Of a DNA stretch of 64,000 bases, positions 1 through 64,000 are shown piece after piece. A program made the position numbers and the translations under genes. The stretch comes from Arenicola marina (lineage: Eukaryota; Annelida; Polychaeta; Arenicolidae), in NCBI GenBank assembly GCA_964019135.1, contig CAXHSH010000664.1, positions 62,001 through 126,000 on the forward strand. Direction: 5' to 3'. The notes beneath the pieces are model-generated. The model made no database searches. It was not told the origin of the DNA and saw only the letters and a program-made list of their open reading frames with translations. How positions within the stretch are numbered: position 1 is the first letter of the stretch; every line of letters starts with the position of its first letter.

Positions 1-2044
1 GAATGTACTTGTAAAAGTATTTTCGGGTACGACGCAAACGCACTCTATTTGTCATCATTTATGGAAGAATTCCCCGTGGGACCCTTTTACCGCCGGCTCA
101 TGGAGGATAATTTCAAGCGTCAACGCTCCACCAGATATCTCAGCATGTTCCGATGGATGGATTGGTTGCAGAGAGTCAACCCTGAACTCCACATTCATCA
201 CCAACTGAACCAAGGTCGAGAAGTGAGAGTCGGAAACTATAGACTGGATGGTTTCAACCCGACGGACAATCAAGTGTATGAATTTCACGGTGAGTGCACT
301 CGTGTGAATGGGTTATGGTTATGGGTGGATAGGTTGACTCGGCTAGCTATATGTACTCAAAACTTGATGAGTAACGACAAGTTAAAGTACAGTTTTTACT
401 GTGTAACTAAAAATGATGCATCAGTATATAACGTGTTGCAGGCATTGTAAAATAGAAACTGGTGTTAGTTATTATTTTGTTCCTTTCTACAGGCTGTTAC
501 TACCACGGACATGACTGCGTGACCTACACTGATGAAGGAAAGGAGACAGAGAGACGAATTCGTCTAAAGAAAACGGAAAAACGCACCCGAATGCTAAGAA
601 AGTTAGGTTATGAAGTTGTTGAAAAGTGGGAGTGTGACTTTCAGAAAGAGATAAAGCAGTCTGAAAGGTTACGTGCTTTTGTCGCCGAAACTCATCCCCC
701 ATTTACAAAACAACACGGAGATGGTGTGGTGACAACAGAGACTTTGTTGGCGGCTGTACGAGACCAGACTTTCTTCGGGTTCATGGAGGTGGATATTGAA
801 GTACCCTCAACATGGACAGATCCCTCCATGAAGATCAAGGCGGGGGAATGAGTCCTAAGACGTATTTTTCAGAGTTTCCACCATTAATATGTACAAGTAA
901 TATTGAATTCGAGCACTGGGGACAACACATGCAGAGTTTTGTGGAGGAACATGACTTACCGAAAACTAGCAAACGGTTATTGGTGAGTGGATTGAAAGCT
1001 AAGCGATTGCTCATTACATCTCCCTTACTGAAATGGCATTTGGATCACGGACTGCATGTCACCAAAATTTATGACGTGGTGGAATATGCCCGTATGAAAT
1101 GTTATCTTCCCTTTGCAGAGAAAGTAACAAAAGCCAGACGTGCGGGTGATTGTGATCCCAAATTTGAATTATTGGCTTCACTGCACAAGTTACAAGGAAA
1201 TGCGGCTTATGGGTGTTTATTGTTAAACAAAACAAAATTCCGAAACGTGATGTTTTCCTTTGAAAAGGTAAAAGCCTGTCAAAAAGTGAATGATCCACTG
1301 TTTAGAAACTTGAATGAGATCACATCAGACATGTTTGAACTGGAAATGGCTAAAGGTAAAATCTCCATGGATTTACCCATTCAAAACGCCATGTTTGTTC
1401 TACAAAACGCTAAGAAACGAATGTTGCAGTATTATTTCGACTTTCTACGAGTTAGAGTAGATTATCGAAAATTTGAACTGTTAGAGACGGATACAGACAG
1501 TCTATATTTTGCACTATCCGAGAAGAGTTTGCAAGATGTTCTTCTTCCCGATCACAAAGAGAGTGTGTTGAATGATTTGTATGGACACTGCGGTGAAGAA
1601 GACATCAATGCCGATCGGTTCTATTTTCCGAGAGAGTGTTGCGATAGACACAGAAAACACGACAGTCGCACACCGGGTCTGTTTAAAGCGGAATACTGCA
1701 ACGGTCATGTATTTTATGGCTTGTCATCCAAGACATATCTTGTTGTTGGAGATGATGGTTCTGATAAAATGTCATGTAAGGGCATCCAAAAGAGCAGAGT
1801 GAACAATCCTCGAGAAATATTTCAAGATGTGATAGACAACAAAGCAACCCGTTCTATTACCAATCGCGGTTTCCTTGTTAAAAAGAATCAGATTTTGACT
1901 TACTCGCAAGATAGAGCCGGATTTGCTTATCTGTATGTCAAAAGGCAGATACAAGCTGATGGAATACATAGCCTTCCCCATGATATCACGCTATGTCCAT
2001 ATAGTGATGCGAAGCCAGAAACATGTGAAGACGTTTTATTGTGA
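1..2044 (+). pseudogene. polB: Polinton protein-primed DNA polymerase B, C-terminal part
   Basis: The region replicates the element's DNA by protein-primed synthesis in this family. A YDANALYL stretch near position 30 fits polymerase motif A. A conserved EFHG...H-x-H-D-C block typical of Polinton polymerases follows, and DTDS near 1490-1500 is motif C. The N-terminal exonuclease half lies beyond the left edge. It reads as several adjoining segments and is treated as a fossil. Confidence 0.9.
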
Positions 2045-2291
2045 AGCCATTGATGAATGTATTGCATCGGAATAAGTTCGTAAGATAAGATCGTAGTATA
2101 CACATGTGAGTAATTTTAGTTATAATGCTGGAATGTTATGTATCGCGAATTGTATGTTATATATCATCTTGGTAGATATAAATGTTAGTTTGTATGTTTT
2201 GTGTCGAATGTTTTGTGGTACAGAATAAATATAATCTACTCTTTATTTGATTCTTTATTTCATATAATCGCATAGACATAACGTCACTTAT

Positions 2292-2690
2292 TTAATGGTA
2301 CTCTTTGGCCAATTGCTCAATGACATCAGTCAACCACATGTAATCGGGCGTTGTCGAAGGTGGTTCTTCATTCGTGGGTTCAACTTGTGGCATTTTATTC
2401 GTCTTACATACGGGTGAGGAAACTTGTACTGTCTCACATCGGGTTGGGACGACATTTATCTGAGAAGGGGGCGGGTCCACTTCTACCGTCTCGCGTCCAA
2501 TCAGATTTAGGGCTCTGTCGATGGCCGCCGCGTTGTCCGCTACAGCTCGCCACGCTTGAGAAGTTAATTTTACGCGACGGCCTGATGGTAAAGAGATGTA
2601 TACCAGAAAGCCATTTTTGCTATTTCTTTCAATCTCCGCAAAATGGTCTTCGCCTAAAGGCAACTTTATACGATGAAACTTGACCTCCAT
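2292..2690 (-). CDS. Small Polinton protein, possibly PC4/p15-like
   Basis: A 132-aa protein on the opposite strand to the rest of the element. Residues 1-65 carry a short beta-rich segment with SGRRVKLTSQAW followed by a helix. This recalls the PC4/p15 single-stranded-DNA-binding fold, where a strand pair is followed by a K-x-x-S/T-x-x-x-W segment. The rest is Pro/Thr/Glu-rich. It starts about 430 bp from the divergent ATPase gene, with a TATA pair between them. The PC4 link is by eye and tentative. Confidence 0.5.
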   Translation of the reverse strand: MEVKFHRIKLPLGEDHFAEIERNSKNGFLVYISLPSGRRVKLTSQAWRAVADNAAAIDRALNLIGRETVEVDPPPSQINVVPTRCETVQVSSPVCKTNKMPQVEPTNEEPPSTTPDYMWLTDVIEQLAKEYH

Positions 2691-3119
2691 GATGTGTGTG
2701 ATGCTTCAAACTGCTGTCACATGCGTTATTGTCAAGCGTTTTATAACCAACCAACTACGACGCTTCCATTTGTGCTGACATCTGCGATATTTTCCATTAT
2801 TTCATAACGATGACTCATCTCGAACCTGCTAGAAGCACGCTCATATAGTGATGTCAGTTCTATAAATAGCACACGGTGACTCATCATCTTTTGACTGTAA
2901 CGGCAACATATTACAGGTGATGTCACTTCTATAAATAGCTTATAACCAACTGAGCGTTTGACGCGCTCAGTCCACACCATCTGTTACATTTTGAAATGGG
3001 CTTGCTCTGGAGTCAAAGTAGTGAAAAAACTTTTCAGTCTCACGCCCAATGGAAGGAAGGTGTTAAAATTACAAATTCATTGAAAGAGTACCAACACATT
3101 CTAAAAAGTTTTTAGCCCT
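2691..3119. promoter_or_regulatory. Divergent promoter region with paired TATAAATA boxes
   Basis: The space between the minus-strand small protein and the plus-strand ATPase holds no gene. Two TATAAATA boxes at 2861-2868 and 2930-2937 are each preceded by nearly the same GATGTCA(G/C)TTC sequence, so a roughly 69-bp unit is repeated. Similar boxes occur near 5680 and 6231 ahead of later genes of the element. This fits TATA-driven transcription, by inference. Confidence 0.5.
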
Positions 3120-3736
3120 ACTCTACCTATTTCCTCGCTGGTCCTTCCAAGTGTGGGAAGACTCAATGGATACAAAGATTTATACATCATAAGAATAAGA
3201 TGTTTCAAGATCCCTCACCCGGTAAAGTTATTTATTTCTACGGGGTTTGGCAACATACTTTTGAACAGATGGAACGTGACGGTATCATATTTGTTAAAGG
3301 CTTACCGACGATGAAAGAAGTGGATACTTATGGAGATGGAGAACATACGCTGTTGGTGATTGATGATCTTTATCTAGAAGCGGCGGCTTCTACTCTCGTC
3401 AGCAACTTATTTACGCGTGAATCACATCACAGAAAGCTAAGCGTCGTCTTAGTGAGTCAAAATCTATTTCACGCGGGACGCTATTCGAGAACTATACAAC
3501 TGAATACAGAGTATTTAGTATTATTCAAAAGCCCACGTGACGCCAATCAGATTCAGTATCTGGCGAGGCAGTTATACCCTCATCACGTACAGGCTTTCAT
3601 GAGTGCCTACCAGGATGCAACGTCTGGGATGCATGGGTATTTAGTGGTGGACGCCACCGTTAACGCTTTGGACGACTACCGATTGCGGTCGCGCGTGTTT
3701 CCTGGTGAAGACATGTGGATCTACACCTATAAATAA
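3120..3736 (+). pseudogene. Polinton packaging ATPase (A32/FtsK-HerA type)
   Basis: A P-loop GPSKCGKT near 3145 is the Walker A motif and LLVIDD near 3352-3370 is Walker B. A conserved LVSQNLF follows, as in the viral genome-packaging ATPases of this family. In the family it pumps DNA into the capsid. It sits directly upstream of two small unknown genes and the integrase, the usual Polinton order. Confidence 0.85.
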
Positions 3737-3773
3737 CGTGTCTCCCGCATTGTTTCGGCAGACAACTGTGGAA

Positions 3774-4124
3774 ATGTCCAACAAAGTGAAGGAAGAGAGC
3801 GATTTTCTCAGCTTAGTGGCCAAGGCAGATCCCCAACAAAGACTAGCGCTCCTTTCAACAGCTTCATCCAACCAAGTTCTTGTTTTGCGTGAAATCATTA
3901 TAAATATTTTACGTGGACGTTTTGCATTGACAGCTGAACAGATTCAAGTGCTGAATCCATTCAAACGCTTTTTACGACTTTTATCTCAATCCTCATCAAC
4001 GTTGTCAGCCTCCAGGACTCTATTGAGACGACATAGTAAACATATTCAGATACTTCTTCAGACGGTTTGGTCTCACTTGCATCCACTGCTACGCGATGAA
4101 GAAAGCCGTTCTGATACCTATTGA
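3774..4124 (+). CDS. Polinton small hypothetical protein
   Basis: About 116 residues from the ATG at 3774. It is rich in Leu, Ser and Arg with a probable helical C-terminal half. Similar short Leu/Arg-rich proteins sit next to the ATPase in many Polintons but have no agreed function. It overlaps the next frame slightly. Confidence 0.5.
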   Translation: MSNKVKEESDFLSLVAKADPQQRLALLSTASSNQVLVLREIIINILRGRFALTAEQIQVLNPFKRFLRLLSQSSSTLSASRTLLRRHSKHIQILLQTVWSHLHPLLRDEESRSDTY

Positions 4125-4581
4125 GAAATACGACCGATGGATGAAACTCATACAACAAGAGACACCACAACCCGAGGGAGAAATCTCTCCTCGACATGAT
4201 ATCACTGTTGTTCGTGCTGCTTCGCCTATTCCCACTGAGGATAAAGTGACACATAAGCTGAATGAAGCAGTTATTGTCAGTGCGTTACCGAAAAATTGTC
4301 AACATAAAATGAAGTCGTTGTTGGATTTGATAGAATCTGACATAAAATGGAATGAACGAGGGGAAGTCTTCATTCGAGAATCGTTCATCCCCGGAAGCCA
4401 CATCGTCGATCTTTTGAAAGACGTCTGCCGCCAATCTACACGGTTTACCCCGAGAGGAGCGAATGAATTTTACCAGCTTCTGCGGGAAAGAAATGTCCCC
4501 TTAAGTTTCATCACCAACACACAACGACTTCGGGGATTGAGAGCTGAGGAGCATCCCCCTTCGCAGTGGATTACATTATAA
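4096..4581 (+). CDS. Polinton hypothetical protein before integrase
   Basis: A 161-aa frame starting MKKAVLIPIEKYDRW and ending 4 bp before the integrase start. It has no motif I recognise. The N-terminus resembles short Polinton proteins of unknown role that begin with a Lys-rich ...VLIP-x-E-x-Y stretch. The tight spacing with the integrase supports it as part of the same element. Confidence 0.55.
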   Translation: MKKAVLIPIEKYDRWMKLIQQETPQPEGEISPRHDITVVRAASPIPTEDKVTHKLNEAVIVSALPKNCQHKMKSLLDLIESDIKWNERGEVFIRESFIPGSHIVDLLKDVCRQSTRFTPRGANEFYQLLRERNVPLSFITNTQRLRGLRAEEHPPSQWITL

Positions 4582-4584
4582 ACG

Positions 4585-5667
4585 ATGGAAGATGTTTTGT
4601 CTCGCATATACTTTGATCCTAACCACCCCGCAGCCTTCAGCGGTCCATCGCGATTGTACAATACATTGAGAGCGGAAGGTGTACAAGTGACGCGTTCACA
4701 AATCCGACAATTTCTACGAAGTCAACAAGTGTACACTCTTCACCGTCCCATCAGGAAATCATCACATGAACGTCAAGTGGTGGTGGGTGGCTTAGGCTAC
4801 CAATGGGATGCGGATTTGGCGGATATGGTAAAATACAAGGACAGTAACGACAAGTACATCTATATTCTAGTAGCCATCGACATCTTGTCCAGATACGCAT
4901 ATACACGAGCTCTCCCACCAAAGAAAGGAACAGATGTAGCGGCAGCTTTTGAAGATATTTTTCAACACGCGCAAGCCCCCTCCCATCTTCGCACGGATAA
5001 AGGACAAGAATTCAAAGCCAAGACGGTGCAGCGTGTGTTGAGAAAGCACGAGTGTAAACATTTTGTCAGCCATTCCGTTACCAAAGCCAATTACGCTGAA
5101 CGTTTCATTAAAACGTTGAAAGGACATATTACTCGTTATTTCTTTCACAAACAATCGCACCGATGGATCGATGTACTGCAACCCATGACGGAGAGTTACA
5201 ACAGTTCCTTTCACCGATCCATACAAATGTCACCACGAGAGGTCAATACGGATAATGAAGTAGAGGTGTGGCAGGGAGTTTAACATCCCGCTATCCCTCG
5301 TCCACTTCGTTCATCGGTATTCATATTCCCCATTGGCAGTCACGTACGCGTATCTTACATCAGAGGGATATTTTCTAGAGAATACGATGAAAAATGGTCG
5401 GGAGAAGTGTTTAAAGTTCACAGTCGTCAAATGCGAGAAGGAATTCCTTCGTATGAGATTGAAGATCTTACCGGTGAACGCATCGTAGGTTCTTTTCGAC
5501 AAAGTGAACTGCAACGAGTCAAGTATGACCCCGAGGGATTATTTCACGTGGAAAAGATCTTAAAAAGAAGACGACGCGGTCGCCGTCAAGAAGTATTGGT
5601 TCGCTTCCGTGGTTGGCCGTCAAAATTTGATACGTGGATGGACGCACGACAAGTCGAAAAGGTATAA
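4585..5667 (+). pseudogene. int: Polinton integrase with C-terminal chromodomain
   Basis: This is a retroviral-type (rve) integrase that inserts the element. The core has the D,D,E arrangement: WDADLAD near 4800, RTDKGQE near 4995 and the ERFIK segment near 5098. The downstream segment at 5530-5667 reads as a chromodomain (V-E-K-I-L then FRGWPSKFDTW), which in integrases of this kind is thought to steer insertion to methylated chromatin. Treated as a fossil. Confidence 0.88.
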
Positions 5668-5753
5668 GCCCAGTAGCAGCATATATAAATAGTTGTGAAA
5701 GCATGACAACTACAATAGTCGTCACTGAGCGATACACACACGTCGCACCCAAA

Positions 5754-6236
5754 ATGACTTTTACCACTTACATCCTGTTGTGTGTGTTTTGCGGGAGAGG
5801 ATTGTGCGGTTGTCATACCTCCATGTTTATGAACACCATATCTTGCATGGGACTTGAGATAGAACAGTTTCCCGATGTCACCGAATCCGTTCGACTTCAA
5901 ACCAGTCACATCGACATCTTGAATACATCCCTTACCACGTTACCAACTCTGTCGCGAGAGGCGTGGCCCAACTTGTGGACTATGGAAGTGCGAGATAACA
6001 GATGGCTTGCGTGTGAAAAAGTTTTGTCATTTCAAAACTACTCGCAAGACTGGTTGCTTTTGGTGACAGACTGCGACGATGCAAATGTAAATTATCCCTG
6101 TCTACAAAGTCTGCCTTCTCACGACAACCGCTGGACTGGACTTGTTATAATATTATTTGCCTTGACAATCGTAGCGTCTACTTGCGTTATCATTCAGCTA
6201 CACGTCATCAGAGAAGAACATCAAGTCGTCCTATAA
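5754..6236 (+). CDS. Polinton-encoded type I membrane protein
   Basis: From the ATG at 5754 about 160 residues. It has a hydrophobic signal peptide (TYILLCVFCG), a Cys-containing ectodomain with leucine-rich-like spacing, then one transmembrane helix (LVIILFALTIVAS) and a short tail. A TATAAATA-like box precedes it near 5680. The position between integrase and capsid genes is right for an accessory surface protein. Function unknown. Confidence 0.55.
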   Translation: MTFTTYILLCVFCGRGLCGCHTSMFMNTISCMGLEIEQFPDVTESVRLQTSHIDILNTSLTTLPTLSREAWPNLWTMEVRDNRWLACEKVLSFQNYSQDWLLLVTDCDDANVNYPCLQSLPSHDNRWTGLVIILFALTIVASTCVIIQLHVIREEHQVVL

Positions 6237-6266
6237 ATACGAGAACAGTCGTGCGGACTGTTTCAG

Positions 6267-6660
6267 TTGATGATGCAGAGGCAACCTTTTCACATCTATC
6301 TCACTAGCGCCGATTCCAAAGAGTATTATCAAGGAAATACTCCGAGCGACTTCACCGTTCGTTTCAATAATCCCATTCCCCTACCCGGACATTGGGTGTG
6401 CGCACTATTGGATGCCACGACACCTAAGGGGTGGCGAAAAGAATCATTGATTTGTGCGAACGTATGCGACGTCTCCTTTACTCCCCACGGAAACCTTTCC
6501 ATTTTAAGACGGGGATTCGACCGCGCCATTTTAAATTTGCAATATAAACTGACTTGAGAATATTTCTACTTTCCAACTCGGGTGTTGCATTTAAACAATC
6601 TCCCACCGACGAGTGGTCGTGCGTTTTATATTTCGTACCCACTCCCGGTTCCTGATCATC
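6267..6660 (+). pseudogene. Polinton minor capsid (penton-like) protein
   Basis: The start (QPFHIYLTSADS then NTPSDFTVRFNNPIPLPG and W-x-CALLDA) is the conserved N-terminus of the single-jelly-roll minor capsid protein of Polintons. It lies just before the major capsid gene, as is usual. Treated as a fossil. Confidence 0.8.
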
Positions 6661-7020
6661 ATGAGATATATCCCATTTACCCTCGACGTGGAAAAGTTGA
6701 ACCGATATTACATGGCGCAGGCCAAAGGAGATGAAACTCACCAAAGAGGTTCGGGTGGAGCGAGAGGCAACGTTACTTTTGTCTCCCCCGTGGCGCAAAC
6801 TGTGTCTCGCGCCAGATCTCGTCTTCGACGGATGAATGAGACTATAAAAGCATCGTCTTCCGCCAAGAACCGTAGACGAAGAAAAAGACTGCCAGTGCGA
6901 GTACTGCCCAAAGAAAGAGAAAGTTGAACGCAAGCAGAAAGAAGAAGAAAAAGGCTGTTGCAGCAAAAAAGAAGAAGAGACCCGTCAAGAAAACTTCACG
7001 TCGAAAGAGTCACTCCACAC
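6661..7020 (+). pseudogene. Basic Polinton protein (Arg/Lys-rich tail)
   Basis: About 90 residues from the ATG at 6661. It begins with an ordinary segment and then becomes strongly basic, with RNRRRRKR-like and Lys-rich runs up to the major capsid gene. Composition suggests DNA binding inside a particle, like adenovirus core proteins. This is inference from charge and position only. Confidence 0.45.
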
Positions 7021-7042
7021 CTACTAGAGATATATTTACGAT

Positions 7043-8144
7043 ATGAGCGGTGAAGAAATGGAAACAAGCGGAGAGAGTTTTACATCTTGTCTTGATGTCT
7101 TTCGTCTACCCCCTACAGAATCGCTTGTGGAAAAGAAAAAATACATAGAATATCGTCCTCTCACTCAAGTAACGGAGGGAGCTCCCATTGAATTCGTCAT
7201 AGCGGCGAGCCAGGGTCAATACATAGATCTGAAGAACTCCTTTCTTTCCTTGAAAGCGAGAATTGTGGATAAAAACGGTCAAGCTTTGGCCGTGGGTAAG
7301 CTGGCGTCTCCCATCAACTTGATCTTCCAAAGTCTGTTTCAACAAGTGGATGTCAGCTTACAAGGAAACAAAATCACACAGACGGGAGTAAATTTTGCAC
7401 ACGAAGCATATTTGGATACTTTGCTTCACGCTAATGCTGACCAAGCGAATGGCAAGTTGCAATCCGAAGGCTTCTTTCTCGATACTTCCGCGTTTATGGA
7501 TGAAGCCAGTCCTTTATCCACCAACGGAGGATTAACACAGCGCTACGCTCTGTTCCAACAAGGGAGGTGGGTGGAACTCCTCGGACAACTAAGAGTCGAC
7601 TTTTTCCAACAAGAAAAATATTTGTTGGATAACGTGGATATGGGACTACGATTGTGGCTTAACAAACCTGATTTCTATCTCATGACTCCCGAGACGGATG
7701 AAGGTTACCGACTGCAACTCACAGACGTCATTTTCCACATATGCAAGGTCAATGTAGTCCCTCAAATTATTGAAGCGCATGCAGATGTATTGCAGACAAT
7801 CACTGCCAAGTATCCCTATTTGAAAAGGGATTCTAAAAGAATATTCTCTATTACGAGGAGAGAATTCATTCGCCTTCGAAAGCATCTTTCAAGGAAGAGT
7901 ACCTCAGAAAATTACCATTGCCTTGGTGAAATCGGTTGCCTACAACGGTGATTACCAACAGAATCCCTTCAACTGTATCCATCAACAATTGAAGCAGAAC
8001 TTCCCCCGACAGCAAGCGGGATCACTGAAAATTCAAGGCCACTTTGAGACGGCGCTCCCTGAAAACACCGATGTGCTGATCATTGGAGAATTTCCTCGAG
8101 TGCTTCACGTGGATGCCAGTCGAAACGTATTTCTACACTCATGA
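7043..8144 (+). pseudogene. Polinton major capsid protein
   Basis: This is a double-jelly-roll hexon-like capsid protein. The conserved N-terminal block (Y-I-E-Y-R-P then G-x-P-I-E-F and Y-I-D-L-K-x-S) and the FQQVDVSLQG segment are typical of Polinton capsids. It is followed within a few bases by the protease. Treated as a fossil. Confidence 0.88.
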
Positions 8145-8614
8145 ATACGTCTCAATTACAAACAGCCCTAGAAAGGGATTCGTGTTGGAGATGGAGACAA
8201 TTCGCCGTCTTGGCGGCCGATCAGTTTCACGTTGACCTTCCACCTGGTGGCTATATCGTGAATACAGATAGATCCAATCAACCAGGAAGACACTGGTTGG
8301 CTTTCTATAAAATGTCATCGGGGAAAATTGAGATGTTTGACTCACTAGGAAAACCAATTCGTGCCCATGTGAACCTTAAACACTTGGAATATTTTATTCA
8401 ACAACCGATGAGAGCGGTGTGGCAGTCACTTGGCACAGATGTATGTCGAAATTACTCCATGTCACGAATCTATCGAGAGTATTGGTCTCCAAACACCATG
8501 TGCAATGACAACTATATTCATAATTTCCGATCTATTCACTTTCCGCGTATCACTCGCCGGCAGTCCCCGCGTTTTATGCAAACCGCGTGCAAGACCTCTT
8601 TACCAATTGACTAA
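8141..8614 (+). CDS. Polinton adenain-type cysteine protease
   Basis: A 157-aa protein of the Ulp1/adenovirus protease fold. The RHWLAF segment carries the family's catalytic His, and FDSLG the acidic partner. In this family the protease matures the capsid proteins. It overlaps the end of the capsid gene and is the last gene of the element. Confidence 0.82.
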   Translation: MNTSQLQTALERDSCWRWRQFAVLAADQFHVDLPPGGYIVNTDRSNQPGRHWLAFYKMSSGKIEMFDSLGKPIRAHVNLKHLEYFIQQPMRAVWQSLGTDVCRNYSMSRIYREYWSPNTMCNDNYIHNFRSIHFPRITRRQSPRFMQTACKTSLPID

Positions 8615-8640
8615 ATTGTCATGTATAATAATATGATATG

Positions 8641-9390
8641 AATATTTGTATATTTTTGTGATACTCAGTTTTTCACCACGATAGATGTTGTAGCGGGTAA
8701 TGGTGTTCATGTATTGTAGTGATATAGGAATAAAAACTTTGCAAAATGGATGATTGTATTTGCGTTAATATGGTTTACTCGATACATATCCTTAGGTTTT
8801 TACAAACAAACAAACATATTACACAGCTTATAGGATCTCACATGGCCTGATTACATTGATTATATACACGTGTCATTGACGATTAGTCGTACTGTAACGC
8901 GAGAATATACAGTTTACATGGCGATATCTATAGCGATTAAATGATTTACTGTTTCATCAAAGCAAAAGGAGTGTTCATCTATTACCTATTCATAATAGTA
9001 CTTGATCGCAGATTGAAGACTTCAAACAATGATTAATGACATAGTTAACACCTTCATTGCCTCTTCCGCCACCTATGTCTTCTTCATTCACTCGTACTAT
9101 AGCACGAGAACATAGACAAACAATGATTAATAACCTTGTTGAATATACCTATTTACATACTACTTTATACTATTTATACCCCGTACTATAACGCGGAAAC
9201 AAAGACTTCAAGCAATTATGAATAACCTTGTTGACAGCTTAATTAGCTATTTACATCGTAATTTATGCTAATTATACCCCGTGCTATAGCACGGAAACAA
9301 AGACTTTTGACAAAAATTAATGACCTCATTAACTCGTGACCGGCAATTTCAAATCGATATTTCAAAATTTTCCACAGGGGGGGGGGGGGG
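8641..9390. repeat. AT-rich gene-free stretch with ~90-bp imperfect repeats
   Basis: No coding signal. From about 8885 to 9345 a CGTACTATAGCACG-like core followed by GAAACAAAGAC recurs about every 90 bp (near 8889, 9095, 9182 and 9280). A G homopolymer lies at about 9377-9390. The repeats could be the Polinton's terminal region or an unrelated short tandem array. The other end of the element is not in the window, so this cannot be decided here. Confidence 0.55.
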
Positions 9391-10360
9391 TGTGTGCTTG
9401 ATGTCTCTGGACTCACTCTCCCTACTACTCATGTGATCAGCGGCGATGGAATCCAGCCAAACCAGCAAACGTAATGAAGATTCAGCAACTCCCCACACCC
9501 CACAATGTAAAAGATGTGAGATCATTCCTAGGGATGGGAAGCTACTACAGGCGATTCATCAAGGACTTCTCGAAGCGAGCACGACCATTGACAGAATTAA
9601 CGAAAAAGAATAACCCATTCAACTGGATAGCAGAATGTAAAGATGCCTTTCAAGACCTGAAGCAAGCCCTGATCAGCACTGAGGTCATGGCGCACCCGAT
9701 GCAGGAAGGCGATTATGTCTTAGATACTGATGCCAGTGACCATATCACTGGAGCTGTGCTGTCTCAAATACAACAGGGACAAGAAAGAGTGGTAGCCTAT
9801 GACAGCCGCATGCTTAACCGAGCTGAAAAGAATTACTGTGTCACAGATAAAGAGCTACTCGCTGTACGCCACTTCGCAGAGTATTTCCGCCAATATCTGC
9901 TGGGCAGAGTCTTACAAGTCAGAACTGACCACCAAGCCTTAGTCTGGCTATTCAGGTTAAAGGAGCTCAAGAGCAGGATCACCAGATGAATATAAATACT
10001 GTCTGAGTATGACTTTACCATACAATACCGGCCCGGAAACAAACACATAAACGCAGACTTTATGTCAAGATGTGAGACCCCACAAGACTGCCAGTGTCCT
10101 GAAGTTGACAACATGGAAATGCTGAGATGCGGCCCCTGTTCGAAATGCAGCAAACGAGCCACGGAAATGCGCAGTTCATTTACCAAGCCAGAGGAAAACC
10201 AGTCTGGAGAGAATCTCCGACCAGCCTCTGAAGAGCAGATTTATGGAATTATGGATTATAATCATGCACTTACTTTCCATGAGACAACTATTACCAACAG
10301 CAAGAAGATACGGCAGGTGACTACACGTTCACAAGACCAGAGACGGAAAAATCAACCCAC
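9391..10360 (+). mobile_element. Ty3-type LTR retrotransposon pol fragment (fossil)
   Basis: The piece covers the end of reverse transcriptase and the RNase H part of a Ty3/gypsy pol. SYYRRFIKDF and LTKK-x-x-PF-x-W are the RT connection region, DTDAS begins RNase H, and RTDHQALVWL follows, with a later NADFMSR segment. No LTRs can be assigned to it. It is a truncated, broken relic that ends where the next LTR element begins. Confidence 0.85.
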
Positions 10361-10362
10361 CC

Positions 10363-10850
10363 TGTGGTATCCCAGGTCCATTGCTTTTGCGCCATACTGT
10401 AGTTTGCGCGCGTGAGTTACTATAGCAACCACAGCGGTGATGTCACCGCTTGGATTGAGTTTGAAGTCAGTTAGTCAGTCCGCGGCGTTGCCGGGGGACG
10501 GGTTTTAGCTAGCCAGCTAAGAGGGATTTAGTTGGATTCACCGCCCTGCGGAGCAAGGGGCTGGCAGCAGTTTCACCAACTGCTGCCAGGTAAGTGACAC
10601 CGATAACGGAGTTCGTGACTTGTGGTTAATTTGGGTTTAAGGGTGTTTAAGTAAATCATTGAAACTAAACCGCTTCGTTTCGCCTCAGTGCCTTCGCCAC
10701 CACGTGTTAACGAACACCCAGTTGGGGTTGTCGAAATTAAGTTTAGAAGTAATTAGAATAACACAACGAGAAGTACATTAAAGTAAACTAAAGACCGCCC
10801 CCCATTACTAAAATATCACATTTGGTGCCGTGACCAGGATAAAATATCAC
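10363..10850 (+). repeat. Left LTR of the non-autonomous element
   Basis: Matches 13774-14277 over its length and starts and ends with the TG...CA pattern of LTRs. The end carries an internal duplicate of the primer-site-like sequence GGTGCCGTGACC. Confidence 0.75.
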
Positions 10851-12739
10851 ATTTGGTGCCGTGAACCAGCGGTCTTTTCACGTGGTTGAGCGACAAGTGG
10901 CAACATGGGGGAACGCCGTGGGTTAGAATTCATGGCTATGTTAGAAAAGTGTTTGAGTGACGACGATATAGACTTCCCCGTTCACGGAGAGAGGGTTGGA
11001 AATTTAGGCCGTGGGATACGTGACCATGTGGGGATTCAGTCCGAGAAGCGTGAGGAATATGCTTTGGGACCTGTCGAGGCTCAGGTAGGCGAGGACAGCT
11101 CAGCCAGTGGTGCGCCTCCAATTTTGTTGCACAATTCTAAGATGGCGGCTCGGCCTTCTTCCCCAAATCGGCCGGGCGATCACGTGACCGAAATGCCGGC
11201 CCCTGATTGGCCCAGGAGTGCGCGTCCCGCCAAAAGCGAGTTTGCGCGGGATTCTCAGCGGGTTGGTGTTATAAGGGGAATGCAAGATGGCCGCGCCCAT
11301 GACACCGTGTTCGGCGAGCAGGCTACTCAGGGTGTCAGCAACCGAAATCAAAGCGTTAGATGGGATGGTTACAGGCCAGAGGGGGTGGGTTATGGGCCCC
11401 CAGGCGCTGTGCCGTTCGCTGGCAACCCCCATCAGGGGCAACTGCATCACTCTCGCTTAGCGGAGTCTGCACCCAACCCAGCCGACAGGTGGCAAAATGG
11501 CGAGCGCACTGCCGCATGCGGCATGGTGACATTGGTGTTGAGTGGTGATGAAATTTATTCACCGGGGTGGCACTGAACAGGTGAAGGACTTGAGAGTTTA
11601 GACTAGATTTTTTCAGGATGGGGGATTAAACAAAGACTCATTTGGTATAACTTTTAAGACTTTAACCAGTGTTAACGAAACTGGAGTTGGCAGAGATCTG
11701 TGATTTGTATTTTTTTTCAAAGATGGCGGACCTTTCAAAGTTCTACAATGTTCGACAGGGTGAGGCCGTCACGTGATCGAAATGCCGGTCTCTCATTGGT
11801 CGAGGAGTGCGCGTTCCCGCCAAAACTGGTTTTGGGCGATAACTCTTTGGAAGATGTGGCCCCGGTTTCGAATGTTGATATGTGGTGTGACACTGGATGG
11901 GATCGTACTCGGTTGAAAAAGGTCTTGCGAATTTATGGTTCAGGCGGTGTAGTGGAGCACAGGTTTTTTTTAGGTGGTTTGGCGGGGCACGGATTCGGTG
12001 CCATGGTTTCCCACGCAGGTATAAGCGGTGGATGTGTTTTTTTTATCAAGTAGCTGTTCTGAAGCACTGGGTGACATGCTGGATCCATGTAGATCACTTC
12101 GGTGACGCAGTCCAGCATCAATCCCCAACTGTGAAGTAGAGGGCGGTTTACGTCACAGCCAGGTTGCCTCAGGTCTTCGTGAGCCTGTTGCGCCTGGCGT
12201 GATAGAATATTCCGTTTTTTTAGCCATCTTGAGAGTCGCCGACCACGGTGTGTCCTCACAGGGTAGTTGGCCTGGTATGGGCTGGAAACCAAGACAATGG
12301 GCTGCCTAGCAGGAGTTTTGGGCTGGCAGGGGAGTTACGTCCACAGTGTGTGTTTGTGTCAAGGTATTGCAGGGGGCGGATTTTGGTGAATTTCTATCTG
12401 ATACGAGTTACCGGTGATTATGTGTGTGGTTCATTGGGATATCTTTAGATACTTTGTGTTAGCTGCTATAGTAAATTTGTGGGCCTTTTTCAGTTATCCT
12501 TATGGAGTGAATTGGTTATAAATTATGACCTGTTGATTAAGTCGCTTGGAGTTACAAGGTGTAACACCTGATGACCTGTGTGTCATGTGTCATTGTACGG
12601 TTGATGACCACACCAATATCTAGTGCTTGTGTCGTGAGGAAGTGTGGGCCAATGTGGCCTGGATGACCCCACTCGTTCAACGGCTGCCTGCTGAAGTGCT
12701 TGGCGGGACAACACAGAGCGCCAGAAGAGCGCTACTTCG

Positions 12740-13300
12740 TGCTGATCTGACGGCAACCCCAGCAGCGTCCTCAGCATCAGGGGCGTCACCGGTATCATCG
12801 GTGACCGCCGCATCATCGGCCGAACTACCGGCAGCTGCGGCGCCCCAGGCACCAGCATCGGCGGCGTCACCATTATCATAGGTGACCGCGGCTTCATCGG
12901 CCAAACTTACGGCAGACATCGGCGGCGTCACCGCCATCATCGGCATCGGCGGCGTCACCGTTATCATAGGTGACCGCGGCTTCATCGGCCGAACTTACGG
13001 CGACAACATCGGCGGCAGCGTCCGCGACAGCATCGGTGACCGCGGCATCATCGGCCGAACTTACGGCAGACATCGGCGGCGTCACCGCCATCATCAGCAT
13101 GGGCGTGCGCGACAACACGGCGTCGGCATTGGCGGCAGCATCGGCGTCCGCGATAACATCGGCGGCAGCATCGGCGTCCGCGACAACGTCCACGACAACA
13201 TCGGCGTCCGCGACAACGTCCGCAACAACATCGGCGTCCGCGATAGCAGCGGCTGCCACTGCAGCTACAACAGTCACTGGCTGCCCGGATGGCGACGACA
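12740..13300. repeat. GC-rich degenerate tandem repeat inside the LTR element
   Basis: Short CATCGGCGGCGTCACCG- and GACAACATCGGCGTCCGC-type units recur many times. Every frame therefore gives Ala/Ser/Thr- or Gly/Ile-rich open stretches on both strands. I regard these as a by-product of the repeat and not as proteins. The rest of the internal region, 10851-12740, has one 223-codon open frame at 10905-11576 with no family resemblance. Confidence 0.7.
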
Positions 13301-13773
13301 TCCATGACGACGTCGCTACGTGTGGTCGCTACAGCCGCAGACATCCTGGCTGCTGCGGTGGCCGAAACTGAACTTTGGTCGTGTCAGATCCGGCCCAGCC
13401 AGCATTTGTGACAGCTTCAGCGGCGTCCTCGGCGCGCTTGGCGTTACCAAGTGGTGGCGTCGATGCCGTGGAGCCTCGGGACGAGGCCCGGGTGCCAGCA
13501 CGGAATCACTCCGCGGTCGGCCACATCGGTGACTCAGTGACCTCTCTTCGGCCTTGAACGATACAGACTTTGCCGGAAACGGCTATTGTGTGACTTTTTG
13601 TTTTGCTCTCAACGCTGATATAGCAATTTGTTTGATGTGTGGTCATTGCTGGTAATATTCAGGTTATACGACATCATCTTTGCTTTGTGTTTATAATGGT
13701 TCAACTTTGCTGTCATAATATTAGTGATTTGGGTTTAGTCGTTCGAGGGCGAACGTTTTTAAGGGAGGGGGAG

Positions 13774-14277
13774 TGTGGTATCCCAGGTCCAATGCTTTTG
13801 CGCCTTACTGTAGTTTGCGCGCGTGAGTTACTATAGCAACCACAGCGGTGATGTCACCGCTTAGATTGAGTTTGAAGTCAGTTAGTCAGTCAGCGGCGTT
13901 GCGGGAGGACGGGTTATAGCTAGCCACCTAGGAGGGATTTACGTTGGATTCACCGCCCTGCGGAGCAAGGGGCTGGCAGCAGTTTCATCAACTGCTGCCA
14001 GGTAAGTGACACCGATAACGGAGTTCGTGACTTGTGGTTTATTTGAGTTTAAGGGTTTAATAAATGATCGAAACTTTAACCACTTCGTTTCGCCTCAGTG
14101 CCTTCGCCACCACGTGTTAACGTAAGACCGAACTCGGAACGAACACCCAGTTGGGGTTGTCGAAATTAAGTTTAGAAGTAATTAGAATAACACAACGAAA
14201 AGTACATTAAAGTAGAGTCAAGATCCCCCATTCCTAAAATATCACATTTGGTGCCGTGACCAGGATAAAATATTACA
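13774..14277 (+). repeat. Right LTR of the non-autonomous element
   Basis: Direct repeat of 10363-10850, preceded by a purine-rich tract AAGGGAGGGGGAG. It differs from the left copy by scattered substitutions and one short length difference of about 20 bp. Confidence 0.75.
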
Positions 14278-14319
14278 GACATACCTGTTTATTATATGTT
14301 TGCGGCGTCGACGTTTGTG

Positions 14320-14757
14320 AGTTACGAGTCAGTTACGGACAGCTGTTCTTTGCTCAGTGCTGATTCAACTGCCGCCTCCAGGAGCTTGAATCTGTCGGTG
14401 CCATGTTGTCTCACCGCTAAGCGTCTTGTGATGATGACAGCAATGTTGTTACGCTTGTGTCGCCTGAGGATATATCTGACATGACGTCCGGAGCCGTAGT
14501 CTCCATCTTCCTGCCATCCTTCCTGATCGGGAGAAAGTCGGTACACGGCCTCATTGTGAGCAGCCCCGGCGCGCTGTGGATCCATCAGGAGACGACGATA
14601 GGCCTTCCGGACATCCTGGATTGTCTTTACCTTGACCAGAGTGGCGTAGGCACTTGCTCCTTTGGCGGTGATTGTATCCCTAGTGAAACACACATCTTGG
14701 GTCAACAGTTCCTCTGCCCTCTCTGCCGGCGATAGAGCTAGGATTTCTTGAGCTGTG
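14320..14757 (-). pseudogene. UPF0029/IMPACT-like domain exon
   Basis: Read on the minus strand, an exon opening after a CACAG acceptor encodes about 145 residues. The central block AAHNEAVYRL ... QEDGDYGSGRHVRYIL ... NNIAVIITR ... GTDRFKLLEAA follows the UPF0029/IMPACT (YigZ-like) pattern: a conserved A-x-H-N, an acidic D-x-D/G-x-x-x-x-G loop, V-I-I-T-R, and G-x-x-R-F. IMPACT proteins bind GCN1 and damp GCN2 signalling in animals. Here the domain is probably part of a multicopy gene or element. No other exon of the same gene is certain. Confidence 0.6.
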
Positions 14758-14777
14758 ATAGCAGGTAATAAATCAGT

Positions 14778-15660
14778 CTACTTTCCGATTACTTGCTCAT
14801 TGTCAAATATATTTATTGTGTCTCCATCAGGGACGGAAGGAAGTGGTGTGTTCTGAGACATTAGCCATGATTGCACTGTAGAATATCCTCCGCCAGGGCA
14901 GGATGCATTGAGAAGGTCAACAGATAATTTACTTGTGGTGGATGCGTATAGGTTTAAGGACTGGAGAAACGACAGTGGAGAGACAAGTCGGTTATAACGT
15001 AAGCTATAGATCTGTTCTATTGACCGTGATTCCCACTGATCCCTCAATGAAATTCTGTAGCATTTCATTTCGACTATTCACCCAAGAGCGAAGATCGAAA
15101 TCTTTGAGAAATGCAACATCAGTGTACTGCGCAGATATGTCAAGACAGTCTTCGTAAATATCATCACTGATGGTCTGGCCCAACGCCTTTGCTGCAGTAC
15201 ACTTTTCACTTGGGGATAAGATGAAAAGTTGAAAAGTTCAATGAATGTATGTCGTTCGCCCTCGCTTAAACGTTGCACCTGTTCCAAGATACTGGAGCTA
15301 TTATTGTCGCATGTTTTGGGGCTGCCAGTAAACACTTTTTTGATCAGTCCAGTTTTACCAGTATCAATTTGGTGCGATCTTTTAGCTTTTCTTCCTGGCT
15401 TTGGGTTAAAGGTTGTATCTAAAGTGAATGTCATAGGATGAATGTAAGTTTGGAACACCCCACCATGCTTCTGGGTCTTTCGGTGTCGTTCAAACAACAG
15501 TTCGTGGGACCTGCACAGTCTAGATGGATGTACTTGAGGGTCATCCCTTGTAAGATTTATGTCAAACAAAGCTTTGAATTCAGTAATATAGTCAAATTTT
15601 GAGTTGGAGACTGGATTCTGCAGATCTTCAGTTCCGCAAATACGGCATGCTTCTAATGCT
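14778..15660 (-). pseudogene. CRIC zinc-motif protein of a multicopy invertebrate family (frameshifted)
   Basis: On the minus strand the frame starts with CRICG near 15625 and a later HPSRLCRSH near 15530. This C-x2-C...C-x2-H pattern is like the zinc-binding N-terminus seen in RAG1 and several transposon-linked proteins. It continues in shifted frames (SEKCTAAKALGQ, then PLSFLQSLNLYAS and PDGDTINIFDNEQ). An 8-bp direct duplication (GAAAAGTT twice, 15223-15238) explains one frameshift, because removing one copy restores the continuous family-like frame. The family name is unknown to me and the RAG1 resemblance covers only the zinc motif. Confidence 0.55.
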
Positions 15661-15699
15661 GAAGTTGGTTCACACCTTTAAAAAACATTCGCCGGTGGA

Positions 15700-16130
15700 G
15701 TTAAAACTATATAGGGGAAGATTGGTGTGGGAGGGTAGAGTCCTTAGAGAAATCGACAGGAAGGGTGAAAGGACTGATGTATATATAGGCTGCATATGCT
15801 GAACTTCTGGCATCGCCGACATTACAAGTACCTGATAGTTGGGCACAAGCTGTTGGCCTGTAAGTAATCGTTTCCAAACGTTTTCTTTGAGAACATATCT
15901 ATATATATGTTTACCTTTTTTATGTTTTTCCTTGGCGAATAAGTATTCATTAAGCTCATTTGAGTATTTTGTAATAATACACTTTTTCAACATACGTCTA
16001 TAGAGACATGGGTATAATCAATAATTAGAAAAATATTACTCCCGGGTTAAGTAACATTTTTGTCATTATCATGTTTAAACGTAAATAGAACGAATAGAAC
16101 AGTGTACGAGTGGACACGCTATAGAATATT
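15700..16130. other. No gene seen
   Basis: AT-rich sequence between two oppositely oriented gene fragments. It contains only short accidental frames and no repeat or RNA I can name. Confidence 0.5.
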
Positions 16131-16139
16131 CCTCCATCC

Positions 16140-16690
16140 TACCAGACACGGGCGGTCAAGCTCCTGAGCGGCTCCGACATGAGTTGACGTGGGAGAGGGT
16201 GGCCAACCTCAGTGGACGACCTGGAGGAAACATTGGCTTGGACTTAGTCAATGAGTTTTTGAACGACGATTTCAAAGATAACACTGGAGGCTTTTGTCTT
16301 AAAGGTAATGTTTTACGGCGCTTTTATCTTTAACATTATGTTCTCGCTGTGGATTATGCCCATATTAAACGTATATCAAACGCCTTATTCTCAACTTGCA
16401 GAAATGCTGAAGAGGGGCAGGGGCAATTACACAGATGAGCAGTTGAGGAGATGCAGCCAAATGAGCGGAGCCTTCGGCAAGCACCTCGACGATCTTCACG
16501 ATCTTCATGATCCATGGAGACGTCGAGACGGGACATGGCAACCAAGACGTACAATCCAAGCTACAGGCGAGACATACGCGCATATTCATCACTGTCTTTT
16601 CTCCCATGCGTCTGATGCGGTACAGCGGGCCTCACGCTCACCAGGCGTTTGAAGACGTACCGATGTGGAACAGACTGCGCGACCCACACG
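16140..16690 (+). pseudogene. DUF6589-like protein fragment with one intron
   Basis: On the plus strand, ERVANLSGRPGGNIGLDLVN and NEFLNDDFKDN are followed after a GT-AG intron (about 16304-16401) by GRGNYTDEQLRRCSQMSGAF. The G-x-x-G-x-N-I-x-x-D-L-x-x-E-x-L-N pattern is typical of DUF6589-type proteins that are abundant in cnidarian and mollusc genomes. The downstream sequence decays after about 16560. It faces the CRIC gene on the opposite strand, and both may be rearranged parts of one multicopy gene family. Confidence 0.55.
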
Positions 16691-16799
16691 CACTTGGCCG
16701 CCGACTTCGCGAACTCAGCAGCGTCAGCGACGACTGGACAAAAAAACCCTTTACTGGTCTAATTCAGAACCGTCACGGAACCCAGTGAAGTGTGAGGTG

Positions 16800-17010
16800 T
16801 AATGGGTCAACCCACCCCCTCCCTCCCTCCCTCCCTCCCTCCCCATCCCCTTGGACAGTGACGGGATGTATATACCGTTCTAGAAGAGTGTGACAAGTGT
16901 GAGCAAGCGTGATGCCCCCCCCCCCTATCCCCTTGGCCTGTCACGGGTTTTAAATACATATCTCGGAAACTGTGATGGGTCCACCTCACCCCCTCCCTCC
17001 CTCCCTCCCC
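16800..17010. repeat. CCCT microsatellite and imperfect ~170-bp repeat
   Basis: CCCT runs at about 16816-16843 and 16989-17008 sit inside a roughly 170-bp unit. The unit also holds CCCATCCCC, a CACGGG(A/T)TGTA-type segment and a GTGTGA segment. It is imperfectly repeated up to about 17090 and is non-coding. Confidence 0.6.
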
Positions 17011-17233
17011 ATCCCCATTGGCAAGTCACGGGGTGTAAATACCGTTCTCGAAGAGTATGAAAAAGTGTGACGAAGTGTGAGGGGTCAACCCCCTGCCCCT
17101 GCTGGGAACTGTCGCGATGAGACTGACTCCTCCGCTACTTATTCTCCCGGCTTTCGGAACAGAATTTGCAACAATTTGGCCCACTGCAACAGCTTCGGAT
17201 ATCACTTGACTTCATCTGAGGCAGGTGTAAGGC

Positions 17234-17560
17234 CTAAAGCACAAACCGCCTGCGGCACCTAGTGCTAATATCCCTCGCGAGATATTTCACGTCCTGATCT
17301 ATGACGTCACTGTTCAGACAGTTTCGCGGCAGGTACACGATTGCCTTCCCTGGACGTCCGTCCCGGGCGCACCTATCCACCTCTTGCCAGTAATTCACCA
17401 GTTTTGATGATGGGCCCCAGTGTAAGACGAACTGAACATCCGGTATCTGGATCCCCATGCCAAAGGCGACGGTGGACACAATACAGCGGACGGCGCAGTT
17501 TGGTGAGGAGACGGCCGCTTGTTTGCAGATCAGTGTTGCTATATGGTCCCATCATTCTGT
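17234..17560 (-). pseudogene. RecQ-like helicase fragment (motifs V-VI)
   Basis: Read on the minus strand, VSTVAFGMGIQIPDVQFVLH and then YWQEVDRCARDGRPGKAIVY match helicase motifs V and VI of RecQ enzymes. The family consensus is AFGMG-x-D-x-P-D-V-R-x-V-x-H and Q-E-x-G-R-A-G-R-D-G. The first GRAG positions are changed to D-R-C-A, so the arginine-finger region is degraded. Only about 100 residues are visible and there is no N-terminal ATP site nearby. A relic of a multicopy helicase gene is likeliest. Confidence 0.72.
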
Positions 17561-17699
17561 ACATGATTTGTGTTTTTCGCAACAGTCTGCATATATGCAT
17601 ATTTTTTGCCCCCTCAACCGTTCACTACAACAATGGATGCGTGATACACCCTGTGGTAGCGTTCAGAGGTATCTCGAAAAGTAATGAACTGCAGAAAGG

Positions 17700-18850
17700 C
17701 TAGAATTTTTTTTCAGGCAAGCACCCTAATTTGTTGTAATGGGTCCCTCGTTTTGTTTACTTTTACCCCTACTTCTGTGTGCCAATGACAAGCCTGGCAT
17801 TGAGAGAAGTGCCATTATATAACATCCGAATTGCAATGGCGTACATTGCATTGGATTGTCAGTACCGGTATCGTTACATGGTGTACAGATATGTGGTGAT
17901 CAATGTGATCAATGAATTATTTAGTAGATGAGGTGAATCTTTATAAGAGTATGCCTATGCACACAACTTTTGCTTGATAATGCAATTGTTTTGTATCGTT
18001 ATTCGCAGTATAAGGAAAAAAGTAGATTGTTCTGTACATGATGCTGCCAATGTAATATATGTAACATTTACTGCCAAGCATTTAGCATTGGTTGTATTCG
18101 CAATGTAAAAAATGCAGAAAATATTTTTGTTGCGAGCCCTAGCTATGGCGCAATGTTTTGGTCACTTGATATGTCACAATGTGCAATGTAAAGAAAGCAG
18201 ATCTAGACAGCCATTGTACTGGCCATGTATTTTATACCTGTCATGCAATGCAATGCTCAACCGTGTTGTCATTCTTATGAAGATGTATTGTGTCATTGGC
18301 TATGATAACTACTTGTTATATTCGATCGTCATGTCTGCAATAAAAGTCACAATTATATGATATATATAATATTTCCTGGCCTTTTCCTCGGCTCAGTAAT
18401 TGCTTACCATCTGCAAAAATATCACCGACAAAAAATGGGTGGGGGTGGGGGGGGCATTTCCGCATGTGACACCGGCAAGAGGATACTTGTGCAACCAAAC
18501 GTAACAATTTGTCAGTACTATGACAGCAAATACGCTTATATAGAAATATATTACGCCGCACAGTGTTTTTGGTTGAACAACGTATTATTAATATATATAA
18601 AATCGACGAAGTCCGATATAGGAAAGTAGCTAGTCCTTCCCCAACATTTTCAATTCATTGTTCAGATATTACAGGAGCGCATCAAGGGGATAGGCCCATA
18701 TATAATGACTTAAAACATGACAAGAGGTGCACCGCGGTGGGGCGGAGTGGGGGGGGGCCGGAACACTTAGATGTCAGGAGTCTTGTTCCCCCACTCATGC
18801 AGCCCCACCCACCCGCGACTGAGCCTTCTACTAGTTTTATCTGAACTGTC
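17700..18850. other. Gene-free AT-rich stretch
   Basis: I see only short accidental frames, with a small G-rich run near 18437-18460 and another near 18750. No repeat family or RNA is recognised. Confidence 0.5.
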
Positions 18851-19460
18851 AGAAGACCAGGGGCGGATCCAGAAAATCTGGATAGGGGGGGGGGGGCTTC
18901 ATAAGTTAAATGGCATAAATTATATAAATTTTGGCCCTAAAAGGAGGGAGCGGGGCCAGGTTGGCCCCCCATGAATCCACCGCTGCACGGGTGGATCAAC
19001 GAATTTGAAAATGGGGGGGGAGGGGGCAATACTTGCGACGGGGGTGGGGGCCGGGGGGGGGGGGTGGGGGGGGCTCTGAACAACATTACGACCGGGCGAT
19101 CCACCACTTTTTTACGACCTCGCCGCCTCAGATAGCGTCTTTCCTCAAAAAGGGGGGGTCCATGCCGGGGGGGCAATACTTGCGACGGGGGTGGGGGGGG
19201 GGGGGGGCTCTGAACAACATTACGAACGGGCGATCTACCACTTTTTTTACGACCTCGCCGTCTCAGATAGCGTCTTTCCTCAAAAAGGGGGGTCCATGCC
19301 TCAGATGGCCTAAATTTTGCATTGAAAAATGGCCTTCTTTATCAAAGAGAGGGGTTTGGAACCCATGGACCCAGGGGCGGATCCGGTGGGGGGTGACCAG
19401 ACCCTGGCCGGCCCCCTCTCTGTTACTCCTGAAATTTATAGCATTTAGCATGAAAACCGA
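18851..19460. repeat. G-rich low-complexity DNA with a ~145-bp tandem duplication
   Basis: Several runs of 8-12 G separate near-identical segments. The block GGCAATACTTGCGACGGGGG ... CTCTGAACAACATTACGA ... CTCAAAAAGGGGGG occurs at about 19025-19160 and again at about 19168-19292. The opening GGGCGGATCCAGAAAATCTG near 18860 is echoed near 19374. Such dispersed junk in G-runs is often an old transposon tail, but I cannot name it. Confidence 0.6.
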
Positions 19461-19679
19461 AACCGGCCCCCCCTTTCAAGCATATCTGCATTCGATCTTG
19501 ATTCACCCCCCCCCCCCCCACCCGAACACGAACACATTTAACTATATGGAAAGGAATGTCCCAACAGTGCAGGGGCACAATTTGGGCTTGATGGGACGAT
19601 AAATAAAGTTAGATATGGGACCCAGTGCAACAATGTGGGCTAAATGCATCAACGCGGGGTCATTTGCGTTTGTTATCTT

Positions 19680-19900
19680 TTGTAATGCAGTAAAACCTCC
19701 CTGCCCGACCACCTCTCTAACCTGATCGCCTCCCAAACTCGATCGATTTTTTCGAGTGCCGAAGGTCGGCATATGTCTTAGCATTAAAACAGTATTCTAT
19801 AACCCGACCACCTCCCTACTCTGTAAGCCGATCGATCATTTTGGTCCCAAAGCCCCATTTCATATTCCTTTAGTCGATCGGTTGTCGGCTGGCGGAAGGA
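19680..19900. mobile_element. Possible pogo/Tigger-like MITE end
   Basis: CAGTAAAACCTCCCTGCCCG near 19688 resembles the CAGT-x-x-AACCTC start of Tigger/pogo terminal repeats, with CCCGACCACCTC repeated about 120 bp on (near 19803). No second inverted end or target duplication is obvious. Low confidence. Confidence 0.3.
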
Positions 19901-21205
19901 TTAGTGTCACTGGCTGATTGCAATTAGTAGAACACACAGATTCAGGCGATAACGCCTGTGAAGTGGATAGCACTCTAGAAATGTGTGAAGCATGTTTGCA
20001 TGTTCGGGCGATATACCGCCTGTGAACGATATACCGATATATCGCTAGAACCGAGTGTTTTTGGTTGCGTAATACCAGAATCCGATGTGTTTACGCATTA
20101 TGTCGATTTACTGCACAAAAGACCCCGGTGTTGCGACATACTGTACAGATCACTCGGTTTTAGCGACATACCATGGAAACACACAAAATTCTAGTATTAC
20201 ACTGATAAAAACGCTCGGTACGAGCGATACACTACTCAAAACAGTCGGTTCTTGCGAAATACTATATAAAACAATCGGTTCCAGCGATATACAACACAAA
20301 GAAACATGATTTGATCATTTTATTATCCAAAACACTCGGTTCTACCGATATACTACTCAAAACACTAGGTTTGAATTATATACCACATAAAACTCTCGCT
20401 TTTACGGATATACTAAGCAAAACGCTCGGTTCTCTCGACATGCTGTACAAAAAACGCGATTTTAGCCATATACAACGGTAACACATCATCTTCCAGCATG
20501 ACAGTTACCAAAACACTCGGTACGACCCAAATGCTACTCAAAACAGTCGACTCTTGCGATATGCTACCACCTAAACCTCTCAGATCTAACGATACACTAC
20601 ACAAAACAGTCGGCACGGGCAATATACCATATAAACACTCAGTTCTAGCAATATACAACACAAACAAACATGATTTGATAATTGTATTAACCAAAACACT
20701 CGGTTCTACTGACATAGTACGTAAACACGCCCGATTCTAGTATTACACTACCAACAACATTCGATTCTGGTGATATGCTACTGAAAACAACATGTTTTAG
20801 CGATATACTACACGAAACCCCAAGGTGTAGCGACAAACTGTACAGAACACTCGGTTTTAGCGATATATCTGGGTAACCCACAAAACTCCAGTATTACACT
20901 TATCAAAACGCTCGATACGAGCGATACACTACTTGAAACAGTCGGCTCTTGCAATATACTATATCAAACACTCTGTTCCAACGATATACGACACAAACAA
21001 ACATTATTTAGTCATTTTATTAAGAAAAACACTCGGTTCGCCCGATATGGTACGCAAACACACCCGATTTTACTAATACACAACCAAAAACACTCGATTT
21101 TATTTAGATACCACACAAAACAGTCGGTTTTACGGATATACTACACAAAACGCTCGGTTCTATCGACCTGCTGTACAAATAACTCGCTTTTATCAATATA
21201 CAACG

Positions 21206-21264
21206 GTAGCACACCATCTTCCAACATTACTGTCCAAGTGTAATGCTGGAAGATGGTGTGTTAC
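21206..21264. repeat. Hairpin at a satellite orientation switch (copy 1)
   Basis: Two arms of about 25 nt (21206-21230 and 21239-21264) form an inverted repeat around CACCATCTTCCAACATTAC with an 8-nt loop. The satellite runs in opposite directions on either side, so this is the mirror point. Confidence 0.85.
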
Positions 21265-22766
21265 AGTTGTATGTTGCTAAAAGTGAGTTATTTGTACATT
21301 ATGTCGATAGACCCGAGCGTTTTGTGTAGTATATCCGTAAAACCGAGTGTTTTGTGTGGTATACAACTAATAATGAGTGTTTTGATTAGTATATCGCTAG
21401 AACCGAGTGTTTTTGGTTTTGTAATACTAGAATCGGGTGTGTTTACGTATTATGTCGATTTACTAAATAAAACACCCAGGTGTAGCGACATACTGTACAG
21501 AACAATCGGTTCCAGCGATATACAACACAAAGAAACATGATTTGATCATTTTATTATCCAAAACACTCGGTTCTACCGATTTACTACTCAAAACACTAGG
21601 TTGTAATTATATACCACATAAAACTCTCGCTTTTACGGATATACTAAGCAAAATGCTCGGTTCTCTCGACATGCTTTACAAAAAACGCGATTTTAGCCAT
21701 ATACAACGGTAACACATCATCTTCCAGCATGACACTTACCAAAACACTCGGTACGACCCAAATGCTACTCAAAACAGTCGACTCTTGTGATATGCTACCA
21801 CCTAAAGCTCTCAGATCCAACGATGCACTACACAAAACAGTCGGCACGAGCGATATACCATATATACACTCAGTTCTAGCAATATACAACACAAACAAAC
21901 ATGATTCGATAATTTTATTAACCAAAACACTCGGTTCTACTGACATAGTACGTAAACACGCCCGATTCTAGTATTACACTACCAACAACATTCGATTCTG
22001 GTGATATGCTACTGAAAACAACCTGTTTTAGCGATATACTACACGAACCCCCCAGGTGTAGCGACAAACTGTACAGAACACTCGGTTATAGCGATATATC
22101 AGGGTAACGCACAAAACTCCAGTATTACACTTATCCAAACGCTCGATACGAGCGATAAACTACTTAAAACAGTCGCCTCTTGCAATTTACTATATAAAAC
22201 ACTCTGTTCCAACGATATACGACACAAACAAACATTATTTAGTCATTTTATTAACCAAGACACTCGGTTCTACTGACATAGTACGTAAACAAGCCCGATT
22301 CTAGTATTACACTACCAACATTCGATTCTGATGATATGCTACTGAAAACAACCTGTTTTAGCGATATACTACACGAACCCCCCAGGTGTAGCGACAAACT
22401 GTACAGAACACTCGGTTTTAGCGATATATCTGGGTAACCCGCAAAACTCCAGTATTACACTTATCAAAACGCTCGATACGAGCGATACACTACTTAAAAC
22501 AGTCGGCTCTTGCAATATACTATATCAAACACTCTGTTCCAACGATATACGACACAAACAAACATTATTTAGTCATTTTATTAACAAAAACACTCGGTTC
22601 TACCGATATGGTACGCAAACACACCTGATTTTACTAATACACAACCCAAAACACTCGATTTTATTTAGATACCACACAAAACAGTCGGTTTTACGGATAT
22701 ACTACACAAAACGCTCGGTTCTATCGACCTGCTGTACAAATAACTCGCTTTTATCAATATACAACG

Positions 22767-22825
22767 GTAGCACACCATCTTCCAACATTACTGTCCAAGT
22801 GTAATGCTGGAAGATGGTGTGTTAC
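22767..22825. repeat. Hairpin at a satellite orientation switch (copy 2)
   Basis: Essentially the same sequence as 21206-21264, 1,561 bp further on, again at the point where the array flips from antisense to sense orientation. Single-arm copies occur near 20473 and 21704. Confidence 0.85.
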
Positions 22826-25800
22826 AGTTGTATGTTGCTAAAAGCGATTTTTTTGTACATCATGTCGATAGAACCGAGCGTTTTGTGTAGTATATCCGTA
22901 AAACCGAGTGTTTTGTGTGGTATATAACTAAAAATGAGTTTTTTGATTAGTATATAATTAATACCGAGTGTGTTGTAGAGTATGCCGCTATTACCGAGTG
23001 TTGTGTCCAATATATCCCTATAACCGGGTGCGTCGTGTAGTATATACCTAAAAGCGTGTGTTTTGAGTAGCATATCTTTAGAACCGAGTGTTTTGTTTAA
23101 TACAATGATCGAATCATGTCTGTTTGTGTTGTATATCGCTAAAGCCGTGTGATTTGTACAGGATGTCGCTATAACTGAGTGTTCGGTGTAATATATCCCT
23201 AAAAGTGAGTGACTTGAATAGTATATCGCTAAAACCGAGTGTTATGTGTAGTAAATCCTTAAAACAGAGTGTTTTGAGTAGTATATCGTTAGAACCGAGT
23301 GTTTTGGTTAATAAAATGATCGAATCATCTGTGTTTGTGTTGTATATCGCTAAAGCCGATTGATTTGCAGAGCATGCCGCTATAACTAAGTGTTTGATGT
23401 TGTATATAGCTAAAAGCGAAGGTTTTAGTTGTATATCCCTCAAGCGAGTGTTTTGAATAGTATATCGCAAAAACCGAGTGTGGTTTGTGCAGTATGTCGC
23501 TATAACCGAATGTTTTGTGTAGTATGTGCCTAACACCGGGTGTTTTTAGCAGTATATCGCTTGTACCGAGTGTTTTGCTTAATAAAATGATCGAATCATG
23601 TCTGTTTGTGTTGAATATCGCTAAAGCCGTGTGATTTGTACAGGATGTCGCTATAACTGGGTGTTGGATGAAGGATATCCCTAAAAGCGAATGTGTTGAG
23701 TAGTATATCGGTAGAACCGAGTGTTTTGGTCAAGAAAATGATCGAACCATGTGTGTTTGTGTTGTATATGGCTAAAGCCGAGCAATTTGTAGAGTATGCC
23801 GCTATAACTAAGTGTTTGATGTAGTATATCCCTAAAAGCGAGCGTTTTGAGTAGTATATCGTTAAAACTGGGTGTGTTGTAGAGTATGTCGCTATTACCG
23901 AGTATTTTGTACAGTATATCCCTATAACCGAGTGCTTCGTGTAGTAAATCCCTAAAAGCGCGTGTTTTGAGTAGCATATCGGTTGTACCGAGTGTTTTTG
24001 TTAATAAAATGATCGAATCATGTCTGTTTGTGTTGTATATCGCTAAAGCCGAGTGATTTGTACAGGATGTCGCTATAACTGAGTGTTGGGTGAAGTATAT
24101 CCCTAAATACGAATGTTTATAGTAGTATGTCCCTAAAAGCGAGTGTTTTGAGCAGCATTTCGGTAGAACCGAGTGTTTTGGTTATTAAAATGATCGAACC
24201 ATGTGTGTTTGTGTTGTATATCGCTAAAGCCGAGTGATTTGTAGAGTATGCCGCTATAACTAAGTGTTTAATGGAGTATATCCCTAAAAGCGAGTCTTTT
24301 GAGTAGTATATAATTAAAACCGAGTTTGTTGTAGAGTATGTCGCTATTACCGAGTGTTTTGTACAGTATGTCCTCACAACTGAGTGCTTCGTGTAGTATA
24401 TCCATAAAAGCGAGTGTTTTGAGTAGCATATCGGTAGAACCGAGTGTTTTGGTCAAGAAAATGATCGAATCATGTCTGTTTGTGTTGTATATCGCTAAAG
24501 CAGCGTGATTTGTACAGGATGTCGCTATAACTGAGTGTTGGGTGAAGTATATCCCTCAAAACGAGTGTTTTGAATAATATATCGCTAAAGCCGAGTGTGT
24601 TTTGTGCAGTATGTCGCTATAACCGAGTGTTTTGCGTAGTTAGTCACTAAATCCGAGTGTTTTGAGCAGTATATCGCTCGTACCGAGTGTTTCGGGAAAT
24701 GGAATACTGGAATCTGGTGTGCTTCCCTAGCATGTCGCTCAAACCGAGTGTTTTTGTACAATATTTCGCTATAACCGAGTGTTTTTAACAGTATATCGCT
24801 ATAATTGAGTGTTATATGTAGTAAATCCTTAAAACAGATTGCTTAGAGTAGTATATCGTTAGAACCGAGTGTTTTGGTTAATAAAATGATCGAATCATGT
24901 CTGTTTGTGTTGTATATGGCTAAAGGCGAGTGATTTGTAGAGAATGCCGCTATAACTAAGTGTTTGATGTAGTATATCCCTAAAAGCGAGCGTTTTGAGT
25001 AGTATATCGTTAAAACTAAGTGTTTGATGTTGTAGAGTATGTCACTATTACTGAGTATTTTTTACAGTATATCGCTATAACCGAGTGTTATGTGTAGTAA
25101 ATCCTTAAAACAGAGTGTTTTGAGTATTATATCGTTAGAACCGAGTGTTTTGGTTAATAAAATGATCGAATCATCTGTGTTTGTGTTGTATATCGCTAAA
25201 GCCGATTGATTTGCAGAGCATGCCGCTATAACTAAGTGTTTGATGTTGTATATAGCTAAAAGCGAAGGTTTTAGTTGTATATCCCTCAAAGCGAGTGTTT
25301 TGAATAGTATATCGCAAAAACCGAGTGTGGTTTGTGCAGTATGTCGCTATAACCGAATGTTTTGTGTAGTATGTGCCTAACACCGGGTGTTTTTAGCAGT
25401 ATATCGCTTGTACCGAGTGTTTTGCTTAATAAAATGATCGAATCATGTCTGTTTGTGTTGAATATCGCTAAAGCCGTGTGATTTGTACAGGATGTCGCTA
25501 TAACTGGGTGTTGGATGAAGGATATCCCTAAAAGCGAATGTGTTGAGCAGCGTATCGGTAGAACCGAGTGTTTTGGTTAATAAAATGATCGAACCATGTG
25601 TGTTTGTGTTGTATATGGCTAAAGCCGAGCAATTTGTAGAGTATGCCGCTATAACTAAGTGTTTGATGTAGTATATCCCTAAAAGCGAGCGTTTTGAGTA
25701 GTATATCGTTAAAACTGGGTGTGTTGTAGAGTATGTCGCTATTACCGAGTATTTTGTACAGTATATCCCTATAACCGAGTGCTTCGTGTAGTAAATCCCT

Positions 25801-28800
25801 AAAAGCGCGTGTTTTGAGTAGCATATCGGTTGTACCGAGTGTTTTTGTTAATAAAATGATCGAATCATGTCTGTTTGTGTTGTATATCGCTAAAGCCGAG
25901 TGATTTGTACAGGATGTCGCTATAACTGAGTGTTGGGTGAAGTATATCCCTAAATACGAATGTTTATAGTAGTATGTCCCTAAAAGCGAGTGTTTTGAGC
26001 AGCATTTCGGTAGAACCGAGTGTTTTGGTTATTAAAATGATCGAACCATGTGTGTTTGTGTTGTATATCGCTAAAGCCGAGTGATTTGTAGAGTATGCCG
26101 CTATAACTAAGTGTTTAATGGAGTATATCCCTAAAAGCGAGTCTTTTGAGTAGTATATAATTAAAACCGAGTTTGTTGTAGAGTATGTCGCTATTACCGA
26201 GTGTTTTGTACAGTATGTCCTCACAACTGAGTGCTTCGTGTAGTATATCCATAAAAGCGAGTGTTTTGAGTAGCATATCGGTAGAACCGAGTGTTTTGGT
26301 CAAGAAAATGATCGAATCATGTCTGTTTGTGTTGTATATCGCTAAAGCAGCGTGATTTGTACAGGATGTCGCTATAACTGAGTGTTGGGTGAAGTATATC
26401 CCTCAAAACGAGTGTTTTGAATAATATATCGCTAAAGCCGAGTGTGTTTTGTGCAGTATGTCGCTATAACCGAGTGTTTTGCGTAGTTAGTCACTAAATC
26501 CGAGTGTTTTGAGCAGTATATCGCTCGTACCGAGTGTTTCGGGAAATGGAATACTGGAATCTGGTGTGCTTCCCTAGCATGTCGCTCAAACCGAGTGTTT
26601 TTGTACAATATTTCGCTATAACCGAGTGTTTTTAACAGTATATCGCTATAATTGAGTGTTATATGTAGTAAATCCTTAAAACAGATTGCTTAGAGTAGTA
26701 TATCGTTAGAACCGAGTGTTTTGGTTAATAAAATGATCGAATCATGTCTGTTTGTGTTGTATATGGCTAAAGGCGAGTGATTTGTAGAGAATGCCGCTAT
26801 AACTAAGTGTTTGATGTAGTATATCCCTAAAAGCGAGCGTTTTGAGTAGTATATCGTTAAAACTAAGTGTTTGATGTTGTAGAGTATGTCACTATTACTG
26901 AGTATTTTTTACAGTATATCGCTATAACCGAGTGTTATGTGTAGTAAATCCTTAAAACAGAGTGTTTTGAGTATTATATCGTTAGAACCGAGTGTTTTGG
27001 TTAATAAAATGATCGAATCATCTGTGTTTGTGTTGTATATCGCTAAAGCCGATTGATTTGTAGAGTATGCCGCTATAACTAAGTGTTTGATGTTGTATAT
27101 GCCTAAAAGCGAAGGTTTTAGTTGTATGTCCCTAAAAGCGAGTCTTTTGAATAGTATATCGCTAAAACCGAGTGTGGTTTGAGCAGTATGTCGCTATAAC
27201 CGAATGTTTTGTGTAGTATGTACCTAACACCGGGTGTTTTTAGCAGTATATCGCTTGTACTGAGTGTTTTGCTTAATAAAATGATCGAATCATGTCTGTT
27301 TGTGTTGTATATCGCTAAAGCCGAGTGATTTGGACAGGATGTCGCTATAACTGAGTGTTGGGTGAAGTATATCCCTAAAAGCGAATGTTTTTAGTAGTAT
27401 GTCCCCAGAAGCGAGTGTTTTGAGCAGTATATCGGTAGAACCGAGTGTTTTGGTTAATAAAATGAACGAACCATCTGTGTTTGTGTTGTATATCGCTAAA
27501 GCTGAGTGATTTGTGTTGTATATCGCTAAAGCTGAGTGATTTGTAGAGTATGCCGCTATAACTAAGTTTTTAATGAAGTATATCCCTAAAAGCGAGTGTT
27601 TTGATTAGTATATAATTAAAACCGGGTGTGTTGTAGAGTATGTCGCTATTACCGAGTATTTTGTACAGTATATCCGTATAACTGAGTGCTTCGTGTAGTA
27701 TATCCCTAAAAGGGAGTGTTTTGAGTAGCATATCGGTAGAACCGAGTGTTTTGGTCACGAAATGATCGAATCATGTTTGTTTGTGTTGTATATCACTAAA
27801 GCCGTGTGTTTTATACCGTATGTCGCTAGACCTGAGAGTTTGGTGTAGTATATCCCTAAAAGCGAGTGTTTTGAATAGTATATCGCAAAAACCGAGTGTG
27901 GTTTGTGCAGTATGTCGCTATAACCGAATGTTTTGTGTAGTATGTACCTAACACCGTGTGTTTTTAGCAGTATATCGCTTGTACCGAGTGTTTTGCTTAA
28001 TAAAATGATCGAATCATGTCTGTTTGTGTTGTATATCGCTAAAGACGAGTGATTTGTACAGGATGTCGCTATAACTGAGTGTTGGGTGAAGTATATCCCT
28101 AAAAGCGAATGTTTTTAGTAGTATGTCCCTAAAAGCGAATGTTTTAGGCAGTATATCGGCGGAACCGAGTGTGTTGATTAATAAAGTAATCGAACCATGT
28201 GTGTTTGTCTTGTATAAAGCTAAAGCCGAGTGATTTGTGGAGTATGCCGCTATAACTAAGTGTTTAATGGGGTATATCCCTAAAAGCGAGTGTTTTGAGT
28301 AGTATATTAATAAAATCGAGTGTGTTGTAGAGTATGTCGCTATTACCGAGTGTTTTGTCCAGTATATCCCTATAACCGAGTGCTTCGTGTAGTAAATCCC
28401 TAAAAGCGAGTGTTTTGAGTAGCATATCGGTAGAACCGAGTGTTTTGCTTAATAAAATGATCGAACCATGTCTGTTTGTGTTGTATATCGCTAAAGGCGA
28501 GTGATTTGTAGAGAATGCCGCTATAACTAAGTGTTTGATGTAGTATATCCCTAAAAGCGAGCGTTTTGAGTAGTATATCGTTAAAACTAAGTGTTTGATT
28601 GTGTAGAGTATGTCACTATTACTGAGGATTTTTTACAGTATATCGCTAAAACCGAGTGTTATGTGTAGTAAATCCTTAAAACAGAGTGTTTTGAGTAGTA
28701 TATCGTTAGAACCGAGTGTTTTGGTTAATAAAATGATCGAATCATCTGTCTTTGTGTTGTATATCGCTAAAGCCGATTGATTTGTAGAGTATGCCGCTAT

Positions 28801-29511
28801 AACTAAGTGTTTGATGTTGTATATGCCTAAAAGCGAAGGTTTTAGTTGTATGTCCCTAAAAGCGAGTCTTTTGAATAGTATATCGCTAAAACCGAGTGTG
28901 GTTTGAGCAGTATGTCGCTATAACCGAATGTTTTGTGTAGTATGTACCTAACACCGGGTGTTTTTAGCAGTATATCGCTTGTACTGAGTGTTTTGCTTAA
29001 TAAAATGATCGAATCATGTCTGTTTGTGTTGTATATCGCTAAAGCCGAGTGATTTGGACAGGATGTCGCTAAAACTGAGTGTTGGGTGATTTGATTTGAT
29101 TGGGGCTTAACGGCACTTTCAGCCTGGAAGGCTATATCGTGCCATATTGGTCAATATTAGTCAATATTAAAACCCTGAAAATCAATACATGTGATATGAA
29201 TAAAACCATGAATGCAGTCTTTGTGGAATCCCATAGATCAATAAAACCCTGAGGATATCAAGTAATATCATTGATCAGTTCGTCATAAAACCATGAAAGT
29301 GAAGAATGGTGTAACGATCAAGACAACAAATTGTCAGAATATAAAACCATGAGTTGGTTTTTAAAACCAAACTTTTGAGATTAATAATTACAGCAAAATG
29401 CACTGTTTGGCAGTAAACGTTGAATATATCATATGCATTTGACTAGATTTATTGTAGATAAATGATCTAAAATCGTTTGCACGGTTTGGCTGTAAAAGTT
29501 GACTAGATATA

Positions 29512-32500
29512 TCATATGCACTTGAATAGATTTATTGCAGATAAATAATCTAAAATCTTTTGCTGTGGTATATTATTAAATATTTCTTTCATAGTTTCTG
29601 CTTTGTAATATTGATCCCTTGTTTGTTGAAAGTCAACACACCTCAACAGAATGTGCTCCACAGTCAGGGGTTCCTGACAGGGCACACATTCGGGAGGTGG
29701 TTCTCCTTTGAGGAGGTAGCAATGGGTAAGGTGCGTATGTCCAATTCGGAGTCTCTGAATGACAACGTCCCTCCGCCTACCGCGGATTCTTGGCCGTTTG
29801 GTGCCCACAGTAGGCTGAAGCCGTTGCAATTTGTTGGAGGATTGCTCGTCCCAGGACGACTGCCAATGTCTAGTAATTTCGTTTTGGATGTACGGCTTCA
29901 AGTCCGAGTATGGAAACTGGACTGGAAGGACGTCGTCATTTAGAGCTTCTTTGGCGGCAGCGTCTGCTAGACTGTTGCCCTCTATGCCTATATGGCTAGG
30001 GATCCAGCAGAACACTACCGCCTTTCCATTGCATATTAAATCATGACATTTTATGAGTATATCTTGTATCAAGGGATTTTCATATTTCCGATATTTTATG
30101 GCTTGTATACAGGATAATGAATCTGAATAGACGATAAATTTATCATGTAGTGATTTTTCTATATATTCAAGTGTCATCAGTAGAGCTATTGCTTCTGCGG
30201 TGTATATAGAACATTGGTCTGGGAGGCGGTTGCTGCACTGGTGTTCACCAGCCACAGCTGCAGCGGCCACCCCGTGGGAGTCTTTTGAGCCATCGGTATA
30301 TATAGAGAAATGGTTGGGGTGTTGATTGTGAATAGTATGTTTAAGTTCTATAAATTGTGATGGGTCTGTGTCAGATTTGTTGTAAGTTGTTAGTTCTAAC
30401 AGAACTTTTGGAGATTCAATTTCCCATGGTGGGATTTCTGGGAGGTGCCAGGTTCGTATATCGTTGAAATTGATATTGTATCTTGTCAACAGGTTATTGA
30501 CTCGAATTCCAAAGGTGGGTATTGTCTTTGGTTTGTTTTCAAATAGTGTTGTAAACTTTGGATGGAATACGTCTTCAAAGGTAGGATTATTGGGATTCGT
30601 TTTGAGCTTAAGTGCGTATTGTAGTGCTAATTTATCTCTACGGTAGTATAGAGATGGCTCAGCAGACTCCACGTACAGGCTTTCCGCAGGAGATGTGCGG
30701 AAAGCTCCCAGACATAAACGAAGTGCTTGGTTGTGCACAGGGTCCAGCATCTGCAAATATGATTTGCGTGCTGATCCGTAAATCATCGACCCATAATCCA
30801 GCCGTGACCGTATCAGGGCTCTGTAGATATTTAATAATGTCTCTCTTTCTGTTCCCCATTCTGTATTAGATAGCACTTTAATTATATTAAGTGCTTTGGT
30901 ACATTTCTGTTTTAATTGTTTAATATGGGGTATAAAAGTCATTTTTTTATCGAATAAAAGGCCGAGAAATTTAGTTTCTGGCACAACTGGTATTTGATCC
31001 CCATTCATTTTAAGTTCAGGTTCCGGATGGAGTTTCCGGAGTTGACAGAAGTGCATACACACTGTTTTAGTTTTTGAAAATTTAAATCCATTCTCATCGC
31101 ACCATTGTTGTAACTTATTGAGGTTCATTTGTAATTGTCGTTCTATTGTGTGCATATGTTGAACCTGAAACAGGCCAAAAAGTCATCAACAAATAGAGAA
31201 GGATCTATGTTATTAGTGAGACATTTTATGATGCTGTTGATTTTAATACTAAAAAGGGTTACAGATAAGATACTGCCTTGGGGAACCCCCATCTCCTGAT
31301 CGTATACTTCGGAGAGGGTAGTTCCGACCCGTGTCTGAAATAGACGTCTGTTTAGGAATTCTTGAATAAAATTTGGCATATGACCTCTGAGTCCCATATC
31401 ATGGAGGTCTTTTAAAATACCATATTTCCATGTGGTGTCATATGCCTTTTCAAAGTCAAAGAATACTGCCACCACGTGTTCTTTTTTGATGAATGCCTCG
31501 CGTATATAGGTCTCCAATCGTATTAAATTATCGGTGGTATTTCTGTTTTGTCGAAAGCCACTCTGGAACTTAGTGATGATATTATTTGTTTCCAGAAAAT
31601 ATGTAAGGCGGTTATTTATCATCTTTTCTAGTGTTTTACAATCACAACTTGTAAGAGCTATTGGTCGGTAGGAAGAAGGATTGGTGTGATCTTTCCCAGG
31701 CTTAGGGATAGGAATGACTATCGCCTTTTTCCACGATGGGGGTATTTGCCCGGTTTGCCAAATGAAGTTGAATATGTCGAGAAGAAGTTCCAAGGATGTA
31801 TCGGGTAGTTGTTTCAGGAATTGGTATGGGATATTGTCTGGCCCTGGTGAAGTGTTGTTAGTTTTCCTCAGGGCAGACTGGAGTTCCTCCATGGAGAAGA
31901 GGCTATTGTAATATTCATCATTTTTGGATTTGAAATTGAGTTTTTTCCTCTCACTAACCGCCTTGTATCTTTGGAATTTAGCCGTGTAATTTTTTGAGGA
32001 AGAATTTGTTGCAAAGGCTTTCGACAAGGTATTGGCTATTTGCACTGGTTCGGTGAGGGTTGGGTTTTCATGGATCCGGTGGTTTATGCTGTTGTTTGCT
32101 TTTTTCCCACTGATCTTCTGTATGGCTCGCCACGTTTTCTTAGTTGTTGTTTTATTTCCAAGTTTGGAGACATATTTTCTCCAGGATTCCCTTTTTGTTG
32201 TTCGTATTGTGCGGCGGGTCTGTGCTCGCACTTGTTTATATCTGAGGATATTTCCTGGAGTAGGATGTATTTGGAGTTCTCGCTGAGCCTGTTTTCGTTG
32301 TTGTACGGCCTCACGGCATTCATCGTTAAACCATGGCTTCTTTTGTATTTTGAGATTGGTCGAGGTTTTGGGAATGGTGTCTTCAGCTATTTTATGAAGT
32401 GTTTCGCTGAAGAGGGCTATTGGGTCTGGTATACCTTGGAAGTTGGCTGTTGTGAGTTTTTCAAAGCACATTTTTTTAAAGCAGTCCAGTCAGCCTTATT

Positions 32501-33190
32501 TAGCTTCCAGTGAGCAATATTTTCATCTGGAGCGGTAAGTTGGCTAGTAAGAAGGATAGGGAAGTGGTCACTGCCGTGAAGATCATCTTCCACTTTCCAG
32601 TTGAAATCAGGGCATAGACTGGGATGGGCTATAGTTAGGTCTATGGCCGTTTTGGCACCATTCCCAGGGTGTATATAAGTTATTGAGCCATCGTTGAGCA
32701 GAACGGTATTGTTTTTTAAGATAAAGTCCTCTAGCAGGCGGCCCTTGGGTTGTATGTCTTTACAACCCCATATCGTATGATGGGCATTGAAATCTCCAAG
32801 AAGTATATACGGCGCTGGAAGTTGTTTAATTATATTTTCTAGTTCTAGTCGTGTTGGACGTAAATTAGGTGGAATATAGATAGAGCACAGGGTTATGGTG
32901 TTGTGTAATGTTATTCGTATGGCCATAGCTTGTAGGTTGGTCTGCAAGGGTATTTGGCTGTGTGGAGTTTTCTCCTTTATAAGGATACTAACTCCGCCTG
33001 TGATTTTATCCCCCGTATTAAGTCCTAGATTATCATATGATGTATATCCACTAATTGTTATATCGCCTTGATGTTTGATGAATGTTTCTTGGAGACAAAA
33101 CGCTACGGGGTTGTGGTCCTGCTTTAGCAAGAGGATTTCATCACGATTGGCTCTCATACCTCGACTATTCCATTGTATAATGGAAACCAT
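29512..33190 (-). CDS. LINE ORF2: endonuclease, reverse transcriptase, RNase H (two frameshifts)
   Basis: This is the enzyme that nicks the target and copies the LINE RNA into it. The order is APE-type endonuclease (QETF, GDFNAHH, SDHFP; 33190-32520), RT (FFDFEKAYD, GVPQGSILS, LFVDD; about 32100-31180), thumb, RNase H (IYTDGSKDS ... AEAIAL ... YSDSLS ... ADAAAKEAL; about 30330-29950) and a C-terminal Cys/His segment (C-x2-C...H-x4-C). The RT active box is FVDD, a common variant of YADD. Frames change at an A7 tract (32471-32477) and at an AT repeat (31154-31157); one-base and two-base changes reconnect them. Confidence 0.92.
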
Positions 33191-33193
33191 GGT

Positions 33194-34481
33194 TTATGAT
33201 GTGGGTGGCGTATCTGCCTTGTGTTTTCTTTTGTCACGCCCCCTTTCCTGTGTGTCTGTCTCCATTTCCTCATCGTCCTCCTCCTCTAGTTGCGAGTATT
33301 TGTTATGTATTTTGATGGGATCCGTTGATCCCTTGGGTGGTCGGTTTAGTTTTGCTGGTTTCGATTTGGCCAGTTTGTGGGTGGTGGGTTTTGTAGTGGG
33401 TTTTGTAGAAGGTTTCTTTGCAGGTGTCTTTGTTTGAATTTCTATTATGGGCTCTGTCTGGCTGGATGTTCCTGTCTCCTCTGGGGCCTCTGTTGTAATT
33501 GTGAATTCTGCATCTGGTGGCCAGGAATAAACAGTGTTTATTCCTATGGAAACCTTGTTTGGTTTTGGTGTTGTCTCATTGGATTTGGTTTGGGTCGAGC
33601 CCGTCACTTCAGCGAATGTTTTGTTTCCAGTTACATTTGTAATTTTATTTTCTATTATTTTTCTCGCTTCGTGATAGGATATGGAGTTTTTAGTCTTTAC
33701 TGTCTGTATCTCTTTTTCTTTTTCCCACATTGGACACTGTTTTGAGTATGCGTAGTGACTGCCTTTGCAATTTACACAGTGACTCGGTTTGCTGCAGGAG
33801 GTGTCTTCATGGCCCTCGTCGCCACAGCGAGCACAGGTGACTTGCCTCCTGCAGTTGTTCTTTCCGTGGCCGAAGCGTTGGCATTGGAAACAGCGTAGTG
33901 GGTTTGGTATATAGATGTCGACTGGTACACGGTATCCAGCTCTTATTGTTGTAGGAGGGATGTGGGATGCAAATGTGAGAATTATAGTATTTGTTGGAAT
34001 TCTTTCTCCATTATTCGTGATTGATATCCGTTTGGCCTCCATGACATTCTGTGAGGCCAACTCGGTAACTATCTCTGTGTCAGAACACATTTGTAGGTCT
34101 CTGCACCGGATGACACCTCGGCTATTGTTGAGGGTACGGTGAGGAGTTATTGTAACTGGGATATGGAGGAGGGTCGTGGCTCGGAGGAGGTTGTCAGCAT
34201 GACTCTTCCGTGTGACCTCGATGAGGAGGTCACCGGAGCGGAGTCGTTTGACATCTTTTGGTTCTCCGGCCAGACTTTGGATGGCCTTATCCAGTGCAAA
34301 TGGTGACAATTTCGAAAGAGGTAAATCTGGATTTGTGGCGTGTGCCATCAAAAATCTTGAAAAATTGTCGTTTTGTTGATTTGGTTCATGTGTAGGAGAG
34401 CTTGTTCGCTGTTTCTTATTGGATCGTTCTTCTCGTGCTTTTGTTTCGGCAGGTGTGGGGTTTTTTTTCTTGGGTACTCAT
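33194..34481 (-). CDS. LINE ORF1 protein with CCHC zinc knuckles
   Basis: This is an RNA-binding gag-like protein of the LINE, about 420 residues. The clean frame begins at 34351, but an upstream ATG at 34481 joins the same protein if one base is altered in an A8 tract, and the extra residues are a typical charged N-terminus. Mid-protein knuckles CFQCQRFGHGKNNC, CARCGDEGHEDTSC and CVNCKGSHYAYSKQC are plain. The C-terminal third is Pro/Thr/Lys-rich. Its TAA lies 3 bases before the ORF2 ATG (33190), so ORF2 may be translated by reinitiation. Confidence 0.85.
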
Positions 34482-35038
34482 GTTGGGTTTAAATATTTCA
34501 CCGTCCGTGGTCCCCACCCACCTCGGAGCCCTCTCGGGACACTGATTCGGTGCGGTACTCTAGCATCCAGTGCCAAGGATACACAGACGGTATACTCGCA
34601 TAACAAATACTTCAAATATTCTTCTGTTGGAAAAAAAGAGGTATTTGCCACTTGATTAGCCCAAACCACCGTCCTAACAGGAGCAAGGCAACTGAAATAT
34701 GAGGTGTCTCAAAAGACTCATTGCATACGGTTGTATGAATAATAGGGTGAAAATGTTTTTGATATGATGTTGTTGAACAAGAATCCTTGGACTTGTCGTG
34801 ACGAGCCGATTGATCAGACCGGGCCAAATCTGACCTCCCGTCTAGGAGAAATAAGGGGCAAACTGGTATCTTGCAGAAACAGAGTTTCCACTCAGCCAGC
34901 AGAGTCCCGTCTTCCTCCGACACGGGTTGCGAACCACGGCATACGGTTCGCCTCCATTTAGTCGCCTCTTACGACATGCAGATGTTAAACATGGAGGTGC
35001 ATCGGGCCTATTCTACTTTCCCCCGAACCCGTAGGGGG

Positions 35039-36950
35039 CTGATTTTAATGATAAATGTAAGGTGTTTTCTTAGTCTCATGACGACAGTGATTTAAAATAT
35101 CGTCTTGTGGAGTTTGTGGAAAACAATGAACTATATCAGTTGATAAATCAGCCAACGAGAATAACCAAATACTCTGAATCGCTATTGGACCTGGTTATCA
35201 CTGACTCCCCAGCCCGCGTGTCGTCCAGTGGTGTGCTCCCTCCCATCTGTAACTTAGATCATAGTATCATATACTGTGAGATATCTAATGTGGTAACGCC
35301 AAGACTCGCTATAAAGCGGAAAATTTATAACTATAAAAGAGCAGACTTCGAAGGCTTAAGATCACAGCTAACACATTGTAAAGGCTTGGCTCCTCATTAA
35401 GCCTTTAATTATTTTAATTAAGCCTTTTATTTGATAGTAATCCGGCTTGCCTTTATGGAAGCCTTTAAGTAGTTGTGCTATTTGGCTTTGCCTGAAATCA
35501 ACATGTAACCACATATACTTGATATACACTAAGAGAGCCTCAGGCAACTGGCCAAGATCCAGCCGCGCCGCTGGCCTTGCAGCTGTCCCTACATGATCAA
35601 CAACGTATAGGAGGAAGAGGTATAAGTCCGAGAGATAAGACCCCGAGGTCGGATCGGACCATGGAAGTAAGCACTTTCCATGGGCGGTTACGTTGATTGG
35701 CCGACAGCTGTGTGAAAGAAGGTTCCAAGGTCGCTTGTCCCACGAAAGAGTGGTTGTATTTATCACTCACATGGTTTTACTTCTCACTCCTAATGGTTTA
35801 TTTCTCACTCAGCATGAGTAATGGTTCTCCCACAGAAAACAGGTTCTCGCCAGAAAGGTCACGGTAACCTTGTTTATTTTTGCTAAGACGAAAATAGATC
35901 GGGATAAACTCGTTAAAGAGCCCGGGAGGAATGTTAACTTTTGGGCGTAACATCAACATCCAACCCGTCTCTGGAGACGAGGTATTCGCCGTATTTCCGG
36001 CTGATATTGCTGATATTGCTGAGTCATAGACCGTGGGCGTGCGGGCCCTATAAAAGAGATCAGCCAGAGAGACTCTAGACCCACTCGGAAGAAGACGCTA
36101 AGCCAGTCGGTCGCAATGCCATAGCCGCCACCTGCGAGTGTGCGTGCCTTTATACTATGGCGATTTTATTATATTGTATTTATGTATAACTGAAGAGAAC
36201 TACACGGACTGAAGAATAAAGATCATGAAGTCTATTTGCTCATTATTCCTTTAAGCCCAGACGCCGTACACGCCCTGGCACGGATCTTGAAACGTCTCAT
36301 ACACAACGAGAAGTCGAGAAGTACCGAAAGATGAAATTGCCAATTTATTATTAATATTTACAAGTATAAATTGAAGCCCCAATTAACCCGCAGGGGTCGA
36401 TTTTACAACATGCACCATGGTATGTTGGTCAAGAGGTATTTGATGACGTTGAAGATTGTATCACTTACTGGTACGCTCTTTACGGAGAAGCAACTGAGTG
36501 TTTTATTCCGAGTAAGGAAATAGTTATTAATTCGAGAGACAAACCTTGGATGACGGCAAATATCAAGCGCCTTATCCATAAAAGAAACAGGCTGTTTAAA
36601 CGCTATGCTAAGTCTAAAACAGAATTGGCACACAATCGGTATTTGTTAATCAGGCGTGAAGCTCATTTGGAAATCGACAAAGCCAAACAACAATATTTCC
36701 GTAGGCTCACTGAGCGACTGCAGGATCCCGCAACGGTAAGCAAAGAATATCACAAAATTGTGAAGTGTTTTTTCTCTGGTAAGGTAGATAAAGGCATACC
36801 ATCTCTCATCCATGATGGGGTGAGCCATGCGGACGCACCATCAAAGGCAAATGTTTTTAATGAGTATTTTGCGTCAAATTCCACGCTCCCGAGTGTTGAA
36901 GAGGGTTTCGCACTTCCCCCACTCAACTTGAGTAGAATGCCCACCTTATG
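35039..36950 (+). mobile_element. CR1-like LINE fragment, split by a solo LTR
   Basis: Plus-strand remains of another LINE. The endonuclease end (DFND near 35043, LDLVIT near 35187, LDHSIIYCEI near 35255) is followed by the linker before RT (SRDKPWMTANIKRLIHKRN near 36531, then VFNEYFASNS near 36853). The frame continues across the LTR insertion if it and one target copy are left out, so the LTR came later. The left side is cut by the minus-strand LINE and the right side by the 25-bp satellite. Confidence 0.82.
35377..36407 (+). mobile_element. Solo LTR, 1,031 bp, with 4-bp target duplication (fossil)
   Basis: It begins TGTAAAGG and ends TTTTACA and is flanked by ACAT on both sides (35373-35376 and 36408-36411). 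Inside, TATAAAAG at 36049-36056 and AATAAA at 36215-36220 give the expected promoter-then-poly(A) order of a plus-strand LTR. No internal genes remain, so it arose by recombination between two LTRs. It looks whole as a solo LTR. The family is probably Ty3-like from the 4-bp duplication, by inference. Confidence 0.8.
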
Positions 36951-39020
36951 CACGACTGTTACCACGCTGTTACATACCGACTGTTACCACGCTGTTACAT
37001 ACCAACTGTCACCACACTGTTACATACTGACTGTTACCACGCTGTTACATACCGACTGTTACCACGCTGTTACATAGCGACTGTTACCACACTGTTACAT
37101 AGTGACTGTCACTACACTGTTGCATACCGACTGTTACCACGCTGTTACATACCGACTGTTACAACACTGTTACATACCGACCGTTACCACGCTGTTACAT
37201 AGCGACTGTTACCACACTGTTACATAGCGACTATTACCACGTTGTTCCATACCGACTGTTACCACGCTGTTACATACCGACTGTCACCACACTGTTACAT
37301 ACTGACTGTTACCACGCTGTTGCATACCGACTGTTACCACGCTGTTACATAGCGACTGTTACCACACTGTTACATAGTGACTGTCACTACACTGTTGCAT
37401 ACCGACTGTTACCACGCTGTTACATACCGACTGTTACCACACTGTTACATACCGACTGTTGCCACGCTGTTACATAGCGACTGTTACCACACTGTTACAT
37501 ACCGACTGTTACTACACTGTTGCATACCGACTGTTACCACACTGTTACATACTGACTGTTACCACGCTGTTACATAGAGACTGTTACCACACTGTTACAT
37601 ACTGACTGTCACAACACTGTTGCATACCGACTGTTGCCACGCTGTTACATACTGACTGCCACCACACTGTTGCATACCGACTGTTACCACGCTGTTACAT
37701 AGCGACTGTTACCACGCTGTTACATACCGACTGTCACCACACTGTTACATACTGGCTGTTACCACACTGCTACATACCGACTGTTACCACACTGTTACAT
37801 ACCGACTGTTACCACGCTGTTACATACCGACTGTTACCACGCTGTTACAAAGCCACTGTTACTACACTGTTACATAGCGACTGTTACCACACTGTTACAT
37901 ACTGACTGTCACCACACTGTTACATACCGACTGTTACCACGCTGTTACAAAGCCACTGTTACTACACTGTTGCATACCGACTGTTACCACGCTGTTACAT
38001 ACCGACTGTTACCACGCTGTTACATAGCGACTGTTACCACACTGTTACATAGTGACTGTCACTACACTGTTGCATACCGACTGTTACCACGCTGTTACAT
38101 ACCGACTGTTACAACACTGTTACATACCGACCGTTACCACGCTGTTACATAGCGACTGTTACCACACTGTTACATAGCGACTATTACCACGTTGTTCCAT
38201 ACCGACTGTTACCACGCTGTTACATACCGACTGTCACCACACTGTTACATACTGACTGTTACCACGCTGTTGCATACCGACTGTTACCACGCTGTTACAT
38301 AGCGACTGTTACCACACTGTTACATAGTGACTGTCACTACACTGTTGCATACCGACTGTTACCACGCTGTTACATACCGACTGTTACCACACTGTTACAT
38401 ACCGACTGTTGCCACGCTGTTACATAGCGACTGTTACCACACTGTTACATACCGACTGTTACTACACTGTTGCATACCGACTGTTACCACACTGTTACAT
38501 ACTGACTGTTACCACGCTGTTACATAGAGACTGTTACCACACTGTTACATACTGACTGTCACAACACTGTTGCATACCGACTGTTGCCACGCTGTTACAT
38601 ACTGACTGCCACCACACTGTTGCATACCGACTGTTACCACGCTGTTACATAGCGACTGTTACCACGCTGTTACATACCGACTGTCACCACACTGTTACAT
38701 ACTGGCTGTTACCACACTGCTACATACCGACTGTTACCACACTGTTACATACCGACTGTTACCACGCTGTTACATACCGACTGTTACCACGCTGTTACAA
38801 AGCCACTGTTACTACACTGTTACATAGCGACTGTTACCACACTGTTACATACTGACTGTCACCACACTGTTACATACCGACTGTTACCACGCTGTTACAA
38901 AGCCACTGTTACTACACTGTTGCATACCGACTGTTACCACGCTATTACATACCGACTGTTACCACGCTGTTACAAAGCCACTGTTACTACACTGTTGCAC
39001 ACCGACTGTTACCACACGGT
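36951..39020. repeat. 25-bp satellite with a 950-bp higher-order duplication
   Basis: About 82 copies of a unit like CTGTTACATACCGACTGTTA + CCACG. The stretch from about 37020 to 37970 is repeated almost exactly 950 bp (38 units) later. Since 25 is not a multiple of three, translations show a 25-residue period in every frame. I treat the apparent proteins as artefacts. Confidence 0.93.
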
Positions 39021-39830
39021 AAGACGAATGGTCCCAGTGTCAATTGCTTGACATATGTTATACATTGTGAAGGAGTCAGTCTCGTTTAAAAACACCAATC
39101 AGCGGAGAGACCTACAATACATACATTACCTTTATCAATATCCCTACCCCCCTCCAACCACGCCCACACTGCCCCAGCCCCAGCCCTCTGTCCCCTCCAA
39201 CCACGAGCACTCTACACTAGCCACACACCCCTTACCCCTCCAGCCCCCCCCCCCCCACCACCACCCCCCGTTTCCCGCCCGCCACAGCCCTACCCCTCCA
39301 ACCATGCCTCTCTCCTCGCGCCCCAGCCACGGCCGCACCACTTTGTTCACGCCTTGGCCACGGCCACCCCTCCAACACCCACTCCAGCCACGCCCCCCTC
39401 CCCCCCCCCCCCCCCCCCAATCCAGCTACTCCTCACATCTCGCCCCTACCCATCCACTCAACCAAGCCCTTCCCCTCTCTCACTACCGAAGAAGGCACCC
39501 TCATCACCCTCCCTTCTCTCCCCACCCAACAAGGCACTCCCCCCCCCCTCCCCTCACCCCGGCATTCCCATTCCGGACTCTTTCATTACGTTCCCGATGA
39601 GAGTCGCTGGATTTGCGGACCGGGTGTTCCTAGGAAGACAGCCAGACGACCTTCCAGATGAGAACCATTGACAGGGGTAGGGCGGGGTAGGGCGGGGCGA
39701 GGTTGGGCGGGGTAGGGCGGAGCATGGCGGCAGTAGGGCGGAGACAGGGCGGGGGTAGGGCGGGGTAGGGCAGAGCAGGGCGCCAGTAGGGCGGGGACAG
39801 GGCGGGGATAGGGCGGACCGTCTATGGTAA
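39021..39830. repeat. C-rich then GGGCGGGGTA-rich low-complexity DNA
   Basis: 39130-39570 is C/A-rich with Pro-coding runs in several frames. 39670-39815 is a degenerate (GTAGGGCGGG) array. Both have strand-biased composition and no gene. Confidence 0.7.
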
Positions 39831-40379
39831 GTAATAAACTTGCTTTGATGGGAATGGGGAGGGGACTGAAGCACCCTGGGATTGTTTGGATGAAATGCGC
39901 GGAAATGAATTCGGCCATCCGGGTTCACCGTCATGCTAACCAGTCAATGGGTTTCATATCGAGGAGAAATAATAATTGTGTTGTTTTGATTGAGTGTCAA
40001 TGGTAACATTGTCCTCCCCTTTCTGTAGCTGTGTGCAATTTGATACAGTCGTTCTGCGCATGCCAAGTGATTACCTTCATATGTAATAGATACTAAGGGG
40101 GGAAGCTCGCATTGCAGGATGCCCTGTGGTCTGTAACATAGGCGGTGTCACTTTGTCTGCATCAAACATTGCCACCATATATTCGAATTGAGAAACACAT
40201 CGCCCTCGTCAATTTGAAATGAAATGTTGGTTTTATGCCGCTTCTTTGCACACGGGGGCTAAATTGTGCCAAGACACCACCCGGGACAATGAAATAGGGT
40301 TGACTGATGAAACAGCAGTCACATTAAAAGGACATTCAGCCTTTGCAGTTGCTTATAATTCCACATTGAATTAATGTAC
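39831..40379. other. Non-coding flank with a truncated SINE
   Basis: No gene is seen. A SINE-like tail (about 40222-40325) matches the 3' half of the SINE at 56386-56570: TATGCCGCTTC ... GGGGGCTAAATTGTGCC ... CCACCCGGGACAATGAA. Confidence 0.5.
40222..40325 (-). mobile_element. 5'-truncated SINE copy
   Basis: Lacks a tRNA-like head but shares the body and tail with the complete SINE at 56386-56570, in the same orientation. The match includes GCTAAATTG(T/G)GCCAAG and C(C/T)CCCG(G/A)GAC. Confidence 0.5.
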
Positions 40380-40565
40380 ATCAGCCTCGTCGCTAATAGA
40401 GCGCGGAAGTACTTCCCGTGGCGTCGCGAGAATTTGCGCTGTGTGAGGGATTTACGGCCATCTTGGCGACATCGCGTATGTGTACACAGCGAAGACGAAG
40501 CGACGCAGAAGATCATGGCCCATTGTCTGCCGTAATGGAGTAGTTACACCAGAGATAAGCCCAAA
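40380..40565 (+). promoter_or_regulatory. Putative CpG-rich promoter of the SWIM-nuclease gene
   Basis: CpG-richer than the surroundings (GGAAGTACTTCCCG, GGCGTCGCG). GCCATCTT at 40457-40464 is the core of a YY1-type site often found at animal gene starts. The ATG follows about 100 bp downstream. Confidence 0.4.
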
Positions 40566-43500
40566 ATGCAGCGTAAAAGCGAAAACGCTGTGGAAAGTTC
40601 TCATATTTTAAAGTTTACTTTCGACGCTGATTCACACGATTCACATATTATTGTTGCGGCTGTCCAGGCGTCATTGCGTGATCGGACTTACGCCGTAAAA
40701 GTAGGTTGAACCATTTTATTTTCTTGTTGCAGCCTGAACATAGTAAATGATATTTATACCAGACTACCTGCTCGTTAATTGCCTATTCTCCGTGAGTAAT
40801 ATTAAGAGAAACCTAAGTCATAATAAGTTATTGTTTCTGGAGTGTACTCCAAATTTATCGATAAGTATTTACCGCAGTCCGCCCTATTATCGCCCAGGCC
40901 GTTTCCCGAGACTGAGAGTGCATACCTGTACATGAGGGGGGCGGGGGGGGGGGGGGGGTACGCTTTATTCCCAGGTCAATATGAATCAAATGACGTGAAG
41001 AACTGCCACGATTAATGAAAATCATATTGATAATGATGGTCGGTTAATATCCAATTCCAAGTTCACGAAGAATTATTTTCCTCATTTCCATTTCATGGAA
41101 AATATTAGTCTACACCTTACATGTGATGGCAAGGGGCATTGTGTTCCACCCCTTCCATTGTATACATGCAGGAAGTTCTCCATTAATTTCATTGTGACCT
41201 GGGAATAAAGCGTAACCCCCACGTCACATACCCACCCATGAGGCCACGTCTGAGAGAATGATGTCAACAGATTTTCCATTGACACTAACTGTGATATATG
41301 CTGTGATGCTAAATATTATATGACTTAATATTGATACAATTACATTACATTGTTTGTACCTGATAAGGGAGCTGAGATAATTAGATTTATGTATTATTAT
41401 ATTTACTTTTTTTTCTTGCAAGGTACACTTGAATGAATCGCACGGTGTAGACTCGAGCACTTGTGACTGCCCACTTGGCAAGTTTGAATGCCATCATGTT
41501 GCTGCAACATTGCTCTTTGGGTTAGTTCAATTGTAATTGCCAACCTAATAATTATAAGCCTACTATATTTGATTATAATTATGTTGAATAATCTGATGTG
41601 CTAAAATTTGTATTTCCACAGTATACTATAAATATATTACTTCATATGACCGGTAGTAAGCATTTTAATCATATAATTGTTAAAGAAATAAATTGTTTAT
41701 ATAGATAATGAATAATAATTCAAGCTAAGGCTTTTGTACTTTTAACACATGTTTTCTAGCTTTATATATATTATATATACGCTATACACATCAGATTATT
41801 CTTGTGGATTGTGAGTTGCAGTCAGACTTAAGGCTGGTTTGACTTATTAACTCTCTGCAATGCTAGGCAAGAACAAAATTATTTTCACTTACATTGTTAG
41901 CCATAAGATTTTTGTAACATGGGTCTATTCCATACTTTGGCAGGCATCCAGCCCTTGTACAAATTACAGTGACATCCAATATATAGGCACATGCATACAT
42001 CCAATGCAGTAATCAAGTCTGTCACATCAATAAAGCCCTGTGGTTGCCGCCACCGCCTTCTAAATCCACAATTATAAACCCTCCTATACATAATTGTTAT
42101 TTGCAGATATAAGAATGTGACCAAAACAGAAATCAAATGCTCATGGCTAAAAAATCCCAAGTCTAAGATACCGACTAATGTAACAGTTGATGAGATGTAT
42201 CCAGGTGCGTATCCTGCTTACAGGTTGGTGTTTTATATTATTATGACTGAGATTTTGAAATTATGTTCTGGGAAATGAATACCAGTATTGATTGACATAA
42301 GAAACATTTGCTTCTCGATGAAATAAAATAACTTTGCAATATATATTATTTCATTTTATTACAAATTTAGTGGTATTAATTCAGCACAGCTCCATAAATT
42401 TCCACAAGCTGTAGCAGAGCATATTAGTAAGTGTGCCCAAGTGGTCCCAATCTGCAGAAAAAAATGCACACTTCCTGTGGGGTTCAAACTCACTACCCTT
42501 AGCACGAGAGTCAGATGACGTAGCATTGTACCAAAGGAAATTCCATTGGCTCGAGGCCATTGACATCTGAGCCACTCAATCCGCCAGGGCCTGGGCACTC
42601 TACTACATTAGGTAGACTGATAAAGAAAAATGAAAGCATTTCATCATGAACAATATATATCCAGGGCTCTGGATCGTGCTGTCAATGATGATGACAGAAC
42701 ATTTATGCATAACAAGTTGTCAAGTTTGGGACGATTCACTGGTATAACATAATTAGGACAGAGTTTGTGTTATAAGTTGCAATTTTCGTTAAATTTCAAC
42801 ATGAATTTCCTGTTATATTGATTTCGTGTTCAATATTTATTTAAAATAAATTCCTTGCTTTGACCTATATGCCATTGATTACATCTATGTCTTACAGCAT
42901 ATATACTTTGCAAGTGCCAACCGTAACTGTATAATCTATGATTGACTATAATGTTGGAACCTTCTATCTGTAATATATATTTGACTGCATCATGGGCAGA
43001 ATGGATAAGATTTGTTGTTTCATCCTTATCCAGCATTATCTCTTATGTCATCTAGACATAACCACTTGAATTCTGATATGCTTATTTATTACTATTTAGT
43101 ATTTAGGTGGCTATTTGCTGGAAGACTTGAAGTCTTGAAAGCAATGGATAAGTACTTAAACAGCTTCAGGTGTGACTTATTTGAAGATATTCACTGCCTT
43201 TGTATTTAATTATTATAACTACTTTGTGTTGCGTTAAATTGCACAGCTTATTGATTACCTTTACAGGTATACACTGGATACTTAGTCCGGAGCAACAAGG
43301 AGCAACCCCACCCATTCCACTTGTAGAGGACATACTTTGGAGTCAAGAGGTACAGCATTGCGCAGATGAATCGAATGCACTGAGGCGTAAGCTGCTGGTA
43401 TCTCCCGCCTTAGCATCCCAAGTGGCAGCCTCCTCTACCGGCCAAAGAAACAACCATGTGTGGGCGGGACTTCGAAAGATGCGTTTCACAGCATCAAATT

Positions 43501-44721
43501 TTTGGGATCTTCTCAGAGCATATAGAACAAACAGGTTGGTAACATGGACTCTGAAATCTTAAATAACTGTAATGATACAAGAACTCCAGGTTGTGATATA
43601 CAATGTTTATTTGGGGCTGTCAGTAACAAATAGTACCAATGAATATTCATATTATTACAATAACCATAATGGAAATGATACCATACATATGTAGCACTTT
43701 CTTATTTCGCTATTACTCTGAGAAGTTGTTCTTATACTGAAATATTAAAACGTGATTATTTATTTGTGTTCACCAAATCCATTTACTTTGGTTAAAAACC
43801 ATTTCAAACTAATATTCGCAGATTTCCTGCTTCGCTGAGGCGCAAACTGGTATCTCCATATAACTTGGAAACTGTTCGGAGCATCGCATGGGGAGTTACC
43901 CATGAAGAGACTGCTATTCAGCAGTATTCCGCTATGGGCGCCCAGGTAGAAAGCACTGGTATGTTTATTTGTATTTACTATTTGAGGTGTGACATTTTAT
44001 ACCTTCTTAACAAATTTTATAACTCTTACAATTACGTACAATATTTCTTCGTTGCATGTATTTTACGTGACACTATGCACACAGAAAGGCGACAGCTTCG
44101 AAATATATTTTTAAATATAAAGTTAATACACGTATACGCGACGTATAATTGAAGCTCTGTAGTTAATTTGACTGTCTTCCTGTGTACATACATTTATCAA
44201 TATTTTGTCTATGCGACACTATGCTTTTAGGATTATGGCTGCACGAATCTGGAGTGCTGGGTGCTTCCCCTGACGGCATAGTGGTTAGCCCACCCAATAT
44301 TGCAGACGTCATCTGTTATGATCCAAAGGCGACTCTTACTCCGCACCTGATTGAGGTCAAATGCCCTTACTCCGCACGAGATATGGCGATCATGGATGCT
44401 GTTTCTACCCTGAAAGGTTTTTTTTTGCGTACGTTAAAAGATTTGTTTTAACCTTTTAGAAGACACTTTTGTAAAGTAAAATGTCCACGGTATCATTCAT
44501 TTAACAATATATGGTGTTTTTCTCTGACATGTTTCAACTTTCGCTATTATTTAATATCACTGTTTCTTCGCAGATATGCAGGACAACCAACTGCGCCTCA
44601 ACACTTCACACGCTTACTACCATCAAGCGCAGGGACTGATGCATATCGCGGTGGGAGCCTGCCTGGACTTCATCATATGGACAACCAAGGATATGAAAGT
44701 GCTGTGGATTCCTCGAGATCC
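40566..44721 (+). CDS. SWIM zinc finger + YqaJ (lambda-exonuclease-like) nuclease gene, exons 1-8 up to the transposon
   Basis: Exons at 40566-40700, 41423-41520, 42107-42223, 42665-42741, 43267-43534, 43822-43958, 44231-44416 and 44574-44721 join in matching phase with GT-AG borders. With the tail at 55531-55603 they give 412 residues. Residues 46-78 form a SWIM finger (TCDCPLGKFECHH). The PDDEXK core has WGVTHEE, LGASPDG and LIEVKCP (the D and E-x-K metal ligands), then YYHQAQG. Such proteins are multicopy in marine invertebrates and probably act on DNA ends; substrate unknown. The gene is cut in its last exon by the 44722-55528 transposon, so this allele would end two codons into the insertion. 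Confidence 0.85.
42460..42600 (-). mobile_element. Possible tRNA-derived SINE in an intron
   Basis: On the minus strand, GAGTGGCTCAGATG resembles a pol III A box. About 90 bp on, AGTTTGAACCCCAC resembles a B box. The spacing is too long for a plain tRNA, so a diverged SINE is more likely. No clean tail is seen. Confidence 0.35.
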
Positions 44722-44744
44722 CCCTTAAGAAAATTCACTATAGT
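44722..44744 (+). repeat. Left terminal inverted repeat of the transposon
   Basis: Starts CCCTTAAG and pairs with the right end at 55506-55528. The border is fixed by the interrupted exon. Confidence 0.85.
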
Positions 44745-45372
44745 AATATTATAGTTATACCATAATAGTACAATACTAATGCAATAATACTATAGTAATA
44801 CTATGGTCAGTATAATATTACTATAATATGATCATAGTCTCTGTCTGACTACTATAGTATTACTACAATATTACTATTGTAGAACTATTATTATCATAGT
44901 ACTACTATGATATCACTACAGCATCTATAGTGTTACTATAGTCAGCACAATATTACTATGATATTACCATAGTCACATTCTGAATACTATAGTATCACTA
45001 TAGTGAGCATAATATTACTATAGTCACTATCTGACTACTATAATATTACTATAGTGAGCATAATATTACTACAGTTATACTATCTGGTTACTGTAGTATT
45101 ACCACAATATTATGTCTAGAAATCATAGTACTATAGTCGGAAGTAATTTTTTTTTACAGTAATTCCATGTCATCACTAAAGCACTACTATAGTCAGTCAG
45201 TATAATATTACTATAATAGAACTAGTCACTTTCTGACTACTATACTATTTACTATAATATTGTTCGGAAATCACATAGTACTATAGTAAAACTACTATTA
45301 TTAAAGTAATACTGATATCACTACAGCATTCCTATAGAGGGAAGCTAGAGTAAATAGGTGGTTACTATAGTT
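44736..45372. repeat. Left subterminal repeat array (ACTATAGTA type)
   Basis: Dozens of variants of ACTATAGTAATATTACTATA, largely self-complementary, in both orientations. In plant CACTA elements comparable subterminal repeats are bound by the TNPA-type protein. Here the role is inferred. Confidence 0.85.
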
Positions 45373-45655
45373 CACTATAGTGCAAAATCATTGTTGATCG
45401 CAGCAATGAAACGTAAGAATGAGTTTGTCACGTTACTTCTTTATTTGACACATATATAGCTCCGAAAAATGTTGTTTATCATGCAGAAAGACAGCATTTC
45501 ATTACCCAGCTTCAAATAGCTCAAACATTTCTCAGTACAACTTAAACCTTCACACATAACCATTTAACTTCACTCACTTAGTATATCAAAGTCACACAGA
45601 TTTCGATTGAAACCGGCCGCAATGGGTAGAAGATAAATGACATACATGAAATACC
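45373..45655. other. Spacer between left array and transposase stop
   Basis: Probable 3' untranslated region of the minus-strand transposase. Nothing else is seen. Confidence 0.4.
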
Positions 45656-48600
45656 TTAATCAGTCTCGATAGCATTAGGTAGGGGTACAATGAAAGAATT
45701 TCCCTCAACATCAACTCTAACACATTTCCTCGCCAGTGCAGCTGCGCCCCTTGCCGTCGTTCTACCAGACTCAGTCACTCTGGTCATAAACATATTTGAA
45801 GAAATGTTCAATTGCCCATCCCGGATGACCATATCATTGTGAAGTTCTAGCTCTGTCAACAACACAACACCAGTTCGTGGGCAGTCACACCCTCCTTCAC
45901 AGACACATGCACCTTTTACTAGTATAAAATCCTTGACCACACCATATGTTTCATCATCCAACTTTACAGCAGAGTTGTTTCGTTTATACTTTGCATTGTA
46001 CGTCTCTGTATCATAAGTGGTACCATTGGGCGTCATAAACCTATCATAACGTGGGACCACGAGATTTCCAGGAAGTCTAATATTAAAGAATCGTTCCACA
46101 GCAAGTTTTTCTCTCAACCCTAATGCTCTGAACAATGGTACTCCTAAAAGAACAGTTCCATCTTCTAGGGTTGTAGCATTTTTACGCCGTTGGCAGCCTG
46201 CTGTGAAGGAGTCGAACAAACTCAAGACTTCTTTATCAGCCCCAGCCAAACAGGTCTTAGCTTGTTTGGGCAAATCCCTCCACATCAAGAAACGTTTGCA
46301 TATCTGCACCGGTACATGCCTAGTACCATGAAAATATTTCATCAGGGCACCATTATTGCCTTCAAAAACAAAGCAAGACACATTCCAAAGGGGCCCAAAA
46401 TCTCGCACGGAATCCACCAAGTGTGATAACTGGTGTACATTAAATGTAATATGCTCCTTGCCATAGAGTTCTTCCATATAAATTACAAACTTGCACAGCG
46501 CTAAATGAATTTTCTCCAATTTAGCTCTCTCCACCCTGTCCCGCAGAAGGTAATGGATAGCGTACACAAGCAAGAAGAAATGATTGATATATCTCGGAGG
46601 CAGTTGACCATAAAGAACCGGTAACGCGTAGAAGAGTAGAAAGGACCTCCACTCTGACCCTTTCCAAAACCGTCTATCGTCTAGTCGTCTTGGCAGCCTA
46701 GTGATTTCTTTCGGCGGGCGAATATTCTTTAACTTGTTACTTATAAGCTCCGCCTGACGCCCGATATACCACGGCTTGTTGTTATTTGAAGAATCAAACC
46801 AAAGAGATGTCATGTATCGTACAACTCCTAATAAGACACAATGTAAATAATCAGGAACAAAGCCTCTAACAATATTAAAGTACGGAATAAAGTACAACAC
46901 ACTTGGTCCTTTCACGCCATTCACGGCACTTTCGCCAGTGCGCACAGCCTCTAAGGCATCTTGCATTTGACTTTCAGCGGTACGCTTTTCCGGCTCTGGC
47001 ACAGTGAATGGGAAGCACCGCATAAAACCGTCCCCTTTCCTCACCATTTCTCCAGGATGTTTACACCAGTCGCATCCGTGTAAACCATTAAACTGCTTAC
47101 AATTTCTTAACATAGGTCTGGCAACTGCATCCGATGAGCAAATTAATGTATGAACCTTCGTGTGCCTCCGAATAGCATTGTTAGGTCTCCAGAATACACC
47201 ATCAGTTGACAGCTTGACACATTCCTCTGCAAACGGCTGGAGGAAAGTGTCCATTCTCGGCTTTTTAGTCCCAAACCACATTCCAGCAATCAAAACATTT
47301 TCCTTTTGAAGTTTAGGTTTCAATTCATTGATAACCACCTGAATCGGCCAAATAGCGAATTGTGTCGATTTGAACACGGGTACACCATCGCAATTCCACA
47401 GTAACGTTAAGTCATCTTGCGATATGCCATCAGCTCTCATCGCGTCTAACAAAAAATCTCCATTGTGTGGACCAACGATGTCATCGCTGTGCGTCTTTTG
47501 ATTTGCATCTACAAAGTCTTCGTCGTCATAGCGTTCTAAAAGAGATTTAATTTGCTCACCTAGAGCGATCATGAGACAAAAATGCCCTTGTTTAACAATA
47601 TTGGCTACTTGGTATTCTGAACCACAGTCGACACATATGCCATGTTGTATGTTCAGATCATTCGGTAACAGAGACTGACATAAACTGCAGTATAGTCGAA
47701 TATTGAGAACACCATCAGTAGAATTCGTACAATTTGACAGTAAGTACTTAGTGCTTGGGAACGTCCCTGGAAAGAGAACCTCTAATAATGTGAGAAGGTC
47801 TTGAAGCTGGGTTCCGTCGATGTGATGCCGCAGAACATGAGATACCAGTAGCAGCAGACTTTGACCTTTGCTGACTGATGATCCAGGATATAATGGATCA
47901 TCTTCCTGCAAATAAGGAGTTCTTTGATACTTGGAAATATTTCACATAATTTATTGCGAACACAGGTAAAAATTGAAGGAGTCTAAATGATTTAATTAGG
48001 CACTTATCATTTTCTGGTATGATCTACATTACGCAATAAAGCTCATACAAATGAAGCCATATTTGGGTTAATATTTTCCATTATATTATTATTTGCATAT
48101 CTCTGAATTTCTTAAATGATCGCAAAGCTATATCTTGTGCATAAGAAGTAGAACAACACTTCAGTATAGATCATATATCAGTATTCAGACTCTAAAGCCC
48201 TTTGCGAATACCTTAGCATTCGACCACCTACTTGCTTGCTGGAGCAGATTCTGCTGTAAATCATTGCTAAGCTGTTATGCTCAAGTCATTGCTTCATTTG
48301 AATATTTATATTAACATATAACATCGCATACGACTATGCTACTCACCTGAATGTTTTCTCGATGGCCAGCTTCGTTGTCGTCTGAGTTGTCCTCTCCACT
48401 ACCAGCTTCGTTGTCGTGATCGTCAGAGTTGTCCTCTCCATTGTCAGCTACATTGTCCTCTCCATTTCTAGCTTCGTAGTCAGTGTTGTCCTCTGAATTA
48501 TCATCAGTCTCTCCTTCATTCCTTTCTTGTGGCGAAGGTATGTCCCAGTCATAAGTTTGCTGCAACCATATCAGTCCATAAAACATACAAAAATCATGAC

Positions 48601-49584
48601 TTTACAGCATAAAACAAATGGGGATGACAGTTTGGGTTTCTAGGTTTTGATATTCCACTTGCTCATTTTGGTAATTCAGGAAGCATATTTCATTGTCAAG
48701 TTCAGTCAAATCAACAAACAATAGTGCACATGAGCAGAATGGCAAATTTTGTCGACCGGTGGTAATACACATGGGAAAATGTGGAAACTTAAGTTAGAAA
48801 GCACAATGCTAGTTTTTGTTCTTGTGGTGGGTATGCAATGTTGTTACACAAACCAGTGTGTTGTTACTTACATGCGAATGAGCAATGTATTCAGCCTTAA
48901 TTACAGGGGGTATTATTTTGGTTAGGATCTAGCTGTTGTTATCCATCTTGTGGACACTGCTTTCACAAACACATTCAAACAATGATCTTTAGCAAGCTTT
49001 TATCTCACTTCAATTTTCATGAAAGAAAAACAAACAGATATTCCAGTTCAACACCTCTTTTGGCAGAACAGGTATTACTAATAATTCACTGATTTACCAT
49101 ATTTCTCATGTTGTCTGCATCAGCATCACTGTCATCATCTCCATCACAGTCTCTGTTCCCTGAATCATCCATGTCTTCATCCATATTGATACTGTTAAGA
49201 GATTCCTACATGACAAAGCATTAGACAATATGATTAAACATTTAGTCTTAACAGTCAACTTTAAACCAAGGAAAGTTTATTTACCCAGGAAATATTTTAA
49301 TACCACTAAGATATAGTAACATGTAAAGATTTATCACACTTTTGAAACAGTGCAGACCTTGTAAAAATGAAGGCAAAATCAGTCCTCTCCAAAACACTTA
49401 CCATGTTAATACATGGTTGTAAAGCGTCCCTTTGTTCTGAATTCTCTCCACGCATAAACTGCTTCAACCGGGCCCTTTCTGTTGTACGAGGAAATACTAC
49501 GGTATGATCTCTGAGATACTTCTTGTATCTAATCCTCTGACTTTTTCTTCCTGCTGTCTTGCTGGTTTCACTTCCAGATGCCAT
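45656..49584 (-). CDS. EnSpm/tnp2-type transposase, 917 aa, four coding exons
   Basis: Coding exons 49584-49402, 49205-49098, 48559-48347 and 47905-45656 all join in phase 0 with GT-AG borders. Exon 1 is basic, exons 2-3 are very acidic (Asp/Glu/Asn repeats such as GEDNSDD), and exon 4 holds the transposase. Exon 4 starts with a zinc-like C-x2-C...C-x2-C (near residue 240). NCDGVPVF (about 340), SSDAVARPML with FNGLHGCDWCKHPG, VPDYLHCVLLG and FGPLWNVSCFVFEGNNG follow. These fit the tnp2/EnSpm RNase H-fold core (D, D and E-containing blocks). No stop or frameshift is visible. It probably cuts both ends of this element in the nucleus. Confidence 0.87.
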
Positions 49585-51139
49585 TTTCTGACAATAATAT
49601 TTAACAAAAAAAGTGTAAGTTTAACAGACATATATAGATATATAAACAACATTAATATTATTTCAATTTGTAACAGTATTCCACATATAACGTAATACTT
49701 CAGATAAAGATATGAGAGCATGAAGCTATAGTGAATATTGATATAACCAATTAATCTATCTACTATGCGCACAGATCAATTCCTATCCCCGCCATGTGAT
49801 ACCTCATCTGGGGACTATACCATCTTCATTATCCCAGGATCGAGGTTTACATAGTTCTAGTCCAGTTCAGCCAAAATATATTAAAAATATGATTAGTATA
49901 TATAATATACCATCTTATATAGCACATATAGATCTATATAGTGCCATTATAATATAATTATTTTAATCAAACCTGGACATTTCATTATATGATTTTACTA
50001 AACTAATCATTATATTGGCAAAAAAGAATTTTGCCTTTGTATAATACTTATAACTTAGATCTAAGCCTTATATTTTTTATCTTCTAAATTAATATATAGT
50101 CTAGAGTCTAATTAGATATAAACTTAATAAATTACAAGTTTTCTGAAACATTGATTAGAAGCTTAATATCATCTCACTGGGTCTATTAGGGTTTTGTATT
50201 ATTTTGTAGTTTATTATTATATTTTTATATGTTAAATTTGAGTGCATCAGTAGATTCTATCAGGCTGTCTGACTGTCAGGCAATCAGCCGTATAACTTAT
50301 ATATCGCTCAGTCGTTATTTTGAGTCGGCATTAAGCTGCACTGTAATTAACCGCCCAGTTGGTTTATAAGCTTACTTCTAAAAAAACTCACAAAACAATC
50401 CCGTGGAACGTAAGTGCTGCTAGACTGTATAACTTATATTGAAAACGGGACCATTATTTGGTCTATACGTGTAGAATCTACGTTCCAAACCCACAGCACA
50501 GGTTCCTGCCATACATAACTCTAACCAGTTACCAAAGTCACGTGCTACATGGGGAATTTCATTGTCAGCTGATAGGGGTGTTAGCATGTGAAGCAGATCA
50601 AAATAATTTCTTTGTAATTGCCATTGAATATAGATCAGTGAATTATTTGTGCTCAGATACTTACATAATATATATATATATGGTGTCTAGGTGGCAATTA
50701 ATACATATGACATTTGTTAAACGTCCACTATAACATCCGTCACTTACCAGATAAAGATATTCCAACACCCCCCCACAAAGTGATGACCATCCCAAACTAC
50801 GTAGATCTATGACCAATCGCGTACAGTATCCGTCCGCTTAAAAAATCCTAATACTAGCCTACTGCGCAAGTTCGTCTGCTATGTGCCCGATGAAATTATT
50901 TATTTCTTTCATGCGTGTAATTGAACTTACATACAAACATTGTAATAATTAAGGCTCTGAAACATCGATACATTTTGAAAATAAAGAGACACGTGACCTG
51001 CTTACATTCCATTTGGCGCGCACGCGGATGTGGATCTAGATTCTGGATCCAGATTCTAGATCTACTTTCCAAACGGGCGCGAATTTCCAATAGACCAATT
51101 CTTGTGATTTACTATTGACAATATCGGACAGAAATCGAC
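49585..51139. other. AT-rich spacer between divergent genes
   Basis: A 1.55-kb gap between the start codons of the transposase and the BEN gene, presumably holding both promoters and 5' untranslated sequence. A CAG acceptor-like site just before the transposase ATG (near 49589) could end a non-coding first exon. No other gene is seen. Confidence 0.5.
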
Positions 51140-54100
51140 ATGGAGAAACAGTGGGCCTTGTTCGATTTTGCGGACGACACGGTCGAGGTCGATGAGCTAA
51201 CCTTGATCGAAGATTTTGATTCTGATACCGACTACGTGGGAAAAGAAGTTATCGTGCAATGTTTATCTTCCAAGAAGTTGAGGAGATTCGCGGAGAAAGG
51301 GTCGGATGGACGTTATCCTGCCACAGTTCTCAGAATCAGTGGTAAGTCTACAATTTTTATATTTTAGTGGTAAACGTCATCAGATCGCATCAGTTTATTG
51401 TGTGCTTCGCGATGCTTATAAGTAGAAGTGCCGCGACAGAGTTCTGTGGTACGTGTCCCTGGGATAGACACGTTTGCCACATCACAGCCGAAACGGCCAT
51501 GTTAGGCTAGGCTAGATCCATCAGGTTTCTGAATTCATAGAATGAAACATTCGATTTTTCTGCAAATTTTGATATAAACTTCGCCTGGGCTTAGTTTTGG
51601 CGGGAAAGAACTCGATATGCAACTTTATTCATGTTAATGGCAATGGCCAATGCATGCAACAATTTTTAACTTAGCAAGTTAATTAATTTTGAACTATTTT
51701 TGAAACCCATTGTTTGACTGCATAAATGTTACCTTGGTGAGAACCATACTAATATCACAGGACGAAAGGTACACAGCTGCTGTATAATGTGCACATTTTA
51801 ATGACAAGCTTTTTTTTATGCCTTTATTTATGGTAGATCTAGATCTAAGCTTACATAAGAAAGCTACACTTTAGGTTTTGATATTGCATATGTGAACTTT
51901 TTAGAATATAAATAAGTAAGCTTACATGTTTTTAAATCAAAATAATTTTTTTTCAAGAAAAACTTTGCAGCAGAAAAACCTATATTGTGCCCTCTCTGTT
52001 TTGTAGATGATGTCTTACGCCTAAAGCAAGCTGCTGCAGCTATAGTTGACGGGCATGAGTTTGGCTCTCCAAAACATGGACTTGGGAGAGGTTTCCGTCA
52101 GAAGCGCGCAGCACCTCGGCTTGGGACAAGTGACGAGGAAGATGAAATGGATCCATTGCAGCCAAAGGATAAATCAGGGAAGAAAAAAAAAGCTGCGGTG
52201 TCAAAAAGCCAGGCTGCAGCATCTGCAAAAATGGCAGCTATGCTGCAAAAATCTGAGGTAGCTAGTTTCCTCCTTTTTTCTCTGCTTAATTGTGAACCTG
52301 TTCAATTAAGCTTATAGTATATTATTAAGATAAATATATATTGCATGATAACTCACAATATAAGCATGTTACTTCTTACATATTATATTTGCCAAAGTTG
52401 TTAAATATTGGTTCAAGCCCCTCAAGTTATTTTGAATTGTTTGTACATAATTTAATTCCACCATTTTCCAGCATACTCTCCAAATTTCATTTTTATTATA
52501 ATGTTGCTGATTAGATGTAACTCTAATGTTTCAGTCATCGGGTAAGGAAAAAACTGACCAAACCAATGTCAAGGCCATGCAGAAACAGATCACAGAACTG
52601 ACTGCTGCACTGCAAAAAGAAAAAGAGGAAAACGAATCATTGCAGATTAAACTGGATTCTCTCATGGGTAAGAAGACAAAATGGATGGTTGGTTGTATAT
52701 TCAGGATGCTTTAATCACTTTTGTGGTCATATCGGGTCAATGGGACAAAGAAGGGAGAGTGGAGTCATGTCCCCTGGGTAACCTTTACTGTTTGTGAAGA
52801 ACATAGGATTTGTTTCTGCAACCACATATCAGGTGGCAAGAGCATGCATTGAGCACTCTTGCCCTCTGAGTTACCAAGCTGCCTCAAAGACAAACTGAAA
52901 AACATTAGTTTGTTACTGTAGTGCAGATAGTATTTATCACACTGTATAATTTCTCCAGAAGTTATTCACCACTCAATTATAACATTAAAAATTATTTATT
53001 CAATGATTATTTATGTGTGATGTTAAGTCATTAAAATAGGAAGATTGCTTTTTACTTTTCCATTTCTCCAACAGACCTCAGACAAACTGTAAAGACCTTA
53101 AAGAAGGCGGTGGAAACCCTCCAAGACAAACAGATAACACGGAGAACTGAGCCTATGCCAATTACCGGTACACCTAGGCGACCCACTGGAACTGATCCTG
53201 TATCAGTAACTTCATCGCCCAGCACTACACAGGCTGGTCAGGTCATCACTGACGATGGCATGGTGTGTATATATGCAAAGCTAGGGCTTGCTGTCACAGA
53301 TGACATACACAGATAATTTCAATATGAACTCATAATAACATGATTATGATATGAGAGAAGCTAGTTAGATGCATTTATGGCCTGGTTCATGCAAGCAAGC
53401 TCTTTTATTAGTCTCAATGTAGTAAAACTAAATCCAGGCCTCGTACACATTTCCTCATCGTCTGAAGGTGGTTATATATACCAAAAATTCATCGTGAATA
53501 AACGTTAAAGTGACAGGGCTATTTTTTTCACTAGGATGTGAAAATCAGTTGACTAATTAAGTTTGCATTGCAAATTACCTTCTCAGGCGCAGATTGGAAC
53601 CAGCCATGCGGACTAATTAGGTTTGCATTGCAAATTACCTTCTCAGGCGCAGATTGGAACCAGCCATGCGGTGAAGATGCAAATGTCCTCCCTAAAGAGA
53701 TGCAAACACCAGGACTATCGGCGCCTAACAACCGATCTAATGACTGTGGTGTTTAGCCGTGAGGAGATGGCGACGCACTCACTCAGTGGCCAGCGGGCCG
53801 CAAACCAGGAGGTGGGAAAGCCCAAGATTGACCCCGACCGCATGGAGGCAATACGAGGTATAATTGTTATCTGCTTATATCTGACATCCAGTCTTCTATT
53901 CCAGAAACTTGAAGATGTAATGAATAGTATGTTTTACCAAACTGGCACAGAATAAAAACCATCTTGGGATTGTAAGAATCAATTTTGGAAAAAATGCTAT
54001 GTATTTATACATCCTATCTTATTGTGAAGATTTGTTGCACCTTGCTTTCTACACTGCCGTGTTTGTTTCAGAGTATGTCATGGGGATCTTCCCTGATACC

Positions 54101-54199
54101 ACGTATGGCGATATGAACCGCATCATGACAACAAAGTTGAATAACGAGGGAAAAATGATGAAGAGGGAAAAGCCGATGGGGAATACCCCGGCCAACTAA
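51140..54199 (+). CDS. Coiled-coil + BEN-domain protein, 368 aa, six exons
   Basis: Exons 51140-51341, 52007-52257, 52535-52667, 53075-53262, 53653-53857 and 54072-54199 join with consistent phases and GT-AG borders. The N-terminus is acidic, residues about 68-150 are Lys/Ala-rich, 152-215 form a coiled coil (ITELTAALQKEKEENESLQ), and about 275-355 are a BEN domain (LMTVVFSREEMATHSLSGQR ... IDPDRMEAIR ... FPDTTYGDMNRIMTTKLNNE). BEN domains bind DNA, often palindromic sites. It lies inside the transposon, divergent from the transposase, so a TNPA-like role on the subterminal repeats is inferred. AATAAA at 54449-54454 may end the transcript. Confidence 0.85.
53551..53670. repeat. 60-bp tandem duplication spanning a splice acceptor of the BEN gene
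   Basis: 53551-53610 and 53611-53670 differ at one base. Each contains TTCTCAGGCGCAG followed by the start of exon 5, so the acceptor exists twice. Only the second copy leads into the full exon. Confidence 0.9.
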
Positions 54200-54647
54200 G
54201 TTAACACGTCAGTTTTACTGTTTATGCCCCTACTTATATGTTTAAGGCCTAATTTACCTTATAAAATCCATCATTAGTTAACTTTGACTAACCTACCGTT
54301 GACTGTTTTTGTGTCATATTATCATTTAGGAAATGTTTTATCTTAATTAATCACTTATATACCGGTAATACATTTTATCTTCTCACAAGTATGCCTCATG
54401 GTATTAGTGCTACGTGGTAACCAAACATGACATGTAATATTTCAATTGAATAAATTACGTCATTAAAGTAAATTCCTTTGTTTAAATTGTATTGTCTTTA
54501 ATCCGCAAGCTATGTATATAGTAGCTGAATGTGCATGGATCGAGCTTCCACATGCTTCTTACAGTTTGAAGTAAGTGATTTACGTTATATGCAAATCAGC
54601 ATTGGCTGGTGAATATTCAAGGATGTATGTATAGCGCCATAGAAAAG
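54200..54647. other. 3' flank of the BEN gene
   Basis: AT-rich sequence with a poly(A) signal near 54450 and no further gene before the right repeat array. Confidence 0.5.
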
Positions 54648-55505
54648 CTGAAATATAGTATAATTAAGTGTGATGGAATTCCAGTATGATATTATATTCT
54701 GACAGGATATAGTTGAACTATAGTCATACTATGACATAATCAACTATAGTATAACAGTAGTGCCACTAATATTACTATAGTATAACTACAATATTACTAT
54801 AGTATAACTGCAGTAGTACCACAAACATTACTGTAGTAAAACCATAGTATTACTGTAGTCAAAGTATAGTATTACTGTAGTCAAACTATGGTATTACTGT
54901 AGTAAAACTATAGTATTGCTGTAGTAAAACTATAGCAAACTATGGTATTACTGTAGTCAAACTATAGTATTACTGTAGTCAAACTATGATATTACTGTAG
55001 TAAAACTATAGTATTACCGTAGTAAAACTACAGTAATTTTGACTATAGTAATTTTGTGGTATTTTGGCCACTGTAGTATTTTGTACTACAGTAAAACTAT
55101 AGTATTACTGTAGTAAAACTATAGCAAACTATAGTATTACTGTAGTAAAACTATAGTATTACTGTAGTAAAACTATAGCAAACTATAGTATTACTGTAGT
55201 AAAACTATAGTATTACTGTAGTCAAACTATGATATTACTGTAGTAAAACTATAGTATTACCGTAGTAAAATTACAGTAATTTTGACTATAGTATTTTTGT
55301 GGTATTTTGGCCACTGTAGTATTTTGTACTACAGTAAAACTATAGTATTACTGCAGTAAAACTATAGCAAACTATAGTATTACTGTAGTAAAACTATAGT
55401 ATTACTGTAGTAAAACTATGGTATTACTGTAGTACAAAATACTACAGTGGCCAAAATACCACAAAAATACTATAGTCAAAATTACTATAGTTTTATCATA
55501 GTTAC
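54648..55505. repeat. Right subterminal repeat array with internal palindrome
   Basis: Many units of ACTGTAGTAAAACTATAGTA type. Blocks containing TTTTGTGGTATTTTGGCCAC occur at about 55055 and 55294 in one orientation and at about 55451 inverted. The right end can therefore fold into a large hairpin. It is longer and more regular than the left array. Confidence 0.85.
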
Positions 55506-55528
55506 ACTGTAGTAAATTTTTATAAGGG
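55506..55528 (-). repeat. Right terminal inverted repeat of the transposon
   Basis: Reverse complement starts CCCTTATA. Four mismatches to the left end over 23 bases. Confidence 0.85.
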
Positions 55529-55530
55529 CC

Positions 55531-55603
55531 GGCATTGGCACCAAACATCTCAAGACTAATTGAGTTGTACTTCAACAAATTCATCCCAATGGTACTCGCT
55601 TAA
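55531..55603 (+). CDS. SWIM-YqaJ gene, end of last exon beyond the transposon
   Basis: Leaving out 44722-55528 and one CC, the codon run continues GAT CCG GCA TTG GCA. It encodes ALAPNISRLIELYFNKFI and then PMVLA with a TAA at 55601-55603. The C-terminal I-x-x-L-x-x-Y-F-x-x-F-I-P pattern is what the nuclease family has at its end, which is good evidence for the insertion and its exact borders. Confidence 0.85.
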
Positions 55604-56385
55604 GATGAGCTTGTAATGTTTAAAGCCTGATGAAGAATTTCGATCTGTAGCCGCGTGAAATCCGATTGTGTAAAACGAAAAGCGTATTGAGAATCACGAA
55701 TAAGTCTATATGATAAAAAAATAAACAATAATGAATCTTGAAACGCCTTTATTTTGTCCTTTTTTTTAGCAATTCAAAAGTACATGTCCGCATTTCACAT
55801 CATGAACCTCGAGCATAACATACTCCTCGTCATAAACACCTGGTATATAGACACTTGCATTCCATGGACATGTGCAACGGGATTCGAATAGCCTAAGTGC
55901 AAGAATACGAATCACTGATTTCTTTGAGCAACGGTGCCTGCAGGTTAACAAGACAGCAGCAAACCTGAAATATCTTTGTTGCAAAGGGTCGTAAATTGGC
56001 AGGGATATGAGATAAAATTTCAAAAAAATTTAGTCGCTCGTTCGCCCGCTCAACATGTTTTTGTGCTCTGGCTATTTTTCGACAAAGTTGGGCTTCAACC
56101 GTAAACTGCTATTTCTGGGACAAAAAAGGAGGTCTGTTTAGGCTAACGCCAGATGGTAACTTGTTGAAAATTGCAAACCCTTTGTCGGCCAAGATTAGAT
56201 CTCCCGGTTGCAACCCTTTCAGAAATTCACTATGCTTAATTACTGCGATGTCGGAAGTGGAGCCTGGGTACAATTTACTCGAATATACGATTGTTGCATT
56301 GGGCGCAACACCAGTAACGGTTTTAAGGGTGTGTCTACTCTTGTAGGAACTAAAAGATGCTGCCTGCATATCTAGTCTAGATGGA

Positions 56386-56570
56386 ATGGAATATTGGTGT
56401 TTTAGGCCACTTTTGTGCACATACAGGCTAAATTGGGCCAAGGAACCTCCCGAGACGATGAAGGATGAAGGAATGAAACATGCCCCAGATTAGGTGCCCG
56501 AGCCCGGATTCGAACCCAGGACCTATTGATCTGCGGTCTAGTGCGCTAACCACTACACCAGGGAGGCCCC
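56386..56570 (-). mobile_element. tRNA-derived SINE with 15-bp target duplication
   Basis: TCTAGTCTAGATGGA flanks it on both sides (56371-56385 and 56571-56585). The head, read on the minus strand, has a pol III A box (TGGTGTAGTGGTTAGCGC) and B box (GGTTCGAATCC) at tRNA spacing. The body and tail match 40222-40325. It lies in the reading frame of the THAP transposase gene and explains its split. Confidence 0.9.
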
Positions 56571-58691
56571 TCTAGTCTAGATGGAACGTCTTGGGTAATT
56601 TCGGTAGCATCAATTACTACTCTCGCACTTACAAAGTCCACAAAGGCGGCTGGCATAGTTCCTTTGCATTTTGCTTGCGAGGGAATACCCAGACCGATGA
56701 TGCCTTCAAATAAGAGTTCATGCAAAGCACAAAGTAAAGTATTAAACACATTTCTAGCCGTGGTTGGACTGGCGCAAAAGCGATGAGCGAGGTTCAGAAC
56801 CCTAAAATTCAATCGAAGTCTCATCAGCGTAATTAGTAACTGATCTTCTAGTGTGATATTTCTCACAGACCAACCTAAATAATATTTCAAATTAAATCGT
56901 CGCAGTGTATCGACTAATACACAAAAGATGTCATATGGAATGGAGGTATACAACAGCATCTGAAAAGCAAAAAAAAGCATAATAACTCAGTTATACACTT
57001 GTGATATTTTCCCTGACCATTTGGTCTGGGTGATATAAAGGATATAATTAGGTGTTTTAGGAACTATGACTACTTGAATGATGAGTCCATAATTCCCTAA
57101 AGTAATATCGTGAGAATGAGCGGTATAAAACTATTTATCCTTTGTGTAACATGGTTAGAGAACTGTGTGCAACTAATAAGTTCCTCATCTACATTAATAA
57201 CTATGTAATCTAAAACAGAGAAGTAACATTTAGTTAGCCCTGAAGAACCCAGGCCTCGCTACCGCTCGGCCAGGGTCCTGAAGTGCAGCCTGCAAATCCT
57301 CAGCGATTTGAAACCCCTCCACTTTAATCTGACTAGTGTCACTTTTTGGGTGAATAGCACGTCCAATCCTTATTATATTTGAATTCTACATACCTTAAAC
57401 TATCTATTTACGTATAGTTTGTTTCTTTGAAGAACTGTTGATGTCCACAATACCGGCGATATTCCGCATTTCATTCGTAACATGCGCGCAGCCATTCGAA
57501 GTGACAACACTCACTTTTGCAGGAGATTCCTTTATATCACATATTGAGAATGGTTGCGGCTTCCCCAAACTCCTAGCTTTGAGTTCATTTTCCAGTTCAG
57601 ACACTCTCGCTTTTAGCTCTTCAATGTTATCAGCAAGATTTTGTGATATCAAATCAATATGTACATCAGCAGCAGAAGCGGAATCCACAGTTAGCTTGTC
57701 CGAGGATTCAGAGTAGTTGACAACCATTTGTGCAGCACACGATGAGTCATTGTAGTTCTCAGTTAACTGGGCAGGGGCTAATGAGGTGTTGCTGTGGCTT
57801 TCATTCAACCGGGCAATGGATAGATTGTCTTCATATGTTTCTGCAGTACTGACTGTTGATGCATAATTGTGGTCTAGTTCAAGACTCACTGATTCAGTGT
57901 CACACCTAAAGTAAAAAAGAAAAGATAATATATATAAAGTCGAAGTCATAAATGCTGTAGACTCACATTACAGCCCATATTTTCCACGAATTTGTCCCGA
58001 TCACTGAACTGACAAAGCAACCCTAGGCAGTTTTAATGATACAAAACTTGTGTGTGTACTGCAGGGTTATTCTTTTGAAGACACACACAATGTAACAAGT
58101 AATAAATAGACTATAAATAGACTATACTAGTATATGTTAGAGAGGTGATCTATAAATACTAATATTGCTCCATTGAGTTTAAAGTAATAAACCCTGGCAA
58201 TCCTAAAGCCATAGCTCTTCTTTATAAACAGTTATTCCATTAAATATAACCTATGAAATTTTCCATATCTTTATCACTGGTTATAGTATTTAGCCTCAAT
58301 TTATCATTTTAAACAGATAGAGAATGATACATTTTAGACTTACTTCAATTGCTTAGATGATGGATTTCCTGTTTGGATGCTGGGAAATACAAATCGTTTC
58401 TTTTCGTTATGTGGAAAGATTGTCGGCCCATTGTTCTTGTCCCCATCGACAAAATGACAGGAGCAAATTCTGTCATAATATTCCACCTTTCGGTCACTTC
58501 TTCTGCAAAATTAGGCAGTCCAGTTACTTTTCCATAACTTTATTTAATCAATTATATTTGTAAGATTTATTTTATATTATCAAAAAAATGTATATTACTA
58601 TTTATCTTTATCGCTCTATATCTTATATTAACTCATATTAGTCCATAGACTATATAGTAGATCTAAATGAGATGACAAATAACATAGCCGG

Positions 58692-58764
58692 AAGTTCAGA
58701 CGTTTTGTCTTGACACTTCTCCAAGAACAAGTCAACACTAGGTGTCAAGATAGCGTCTGAACTT
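58692..58764. repeat. Inverted repeat (hairpin) in the first intron of the THAP gene
   Basis: Arms 58692-58716 and 58742-58764 (AAGTTCAGACG...TCTTGACAC and its complement) with a 25-nt loop and a 2-nt length difference. It could be a miniature element or a hairpin RNA. Confidence 0.7.
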
Positions 58765-58909
58765 TGAGGCTAATTTAAAATAAGCTTCGACTAACCTGCA
58801 AAGCTTTTCCCACTTTCTCTGCGATTTTGAATCGGATGGAAACCGAAAAAAAAGCACACTGCTTTATATCTGAAGGATGAAAACAACCAAAAACAAAACA
58901 AATTCCCAT

Positions 58910-59459
58910 CTTTCGAATTTCGTTCGAACTTCAGCGTTCAAAATAGTTACACAGTGGAAAGGGTAATACACGTCGCCGGGCAGTGATAACAGATACAACG
59001 GCAGGCACATTATCATTCATAAGCGTATACACCCTGGTTTCAACTGGTCGTTTCTCTCAAAAGGTTCGTACTTTAATCTCTATTTTAAATTTTTCGTGTT
59101 TTGTAAAGGTCAAAAGATATTTTGCATCAAATAAAATATTTTTTCGTGGTAAGGTATTCTCATAATTGTGCCTGATATGAGGCCTTATTGGCAGCCAAAT
59201 TCCATTCTTTCCGTGTTAAAAGATAGCGAAAAAGGTAAAACACGCGTGCGCGATTCGCGATGTCGCCAATATGGCGTTGGTGTCGTTACAACGGTAGACG
59301 AGACAACCGGGCCCTATCAGTGCATGTTTGTGTGCCGTAAACTTTGACCCGGATGTGCAACAGAGCGTGTCGCGCACGCGCACTCGAAACTACGAGGTGG
59401 CTTATTGAAATTTTAGTACGTGGTAACTCAAGCTGACTGGAAATGTTATGTCAATTTTA
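58910..59459. other. 5' flank of the THAP gene, no other gene
   Basis: Contains CpG-rich patches near 59240-59390 (GCGTGTCGCGCACGCGCAC) that may be promoter sequence. Nothing else is supported. Confidence 0.4.
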
Positions 59460-60160
59460 GGTCATTGTACTAACCAAAACACTCGGTTCGATCGACATAG
59501 TACGTAAACACACCCCATTCCAGTATTACACTACCAAATACGCTGGGTTCTAGCGATATACTCTTCAAACCACACGGTTTTAGGAATATGCTACGCAAAA
59601 CATCCGGTTATAGCGACATACTGCATAAAACACTTGGTTCTAGCGATATACTACTCAAAATACTCGGTTTTAGGGACATACTACCCAAACAACTCGGTTA
59701 TAGTGACATACTGTACAAAACACTTGACGTTAGCGATAGGCCTATACAGCACAAACAAGCATGAGTCAATCCCTCTTTTAACCAATGCACTCGGTTATAA
59801 CGATATACTAATCAAAACGCTCTGTTTTAGCGATCTATAACACAAACAAGCATGATTTTATCATTATATTAACCAAAACACTCGCTTCTACCGACATAGT
59901 ACATAGACATACGCGACTCTAGTATTAATCTACAAATCACGCTGGATTCTAGCGATATACTACTCAAACCACACAGTTTTAGGAATATGCTACACAAAAC
60001 ATCCGGTTATAGCGACATACTGCATAAAACACTTGGTTCTAGCGATATACTACTCAAAATACTCGATTTTAGGGATATACTACCAAAAAAACTCGGTTAT
60101 AGTGACATACTGTACAAAACACTTGACGTTAGCGATATACAACACAAACAAGCAGGATTT
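59460..60160. repeat. Dispersed block of the 30-bp satellite (antisense orientation)
   Basis: Units such as AAAACACTTGGTTCTAGCGA + TATACTACTC match the 20-29 kb array. A segment at about 59545-59740 recurs at about 59940-60140. Confidence 0.88.
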
Positions 60161-61250
60161 GAGACATTAGGAGGGGTAGGTAGGTTGTGTTTTGCAACAC
60201 TCCGGGAATGATGGACTGACCGATAAACAGAACACGTAAATATCGCGGCAAACACCTTTTTGGGCATATAACGGTGGCAAAGAATCCAGCCAACACCATA
60301 ATTAATGGTCGCCGGCCAAGCACATAAGGGAGCCTCCATCGGCCTGTTGATTTCACTTCTCCTGTCGCTAAGCCCTGAATCACGGTACGTGAATAACTCA
60401 ACAGGCGCAGACAAGAGTTATCATCAAGAGCCGAACCCGGCATGCCGGGGCCATTCTGGGACGTCGTCTCTCTTTGTGGTGGCTTCAAAAGTTAACACCC
60501 TACACTACCCCTCACCCACTATCCCACACTTATCTCGCCCCAACCGTCCTAAGGCGTTGAGCGTCTAATGGCCCAAGCCCCATAGGTCTCTCCCGCCACT
60601 CACCCTCACCCTCCAGGCACCACTATACCTCACCTCACCCTCAACCTCCCCGCCGTAGCACCCTCCAGGCTCCCCTCACCCTCATTAACCGGAAATACTG
60701 CCCATTTAGTTTTAACCGGTTGCCAGGTCCATCAAGGGAGGTCGGGAAAGAATGACGGCCCATACTGGCTTGCTTAGCCCCAACCTGATCAAACGCATTC
60801 GAATAACTCTTACGTCAATCACGCAGTGGAGCCATTGCCAACCCCGGGTTTCTGAGATTGAGGCTGGTGGAGATTTGGGAAGAGCAAAAAACCGATGCAC
60901 AGCCGGCTGTATTAGCAAGCGACCCAATTGTCTAAACCAGAAACATAAACGTTTTAATTATAAAATCGGACCTTCATTTCATCGAATGTTTTCATAGTCG
61001 GAATAATTAGGTGCCGCTTGTGGGAACTATTTCTCTCGGCGGATATGTTTTACCCGGTGATTATGACGTAGATAATCAACAGGTAATTAGTTCGGAATAG
61101 CGCGTAGGAAGCAGCGGAAGTTTTATTTGAATTTTATGTTTTAGCGTAACTATAACGGACCACCACACTATCTCGCAATCCCTACATTATGCGCGTTTGT
61201 AATAAAACAATACTTACTACTACCGTAGTGGGGTAGGTCGTGGCGGCCAG
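60161..61250. other. No gene recognised
   Basis: Mixed-composition sequence with a CTCACCC-rich patch at 60500-60690. Only short accidental frames are present. Confidence 0.45.
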
Positions 61251-61430
61251 CGATGTGGCAAGCCGGAGGCAGGGGTAGTTCGTTGTGTCCAGCCGTGGGA
61301 CAGGGCGGTCCGGGGAGGTCGTTGTGTCCAGCGGTGGGGCGGGCCGGGGTAGGTAGTGATGTTAAGCGGTGGGGCGGATCAGGGAAGATCGTGGTATGTG
61401 GCGGTGGGGGTGGCCGGTTGCGTGGTAGAT
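61251..61430. repeat. G-rich ~50-bp degenerate tandem repeat
   Basis: GTCGTTGTGTCCAGC(C/G)GTGGG and related units recur three to four times before the satellite block. Confidence 0.6.
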
Positions 61431-61434
61431 CGTG

Positions 61435-61640
61435 TCAGTATGTTGCTACAACCGAGTGTTTGAGTAGTATATCTCTAGAACTGAGTGGTTCGGGAAGTGT
61501 AATGCTTAAGTCTGGTGTGTTTGGGTTTTATATCGCCCAGGGTTTGTACAGTTTCCTGCTATATAGCCGAGTCTTTTGCGTATATCGCTAGACCCAAGTG
61601 TTTTATGTAGCATATCGCAAGACCCGACTGTTTAGAGTAG
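61435..61640. repeat. Dispersed block of the 30-bp satellite (sense orientation)
   Basis: ACCGAGTGTTTGAGTAGTAT and similar units, in the opposite orientation to 59460-60160. Confidence 0.8.
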
Positions 61641-62626
61641 TACCCCAGCAGGCACACAACGTCGTGACGACGTCGGGTGTTTGTTGAACTTCGACGTCGA
61701 GTTTTGGTCGGCAGATGGTTGCTTTTGCACCATGGTCTGACGTCATATTCGCGACGTCGTAACGACATCTTGTACCAGACGTCGCATTTTGGTCGGTAGG
61801 TGGTTGTATTTGCACCATGGCCTGACGTCATATTCGCGACGTCATAACGACGTCTTGTACCAGACGTCGGATTTTAGTCGGCAGATGGTTGTATTAGTGC
61901 CATGTTCAGACGTCAGATTCGCGACGACGTAACGACGTCTTGTACCAGACGTCGCATTTTGGTCGGTAGGTGATTGTATTTGCATCATGGCCTGACGTCA
62001 GATTCGCGACGTCGTAACGACGTCTTGTACCAGACGTCGGATTTTAGTCGGCAGATGGTTGTATTAGTGCCATGTTCAGACGTCAGATTCGCGACGACGT
62101 AACGACGTCTTGTACCAGACGTCGCATTTTGGTCGGTAGGTGGTTGTATTTGCACCATGGTCTGACGTCAGATTCGCGACGTCGTAACGACGTCTTGTAC
62201 CAGACGTCGGATTTTAGTCGGCAGATGGTTGTATTAGTGCCATGTTCAGACGTCAGATTCGCGACGACGTAACGACGTCTTGTACCAGACGTCGCATTTT
62301 GGTCGGTAGGTGATTGTATTTGCATCATGGCCTGACGTCAGATTCGCGACGTCGTAACGACGTCTTGTACCAGACGTCGCATTTTGGTCGGTAGGTGGTT
62401 GTATTAGTGCAATAATCTGACGTCAGATTCGCGACGTCGTAACGACGTCTTGTACCAGACGTCGGATTTTAGTCGGCAGATGGTTGTACTTGCACCATGG
62501 TCGGACGTCAGATTCGCGACTTCGTAACGACGTCTTGTACCAGACGTCGGGTTTTAGTCGGTAGTTGGTTGTATTACTACCATGGTTCGACGTCAGATTC
62601 GCGGCATCATGACGACGTTTTCAGGA
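61641..62626. repeat. 85-bp satellite rich in TGACGTCA-type palindromes
   Basis: TGTACCAGACGTCG recurs at 61771, 61856, 61941, 62026, 62111, 62196, 62281, 62366, 62451 and 62536, exactly 85 bp apart. Variant units (GGTCGGTAGG versus AGTCGGCAGA) alternate in part, giving a 170-bp tendency. Each unit has several GACGTC sites and many have TGACGTCA. Frames here are not genes. Confidence 0.93.
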
Positions 62627-62880
62627 AGTAACAGCGTTACATAGACCTTGTATTACACGAATCATTTATTATCTTCAATATAACATGAATCTTGCTGGTA
62701 GGTGGTCTTTATGGTAGTCTACTATATACTACGGCTATATACTAGGGCTATATGCTCAGCCATTGGAGGCTCCGATCGCCTGGGCCGGGTATTCAAGCCC
62801 ATCATGCGACAACGTTTTCAGTCACTCGTATGACGGAACCATGAGCCCGTTTTGGCCTCCACCTGATGCTTGAATGTAGT
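62627..62880. other. Short non-coding gap with a B-box-like sequence
   Basis: GGGTATTCAAGCCC near 62790 resembles a pol III B box or tRNA T-arm, possibly the remnant of a SINE. It is also the likely 3' untranslated region of the neighbouring gene. Confidence 0.3.
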
Positions 62881-63939
62881 CTACTTCTTGCGTCCCTCGC
62901 CGCCGCTTCTGTCCGGGGCATACTTCAAATGCTGCGACATCGCAGTACAAATTTCGGCCTCTGTGGCCGAAACTTGACTGATCATTGTGCTGTCTGAAAC
63001 AGTTGAAAATAACCCTATATATATACAATATGGTCTACAGTATACTGCAGAGATTCGTCAGCCATTACGCTTTATCAAATATTTCACAAAACCCCTAAAA
63101 GTACTAGTAATAGGTCAAATCTGTTTCATTCTGGTATTCCCTAAAACTTCTTATTGTCACAATGTCTTCTTTAATGTTCAACTCCTGGACTTTAAACTCT
63201 TCACTTCAAGACATGAATTCCCATACCCTTTGCCAACAAAGTAAAATACCAGTTAATTTCATTCTGGACCAATATTAGTATTTATTAACCATTATCCCAA
63301 ATTACTATATTATAATTTGGCACTTGGAACATCTCTTTTGTAAAAGAATCTCATTGATCTGAATATTTAGATAAATTCTTCGCCTGACAAATTCAAGCAT
63401 CCAACGTCATTTTGCACGAATTTACAACGTCGATCGTTTGATGCCTGATTTTTTTCAAATTTCGTGATTTGAAATTGCTTTAGATACCAAACTATGCGCC
63501 ACATATTCTATCTACAGCTACATGTTGCTTGCTTCGATATCAGTTCTTCAGTGGTAAATGCTCTTCAATGAGTATATTAAACTTTATGAAATAATTTACC
63601 AATACGCTGATCTTTAACACTGGTCAATAACGTGCAAACAAACATTTAAGTAAATACAAAGTTATATAGCAGTTGTAAAATTTAGAATAAGAATGGAACA
63701 AAAAGAAAATGGATGGCATGAACCTCACATTTTCTGAAATTTCTTGCCTTCATGTTTCTCTTGTAAAGTATATCAATACAAAGGCAAGCAAGGCATTTTC
63801 CACTTACCGCGGACAACTTTGAATAGGGCTGTCCCCATGAAGGCCCTCTTGCCATTGCAGCCTTTTAGATTGAAGGTTGCCATGACCTCGTTGGTCATAG
63901 TCCTGCGAGGAAAGGTGTTCGAAAGCCTCATAATGTTGC
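62881..63939 (-). CDS. Last two exons of a DUF4806-like gene (5' part outside window)
   Basis: Minus-strand exons 63939-63808 and 62993-62881 have a CAG acceptor, a GTAAGT donor and matching phase. They encode RLSNTFPRRTMTNEVMATFN, LKGCNGKRAFMGTALFKVV, then SATEAEICTAMSQHLKYAPD and RSGGEGRKK with a TAG at 62881-62883. The N-x-K-G-x-x-G-K-x-A-F followed by a helical R-x-G-G-x-G-R tail resembles DUF4806-type proteins common in invertebrates. Function unknown. Family assignment is by eye. Upstream exons lie to the right of the window. Confidence 0.55.
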
Positions 63940-64000
63940 CTTTACAAACTTTACATGAATGTTTCCTGTGTATGGAAGATGGGAGTTACTTTGTTTAATT

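Follow-up and report, generated by a model that had tools for sequence, protein, structure and literature searches.

Does a BEN-domain gene that lies inside an animal CACTA-type transposon serve the transposon, or is it carried along by chance? The question is raised by a locus of the polychaete Arenicola marina (assembly GCA_964019135.1, contig CAXHSH010000664.1, positions 62,001 to 126,000; this 64,000-nucleotide stretch is the window), where a first-pass annotation described a complete 10.8-kb EnSpm-like element with divergent transposase and BEN genes. The element belongs to the animal TRC branch of the CACTA superfamily, carries two genes and was mobile recently (Table 1). In addition, sequence comparison makes the BEN gene look like a working component rather than a chance passenger, because other long copies and two distant families carry the pair.

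Table 1. Features of the transposon, in window coordinates
Feature	Position	Strand	Details or basis
Left copy of 2-bp target duplication, CC	44720..44721		
Whole element, TRC-type CACTA transposon with BEN gene	44722..55528		10807 bp; ends, CC/CC, empty site, further copies
Left terminal inverted repeat CCCTTAAGAAAATTCACTATAGT	44722..44744	+	19/23 match to right end
Left subterminal array	44737..45381		15 ACTRYAGT, of which 13 are ACTATAGT
AATAAA 3' of transposase gene	45440..45445	-	
Transposase exon 4, catalytic core (D, D, CxxC, HxxxH, E)	45656..47905	-	splice site, homologues, alignment, structure model
Transposase exon 3	48347..48559	-	splice sites
Transposase exon 2	49098..49205	-	splice sites
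Transposase exon 1, start codon 49584	49402..49584	-	splice site; N-terminal motif common to some homologues
Divergent region between both start codons	49585..51139		1555 bp; no ACTATAGT
BEN exon 1, start codon 51140, N-terminal domain	51140..51341	+	splice site; families 2 and 3 have an exon of weak similarity
BEN exon 2	52007..52257	+	splice sites
BEN exon 3, coiled-coil-like	52535..52667	+	splice sites; heptad-like reading by eye
BEN exon 4	53075..53262	+	splice sites
60-bp tandem duplication doubling the exon-5 acceptor of BEN	53551..53671	+	
BEN exon 5, first part of BEN domain	53647..53857	+	splice sites, Pfam
BEN exon 6, end of BEN domain and stop	54072..54199	+	splice site, Pfam
AATAAA 3' of BEN gene	54449..54454	+	
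Right subterminal array	54717..55513		45 ACTRYAGT, of which 20 are ACTATAGT; 28/44 spacings are multiples of 11 bp
Right terminal inverted repeat CCCTTATAAAAATTTACTACAGT (reversed)	55506..55528	-	
Right copy of 2-bp target duplication, CC	55529..55530		

The borders of the element, its inverted ends and its target duplication are as first annotated. The ends CCCTTAAGAAAATTCACTATAGT and CCCTTATAAAAATTTACTACAGT agree at 19 of 23 positions, a match with a chance of about 1e-6 by composition, and the termini read CCC...GGG, with CCCTTA at both ends. The insertion site is a YqaJ-like frame, and excision in silico of the element and one CC lets this frame run on to a natural-looking stop, whereas excision with no flank base or with three bases leads to an early stop. 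This empty-site test hinges on which left frame is YqaJ-like, because an alternative left frame stays open under both control joins; a Pfam match, which stops short of the junction, backs the choice of frame. According to excerpts of the literature, plant-type CACTA elements carry CAC or CACTA termini and a 3-bp duplication (PMC1636069, PMC12730594); here the ends are CCCTT and the duplication is 2 bp. In correction of the first annotation, the CCC termini and the short duplication place the element with the animal TRC type and not with plant-type CACTA. Rfam and tRNA scans of the sequence gave no match, and scans of viral and prokaryote contigs gave no relative. The idea that BEN is a nested insertion was rejected, as no strong inverted repeats bracket the gene.

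The transposase gene, on the minus strand, encodes an intact 917-aa protein in four exons, as first described, and all eight introns of the transposase and BEN genes are GT-AG. Pfam matches to Transposase_21 (E 1.7e-4) and DUF1258 (E 1.3e-4) both fall under the cut-off; among 8000 scored candidates, 206 homologues were found, the best at 43% identity over 99%. Hemichordates, echinoderms, sea spiders, and fish are among the animals whose genomes contain homologues. Residues D173, D259, C278/C281, H491/H495, and E515 of exon 4 do not vary across all 29 sequences of the alignment, namely the window sequence and 28 homologues picked from 120 among the matches listed. The protein thereby contains the hallmark of the CMC superfamily, a DDE triad with C(2)C and H(3-4)H between the second D and the E, as given in the excerpted text of PMC12730594. 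The structure model of exon 4 (pLDDT 89.6) retrieved with Foldseek 45 PDB matches at E<=0.001, every one a RAG, BbRAGL, or HzTransib entry (best E 6.5e-10), at query TM scores of only 0.38-0.45 (HzTransib 0.23) and rmsd of about 8-12. The predicted fold of the transposase core is thus RAG1-like. The modeled resemblance to RAG1/RAG2, ProtoRAG, and Transib has its limits, as all TM scores lie below 0.5, no RAG2-like gene was seen, and the partner here is a BEN protein. PF10523, the BEN domain, is absent from the precomputed domains of the 120 transposase homologues among the matches listed. The closest neighbor of the transposase varies by tree, Glandiceps (support 89) in one and Nymphon (87) in another, and was not relied on.

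The BEN gene lies divergent from the transposase, on the plus strand, and its six exons encode 370 aa, not the 368 first given. PF10523 is matched with E 2.6e-11 and 44 bits against a gathering score of 23.2. The nearest BEN domain of solved structure is that of BEND6 (E 9.2e-8 for this element, family 1, and 2.2e-12 for family 2, described below). Like Insv, BEND6, and NACC1, the protein has a C-terminal BEN domain, but those are host genes whereas this one is borne by a transposon. Searches of a large protein database with the BEN protein gave no match among 3799 candidates at E<=0.001 and, in a second search, none among 17 at E<=10; therefore, BEN relatives were taken from the host genome itself.

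In the 867-Mb host genome, transposase and BEN occur in the same order in all six long copies found, a lower bound because the left-end search scored the best 40 of 159 candidates (the other genome searches scored the best 40 of 6318 and the best 60 of 239). Reading reached both ends in four of the six, each of which has a 2-bp duplication (CC, TG, CA, and GG), as do all seven short copies with both ends found among 16 fetched. The first-pass test, whether BEN is present within the borders of most full-length copies, thus comes out in favor among the copies found. One copy, C9, has the left end CCCCTA, and in another, C7, BEN has two stops and a deletion. Beyond the long copies, 34 left-end matches were listed and 16 fetched, and both genes were sought in 11 of these and in L032 (L029, L030, L031, and L033 were left out of this search). 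At none of these 11 places, which have the left end alone in common, was BEN found, and several of them yielded no right end; ten have no transposase match, and the eleventh (L027) has a tail fragment only. Contig C1 carries four older BEN relatives. The one that was read retains the subterminal array of the right side together with a right end that has degenerated, and the roughly 6 kb upstream of it contain no convincing transposase (best E 0.14). The arrangement that the first pass had named as refuting, copies of the termini without BEN and BEN in a context of its own, was not encountered at the places examined: the left-end places without BEN have at most that transposase fragment, and the C1 relative keeps array and end. 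Both C11 copies were read without their right ends, family 3 without its left end, and C1 at one of its four places. Among the copies, BEN shows fewer replacement changes than the neutral expectation (14 replacement to 13 silent against approximately 3:1 expected; P 0.007), and all five variants common to several copies are silent, whereas the transposase does not, its 40 replacement to 15 silent variants being near neutral.

Two further families of the same genome, 2 and 3, have transposases 36-37% identical to that of family 1, and a branch with support 98 separates them from it in the transposase tree. Both pass the Pfam cut-off for Transposase_21 (E 9.9e-10 and 4.1e-12) and for the BEN domain (E 1.5e-7 and 5.9e-7; 32 and 30 bits). 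In both, the two genes are divergent and BEN is the one nearer the right end, which reads CCCTTAT. Family 2 was read end to end, with CCCTTA at both ends and a GT/GT duplication, and a second copy has BEN exons at the distance predicted. An intron splits the BEN domain of family 2 near the residue at which family 1 has one, compared by eye, and the first BEN exon of family 1 is weakly similar to those of families 2 and 3 (E 0.068 and 0.015, against 319 and 323 frames). In a fourth lineage, L037, neither BEN nor ACCATGGT was found in the 9.9 kb fetched, where ACTATAGT occurs twice and an LTR element interrupts.

The subterminal arrays noted in the first pass consist of short palindromes. In family 1, ACTATAGT occurs 13 times in the left part of the element, 20 times in the right, and not once between them (shuffle means 0.35 and 0.61, maxima 3 and 4), counts that are not independent because the arrays grew partly via tandem duplication. 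The 33 copies of ACTATAGT in family 1 are accompanied by no ACCATGGT; conversely, the 12.9 kb of family 2 that were counted contain no ACTATAGT, and ACCATGGT occurs there 11 times on the left and 26 times on the right. The right array of family 3 has 50 ACCATGGT, with one ACCATGGT outside the array and three ACTATAGT; no ACCATGGT lies within the 1350 bp fetched left of its transposase, the left end lying beyond. The change from ACTATAGT to ACCATGGT is mirror symmetric, affecting both half-sites, while the terminal CCCTTAT is constant across families. Such a change is expected if a dimer, probably BEN, reads the palindromes. In excerpts on other BEN domains, that of Insv recognizes an 8-bp palindrome in dimeric form (PMC6317261) and that of NACC1 picks ACATGT (PMC7764960). 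Helical phasing of the palindromes was not relied on: the left spacing agrees with 10.5 bp (P 0.0007 for this period alone, 0.086 when all periods are considered), the 11-bp right array was built by tandem duplication, and phasing is not common to the families because their spacings differ (11, 23, and 12-13 bp).

Collectively, we consider it likely that the element is a two-component transposon whose BEN protein binds the palindromes, marks or pairs the ends, and helps the transposase. The transposase would cut at the CCC/GGG ends, and the BEN protein, dimerized through its putative coiled coil, would bind the 8-bp palindromes that fill the ends, ACTATAGT in family 1 and ACCATGGT in families 2 and 3. 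So bound, it may mark or pair the ends and recruit or stabilize the transposase. TNPA of plant En/Spm binds subterminal motif arrays and is not known to be a BEN protein. By analogy, BEN would take the role of TNPA through an unrelated domain. En/Spm likewise has two proteins (TNPA and TNPD) and a tnp2-type transposase, a type that family 1 matches below the Pfam cut-off; however, it has CACTA ends and a single alternatively spliced gene in the excerpted account (PMC1636069), in contrast to two divergent genes with arrays downstream of both. The first-pass proposal of an animal counterpart of the plant system is supported for anatomy and is a proposal for function.

BEN might instead act as a chromatin or silencing antagonist, or a self-repressor, that sustains expression of the element's genes, with the transposase itself reading the palindromes. 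BEN proteins are described in part as boundary and co-regulatory factors (PMC6317261, PMC11472053), and excerpts on fungal CACTA-related elements offer a precedent, in which a CMC-type transposon likewise carries an accessory chromatin-related gene, TET/JBP, thought to counter methylation (PMC12730594); that accessory is an enzyme, in fungi, whereas the one described here is an animal protein of DNA-binding type. This reading is unlikely, since the palindromes change symmetrically between families under constant termini and the arrays sit past the 3' ends of both genes, away from a common promoter region without ACTATAGT. An exchange of BEN between transposon families, with no fixed role in transposition, is slightly less likely still: families 1 and 2/3 are distant in the transposase tree and the fungal TET/JBP genes are reported to move between families (excerpts of PMC12730594), but orientation and element side agree, the first exons are similar, and in family 2 the intron position, compared by eye, is about that of family 1. 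A single capture of a host BEN gene that then multiplied with the element, as six near-identical copies, the spliced gene structure, and the BEN relatives on C1 would allow, is very hard to credit as a sole explanation, given its divergent, right-hand recurrence in families 2 and 3, the array and degenerate end kept by the C1 relative, and the silent-skewed variants. Several observations run against the two-component reading: L037 without BEN or ACCATGGT in the 9.9 kb fetched, the C1 relative without a convincing transposase, the broken BEN of C7, the weak first-exon scores, the three ACTATAGT of family 3 and the lack of ACCATGGT in the 1350 bp left of its transposase, and the tandem growth and unequal spacings of the arrays.

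We found no transposase and BEN pairing in the literature searched (Repbase being outside its reach), in line with the first-pass remark that it could not be named from known descriptions. SmTRC1 shares the CCC termini, 2-bp direct repeats (7 of 14 copies), insertion into other repeats, and an internal tandem-repeat region, and has a Transposase_21 protein, a domain matched below the cut-off in family 1, but makes several alternatively spliced products, and the excerpted description mentions no BEN (DeMarco et al. 2006, PMC1636069). Spongebob_HMa/EnSpm-4N1_HM also has CCC ends and a 2-bp duplication; in the excerpt of its description, the exact transposase could not be found owing to stops and frameshifts, and no second gene appears (PMC4298943).

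The chances seem even that a large branch of animal TRC transposons is two-component, with a RAG1-fold transposase and a palindrome-reading BEN protein that changed together between families. BEN would then be older than the split of the TRC tree halves and so be present in many animal elements that lack annotation, and it could have given rise to some host BEN genes. If so, animal CACTA elements would gain, beside a transposase of RAG1-like fold, a second component with a DNA-binding fold unlike that of plants, host BEN genes a possible mobile source, and recognition-code work natural BEN/target pairs. Palindromes or BEN could be swapped between families as a direct test, with excision as readout. 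In the element of the window, the upstream of the two exon-5 acceptors, if chosen, would lead to a premature stop in BEN.

The two ends of the element agree at 19 of 23 positions, with a CC on either side, so that the inverted ends and target duplication stand from the first-pass annotation, which had called it EnSpm-like. A plant-type CACTA end is ruled out, as the termini are CCC with a 2-bp duplication, the combination described for animal TRC elements (DeMarco et al., PMC1636069) and for Spongebob of Hydra (PMC4298943) in the accessible text of these papers. When the element and one CC are removed, the YqaJ-like left frame reads on into the right flank before it meets a stop, and joins removing no base or three bases give an early stop in it; this empty-site argument depends on the frame, because the latter two joins leave another left frame open. 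In the frame used, the upstream exon joined to the first part of the last exon gives a Pfam YqaJ match at 2.6e-3, below the cut-off, that stops short of the junction, and the upstream ORF alone gives 0.018, also below the cut-off. A SWIM exon in the target gene scores above the Pfam cut-off. Because this SWIM/YqaJ-like gene lies tail-to-tail with an HTH_Tnp_4/DDE_Tnp_4 gene beyond the element, the insertion target is probably itself a transposon, likely a two-gene DNA transposon. ISL2EU elements pair such genes, and the target is probably ISL2EU-like. By eye, the DDE_Tnp_4 gene seems interrupted by a tRNA-like SINE, which has CCATCTAGACTAGA repeats on both sides; ARAGORN found no tRNA at this putative SINE.

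Coordinates of the element, its target and neighboring or related features
Feature	Position	Remark
Element	window 44722-55528	both ends; CC duplication just outside
Target: SWIM/YqaJ-like gene and tail-to-tail HTH_Tnp_4/DDE_Tnp_4 gene	window 41429-44721, 55531-55610 and 58910-56109	
Putative SINE	window about 56405-56590	by eye
Repeat in BEN intron 1	window 51347-51627	
Polinton/Maverick-like genes	window 1-9000	by eye
30-bp unit arrays	window 20000-29100 and 59450-60160	two blocks
Copy with head-to-tail units	G000:C11:12519536-12560791	
Mixed cluster	G000:C3:31593184-31654199	

All eight introns of the transposase and BEN genes have GT-AG borders. G+C is 0.49 in exons versus 0.34 in introns for BEN, and 0.43 versus 0.34 for the transposase; reading BEN in its two other frames meets 20 and 23 stops. 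Among the 8000 candidates scored, 206 were transposase homologues (120 of them listed), with animal hosts that include Glandiceps, Lytechinus, Nymphon, fish and ticks. The CMC signature, as defined in the accessible text of PMC12730594, is kept in every aligned row (the window transposase plus 28 of the 120 listed homologues). For the predicted structure of transposase exon 4 (749 aa, pLDDT 89.6), all 45 PDB matches at E<=0.001 are RAG, BbRAGL and HzTransib entries, with TM scores of 0.38-0.45 (HzTransib, 0.23). The BEN protein comprises an N-terminal domain with no Pfam name, a middle part that by eye is coiled-coil-like and a C-terminal BEN domain (Pfam), to which BEND6 is the nearest solved structure. 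BEN intron 1 contains a dispersed repeat, about 280 bp long and short-inverted at its ends, which among the matches listed occurs at no fewer than a dozen or so genome places at 80-82%.

The expectation that most full-length copies would carry the BEN gene was borne out: the transposase and BEN genes are present, in order, in all six long copies found among the best 40 of 159 left-end candidates in the host genome (867 Mb, 762 contigs), copy counts being lower bounds because only these 40 were scored. The first 579 bases of the element occur at 98-100% at five or more places, the window included, and the sixth long copy matches over 301 left-end bases at 99%. The target duplications read are CC (window), TG (C9), CA (C225) and GG (C7, within a G run), the two C11 copies lying outside this set; the C9 copy has the left end CCCCTA. 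Of the six transposase frames, those of the window and C9 copies are clean and those of C11a, C225, C7 and C11b are broken; the BEN frame is clean in five of the six, broken in C7. Scored against the majority letter over the six copies, BEN variants are 14 replacement (two of them stops) to 13 silent, where about 3:1 is expected (simple binomial, P = 0.007), and transposase variants are 40 (five stops) to 15 (P = 0.38), in small numbers and related copies. All five BEN variants common to two or more copies are silent.

The converse case, the same termini without a BEN gene and the BEN gene in a context of its own, was not seen at the places examined. Other left-end matches number at least 34 (84-93% over up to 426 bases). 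Seven of 16 fetched places are short copies with both ends (4.3-6.9 kb, 2-bp duplications in all seven), in which neither gene was found. None of 11 left-end places searched over the 9.9 kb fetched has BEN, the right end not being found in some, and only one (L027) has transposase sequence, a tail fragment. These places look like non-autonomous copies that may have moved in trans. BEN relatives cluster on C1 (four, 70-89% DNA identity). The single one read (L034) has six recognizable BEN exons, with a stop in exon 1, followed by the right subterminal array and its degenerate right end; no convincing transposase was seen in about 6 kb upstream (best E 0.14). In sequence, L034 looks like an ancient element in decay and not like a host gene in its own right.

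On C11, copies at L009/L010 and L017 are broken by insertions, probably other transposons, with 6-8-bp repeated bases at the alignment breaks. After a C11 copy come 15 further listed head-to-tail repeats of a 2809-bp unit, which includes the 3' part of BEN and presumably some of the right array; this is either an amplification or an assembly artefact. On C3, a family-1-like left end, a transposase of a different lineage (37%, at 31640608) and a BEN relative (95%, 31650681-31654199) lie within 61 kb, possibly as nested elements.

The best 60 of 239 candidates were scored and include many further TRC-type transposase matches in the genome (32-51% identity), at least a dozen in open frames of 690 aa or longer with no internal stop. 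Three places of other lineages were fetched, on C5 (family 2), on C17 (family 3) and at L037. In families 2 and 3 a second gene, divergent from the transposase, starts MKYALFDF (MEKQWALFDF in family 1) and encodes a BEN domain above the Pfam cut-off; first-exon similarity to family 1 is weak (E 0.068 and 0.015). Family 2 is about 11.6 kb, with CCCTTA at both ends, a GT/GT duplication and start codons of the two genes about 400 bp apart, and in a second copy, on C10, these BEN exons recur where expected (100% identical over 1101 bases). The right end of family 3 is CCCTTATGAAAAAATACC. The L037 place is interrupted by an LTR element, and no BEN was seen in the stretch fetched. Transposase identities are 37% (families 1/2), 36% (1/3) and 53% (2/3), and in a quick 24-row tree family 1 lies across a branch from families 2 and 3 with support 98 (SH-aLRT only).

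The family 1 element has 33 copies of ACTATAGT, all in its two end arrays, and none of ACCATGGT. Family 2 has 11 ACCATGGT on the left and 26 on the right, with no ACTATAGT in the 12.9 kb counted; family 3 has 50 ACCATGGT in the right array, one elsewhere and none in the 1350 bp fetched left of the transposase, and three ACTATAGT. L037 has two ACTATAGT and no ACCATGGT. The two palindromes are one base apart in each half-site, so that symmetry is kept. At the right end the first palindrome (ACTACAGT, ACCATGGT and ACCATGGT in families 1, 2 and 3) starts at base 16 in all three, and spacings differ between the families (11-bp multiples; 23 and 10/13 bp; 12-13 bp). Short palindromes are targets of BEN domains: in the accessible text of the sources, Insv binds CCAATTGG as a dimer and needs its dimerizing region (PMC6317261), and the NACC1 BEN domain binds ACATGT (PMC7764960). 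The simplest reading would be that the BEN protein reads the end arrays. Among the mostly open-access papers covered on BEN domains together with CACTA, transposon or domestication topics, no title or opening of an abstract points to a BEN gene in a CACTA-type element.

Elsewhere in the window, Polinton/Maverick-like frames (DNA polymerase, packaging ATPase and integrase-like) were recognized by eye, and a 30-bp unit (GTATATCGCTAAAACCGAGTGTTTTGTGTA) forms long arrays.
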